IMG/VR virus record: IMGVR_UViG_3300021962_000827
Location: 1 to 20,327 of that record
Length of the DNA stretch: 20,327 nucleotides
Source: a virus
Strand: one strand, 5' to 3'
Positions 1-20,327 of the stretch are shown piece after piece (position 1 is the first letter of the stretch; each line of letters starts with the position of its first letter). The notes under the pieces are model-generated. The model saw only the letters and a program-made list of their open reading frames with translations, ran no database searches and was not told where the DNA came from. Made by a program: the position numbers and the translations under genes.

Positions 1-1
1 A

Positions 2-334
2 AACTGGGAAGGTGTATCAAAGAAAATGTTAGGTCCTGTAGCACACTTAGATGACTGTAATTTAAATCATTATAATCTACAATTAAGTATTTATATGTAT
101 ATTATACTGAAGCATAATCCTAATTTAAAACCAGGTAAGTTAATTATTCATCACATAAGTTTTGAAGAAGAAGAAGAAACAGATGAATTTGGATATCCAA
201 TAACTAAGTTATCTGATCAAGGTGAACCTATCATTAGAGACATTGAGATATATGAAATGCCTTATTTAAAAACTGAGGTAATGGCAGTACTCAAATGGTA
301 TGAAACTAATAAGGATAAAGTAAAGAAAAAATAA
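2..334 (+). CDS. PD-(D/E)XK-type nuclease, C-terminal part (5' truncated)
   Basis: The frame is open from base 2, so the first ATG at 26 is internal and the real start lies before the window; 110 residues are visible. The segment LDDCNLNHYNLQLSIYMY (fragment residues 16-33) carries a Q27-x3-Y31 motif inside an amphipathic helix, as in RecB/AddB/Cas4-like PD-(D/E)XK nucleases, where this QxxxY motif follows the catalytic D and E-x-K strands. Those catalytic residues would lie upstream and cannot be checked. A strand then follows (KPGKLIIHH), an acidic loop (EEEEETDEF) and a basic C-terminus (KDKVKKK). Such nucleases act in recombination or DNA end processing. The gene shares one base with the next (TAATG), suggesting translational coupling to the packaging genes. 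The family call is moderately sure; the cellular role is inference. Confidence 0.6.
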   Translation, partial: NWEGVSKKMLGPVAHLDDCNLNHYNLQLSIYMYIILKHNPNLKPGKLIIHHISFEEEEETDEFGYPITKLSDQGEPIIRDIEIYEMPYLKTEVMAVLKWYETNKDKVKKK

Positions 335-849
335 TGATAAAATTATTTGACATAGAAAATGGCACAGTTATACCTACAGAACATTGTCATGCATTAAAAG
401 ATTTAAAGATCATAATGGATTGTTATCCAGAAGATTATCATAATGTGTATGCATATCTGTTCTATATGACCTGCCCAAATCCAGATCTTAATCCTTTTTT
501 TGATACACAAGAACATGAAAAAGAAGAACTTATTATTTCGCAGTTGTCTGTTACTTTTAGTTTGGAAGATGACGTTATCATTAAGGCTAAGCAATTTTGT
601 GAAAAGTTGTATCAGACTCCTACATTTCGTGCGTACATGGGTATCAAAACTATGTTAGATAAACTAGCTACCTATATGGAAACTAGTGAGATCACTGCTG
701 GTAGAGATGGTAATATTAACTCTATTGTTAATGCTGCTGCAAAATTTGAACAGATAAGACTCTCATTTAGAGGTGCTTATAAAGACTTGATGGAAGAACA
801 AAAATCTTCTGTAAGAGGTGGACAAAATTTAGGATATGATCAAATGTAA
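334..849 (+). CDS. Conserved phage protein, candidate small terminase subunit
   Basis: A 171-residue protein whose ATG overlaps the previous stop by one base. It looks mostly alpha-helical after an aromatic N-terminal part (YHNVYAYLFYMTCPNPDLNP, residues 36-55). The C-terminal half contains GRDGNINSIVNAAAKFEQIR, a polar helical stretch, then an EEQKSSVRGG segment and a short tail. No enzymatic motif or helix-turn-helix is obvious. It is placed two genes before the terminase large subunit, has a fitting size, and no other small terminase is visible, so it is the best candidate for the DNA-recognising small subunit. That role rests on position only. The sequence style is familiar from large Bacteroidota phages, but I cannot name a family. 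It could equally be a packaging-associated protein of unknown role. Confidence 0.4.
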   Translation: MIKLFDIENGTVIPTEHCHALKDLKIIMDCYPEDYHNVYAYLFYMTCPNPDLNPFFDTQEHEKEELIISQLSVTFSLEDDVIIKAKQFCEKLYQTPTFRAYMGIKTMLDKLATYMETSEITAGRDGNINSIVNAAAKFEQIRLSFRGAYKDLMEEQKSSVRGGQNLGYDQM

Positions 850-851
850 TT

Positions 852-1043
852 ATGCAAGAACTTAAAAATTTATATAACTGGTTATTTCATTATAACAGTC
901 ATACAGAAGAATGGACAGCTTTCCATAGAGAAGATCATTCTGCATACTGGAATGGTACAGAAGCTAAACATAGAATGTACAGAGATAAGTCATTTACTGA
1001 TCTTATATTTCAACTACATAAGTTTGAATTAAATAAAGAATAA
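852..1043 (+). CDS. Small aromatic-rich phage protein, unknown
   Basis: A 63-residue protein that starts 2 bases after the preceding stop and shares one base with the TerL start (TAATG). It is rich in Trp, Tyr, Phe and His (YNWLFHYNSHTEEWTAFHRE, residues 8-27, then YW at 32-33), an arrangement that looks like a small two- or three-stranded sheet followed by a helix (SFTDLIFQLHKFEL). The tight spacing on both sides argues that it is translated together with the packaging genes. I recall similar small W/Y-rich proteins in Bacteroidota phages but cannot give a function. No signal peptide or membrane segment is visible. Confidence 0.65.
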   Translation: MQELKNLYNWLFHYNSHTEEWTAFHREDHSAYWNGTEAKHRMYRDKSFTDLIFQLHKFELNKE

Positions 1044-3247
1044 TGTATATATCTGTACCTACATATGATGACACCTTAGATTTGTGGTCACATACTGATT
1101 TTGAAACAAGAGAGGATTTTGTTGAGTTCATGTGGTCTGTGTTTAAAGAACCAGGCAAATATGAGTTTGATGAGACCTCTTTAAAGTTTAATGAACAGGC
1201 AAAGCTTTTTGAAAAAAATAACAAAGTATATTGTTATGCTCCAATGCGTTCTAAAGATTTTACAACATATTGGGATACAGAAAAAGACAAATGTAGAAAG
1301 GGAGTTATTTTTAAAAATGCTAAGAATACTTGGTATTTACCACGCGATTATTACATGTGGTTAAATTTTCTTCCTATCTACAATAAAGAGATATCTAAGT
1401 TTGGATTTGCTGATGTTAGAGATGCACAATATCATATGGCATTATATGAAGAACTTGGAAAGCATACATATAAGCATGCTGCAATATTAAAGAAACGTCA
1501 GATAGCATCTAGTTATTATCATGGTGCTAAAATGATTAATTACTTCTGGTTTGAAGAAGGTAGTATTAATAAGATTGCAGGATCTTTAAAAGATTATATT
1601 GGTGAGAAAGGTACTTGGCGTTTTTTGGAAGAATATAGAAACTTCCTTAATAGTTATACAGCTTGGTATAGACCCTGTACTCCTGACAAGATCTTCAACT
1701 GGGAACAAAAGATTGAGATCAACCAAGGAGGTAGAAAGAGAGATATAGGACTGAAGTCAGTGATTACAGGACTTATATTAGACAAAGATCCTACAAATGG
1801 TGTTGGGGGTCCATGTACTTTTTTCTTTCATGAGGAGGCAGGTATTGCACCTAAAATGAATCAGACGATTGAGTACCTCTTACCAGCAATGAAGTCTGGT
1901 ATGATTTATACAGGACAGTTTGTTGCTGCAGGATCTGTAGGAGATCTTGATCAATGTGAACCTTTGCGTAAGATGTTAGAGAATCCTGAAAGTAAAGATG
2001 TACTTGCAGTAGAAACAAATCTTATAGATAAGACAGGTCAGATTGGAATGAGAGGATTATTTATTCCTGAGCAGTGGTCAATGAAACCTTGTATAGATGA
2101 TTATGGTAACTCTCAGGTAGATAAGGCATTAGAAATGATTCTTGAAGAAAGACTTGTTTGGAAAAAAACATTAGATCCTGAAGATTACCAATTGCGTATA
2201 TCTCAGAAACCTATTAACATTGAAGAAGCATTTGCAAGTAGAAAAGTAGCTAAATTTAATCCAGGATTAGTTACAGCACAAATGCGTAGAATAGAAGATA
2301 ATACTTACTACAAAGAATTTTTAGAATTATCTAGAAAAGAAACTGGTGAAATTACAGCTAAAAATTCTGGAAGAATTCCTATACATGACTTTCCTATATC
2401 AGCAAAAACTGAAGATAAAGAAGGTGTATTAGTAGTTTGGGAAAGACCTTGTAAAGATCCTCAGTTTGGACAGTATTATGCATCTATTGACCCTGTTGCT
2501 GAAGGAAAGACAACTACCTCAGACTCATTGTGTTCCATATATGTATATAAGACTTCTCAAGAAATTACAAAACATAAATCTGATGGTACAATAGAATCTT
2601 ATATAGAAAGAGATAAAATTGTAGCTGCATGGTGTGGTAGGTTTAATGACCTTAATAAAACACATGAAAGACTAGAACTGATAATAGAATGGTACAATGC
2701 ATGGACTGTTGTTGAAAATAACATATCTTTGTTTATTCAATACATGATTGCTAAACGTAAACAAAAGTACTTGGTACCTAAAACTCAGATATTATTTCTT
2801 AAAGAATTACAAAGTAATGCAAATGTATTCCAAGAATATGGTTGGAGAAATACAGGTGTATTATTTAAAACAAACTTGATTTCATATGCACAACAATTTT
2901 TAGAAGAAGAGTTGGATCATGAAACAAAACCTGATGGTACTATTGTAAAAACTACCTATGGTGTTGAGCGTATTCCTGATATAATGTTGCTAAAAGAAAT
3001 GCAAGCATATAGAGATGGACTGAATGTGGATAGACTTGTAGCATTTTGTGCTATGGTAGCATTTGCAAAAGTTCAAGAATCTAATAGAGGATACACTAAA
3101 CGTACTGAAAGAGAAGATGATAATTTGCAAAAATCAAATAATTATGCTAAATTAAAAGTGAGTCCTTTTCGTCATATTGGAAGTAGTAATCATACTAATA
3201 CTTCAAGTATGAGAAAACCACGTAATCCATTTAAAAACTTGAAATAA
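1043..3247 (+). CDS. terL: Terminase large subunit (TerL): packaging ATPase and nuclease
   Basis: This 734-residue protein powers DNA translocation into the prohead and cuts the concatemer. An N-terminal region of about 145 residues precedes the ATPase domain. The position expected for Walker A is KKRQIASS (150-157), an atypical P-loop with lysines at its front and Ala-Ser in place of Gly-Lys. Walker B with the catalytic acid is CTFFFHEEAG (258-267; E264/E265). The nuclease domain (RNase H-like fold) shows YYASIDPVAEG with D483, VVENN with E558, and ERIPD with D646, a set of three acids suited to metal binding. The length is greater than many TerLs (about 500-600) but suits large Bacteroidota phages. 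The C-terminus is basic. The start overlaps the preceding stop by one base, and the portal gene begins 9 bases after the stop. The function is very sure. Confidence 0.95.
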   Translation: MYISVPTYDDTLDLWSHTDFETREDFVEFMWSVFKEPGKYEFDETSLKFNEQAKLFEKNNKVYCYAPMRSKDFTTYWDTEKDKCRKGVIFKNAKNTWYLPRDYYMWLNFLPIYNKEISKFGFADVRDAQYHMALYEELGKHTYKHAAILKKRQIASSYYHGAKMINYFWFEEGSINKIAGSLKDYIGEKGTWRFLEEYRNFLNSYTAWYRPCTPDKIFNWEQKIEINQGGRKRDIGLKSVITGLILDKDPTNGVGGPCTFFFHEEAGIAPKMNQTIEYLLPAMKSGMIYTGQFVAAGSVGDLDQCEPLRKMLENPESKDVLAVETNLIDKTGQIGMRGLFIPEQWSMKPCIDDYGNSQVDKALEMILEERLVWKKTLDPEDYQLRISQKPINIEEAFASRKVAKFNPGLVTAQMRRIEDNTYYKEFLELSRKETGEITAKNSGRIPIHDFPISAKTEDKEGVLVVWERPCKDPQFGQYYASIDPVAEGKTTTSDSLCSIYVYKTSQEITKHKSDGTIESYIERDKIVAAWCGRFNDLNKTHERLELIIEWYNAWTVVENNISLFIQYMIAKRKQKYLVPKTQILFLKELQSNANVFQEYGWRNTGVLFKTNLISYAQQFLEEELDHETKPDGTIVKTTYGVERIPDIMLLKEMQAYRDGLNVDRLVAFCAMVAFAKVQESNRGYTKRTEREDDNLQKSNNYAKLKVSPFRHIGSSNHTNTSSMRKPRNPFKNLK

Positions 3248-3256
3248 ATATAGATC

Positions 3257-5992
3257 ATGCCAAAATTATATAATGCACTACAGCTTAAAGGTGGAGCAAC
3301 CACAGAATATAATAGAATGGGTACACTTACCCAACCTATACAATTTTTGTTAGCTTCACAAAAGAATGAACAATGGGGTGCTTGGAATCTTGACTGGTTA
3401 GAGATGCAAGGTCTAAAACAAATTAGACGTAATGCAAGAAGACTGTTAAAGAATTATAAACTAGCTAATGGTATTATAGATAAGACAGATTATATTGTTG
3501 AAGAAGATAATGAATATGCTGAACTTATTGATACTCTTACAAAAGAAGATGTATCTGCATTTGAGTTAAAATTCTTTCCTATTATTCCTAATGTTATTAA
3601 TATTCTTACAGGAGAATTTGCTAAAAGAAATGATAAGATTACTTATAGAGCAGTAGATGATACTTCATTTAATGAGATGCTTGATAAAAAGCGTGGTATG
3701 ATTGAAGAAACTTTAGTGTCATATGGTGAACAGATGATGCAACAGACTATTGACAGTATGGGATTAAATCCTAAAGATCCTGAACAAGCTCAAAAAGCTC
3801 AAGAAATGATGTCGCCTGAAAGCATTAAATCATTACCTCAGATTGAAGAATTCTTTAAAAAAGATTATAGATCTATGGTAGAACAATGGGCAGGTCATCA
3901 ACATGCTGTTGATTCTGAAAGATTCTATATGAAAGAACTTGAGAATATGGCATTTAGAGATATGCTTATTACTGATAGAGAGTTCTGGCATTTTAAATTA
4001 AATGAAGATGATTTTGATTTAGAAGTATGGAACCCTGTTCTTACATTCTATCATAAATCTCCTGAAGCTAGATATGTATCTCAATCTAACTGGGTAGGAA
4101 GAGTAGACTTAATGACTATATCTGACATTATAGATAGATATGGTTACTTAATGGATAAAGATCAAATGCAACAACTTGAAGCAATTTATCCTGTAAAATC
4201 TGCAGGTTATGCTTTACCAGGTGTGCAAAATGATGGATCATTTTATGATTCTACAAGATCTCATGATTGGAATGTTGAAGGACCTTCATTAGGTATGAGA
4301 CAATTTCTTGCACATAAAGATGCTGTACTTAATACTGGAGATGATATTATATATAGAATCCTAAATGAGTCTGAAGATTTGATGGACTTTAGTAATTATT
4401 CTTTGTTACGTGTAACAACAGCTTACTGGAAATCTCAAAGAATGCTTGGACATCTTACTAAGATTGATGAAGAAGGTATGACACATCAGACTATTGTAGA
4501 TGAAAATTATAAAGTAACTGAAAAACCTATATATGATAATACTGTTATAAAAGGTAAAACAAAAGATACTCTTATATTTGGAGATCATATAGATTGGATA
4601 TGGATTAACCAAGTATGGGGTGGTGTTAAGATTGGTCCTAATAGACCATCATTCTATGGTAACAATGATAACATGGGATTCAAACCTTTATACTTAAATG
4701 TTGAACCACTTAAGTTTCAATTTAAAGGTGACAGTACTTTATATGGTTGTAAACTTCCTGTTGAAGGATCTATATTCCATGATAGAAATACTACATCAAG
4801 AGCATTAGTAGACAAGATGAAACCTTTTCAAATTGGATACAATCTTACTAATAATCAGATTTCAGATATACTAGTAGATGAGTTAGGTACAGTTATTATG
4901 CTGGATCAGAACTCTTTACCACGTCACTCTATGGGTGAAGACTGGGGTAAAAACAATTTAGCAAAAGCATATGTGGCAATGAAAGATTTCCAAATGCTTC
5001 CTTTAGATACATCTATTACAAATACTGAGAATGCATTAAACTTCCAACATTATCAAGTTCTTAACTTAGAACAAACACAAAGATTAATGTCAAGAATACA
5101 GTTGTCTAATTATTTTAAACAACAAGCTTTTGAAGTTATAGGTATTACTCCTCAACGTATGGGTCAGACTTTAAGTCAAGAAACTGCTACAGGAGTTGAA
5201 CAAGCACTTAATGCAAGTTATTCTCAAACAGAAATGTACTTTGTAAATCACTCAGAATACTTAATGCCTAGAGTACATCAGATGCGTACAGACTTAGCTC
5301 AATACTATCATAGTACTAAACCTAGTGTAAGATTACAATATATTACATCTCTTGATGAAAAGATTAATTTTGAGATGAATGGTACAGATTTATTATCAAG
5401 AGAATTAAATGTATTTACTTCTACTAAGGTAAACCAACGTGACATTACAGAAAAAATAAGATCTCTTGCATTATCTAATAACACTGCAGGTGCATCTATA
5501 TATGATTTAGGTAATCTTATTAAAGCAGATTCTCTTGCAGAAATTACACATACTCTTAAAGCAATTGAAGAGAAAGTTAATAAACAACGTCAAGAAGAAC
5601 AACAAGCTCAACAACAAACAGTTCAGATGCAAGAACAAGCTGAAACAGAAAGACAAGAATCTAAACAAAGATTTGATGCTCAAGAGAATGCACTTGATAG
5701 AGAATCTAATGAGCGTATTGCTGAAACTAGAGGAGCTGTTGCTGCAGGTGGTCAAGATTTTAACACAAATAATCAATCAGATTACATTGACACATTAGAA
5801 TATCTAGATAAGAAAAATATTAATAATCAAAATATTAATTTTAAGAAACAACAAGAAATTAATAAACAAGCAAACACAGAAGTTGCTAATAATCTAAAAC
5901 GTCAAGAATTACAAACAAGAGAGAATATTGCTAACAAGCAGGTTCAAATTGCAATGACAAACAAAAACAAATATGACAAAAAGAAGTCATAG
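3257..5992 (+). CDS. Portal protein
   Basis: This 911-residue protein directly follows TerL and precedes the scaffold and capsid genes, the standard portal position. Portals form the dodecameric ring through which TerL pumps DNA. Features include an N-terminal Trp-rich entry (WGAWNLDWLE), a helical core with NVINILTGEFAKRNDKITYR (about 114-133), and GITPQRMGQTLSQETATGVE (629-648), a segment typical of the long wing/stem part of portals in this phage group. From about residue 757 to 911 the chain is almost entirely charged and Gln/Asn-rich (for example RQEEQQAQQQTVQMQEQAET), predicted to be a long coiled coil, comparable to the C-terminal barrel that projects into the head in P22-like phages. 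The length is above the usual 500-750, mainly because of this tail and an insertion-rich core. The call is sure from order, size and motif style. Confidence 0.9.
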   Translation: MPKLYNALQLKGGATTEYNRMGTLTQPIQFLLASQKNEQWGAWNLDWLEMQGLKQIRRNARRLLKNYKLANGIIDKTDYIVEEDNEYAELIDTLTKEDVSAFELKFFPIIPNVINILTGEFAKRNDKITYRAVDDTSFNEMLDKKRGMIEETLVSYGEQMMQQTIDSMGLNPKDPEQAQKAQEMMSPESIKSLPQIEEFFKKDYRSMVEQWAGHQHAVDSERFYMKELENMAFRDMLITDREFWHFKLNEDDFDLEVWNPVLTFYHKSPEARYVSQSNWVGRVDLMTISDIIDRYGYLMDKDQMQQLEAIYPVKSAGYALPGVQNDGSFYDSTRSHDWNVEGPSLGMRQFLAHKDAVLNTGDDIIYRILNESEDLMDFSNYSLLRVTTAYWKSQRMLGHLTKIDEEGMTHQTIVDENYKVTEKPIYDNTVIKGKTKDTLIFGDHIDWIWINQVWGGVKIGPNRPSFYGNNDNMGFKPLYLNVEPLKFQFKGDSTLYGCKLPVEGSIFHDRNTTSRALVDKMKPFQIGYNLTNNQISDILVDELGTVIMLDQNSLPRHSMGEDWGKNNLAKAYVAMKDFQMLPLDTSITNTENALNFQHYQVLNLEQTQRLMSRIQLSNYFKQQAFEVIGITPQRMGQTLSQETATGVEQALNASYSQTEMYFVNHSEYLMPRVHQMRTDLAQYYHSTKPSVRLQYITSLDEKINFEMNGTDLLSRELNVFTSTKVNQRDITEKIRSLALSNNTAGASIYDLGNLIKADSLAEITHTLKAIEEKVNKQRQEEQQAQQQTVQMQEQAETERQESKQRFDAQENALDRESNERIAETRGAVAAGGQDFNTNNQSDYIDTLEYLDKKNINNQNINFKKQQEINKQANTEVANNLKRQELQTRENIANKQVQIAMTNKNKYDKKKS

Positions 5993-6034
5993 CGTTATAG
6001 TGTCAGAAATGTAAAAATAAATATTGCACCATAT

Positions 6035-6051
6035 TAAATCTTTAAGATTTA
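6035..6051. repeat. 17-bp perfect palindrome in the portal-scaffold spacer
   Basis: TAAATCTT-T-AAGATTTA is an inverted repeat with 8-bp arms and a single central base. It lies in the 109-base spacer 5993-6101, one of the longest gaps in the head module. It could be an operator for a dimeric regulator or part of a promoter for the scaffold and capsid genes. It is too short-looped to be a useful RNA hairpin and has no T-run behind it. I see no clear Bacteroidota -33/-7 promoter pair (TTG...TAnnTTTG) around it, so the function is open. Confidence 0.4.
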
Positions 6052-6101
6052 TTTGGTAGATTATATATGAAGAAGAACAGAAAACAATTTAACACAAAAA
6101 C

Positions 6102-7355
6102 ATGAGTACAGAAAACAAATCGCAAGTAGAAGATGTTACTATAGATAATATAGATGACTTTTTACCAATGCCAGGAGCAGACAGTGTTGTAACTTCAGAT
6201 GAAGATGGTGATAAACCAAATTTATTTAGTCCAAACAGCAAACCAGTGAATCTTGATTTTTTAGATAAATCTGAAGATGATGAAGAAGATAAAGATGATG
6301 CTGATGCAGCTCTTGATGAATTAGATACTACTCTTAAAACAGGTGATGATCTTGATGAAGATGATGAACCTAAGAAAAAAGGTGGTAGATCAAAAACAGA
6401 TAAAAGTGGTTTAGTATCATTCTTGAAAAAAAGAATTGAGAACAATGAAATGTTTGCTTTTGATGACTATGATGAATCTAAACAATCACTTGATGATTAC
6501 TTAGGATCATTATCAGAAAAAGATGTAGAGGAATTGTGGACAGCTAATGTGGATAATTTGAAACAAGAAGTTGCTGCAAAAACTCCAAAAGAGTTCTTTG
6601 AAAGTTTACCTGAAGAATTACAATATGCTGCAGAGTATGTTGCTAAAGGTGGACAAGATTTGAAAGGTTTATTTAGAGCATTAGCTCATGTAGAAGAAGT
6701 TCGTGATTTAGATGTTAGAGAACCAGAACATCAAGAAATGATTGTTAGACAATATTTGCAAGCAACAGGTTTTGGTAATGGTGATCAAGAATTAATTGAA
6801 GATCAAATTCAAGAATGGGCAGAAGGTGGTAACTTATCTAAAAAAGCAAATCAGTTTAAACCAAAGTTAGATGATTTGCAAGAAGAAATGTTACAAGGTA
6901 AACTTGCACAACAAGAACATTTTAAACAACAACAACAGGCTAAAAAAGAAGCATACATGTCTAACATATATGAAACTTTAAAACCTGGGGAATTAAATGG
7001 TGTTAAGATTGATTCTAAAAGACAAAAAATGTTATGGGATGAACTTACAACTGTAAAGTATGAGAGCATCACAGGAAGACCTACAAACATGTTAGGTAAA
7101 CTTTTAGAAGATTATCAATTTGGTAAAGAACCAAGATATGATTTAATTGCTGAAACATTATGGTTACTTTCTGATCCAGAAGATTATAAAGAAAACATAA
7201 GAAAACAAGCTAAGAATGAAGTAGTGGCAGATACAGTCAGAAAACTTAAAACAGAAGAATCAAGAAAGATTTCTTCTTATACAAGAGATGAAGATGAAGA
7301 TATCAAACCTGCTTCTAGAAAGATTTCAAGACAAACAAATATATTTAAAAGATAA
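6102..7355 (+). CDS. Acidic scaffold-like head assembly protein
   Basis: A 417-residue protein sitting between portal and major capsid protein, where scaffolding proteins are normally coded. The N-terminal hundred residues are extremely acidic and low in complexity (about 56-90 are mainly D/E, for example EDDEEDKDDADAALDELD), followed by a KKKGGRSK basic patch. The middle is helical (FFESLPEELQYAAEYVAKGG; GLFRALAHVEEV), with a Gln-rich coil (HFKQQQQAKKEAYM). The C-terminus is basic (RKISRQTNIFKR), as in scaffolds that bind the inner capsid surface by a positively charged tail. No Ser/His protease motif is visible, and no separate head protease lies nearby. The A-rich leader before ATG 6102 has no Shine-Dalgarno sequence. 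The scaffold role is inferred from position and charge layout; an internal core protein is the main alternative. Confidence 0.65.
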   Translation: MSTENKSQVEDVTIDNIDDFLPMPGADSVVTSDEDGDKPNLFSPNSKPVNLDFLDKSEDDEEDKDDADAALDELDTTLKTGDDLDEDDEPKKKGGRSKTDKSGLVSFLKKRIENNEMFAFDDYDESKQSLDDYLGSLSEKDVEELWTANVDNLKQEVAAKTPKEFFESLPEELQYAAEYVAKGGQDLKGLFRALAHVEEVRDLDVREPEHQEMIVRQYLQATGFGNGDQELIEDQIQEWAEGGNLSKKANQFKPKLDDLQEEMLQGKLAQQEHFKQQQQAKKEAYMSNIYETLKPGELNGVKIDSKRQKMLWDELTTVKYESITGRPTNMLGKLLEDYQFGKEPRYDLIAETLWLLSDPEDYKENIRKQAKNEVVADTVRKLKTEESRKISSYTRDEDEDIKPASRKISRQTNIFKR

Positions 7356-7358
7356 CAT

Positions 7359-7374
7359 TAACCTTAATTAAATT
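7359..7374 (+). promoter_or_regulatory. Leader motif TAACCTTAATTAAATT before the capsid start
   Basis: This AT-rich element ends 5 bases before the ATG of the major capsid gene. It resembles the leader elements before the 558-residue structural gene and the zinc-ribbon gene (TAACC[CT]TTAAATATT). It may be a translation-enhancing leader of the A/T-rich type used by Bacteroidota in place of a Shine-Dalgarno sequence. The similarity is partial and the background is AT-rich, so the call is weak. Confidence 0.25.
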
Positions 7375-7379
7375 AAACA

Positions 7380-9029
7380 ATGAGTACACCTGTATTAAAC
7401 AATGGTCTCTTTTTGCGTGATACTACTTATAAAGTTAGCTCGCATGTAGACTCTTACCATTTGCAGAATATGCTTAAGACTTCAGAACCTATGGATTTAG
7501 GACCTGTTGACTTATGGGCAATGACGCAAAAGGTAGAAATGCCTCTTTATCAGATGGCATCTTTTGGTGGTAAAAACACCATTATGGTAGACAATGCTCG
7601 TGGAGAGTACAAATGGCAAACACCTATTGTACAAGATCTTCCTTACATTGTAGAAGATGTTGAACCTACACAGACTTCTTTAGGAGCTGATGGTACAAAC
7701 TTCAAAATCAAAATTAACAGACGTATATTTGGATCTGGTGATATCATCACTTATGACAAATATAAAGGTTTGGAGCTTTACATTGTACCTTCAGAAGACA
7801 TTCTTCCTACAGGAGATGGTTTCATCTATACAGTACAATTAGTAAACAACAACAACACTGCAACATTAGACAAAAAGTATCTTAAACCAGGTACTAAATT
7901 CTTCAGAAAAGGTTCTGCAAGAGGTGAGTATGGTGAAAGATTTTCTGACATTGGAGAATTACAGAATGGTTTTAGAGAGTACTACAACTTCGTAGGAGGT
8001 GCAGAAGCTCACGTACACTATTCTATTTCTTCTCGTGCAGACATGATGATGAAAGGTGGTCTTAATGCAGATGGTACAGTTCCTGTAACTGAGATCTGGA
8101 GATCATTTGATAAAAACTTAGACCCATCTATCACTAAGATTGATGATATGGTTAAGTCTATGGGTAAAGAATGGATCAAAAAATCATATGATAATGGTAA
8201 TTTGACAAGATCATTCGTTACTAACTTGGAAGCAGCTCACTTATCTAAAGTAGCTAATGACATTGAGACTTACTTAATGTGGGGACAAGGTGGTAGAATT
8301 AAACAAGATGGTCCAGATGATATTAGATTATCTGTTGGATTGTGGTCTCAATTAGATAACTCTTATAAGAGAATCTATAACAAAGGAACTTTCAACTTAG
8401 AGTTGTTCCGTTCTGAGATCTTTAACTTCTACAATGGTAAAGTTGAATTCAAAGGACCAGATCCAAATAGACAAATCATTGTTCAAACTGGTATGGCTGG
8501 TATGAGAATGGTAAATGAAGCTATTAAGAAAGAAGCTTTCTCTGGAACTATTGGTGGATCTACTGGATTAATTGCTAACATGGATCAGTCTGGTGTTGGT
8601 GCTATCTCTGGTAAAAATGCAATGGACTTGAATTTTGGATTTGCTTTTACAAGCTACACAATCCCATTCTTGGCAAATGTTAAATTTGTATTGAATCCTG
8701 CATTTGACAATGTTCATACAAATGATATTGAGAATCCTATCATTGATGGATATCCATTATCATCTTACAACTTTATTGTATTTGATATCACTGACAACAC
8801 TAATGACAACATCTTCTTGTTGAAATTATCTTGGGATAACCAATTAAAATGGTTCTACCAAAATGGTACTATGGATTATATGGGTAGATCTCAAGGATTT
8901 GCTTCTTCTGGAAACTTCAATGGTTATAGAGTATTTATGACTCAAACTATGCCAAGTATCTGGGTAAAAGATCCAACTAAAGTATTAAAAATTGTTATGA
9001 GAAACCCTGTTACTGGTGGTTCATTCTAA
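7380..9029 (+). CDS. Major capsid protein (HK97-fold inferred)
   Basis: A 549-residue protein directly after the scaffold-like gene and followed at once by a strong intrinsic terminator, as expected for the most abundant virion protein. It has an N-terminal arm (SSHVDSYHLQNMLKTSEP), mixed alpha/beta composition, and the segment SIGLWSQLDN-type core near 330 (read as SVGLWSQLDNSYKRIYNKGT), plus a C-terminal beta-rich end (KVLKIVMRNPVTGGSF). There are no cysteines visible, in contrast to the tail genes. Codon use differs from neighbours: C-ending codons for Asn, Phe, Asp, Tyr and Ile (AAC, TTC, GAC, TAC, ATC) are clearly more frequent, a common sign of strong expression. The HK97 fold is family knowledge applied by context, not something read directly from a motif. 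Size fits crAss-like capsid proteins of about 500 residues. Confidence 0.88.
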   Translation: MSTPVLNNGLFLRDTTYKVSSHVDSYHLQNMLKTSEPMDLGPVDLWAMTQKVEMPLYQMASFGGKNTIMVDNARGEYKWQTPIVQDLPYIVEDVEPTQTSLGADGTNFKIKINRRIFGSGDIITYDKYKGLELYIVPSEDILPTGDGFIYTVQLVNNNNTATLDKKYLKPGTKFFRKGSARGEYGERFSDIGELQNGFREYYNFVGGAEAHVHYSISSRADMMMKGGLNADGTVPVTEIWRSFDKNLDPSITKIDDMVKSMGKEWIKKSYDNGNLTRSFVTNLEAAHLSKVANDIETYLMWGQGGRIKQDGPDDIRLSVGLWSQLDNSYKRIYNKGTFNLELFRSEIFNFYNGKVEFKGPDPNRQIIVQTGMAGMRMVNEAIKKEAFSGTIGGSTGLIANMDQSGVGAISGKNAMDLNFGFAFTSYTIPFLANVKFVLNPAFDNVHTNDIENPIIDGYPLSSYNFIVFDITDNTNDNIFLLKLSWDNQLKWFYQNGTMDYMGRSQGFASSGNFNGYRVFMTQTMPSIWVKDPTKVLKIVMRNPVTGGSF

Positions 9030-9043
9030 TAAATAAAAATAGT

Positions 9044-9089
9044 ACCTGGGGAGCTTCCCAATAGAACAGCTCCCAGGTCTTTTTTTTTT
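9044..9089 (+). terminator. Rho-independent terminator after the capsid gene
   Basis: The arms ACCTGGG-(G)-AGCT (9044-9055) and AGCTCCCAGGT (9068-9078) pair over 11 bp with one bulged G; the loop is 12 bases, and a run of ten T follows (9080-9089). It is GC-rich against an AT-rich background. The next gene starts only 11 bases after the T-run, so it must be transcribed by read-through. The element probably sets the ratio of capsid mRNA to downstream mRNA or protects the capsid transcript's 3' end. Confidence 0.92.
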
Positions 9090-9100
9090 AACTAAAAGTT

Positions 9101-9325
9101 ATGAGTACAAAAATTGTTAAAGGAAGATTAATATCTGTAGAAAATAAAGATAGACTATTTGGTTCTGCTTCTCAGTATATAGCTGTTCAAGTAGAAGATG
9201 CTGATGGAAGTAATGAAAGATGCATTTTATTTACTGATGCAGAGATTTTAAAAGCTGAAGAAAGAGCAAAAAGAAATCCTGAAGATCTTACAGAAAAAGG
9301 ATTCTTTACAAATTTAATTGATTAA
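9101..9325 (+). CDS. Small conserved phage protein, unknown
   Basis: A 74-residue protein that starts 11 bases after the capsid terminator. It looks beta-stranded at the N-terminus (KIVKGRLISVENKDRLFGSA; YIAVQVEDADG; RCILFTDAEI), followed by a charged helix (AEERAKRNPEDLTEKG) and a short hydrophobic end (FFTNLID). The fold impression is a small sheet plus helix. No catalytic or metal motif is visible. Its place right behind the capsid gene suggests a capsid-associated or decoration role, but that is only a guess from context. I have a memory of similar short proteins near capsid genes of Bacteroidota phages. Confidence 0.65.
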   Translation: MSTKIVKGRLISVENKDRLFGSASQYIAVQVEDADGSNERCILFTDAEILKAEERAKRNPEDLTEKGFFTNLID

Positions 9326-9342
9326 TAACAAAAAAAGAAATC

Positions 9343-9468
9343 ATGGCAGGAAAAAACAAGGCAGCTATGAGCAATAAGATTGTGGTTAAGAAACCAACAT
9401 CTGCTCAGTCAGGTCCTAAAACTCAAAAACTTGCAGGTGCTACACCAAGTAAGTATAAAAAATGCTAA
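9343..9468 (+). CDS. 41-residue very basic small protein
   Basis: ATG at 9343, preceded by an A-rich leader, opens a 41-codon frame: MAGKNKAAMSNKIVVKKPTS, then AQSGPKTQKLAGATPSKYKK and a terminal Cys. It has no acidic residue and about ten lysines, so it should bind nucleic acid or an acidic protein surface. Codons resemble those of the capsid gene. The last bases contain A6 (9457-9462), and the stop overlaps the ATG of a second short frame (ATGCTAA). It belongs to a set of small basic proteins around the 338-residue gene. Function unknown. Confidence 0.6.
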   Translation: MAGKNKAAMSNKIVVKKPTSAQSGPKTQKLAGATPSKYKKC

Positions 9469-9560
9469 ATTTGCAATATGCAAATAAAGAGATACCCTCT
9501 CTCCCTGAAGTTAACAGTGTTAACTACGCCAGCAGCAATGCTGGTACTCCTAAGATGTAA
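9462..9560 (+). CDS. Possible 32-residue ORF overlapping the basic peptide gene
   Basis: ATG 9462 overlaps the previous stop by seven bases (ATGCTAA) and opens 32 codons: MLNLQYANKEIPSLPEVNSV, then NYASSNAGTPKM. It could be made by coupled re-initiation, or reached by a -1 slip on A6 at 9457-9462, which would fuse it to the upstream basic peptide (about 72 residues). Bases 9489-9560 are 46% G+C, higher than the surrounding genes, and the same bases can form RNA hairpins, so the segment may be a structured RNA and not a protein gene. There is no homology that I recognise. Confidence 0.4.
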   Translation: MLNLQYANKEIPSLPEVNSVNYASSNAGTPKM

Positions 9561-9582
9561 CAACCTTGACGTGGTTTAGGAG
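9510..9582 (+). other. Cluster of three potential RNA hairpins
   Basis: Three inverted repeats lie in a row: GTTAAC-AGT-GTTAAC (9510-9524), CCAGCA-GCAA-TGCTGG (9529-9544, a 6-bp stem with a GNRA-type tetraloop) and CTCCTA (9547-9552) with TAGGAG (9577-9582), the last enclosing AACC/GGTT (9562-9565 with 9573-9576). No T-run follows, so it is not a terminator. The first two and the left arm of the third fall inside the 32-codon ORF; the third spans its stop. It lies 59 bases before the start of the 338-residue gene. It may be a structured leader, an mRNA processing site or a small RNA. No known RNA family is recognised and no tRNA features are present. Confidence 0.45.
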
Positions 9583-9641
9583 CTTTGAACTAAGAGTTAC
9601 AAAAAACAGAGAAAAGAAAAAAACAACTTAAATTATTACAG

Positions 9642-10658
9642 ATGGAAATCACAATGATAGACAAGCATCAGTCTTTAAAAAGAAGCAGTTCTTTGACAAT
9701 TAGACCTTTTGTTGATAATACACATGACAACATGGGGTTAGAAAAATACCAAATGGTATTATTTGAAGGTGTATTTCATGAAGAACAAATCATATGTCTT
9801 GAGAATAATGGTATCAAAAGATACATTACAGGATTAAATGAATTTGCTCCAGAGATTAAAAACATGTCTCCTGATGATAGAGATGCTGCAATTAAAGATA
9901 TTAGAAGTACTGTAGCACAATTAGAAAGAGAATTAGCTTCTAATGTATTAGATGTTAATGATCCAGAATTTTGGAATAAAGTAAAATTACTTAGACCAGA
10001 TAATGATGAGTTTTGGGGTAAGATAGTAATGAGATTTAGTAATGATCCTGTATATCTTGATCCTGCAAATGATCCTTATGATCTTATTAAACTAAGAGCA
10101 ATTGAGCATGGTGGTTTTAGTATTGTTGCTAAATCATTAGAATTTGCAAGAAAAGAAGCACCTAAGTTTAAATTTTATTTAGACAAGTTTGAAGAAACAG
10201 CTTCTATTAAAACTGAGCTTAAGAAAATTAAAAATAAAGCTTTTGCTGAGTTACAAAAAATGTTTGACAAGAATGCTAATAAGTTATTCTATGTATGTAA
10301 AGTGATTGATGCAAACTCAACACAATACAAAAAATCTACACCACTTGATGTGTTGTATGATAACATGGATAAATTCATTAGTGGTGAAACTGAAGATAGA
10401 AACAAACGTCTAACAGCACAAAAATTCTTAGATGTTTCTGCATTAGATATGGAAACTCTTAAATTAAGAGCAGTTATCAAAGATGCTAATTTCTATAAAT
10501 TGATTGCTACTAGAGGTGATGGTAATATTTACCATATGAAATCAGGAGCAATGCTTGGTAAAAATCCTTCAGATATTTTACTATATTTAAAGAATCCTTT
10601 GAATGAAGATATTCTTTTAGATGTTGTAACAAATACTGAAAAGTACTGGAATATATAA
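9642..10658 (+). CDS. Conserved virion-region protein, unknown (338 aa)
   Basis: A 338-residue protein between the small basic genes. ATG 9642 is used as start; an in-frame ATG at 9654 (MIDKHQSLKRSSS) is also possible. It begins with a polar stretch, then WNKVKLLRPDNDEFWGKIVM (about 111-130), a helical charged middle (RKEAPKFKFYLDKFEETASI; KTELKKIKNKAFAELQKMFD) and a C-terminus with YHMKSGAMLGKNPSDILLYL. No enzyme motif, signal peptide or membrane segment is visible. Its place between capsid and connector genes suggests an internal head, cement or neck protein. The sequence has a familiar look from large Bacteroidota phages but I cannot assign a family. The leader upstream holds the hairpin cluster and an A-rich run (9601-9641). 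Confidence 0.7.
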   Translation: MEITMIDKHQSLKRSSSLTIRPFVDNTHDNMGLEKYQMVLFEGVFHEEQIICLENNGIKRYITGLNEFAPEIKNMSPDDRDAAIKDIRSTVAQLERELASNVLDVNDPEFWNKVKLLRPDNDEFWGKIVMRFSNDPVYLDPANDPYDLIKLRAIEHGGFSIVAKSLEFARKEAPKFKFYLDKFEETASIKTELKKIKNKAFAELQKMFDKNANKLFYVCKVIDANSTQYKKSTPLDVLYDNMDKFISGETEDRNKRLTAQKFLDVSALDMETLKLRAVIKDANFYKLIATRGDGNIYHMKSGAMLGKNPSDILLYLKNPLNEDILLDVVTNTEKYWNI

Positions 10659-10674
10659 TTTAAAAAATAACAAT

Positions 10675-10830
10675 ATGTCATTCAACAAAAAACAATTAGA
10701 TGCAGATTCAAAATTTGCTAAAAAACCAGTAAGTAAACCACAACCAATTATACCTGTTTCTAAAAGTATTGCTACACTAAATGTAAAAAAGATGGGTGGT
10801 AGTATTAAAAAAGGTGGCAGAGGTTGCTAA
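10675..10830 (+). CDS. 51-residue basic Gly/Lys-rich small protein
   Basis: ATG 10675 follows a TAATTTAAAAAATAACAAT leader and opens 51 codons: MSFNKKQLDADSKFAKKPVS, a Pro/Ser linker (KPQPIIPVSKS), then IATLNVKKMGGSIKKGGRGC. The chain is basic and its end is glycine-rich with a terminal Cys, just as the 41-residue protein upstream ends in Cys. There is little sign of a folded core, so it is likely a flexible peptide that binds nucleic acid or a capsid surface. The stop is 12 bases before the next small gene. Function unknown. Confidence 0.6.
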   Translation: MSFNKKQLDADSKFAKKPVSKPQPIIPVSKSIATLNVKKMGGSIKKGGRGC

Positions 10831-10842
10831 TAATTATAAGTC

Positions 10843-10989
10843 ATGGCAAAACAAATGATTAAACGCGCAGATGGTTCTACTTCTCAAAGAGGTCTTTGGG
10901 ATAACATTAGAGCTAACAAAGGTTCTGGAAAGAAACCTACAGCTGACATGCTTAAACAAGAGAAAAAAATAAAGTCAAAAGGTAAATAA
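10843..10989 (+). CDS. 48-residue basic protein with GLWDNIRANKGSGKKPT motif
   Basis: ATG 10843 opens 48 codons beginning MAKQMIKRADGSTSQRGLWD, continuing NIRANKGSGKKPTADMLKQE and ending KKIKSKGK. The core RGLWDNIRANKGSGKKPT is one I have met as a recurring small protein in Bacteroidota phage genomes, although I cannot attach a function. It is strongly basic with one Trp. The stop shares a base with the connector gene start (TAATG), so the two are probably translated together. A role in DNA binding or as a capsid-attached peptide is a guess. Confidence 0.65.
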   Translation: MAKQMIKRADGSTSQRGLWDNIRANKGSGKKPTADMLKQEKKIKSKGK

Positions 10990-11702
10990 TGACAAATAAT
11001 TTATTACAAATAAAGATAAAAGAGCGCTTAAACAAGCTTGCCAGTCTAGACTATGACAATATAGAATGCTGGCAAGTTAGTGAAGCATTCAATAAAGCAC
11101 AATTAGAATGGGTGCGTAGACAAATACATGGTCATAATCAAGGTAGAGAAGGAGACGAATCTACTAAGATGAATATTGATGATGTACAATTGTTACTTAC
11201 AGACACTATTCAAAGTCCTGTAGTATTAACTAAATTTGATAACTATTATCAAACAGGTTTATTACCATCTGATTATTTGTATTTTAAAAGATTTGCTGTA
11301 AAGTCTATTGCTGAATGTTGTCCAGATCCTAGAAGAATGATTGTATATCTTGCTCAAGTTGCAGATGTAGATAATCTTCTTGCTGATGATTTTAGAAAAC
11401 CAAGTGCTACATGGGGTGAAACCTTTTGTACTTTGTCTAGTAATAGAATTAAAGTATATACTAATGGTGAGTTTGATCTTACACAACCTGTATTATTTTA
11501 TTACAGAAAACCTAGAGAAGTTGAGTTTATAAATTGTACAAATCCTTCAACAGGTGCATTATCATATAATGATGTGACATGTGAGTTTAAGGATGATATT
11601 ACAGAATTGATTATTGATGAAGCATGTGCTATTCTTGCAGGAGATATAGAATCTATGAATCATTATCAAAGAACCAAACAAAACGCAACACAAAATAACT
11701 AA
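10989..11702 (+). CDS. Probable head-tail connector (ring/adaptor) protein
   Basis: A 237-residue protein. The N-terminal half is helical with LASLDYDNIECWQVSEAFNK and AQLEWVRRQIHGHNQ; the middle has LPSDYLYFKRF; the C-terminal half is beta-rich and closes with DDITELIIDEACAILAGDIE followed by NHYQR. A helical protein of about 200-250 residues, ending with a helix in which an acidic patch precedes an N-x-Y-Q-R-like tail, in this position is typical of neck or adaptor proteins that sit under the portal, including the ring proteins of crAss-like phages and gp4-like head closure proteins. This is inference from position and sequence style. It is coupled to the small gene upstream by a one-base overlap and followed 2 bases later by the Dps-like gene. 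Confidence 0.55.
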   Translation: MTNNLLQIKIKERLNKLASLDYDNIECWQVSEAFNKAQLEWVRRQIHGHNQGREGDESTKMNIDDVQLLLTDTIQSPVVLTKFDNYYQTGLLPSDYLYFKRFAVKSIAECCPDPRRMIVYLAQVADVDNLLADDFRKPSATWGETFCTLSSNRIKVYTNGEFDLTQPVLFYYRKPREVEFINCTNPSTGALSYNDVTCEFKDDITELIIDEACAILAGDIESMNHYQRTKQNATQNN

Positions 11703-11704
11703 TT

Positions 11705-12139
11705 ATGGATTTTACATCAAACTATAAACTAAAAAGACAAGGATCATCTGGTGGTGATTCTTTAGAAGCTAAGACTTCTGCTTTAGTTTCAGAACTTATG
11801 AATGCTGCAACAAGTATTCACAAAATGCATTTAAAGATTACAGGTCTAGGATCATATGCTGGACATAAAGCTTTGAATGAATTGTATGATGCACTACCTG
11901 GACATGCTGATGATTTAGCAGAAGGTTTTCAAGGTGCTGCAGAAAAGTTATTAACATATGAAGATTTTGCTCCAAGAATTTTGAATTCTGTAGAAGAATC
12001 ATTATCTTATTTAAGAGAATTGACAACACAAGTTACTTCATTGCAACAAGTTATGCCATACTCAGAAATTGTAAATGATCTTGACATGGTAAAATCTACT
12101 ATAAATAGTATCAAATACAAACTATTATTTTTAAAATAA
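11705..12139 (+). CDS. Dps/ferritin-like four-helix protein
   Basis: A 144-residue protein with the residue pattern of Dps. HLKITGLGSYAGH (42-54) has His spaced 12 apart; H67-A-D69-D-L-A-E73 follows, with D69 15 residues after H54 and E73 four after D69. E. coli Dps has the same set at H51, H63, D78 and E82, and also a His two residues before the Asp. Dps D67 (H63+4) is replaced by N58 here. The hydrophobic pattern predicts four helices: 21-45, 52-80, 85-110 and 115-142. It is shorter than E. coli Dps (167) and lacks its Lys-rich N-terminal tail, although KLKRQ is present at 8-12. Dps proteins bind iron, detoxify peroxide and can compact DNA. It may instead be a purely structural relative (for example the DUF5856 type, from memory). 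Its place in a virion operon is unusual. Confidence 0.6.
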   Translation: MDFTSNYKLKRQGSSGGDSLEAKTSALVSELMNAATSIHKMHLKITGLGSYAGHKALNELYDALPGHADDLAEGFQGAAEKLLTYEDFAPRILNSVEESLSYLRELTTQVTSLQQVMPYSEIVNDLDMVKSTINSIKYKLLFLK

Positions 12140-12147
12140 ATTTTAAT

Positions 12148-12162
12148 TAACCCTTAAATATT
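12148..12162 (+). promoter_or_regulatory. Leader motif TAACCCTTAAATATT
   Basis: It ends 7 bases before the ATG of the 558-residue structural gene. The same element with one mismatch lies at the same distance before the zinc-ribbon gene (14542-14556), and a relative lies before the capsid gene (7359-7374). Possible functions are a translation leader, a promoter part or an mRNA processing site. In AT-rich DNA a chance match cannot be excluded. Confidence 0.35.
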
Positions 12163-12169
12163 TTATATT

Positions 12170-13846
12170 ATGTCTTATTTTCCACATGCCTACCAGAAGG
12201 CTTTAGTAGCTACATCGTTAGTGACTGCATCTGGTACTGCAAGTTCTGCTTTAACTGCAGGTCAACTTGCATTAATTAATGCACAAACAAACTTGTCTTG
12301 TGACTTGTCTGGTGCAACAACTTTAAATTATAACAACACTTCTACAGGTGTACCTTTAGCTTATTTAGCACAAGGTAGTTTTCACACTGTAGATAAATTG
12401 GGACCTTTTCATGGAGGTTACAAAGAGTCTGTTAAATCAAAAGGTATTAACCCTAAGTACATTAGTTCATTTACTTTAAGTGAACCATCTAATCCTATTC
12501 AAGATATTCAACAAATCAGTGCTACTGTAGGTTGTAATGTTACTTGTAATACTACTTACAGATTAAGATTAGATCTTAAAGGATCTCCTGCATTACGTTT
12601 CTTAACTCACAATGCTTACTTTACATTAGATGCTAACACAGGATGTTGTGATTCAAGTTCTAATAATGTAGATCCAAACATTGTATTGTTAGGATGGGCA
12701 GATAGATTGGCTTTATATCCAACTGTTAAAGATTTTGTACAAGGAACTGTATGGAATAGAGTATTAAACTCTGGCACAGGTACAGGTGTTACTGCAACAA
12801 CTACTCAACAATATTTAACTGTTGGTACAGCTACAGGTATTGCTGCTGGTCAAAGAGTTGTATTTACTCCTACAACAGGTTCTGTATGTACTGTTGGTAA
12901 TCTTAGAGGAAACACTTTTACAGTTACTACTGTAGCTCCTGTTGGTTTGTTTTCTGTAGGACAAGTTCTTACTGGAACTGGTGTTGCTGCTGGTACAACT
13001 ATTACTAAATTAGTTAGTGGTGGTGGTGGTGCAGGTTCTGTATTTGAAGTAAGTATTGCACATCCTACAATTGTAGATGCATCAGTTAATAATATTAGCT
13101 CTACATCTCCTGTAACTGCATATGTTAAATCTTCTTATACAAGTGGAACTAATATTACTTTAGTTGCTGCAACTACAATTAATACTCCAAGTACTACAGA
13201 TATTACTGCATTTACTACTGGTATTATTGCTAATACTGCTGTTAAATTTTATAAAGCTATCACAACTGCAGCATATACTCCTTTAACAGGAGGAACAGAT
13301 CCTGATACAGTTGAATCTTTCTTAGAAATTGTTGGAGCTTATGTAGATACTACTTTTGGTGATTGTTCTTTCTCTCCTAGAGATCACGTAGAATATCAAC
13401 CAATTGAAATCTATTCTTCAGTTACAGCATTAGATCCATTAGGAAACCAATGTTTAGCTGCATGTTTTGTACCTGCTGAAGTTCAACAAGCTGTACAAGG
13501 TAGAGGATTTGGTGAAACTGTTCTTAGAGAATTAATTTTAGCTAAGAGATACCAACAAGAACCATGGATCCAAGATCCACGTTTAAGAGAGGTTCTTGAT
13601 TATAATCCTTTTGGTGAAGTAACACGTGCAAGTAAATACCTTATTTACAACTTGTTACATAGTGTTCCACGTAAAGCTAATCCTTCTGGAATGATGGATA
13701 ATGATCAATATTTGATTAGAATCTTTGTACCTATTACAAGTACTGTTGCTGCAGCTAGAACATCAATGTCTGCTTTTGAAACAAACATTGACAACTGGAT
13801 GATAACTGCTGGTAATTTAGATAATAGATTTAAATTGTTACCATAA
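12170..13846 (+). CDS. Large structural protein with Ig-like insert, unknown role
   Basis: A 558-residue protein with a conserved-looking N-terminal part (FHGGYKESVKSKGINPKYIS, about 80-99) and C-terminal part (GRGFGETVLRELILAKRYQQ, about 441-460, then EPWIQDPRLREVLDYN). Between them, about 195-390, lies a Thr/Ser/Gly/Val-rich beta segment; VGQVLTGTGVAAGTTIT (about 261-277) followed by GGGGAG is the pattern of an Ig-like repeat common in phage structural proteins. The middle therefore seems a surface-exposed insertion into a conserved core. Position after the connector, with its own terminator, suggests an abundant neck, tail-tube-like or head-decorating protein. I do not recognise the core family with certainty. 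No coiled coil or signal peptide is visible. Confidence 0.65.
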   Translation: MSYFPHAYQKALVATSLVTASGTASSALTAGQLALINAQTNLSCDLSGATTLNYNNTSTGVPLAYLAQGSFHTVDKLGPFHGGYKESVKSKGINPKYISSFTLSEPSNPIQDIQQISATVGCNVTCNTTYRLRLDLKGSPALRFLTHNAYFTLDANTGCCDSSSNNVDPNIVLLGWADRLALYPTVKDFVQGTVWNRVLNSGTGTGVTATTTQQYLTVGTATGIAAGQRVVFTPTTGSVCTVGNLRGNTFTVTTVAPVGLFSVGQVLTGTGVAAGTTITKLVSGGGGAGSVFEVSIAHPTIVDASVNNISSTSPVTAYVKSSYTSGTNITLVAATTINTPSTTDITAFTTGIIANTAVKFYKAITTAAYTPLTGGTDPDTVESFLEIVGAYVDTTFGDCSFSPRDHVEYQPIEIYSSVTALDPLGNQCLAACFVPAEVQQAVQGRGFGETVLRELILAKRYQQEPWIQDPRLREVLDYNPFGEVTRASKYLIYNLLHSVPRKANPSGMMDNDQYLIRIFVPITSTVAAARTSMSAFETNIDNWMITAGNLDNRFKLLP

Positions 13847-13870
13847 TAATTTAAAATGTATAAACACTAT

Positions 13871-13900
13871 AGAGGAGACATTAATTTGTCTCCTCTTTTT
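13871..13900 (+). terminator. Rho-independent terminator closing the 558-aa gene
   Basis: GAGGAGACA (13872-13880), loop TTAATT, TGTCTCCTC (13887-13895), then five T. The 9-bp GC-rich stem is perfect, and A13871-T13896 can extend it. It lies 25 bases after the stop, within the 113-base gap 13847-13959. The rest of that gap (13901-13959) is AT-rich, with no clear -33/-7 promoter pair, although transcription of the tail-module genes likely starts there or by read-through. Confidence 0.92.
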
Positions 13901-13959
13901 GTTTTATATCAAAATTTTTTGTAAATTCTTATTGTAATGATGTTAATACTGAATCAATT

Positions 13960-14544
13960 ATGGCAATTAAACACACACTTGCATTAGACATACCAGATAC
14001 AGCTTGTGAAAATATACTAAGAATATGGGATGCATCTGTATATGGTGAAGGACTGGAAGTAGATTGTCCTAGACTTGACATATACTTACCAGGCTTTTCA
14101 ATGCCTATTTACTATACAAACAATACAACTATAGATCCACCAACTGTTTTAGAACCAGGTTTTGTAAAAAACTTTTCTACAGGTGATTTAGGAATAACTC
14201 ATCCAAATGATGATCCAGGATCTTTTCCTGATGGTTTGTATACAATCAGATATAGTGTGTCACCTAATGAAACTGTATTTGTTCAATATTATCATCTAAG
14301 AGTGACTCACTTAATGAATACTTACTATAGAGAGGTATGTAAAATTCAATTACAAGCATGTGAACCTACAGCTGAACAACATCAAAAAATGCATGACTTA
14401 AGATATATTAAGATGTATATTGATGCAGCAAAAGCTAAAGCAGAGTATTGTCATGCTCCTGTTCAAGCAACTGAAATGTATGTGTATGCTGAGAAACTTC
14501 TTGCTAAGTATTTAACTGGGTGTTGCGTAACATGTAATAAATAA
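13960..14544 (+). CDS. Conserved phage protein, unknown (194 aa, first gene of tail module)
   Basis: A 194-residue protein. The N-terminal two thirds are beta-rich (LRIWDASVYGEGLEVDCPRL; GLYTIRYSVSPNETVFVQYY), and the last third is a helix (LRYIKMYIDAAKAKAEYCHA) ending in a Cys cluster GCCVTCNK. Seven Cys are visible, with CKIQLQAC at about 127-134. This beta-then-helix layout with DGLYTIRYSV looks like a recurring Bacteroidota phage family, whose function I do not know. It is the first gene after the second terminator and is followed by small Cys-rich genes and tail proteins, so a baseplate or tail-assembly role is plausible by context only. No catalytic motif is visible. Confidence 0.65.
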   Translation: MAIKHTLALDIPDTACENILRIWDASVYGEGLEVDCPRLDIYLPGFSMPIYYTNNTTIDPPTVLEPGFVKNFSTGDLGITHPNDDPGSFPDGLYTIRYSVSPNETVFVQYYHLRVTHLMNTYYREVCKIQLQACEPTAEQHQKMHDLRYIKMYIDAAKAKAEYCHAPVQATEMYVYAEKLLAKYLTGCCVTCNK

Positions 14545-14556
14545 CCTTTAAATATT
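14542..14556 (+). promoter_or_regulatory. Leader motif TAACCTTTAAATATT
   Basis: A 14-of-15 match to the leader element at 12148-12162, and it also ends 7 bases before the ATG of the gene it precedes (zinc-ribbon gene at 14564). Its first three bases are the stop codon of the 194-residue gene. Function unknown; a translation leader is the simplest idea. Confidence 0.35.
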
Positions 14557-14563
14557 AAAACCA

Positions 14564-14695
14564 ATGGTACAATGTAACAACTGTCAATCTACATTAAGTT
14601 GTGGATGTCAACAAAGAGTAGCATCAAATGGTGCAAATGTATGCGCAAATTGTATTACAGCATATGAAGCAAAATTAATAAGTCAAAAGAAATAA
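14564..14695 (+). CDS. 43-residue zinc-ribbon-like small protein
   Basis: ATG 14564 opens 43 codons. Cys pairs are C4-N-N-C7 and C27-A-N-C30, with C13-G-C15 between: MVQCNNCQSTLSCGCQQRVA, then SNGANVCANCITAYEAKLIS and QKK. Two CxxC knuckles separated by about 20 residues are the signature of a small zinc ribbon; the extra CxC could make a second ligand set. The type is known in small phage and host proteins that bind nucleic acid or partner proteins. It lies in the tail module, separated by four bases from the next gene. Zinc binding is an inference from spacing. Confidence 0.7.
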   Translation: MVQCNNCQSTLSCGCQQRVASNGANVCANCITAYEAKLISQKK

Positions 14696-14699
14696 CTAA

Positions 14700-14924
14700 A
14701 TGGATGCTCTTATTCGTATAAATGAAGTATTTGCTGAAACTGTATATGCTACTTACAAAAGAAAGCGTTATGGTTTAAAAACATGTTCTGCTCTTATTGA
14801 TGAAGAGCTTGCAGATGATTTACGCAATCTTCTCATACGTGGTAGAGAAATGGAAACTTGTTCCTGTGCAATGCCAGGATTTTGTACATTATCTAAAGTT
14901 GAAGAAAAAATAAACACAATATAA
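14700..14924 (+). CDS. 74-residue Cys-containing phage protein, unknown
   Basis: It begins four bases after the previous stop and shares one base with the next gene (TAATG). The N-terminal part is helical (IRINEVFAETVYATYKRKRY), a charged middle follows (DEELADDLRNLLIRGREMET), then CSCAMPGFCTLSKVEEK. Four Cys are visible, including the CSC pair and the GFC motif. The length and the tight coupling to the 534-residue structural protein suggest a chaperone or assembly partner, but no family is recognised. There is no transmembrane segment or signal peptide. Confidence 0.6.
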   Translation: MDALIRINEVFAETVYATYKRKRYGLKTCSALIDEELADDLRNLLIRGREMETCSCAMPGFCTLSKVEEKINTI

Positions 14925-16528
14925 TGGGAACACCTATAACTACTCCAGGATCAAATAGAGATAATTGTCCTAAGATATCTACATCATGTGTGATATGGCA
15001 AGGACCAAATATTCCTTGTATTAATTTATGTGCAGGTGATTCTATTGATGAAGTTGTATTTAAACTTGCAACTTTATTATGTGATGTTACAGAAAATGTT
15101 CTTGATGTTACAACTTTAGAATTTGCATGTTTAGTAGAGTCAGGTGCTGAAAATCCTACTACTCTTTTACAAACGTTACAAGCTATTATTACTAAAGTAT
15201 GTAGTATAGATTCTAATGGTACTACTGGTGGTGGAAGCACTACTAATAAAACAGATGGAGCTACATCAGATCCTATAGTGTATTTACCAGAATGTTTATA
15301 TTTTCAACAAGATGGTGATACTGTTACAGCATTACCTCTCACAGAATATGCTGCATATTTAGCTACAACTATTTGTACTATTATTACAGATATTAGTAAC
15401 ATTAATTTTACAATTAGTAATCTATCATCTAGAGTTATAGAATTAGAAATAACTGTACAAAATTTAAGTACTTACACATATGAAATATATGTGACTTCTC
15501 AATGTGCAAGTGCACCTACATCAGGTCAAACATTGTTAATACAAGATGCTTTTGCAAATTTAGAAGCTTCTTTTTGTAATTTATTAGGAACTGTTGGATT
15601 TTCAACATTATTAATAAATGCAATAAATGCTCAATGTCCAGGATTAAGTACTGCACCGCAGTTGTCAGATTCTGAACTTATAATGAATGATATTACAGGA
15701 TGGGTAGAAACACCAACTACAATTGCAGATAGTATAAATAATTTATGGTTAACAGTATGTGACATGCGTTACAAAGTTGCAAACTTTTTTGAGGCACCTG
15801 TTGTATTACCTTGTGTTTTAGCAGTTCCTGAAAATGTAACAATTACTACTATTGGAACAACATATTCTACTGTAACATGGGAAGAACCAAGTTATGCTGG
15901 AATAGAAATACCAATTGGATATAGAATTGAAGTTTTTGAATGGACTGGCACAGCTCCTACAGGACCTTCTCTATATGATACAACATTATCTACAGCTTTT
16001 CTTACTTTTAATATACCTTCAACTGCATTAACTATAGGTCAAGATTATGTTGTTTATATACATGCAATTTATTCTTGTGGAGAATCAAATGGTGCAAAAG
16101 TAATAAGTGAATTAATAGTACCAACAATATTATATAAAATAGAAGTTATAGAATCACCAGAAGCAGATACAAGTGTAGACTGTGTTGAAAGTGGAGTACC
16201 TGTATCTTATACTGTAAATAATACTAAAACAACAGTTACTCTTGCTAATGCTTCAACAGGTTTACCAGTAACAAATACTACTGGTTCAACTATAAATGTT
16301 ATAGTAAAATATCTAGTTACAAGTTGTGCATTTTTTGGACCAGTGTATGATCAAGTTACAATAGGAATACCTAATGGTGCAGATCATGGTGACTATATTT
16401 ATGAAGCTCAAACATATACTAATTGTGGTACAGCATTATGTACTACTGTAAGTAAAAATTTAGATTGTGGTGTTTCAACTGGTTTGATTAACGCAGAATT
16501 TGATGATACAATGATACCAACTTGCTAA
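14924..16528 (+). CDS. Cys-rich FN3-containing tail protein
   Basis: A 534-residue protein with N-terminal CVIWQGPNIPC (22-32) followed by C36 and C53, the cysteine-framed module also found in two downstream genes. A Gly/Ser/Thr linker lies near 105-115. Residues about 147-187 form a coiled-coil-like stretch (ISNINFTISNLSSRVIELEI), typical of trimeric tail fibres. VPENVTITTIGTTYSTVTWE begins a fibronectin type III-like domain (about 301-395) with the W of strand B and a Tyr near the end (YVVYIHAIYSCGES). A further beta-rich domain closes the protein (about 396-534). More than 20 Cys are present in total. It is probably a baseplate, adapter or fibre protein that binds the next proteins or host surface carbohydrates. 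It overlaps the upstream gene by one base. Confidence 0.7.
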   Translation: MGTPITTPGSNRDNCPKISTSCVIWQGPNIPCINLCAGDSIDEVVFKLATLLCDVTENVLDVTTLEFACLVESGAENPTTLLQTLQAIITKVCSIDSNGTTGGGSTTNKTDGATSDPIVYLPECLYFQQDGDTVTALPLTEYAAYLATTICTIITDISNINFTISNLSSRVIELEITVQNLSTYTYEIYVTSQCASAPTSGQTLLIQDAFANLEASFCNLLGTVGFSTLLINAINAQCPGLSTAPQLSDSELIMNDITGWVETPTTIADSINNLWLTVCDMRYKVANFFEAPVVLPCVLAVPENVTITTIGTTYSTVTWEEPSYAGIEIPIGYRIEVFEWTGTAPTGPSLYDTTLSTAFLTFNIPSTALTIGQDYVVYIHAIYSCGESNGAKVISELIVPTILYKIEVIESPEADTSVDCVESGVPVSYTVNNTKTTVTLANASTGLPVTNTTGSTINVIVKYLVTSCAFFGPVYDQVTIGIPNGADHGDYIYEAQTYTNCGTALCTTVSKNLDCGVSTGLINAEFDDTMIPTC

Positions 16529-16546
16529 TAATTAAAAAATAAAAAT

Positions 16547-17347
16547 ATGTCTTGTACAAACCCTAATTGTAATGAAGGATGTGGATGCAATAATTGTTGT
16601 CCACCAGTTACACCTCCAACACCACCAGTACCACCAACATGTACAGGAACAGAGTGTGAGGAATTATATGATGGCGCATGTGTTCAATACACAGGTCCTT
16701 CTATAACATGTCTTGGTATTACTACTAATACTAGTTTAAATAGTGTCATTCAAGCAATGGCAAATAAACTTTGTGAATGTTGTAAAACACCTAAGTGTAC
16801 AAATCCTATAACAAGATTTGTTGATTTAGTTTTTGATATATATTATTCAATTACAAATGCAGGTAGATCAGCTTCAATATCTGAGATTATATATGAAATA
16901 CTTAATCTTGGCTATATTATTAAAAAATGCGAATACTGTTGTCCTGATGGTCAAGCATACATGTTTACAATAAAAGATGTGAATAATGGATTCTTAAACA
17001 CACTTAGAGAATTACTTTATTCAGGTGCTGAACAAGTTACAGAAAACTGTGTAAATTGTGAATCAGATTTTATAGTATCAGGAACAGCTCTAGCGGCATT
17101 ACAAGATATAACACCTTTTAGTGTTACTGATATTACAGAATATGGAGGATTCAATAGTAGTTCTGCATTGTCTGTATTAACAAACTCTTTAAAAAATTAT
17201 CCTGAAGCGTTGATTTCTGCTTTTTTAGAATATTTCATAGACAATGATGTTTTAATTATAAGTTGTAATACAGAAACAGGTGATGTTTTTATTGGAAATA
17301 TGAATGCTTTTACAACTTACACAACTTATTTAAATCCAAATCCTTAA
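16547..17347 (+). CDS. Cys-rich tail protein with CVQYTGP module (266 aa)
   Basis: The N-terminus is very Cys-rich (CTNPNC..GCGCNNCC, 3-18) and followed by a Pro/Thr hinge (PPVTPPTPPVPPT, 19-31). The shared module CVQYTGPSITC (45-55) is followed by C76 at the same distance as in the FN3 protein. About 20 Cys occur in 266 residues, 14 of them in the first 80. The C-terminal part (about 83-266), starting CTNPITRFVDLVFDIYY, has YCCPDG and a closing YFIDNDVLIISCNTETGDVF, and resembles the next protein, suggesting duplication. The Pro hinge after a Cys knot fits an extended fibre base. It is likely a tail attachment or adhesin part; enzymatic activity is not indicated. The A-rich leader AAAAAATAAAAAT precedes the start. 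Confidence 0.65.
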   Translation: MSCTNPNCNEGCGCNNCCPPVTPPTPPVPPTCTGTECEELYDGACVQYTGPSITCLGITTNTSLNSVIQAMANKLCECCKTPKCTNPITRFVDLVFDIYYSITNAGRSASISEIIYEILNLGYIIKKCEYCCPDGQAYMFTIKDVNNGFLNTLRELLYSGAEQVTENCVNCESDFIVSGTALAALQDITPFSVTDITEYGGFNSSSALSVLTNSLKNYPEALISAFLEYFIDNDVLIISCNTETGDVFIGNMNAFTTYTTYLNPNP

Positions 17348-17359
17348 AATTATAATATT

Positions 17360-17956
17360 ATGAGTCAATGTTTAAATCCTATTGCTGCATATTTTGACAG
17401 AATGATAGATCTTGTGGAAGCAGGAACTTTTGCAACTATAAGTGATGCTGTATCATCAGGTAATAATCCTTTTCTAGAAATAACTTCAGAAAACAATGGT
17501 ACATATTGTTGTCCTGATTGTTCTTTGTATGGTATTACTACAGATATAACTATAGTAAAAGCAGTTACTGAATTTTCATATTCTGAAAGTCTTGAAAATT
17601 GTTGTTTTAATTATACAACAAACATAGAAGATATTTCTAATGTTAATACTGTGTTAGGTCATAGACCTAAAATATGTTGTAATAGCTTTTCAGGATGTTC
17701 TTCTAAATTAATAGCTTTACATCAAAAATATAAAGATTCTCCTGGAGGTGCTGTTTCTAATAATATATTATATGAATTTGGAACTATGAATGGTGATTCT
17801 TATGCATGTGTTATGGTTGATTATATTAATTCATTAACAAGTGATATTTACAAAACTGATATATTGAATGTTTTTAATAAAGATGGTTTTGCTGTTTTTT
17901 GTTATGATAATACAGTAATGGCAGGAACATTTAATGGTTTTAAAAACTGGTGGTAA
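17360..17956 (+). CDS. Cys-rich tail-module protein paralogous to the preceding one (198 aa)
   Basis: It starts MSQCLNPIAAYFDRMID, matching CTNPITRFVDLVFD in the C-terminal part of the preceding protein, and shares YCCPDC, an ENCC element and a related end (FNKDGFAVFCYDNTVMAG). The CVxYTGP module is absent, so this looks like the core domain without the N-terminal module. Eleven Cys occur in 198 residues. The C-terminal region has SYACVMVDYINSLTSDIYKT and ends in NGFKNWW. Function unknown; it may be a chaperone or co-factor of tail assembly or a small receptor-binding subunit. The start lies 12 bases after the preceding stop, with CCTTAAAATTATAATATT as leader. Confidence 0.6.
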   Translation: MSQCLNPIAAYFDRMIDLVEAGTFATISDAVSSGNNPFLEITSENNGTYCCPDCSLYGITTDITIVKAVTEFSYSESLENCCFNYTTNIEDISNVNTVLGHRPKICCNSFSGCSSKLIALHQKYKDSPGGAVSNNILYEFGTMNGDSYACVMVDYINSLTSDIYKTDILNVFNKDGFAVFCYDNTVMAGTFNGFKNWW

Positions 17957-17973
17957 TAAAAAAATAATAAACA

Positions 17974-20327
17974 ATGTATCCAAATAATAATTGCACTGAT
18001 TGTAGCAACTGCCCTGATCCTATCACACCACTACCATTACCAAATGTATATGGTCAATGTGGTGACACTTATGATTTAGATTGTGTTATTTACACAGGAC
18101 CAGATAATGATTGCTTAGGTATAACATCAGGTATGCCTGTTACAGAAGTATTTTCTATATTACAATCTGAAATGCAATTATGTGATTGCTGTTCTGCTGT
18201 ACCTCAAAACTGTGTATTATCAGATTGGGGACCTTGGGGAGAATGTACTGCTTGCACTTATGATGAAAATAATGTAGCAACATGTGTTAGATCTCGTAGA
18301 AAAACTGTTATAACTCCAGCATCTAATGGAGGTATTGAGTGTGGTCCACAAGTTGAAACTGGAACAGTTACCTTACAACCAGTATGTTTTACTTTTGGTA
18401 GTGATATATGTGAATCTGCTCCAGATGGAACACAAGTTATAGGAAGAGCAAAATGTAGTTACAATAATAAACCATATTATGAATTTACAGTTTGTGGAGC
18501 TAATCAAGTTATTTGGTTTAATAGTACTGATAACTTATGGTATCTTACAGATACATTAGGTGTAGGTGATTCTGAAAGCACTGTTTTAAATAACAATGGT
18601 GGTGATTATCCTGTATCTAATACTACTACTCAAATTTGGCAAAATAGATTAGATAAAGGAAGTATTAATATTTTACAATCTTCATTAACTACATGTCCAG
18701 AATATAAAATATGTTTTCATACACATATTACCCTTGAAGGTAGAACATATGATTTTTATAATTATATGGCTCCTGGTCATACTGAAACAGAAAGTAATAA
18801 TCACCCTGTTTATTTATATTATATTACTATAGGAAGTGTAACTTATACTATTAATGTTTATTTTGACATTCTTACTTTAAAATGGGAAGGTAAAATAAAT
18901 AGTGGTAGTGGTGATCCTACTATATCAACATTATCTGATACAGGTCTTTATCCTGTTGGAACTTGGACTCCTGATCCAACTGATCAAACTAATTATATGG
19001 TAGCATCTACATTAGGAGAACCTTGTACACAACCTGCAAATGTTAATTGTGTATTAGGTGATTGGAGTGCTTGGGGTCCTTGTATTGGTGGATATGAAAC
19101 AAGAACTAGAAGTATTGTAACACCTGCATCAGGTAATGGAACACCTTGTGGACCATTAACAGAAACAAGAACATGTGCTGCTGCTGTATGTGCTTCTCCA
19201 ACAGCTGTTACTGCTACAGTATCTGGAACAAGTGTTATTGTATCATTTACTCCTGCAGTAGGTGCATCAACTTATAATGTTTCATATACTACTAATGGTG
19301 GCGCAAGTTACACAACTGTTAACAGTACTGCTTCTCCTATAACAATAACTGCAAATTTAGCATGTGCTACAACATATTCAGGTTGGATTGTTACTAATTG
19401 TTTAAATGGTGTTGTAAGTTCACAAGTACCTTTTTCTATTACTACTCCAGCATGTGTTCCTGCATTATTATGTGCAGGTACAACTACTAATATAATTAGT
19501 GGTAACTTTAATTCACCACAACTTAATGTATTAAAAATTGATAACACAACAGCTCAAATAAATGGATCTAACCCTGTAGTTACAACACAAGTTTCAGCAG
19601 AAAGTAATACAAGATTTTGGACAAATGAATTAAGTAATGATGGTTTATTTTTAGCAGGTAGTCCTCTTTTTTTTACTGATGCATTAGGCATGCATTATAG
19701 TGGTGGAGTTATTAAGTTAAAATGTACATCTCCAAGTACATCATTTTTTGGAGAAATTAATCCTACATTTGTAAGTGTAGATCCAACAAATGCAGGATTT
19801 CAAGTTTCAATTTCTTCAAGTGATAATCAACCTGTTATTCGTGCTATTAAATATGATAAAATTAATAATAGATTATATGTTGGTGGACATTTTGATAAAT
19901 ATAAAAATGCAAATTGTTCTCATAACTTAGTATGTTTAAATGCAACTACAGGTGATATAATACCTAATACAAGTTTTAAAATTGGAATAGCTGGAATATA
20001 TCATTCTACATTAACTTCTAATACTAATGGTGGAGTTTATGATATTCAAATTGATGGTAATGGAAAAATTATAGTAGGAGGTACTTTTGATACATATACT
20101 AATACTTCTAATGTACCTACACAAATTCGTAACATTGTAAGATTAAATTTTGATGGTACAATAGATAATACATTTTCAGTAAGTGCAACAAGTTTTTCAG
20201 CAAATCAATCTCTTAATCCTCCTTTTCAATCTAATTTATCTTCAGTTGTAAAAACTATATATGTTGATCCTAATAATAATTATTTTGTAGGTGGTGGTTT
20301 TTATCAATACAAAGGTACTACTGCAAA
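17974..20327 (+). CDS. Large Cys-rich adhesin: TSP1 repeats, FN3, beta-propeller (3' end outside window)
   Basis: ATG 17974 opens 784 complete codons with no stop before the window ends. Order: a Cys-rich start (C7, C10, C13); the shared module CVIYTGPDNDC (37-47) then C70; a first thrombospondin-type-1-like repeat (80-138: W85-x2-W88-x2-C91, C104-x-R-x-RR, C123, C138); an unassigned beta-rich domain (about 140-350); a second TSP1-like repeat (359-406: W364-x2-W367-x2-C370, RTR, C392, C401, C406); an FN3-like domain (about 408-488); and a beta-propeller from about 495, with blades LFLAGS, LYVGGHF, IIVGGTF and YFVGGGF spaced 65-75 residues. The last is the DUF5122 pattern. The layout is that of a receptor-binding tail protein. 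Cys-framed TSP1 domains are unusual for phages. The A-rich leader has no Shine-Dalgarno sequence. Confidence 0.8.
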   Translation, partial: MYPNNNCTDCSNCPDPITPLPLPNVYGQCGDTYDLDCVIYTGPDNDCLGITSGMPVTEVFSILQSEMQLCDCCSAVPQNCVLSDWGPWGECTACTYDENNVATCVRSRRKTVITPASNGGIECGPQVETGTVTLQPVCFTFGSDICESAPDGTQVIGRAKCSYNNKPYYEFTVCGANQVIWFNSTDNLWYLTDTLGVGDSESTVLNNNGGDYPVSNTTTQIWQNRLDKGSINILQSSLTTCPEYKICFHTHITLEGRTYDFYNYMAPGHTETESNNHPVYLYYITIGSVTYTINVYFDILTLKWEGKINSGSGDPTISTLSDTGLYPVGTWTPDPTDQTNYMVASTLGEPCTQPANVNCVLGDWSAWGPCIGGYETRTRSIVTPASGNGTPCGPLTETRTCAAAVCASPTAVTATVSGTSVIVSFTPAVGASTYNVSYTTNGGASYTTVNSTASPITITANLACATTYSGWIVTNCLNGVVSSQVPFSITTPACVPALLCAGTTTNIISGNFNSPQLNVLKIDNTTAQINGSNPVVTTQVSAESNTRFWTNELSNDGLFLAGSPLFFTDALGMHYSGGVIKLKCTSPSTSFFGEINPTFVSVDPTNAGFQVSISSSDNQPVIRAIKYDKINNRLYVGGHFDKYKNANCSHNLVCLNATTGDIIPNTSFKIGIAGIYHSTLTSNTNGGVYDIQIDGNGKIIVGGTFDTYTNTSNVPTQIRNIVRLNFDGTIDNTFSVSATSFSANQSLNPPFQSNLSSVVKTIYVDPNNNYFVGGGFYQYKGTTA

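Follow-up and report, generated by a model that had tools for sequence, protein, structure and literature searches.

The thrombospondin type 1 (TSP1) domain is best known from the adhesion proteins of animals and parasites. Among described TSP1 domains, those of F-spondin, R-spondin, complement C6-C9, and MIC2 (PF19028) resemble the two phage repeats reported here in profile, in the W-x2-W and R-x-R motifs, and in the predicted three-stranded fold. Unlike those domains, the repeats occur in a phage, lack the CxxxCG cysteine, and are mildly acidic. One phage protein already carries the TSP1 name in UniProt (A0A6J5N7M8, from an uncultured Caudovirales phage). It shares 53% identity with a repeat of our phage, with a TM score of 0.85, but is a fragment whose name was assigned automatically only.

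In phi-crAss001, the tail fibre gp22 docks on the tail hub by its N terminus, and disulfides occur in the tail assembly (PMC10172136). The protein analyzed here would follow the same logic, with a docked N terminus and an exposed outer part, although TSP1 was not reported in gp22 and the likeness is one of logic rather than sequence. Adhesins with Ig-like domains in crAss-like gut phages have been shown experimentally to bind epithelium, and these Ig-like/BACON proteins likewise consist of modular, exposed beta domains encoded near structural genes; they differ in that their domains are Ig-like rather than TSP1 and in that they belong to gut phages (PMC13370021). We found no description of TSP1 in phage tails in a search of open papers, and a tblastn search of 50,697 phage records, with the low-complexity filter on, returned no match. 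What appears to be new is the occurrence of derived TSP1 repeats in a modular adhesin of a crAss-like phage, the TSP1 domain itself being known already.

The phage fragment and the architecture of the putative adhesin

The window, by which we mean the whole stretch of DNA analyzed, is the 20,327-base IMG/VR virus record IMGVR_UViG_3300021962_000827. Judged from its genes, it is a fragment of a crAss-like phage (Crassvirales), because it encodes a crAss-like major capsid protein (positions 7380 to 9029, plus strand; PF23898 Crass_capsid, 7e-30), a large terminase (1043 to 3247, plus strand; phrog_6681, 1.2e-61), and a portal protein (3257 to 5992, plus strand; phrog_6547, 2.9e-85). CrAss_Ring_1 and CrAss_Ring_2 were found in a syntenic relative (L099). 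The closest phage record by portal and capsid was Leptolyngbya phage Lbo-JY46, whose portal is 34% identical to that of the window (E 6e-106), and crAss-like phages of the gut, Cellulophaga, and Flavobacterium were more distant. The host of Lbo-JY46, the nearest record across positions 3257 to 9029, is cyanobacterial and not a member of the Bacteroidota. From the kinds of relatives, rather than from sample records, we infer that the clade is aquatic. A small open reading frame (ORF) amid the structural genes (11705 to 12139), which is kept in relatives, has a DUF5856 match (1.3e-13) as well as a weak signal of the ferritin-like type.

The ORF of interest occupies positions 17974 to 20327 on the plus strand and encodes at least 784 amino acids (aa). 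Its 3' end is cut by the contig end, homologues with the same domain order being 986 aa (L098) and 879 aa (L099) long. It opens with a Cys-rich N-terminal domain (aa 1 to 76; 17974 to 18201) that contains the motif CVIYTGPDNDC, followed by TSP1 repeat 1 (aa 78 to 135; 18205 to 18378), which has a long first hairpin with extra cysteines. The domain of about 210 residues that had been predicted between the repeats is present as a segment of 219 aa (aa 138 to 356; 18385 to 19041) with no assigned fold, which is beta-rich in a low-confidence model and whose homology is restricted to L098 and L099 (32% identity). An internal duplication of this segment was considered and rejected, as its score was reached by 14 of 500 shuffles for the window and by 57 and 220 for the relatives. 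TSP1 repeat 2 (aa 357 to 406; 19042 to 19191) is followed by an FN3-like domain (aa 407 to 494; 19192 to 19455) and by an incomplete DUF5122 beta-propeller (aa 495 on; 19456 to 20327; PF17164, 8.7e-8) that runs on in both homologues. Thus, the propeller of the original prediction is well matched, and its FN3 domain is backed by a fold match in a low-confidence model (3b83_C, 2.2 Å over 93 columns) and by weak sequence matches (phrog_4971, 3e-4; 3mpc, E 0.13). The full-length model had a pLDDT of 51 and was drawn on for the FN3-like stretch only.

Two of the three ORFs directly upstream, all on the plus strand, have an N-terminal motif in common with the putative adhesin (C[VI]x[YW]xGPxxxC). 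The first (14924 to 16528) carries it as CVIWQGPNIPC together with a match to an FN3 domain. The second (16547 to 17347) carries it as CVQYTGPSITC and is 40% identical to the N terminus of the putative adhesin over 47 aa (5e-6). The third (17360 to 17956), read as an ORF, contains cysteines and has no assigned function. The motif common to the putative adhesin and these two neighbors suggests a similar mode of attachment for all of them. We propose that the Cys-rich N-terminal domain is a virion anchor: this short region would hold the adhesin on the virion, and the two neighboring proteins with the same domain would probably sit alongside it. A search for a sequence link from this domain to any solved anchor found none. 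A Cys-rich tail protein would not be odd in crassviruses, given the disulfides in the phi-crAss001 tail assembly (PMC10172136).

TSP1 identity and derived form of the repeats

The motifs from which the repeats were originally recognized, namely W-x2-W-x2-C, R-x-R, [VI]TPAS..G..CGP, and terminal cysteines, are all found in both repeat 1 (QNCVLSDWGPWGECTACTYDENNVATCVRSRRKTVITPASNGGIECGPQVETGTVTLQ) and repeat 2 (VNCVLGDWSAWGPCIGGYETRTRSIVTPASGNGTPCGPLTETRTCAAAVC). The TSP1_spondin profile PF19028 matches the ORF over two stretches with 59.3 bits (E 4.4e-16), above its curated cut-off of 41 bits. In searches of the record alone, repeat 2 on its own scored 44.1 bits (6e-13) and repeat 1 scored 32.0 bits (3e-9), which is under the cut-off; against the phage TSP1 profile, repeat 1 reached 67.5 bits. 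The assignment to TSP1 by profile thus holds for PF19028 and not for PF00090 (TSP_1), which gave 17.8 bits in the window protein against a curated cut-off of 21.6 but exceeded the cut-off in relatives. A profile built from 15 phage repeats retrieved solved TSP1 domains in the PDB with E values down to 7.7e-11. Across 69 distinct phage repeats, W-x2-[WY]-x2-C is present in 60 and R-x-[RK] in 65.

Structure prediction bore out the TSP1 fold for repeat 2, and repeat 1 yielded no good model, its support coming from sequence and homologues. The AlphaFold model of repeat 2 (53 repeats aligned) has three strands and a pLDDT of 88.4, and the best 50 PDB matches listed were all TSP1-domain proteins, with TM scores up to 0.77. 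These fold matches have modest E values, none better than 7e-3, owing to the domain length of only 50 residues. For repeat 2, both checks put forward with the original prediction, the profile search and the structure prediction, came out in favor of TSP1. The shortness of the domain, the abundance of cysteines in the protein, and the PF00090 score under cut-off would be compatible with a resemblance that arose by chance or convergence. We consider this extremely improbable in view of the PF19028 match (E 4e-16 here and 330 bits in a relative carrying eight repeats), the predicted TSP1 fold, and an identity of up to 73% to bacterial repeats across the whole domain.

The phage repeats are nonetheless a derived form. 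The CxxxCG cysteine that follows W-x2-W-x2-C is present in 0 of 69 distinct phage repeats versus 6 of 7 comparable bacterial repeats, so we do not file the phage repeats under the canonical six-cysteine subtype. In most of them the first hairpin is also about four residues shorter, a form for which complement C8 alpha offers a precedent, its C-terminal repeat having a similarly short hairpin. The branch of repeat 1 near the window has instead a longer hairpin with extra cysteines.

A fixed gene slot with exchangeable content in related phages

Searches of phage records and IMG/VR with the window's own peptides found no direct relative of the whole putative adhesin or of repeat 2, and relatives were reached via the terminase and via the repeats of relatives. 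In these relatives, the adhesin gene is followed by d422, d190, CrAss_Ring_2, CrAss_Ring_1, and a muzzle-like protein. The conserved gene right after the slot (L099, 14254 to 15522) has a weak metallophosphoesterase match amid tail genes. Genes in the slot keep the Cys-rich N terminus, with or without TSP1, and the downstream part is exchanged, consisting of one to five TSP1 repeats or of other modules. TSP1 exceeded the cut-off in 5 of the 50 records sampled by terminase similarity, many of which are too short to reach the slot; of 13 records with a readable slot, 5 carry TSP1 and 8 something else. In a second sample of 80 loci gathered by d422, which includes near-duplicate contigs and others shared with the terminase sample, TSP1 was present in 22, every time in the ORF bearing the N-terminal domain. 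Replacement modules included collagen (L128), Fib_succ_major (L130 and L136), and DUF4832/DUF4874 (L135). The terminases of L135 and the window share 88% identity; in this relative (L135, 1351 to 4506), the DUF4874/DUF4832 unit takes the place of TSP1 in the slot gene, close to its N-terminal end.

Receptor-binding proteins usually have a conserved attachment end and an outer end that changes fast and recombines. Judged from sequence comparisons, the slot protein evolves in the same way: between close relatives, neighboring proteins are 94 to 98% identical versus 39 to 59% for the C-terminal part of the putative adhesin, and repeat numbers differ. For L100 versus L101, identities were 95% for g194, 96% for Ring_2, 84% for the N terminus, and 39% for the remainder (3 versus 5 repeats). 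The corresponding values were 98%, 97%, 86%, and 49% for L100 versus L115 (3 versus 2 repeats) and 94%, 96%, 95%, and 59% for L102 versus L114 (4 versus 3 repeats).

Gene position and the pairing of a conserved head with a variable end support the earlier view of the protein as a phage adhesin. We conclude that the ORF of this crAss-like phage, which we take to be aquatic, probably encodes a modular tail adhesin, with the TSP1 repeats lying within an exchangeable, exposed arm. Behind the N terminus, this arm would consist of the TSP1 repeats, the beta-rich segment, the FN3-like domain, and the beta-propeller, and the adhesin would be located in the virion, where it would contact the host. It is unlikely that the protein is instead a fibre of the capsid surface, of the kind that phi-crAss001 also has (gp21 and gp29; PMC10172136), as the slot directly precedes the ring/muzzle gene cluster, although gene position is weak evidence on position in the virion.

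Origin and possible function of the repeats

The closest cellular sequences found are TSP1 repeats from bacterial metagenome-assembled genomes (loci L122, L123, L125, and L126). Up to 73% identity to these, across the whole domain, points to common descent and excludes convergence, so that of the two origins first put forward, horizontal or convergent, common origin with cellular TSP1 is the one that stands. Unlike the phage repeats, 6 of 7 bacterial ones have retained the CxxxCG cysteine, and the bacteria that carry them are, as far as known, unrelated to the phage. An animal source is not favored by the sequences, the nearest found being bacterial and other virus repeats in a comparison that lay outside eukaryote genomes. 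Phage and bacterial repeats intermingle in the repeat tree, which, being weak and built on so short a domain, indicates neither a donor nor a direction. Bacteroidota were considered as the donor and rejected (no match above the cut-off in 395 genomes). Among the sampled bacteria, genomes with such repeats are rare, 1 of 199 and 3 of 77 being positive in two other phyla, counts that each include a genome already known to be positive and used as the starting point. We conclude that the phage repeats share descent with bacterial repeats and that related phages gain, lose, and multiply them.

TSP1 repeats were also encountered in another phage group, linked to the crassviruses by a crAss_MUZ match in one member (L105, 2e-8). 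There, large muzzle-like tail proteins contain four repeats (L105, 5654 to 10990; 1,778 aa) and eight repeats (L107, 4316 to 10999; 2,227 aa). Tentatively, derived TSP1 may be an expandable recognition module that aquatic crAss-like phages employ at two tail sites, the adhesin slot and, in this other group, the muzzle-like protein (as in L107), and thus a recurrent attachment domain of phages. A further viral contig, L118, with no crAss matches in the stretch read, encodes a TSP1 protein that retains a CxxxCG-like cysteine (9266 to 10186) and, nearby, a 1,383-aa protein with a DUF5122 propeller (13757 to 17908).

Most likely, the repeats would bind some component of the host surface, for example its polysaccharide or one of its proteins, whether by direct contact or by holding other domains in position. 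The slot repeats have a mean net charge of -2.4 and those of the window 0 and -2 by a crude measure, and this mild acidity does not favor heparin-like ligands. Glycan binding in the manner of animal and apicomplexan TSP1, as suggested at the outset, finds no support in this charge. A possible reading, though a rather doubtful one, is that the repeats serve chiefly as rigid spacers, which segments of FN3 or collagen could equally provide, and that the propeller or the middle segment performs the recognition. The variable number of repeats, the substitution of collagen or other modules in the same slot, and the lack of basic charge would fit such spacers. Two observations point the other way: the sequences of the repeats themselves vary, and the slot protein of L102, at 294 aa, comprises the N-terminal domain and four repeats with almost nothing after them (separate ORFs follow). 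By analogy with the Ig-like adhesins linked to epithelial binding (PMC13370021), the repeats could also bind a target other than the host, such as an algal or particle polysaccharide, and so keep the phage in the habitat of its hosts. Algal virus proteins also match the TSP1 fold, as this reading would allow, but we regard it as improbable.

A host-contacting adhesin with TSP1 repeats in its exposed arm, the reading we prefer, would extend a classic adhesion domain to proteins of the tail region in a phage order of very high abundance, as a modular part whose repeat number differs between close relatives. TSP1 without its usual third cysteine bears on the respective shares of disulfides and Trp-Arg stacking in stabilizing the fold. 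If the repeats bind hosts, they would provide a handle on host choice in uncultured aquatic crAss-like phages.
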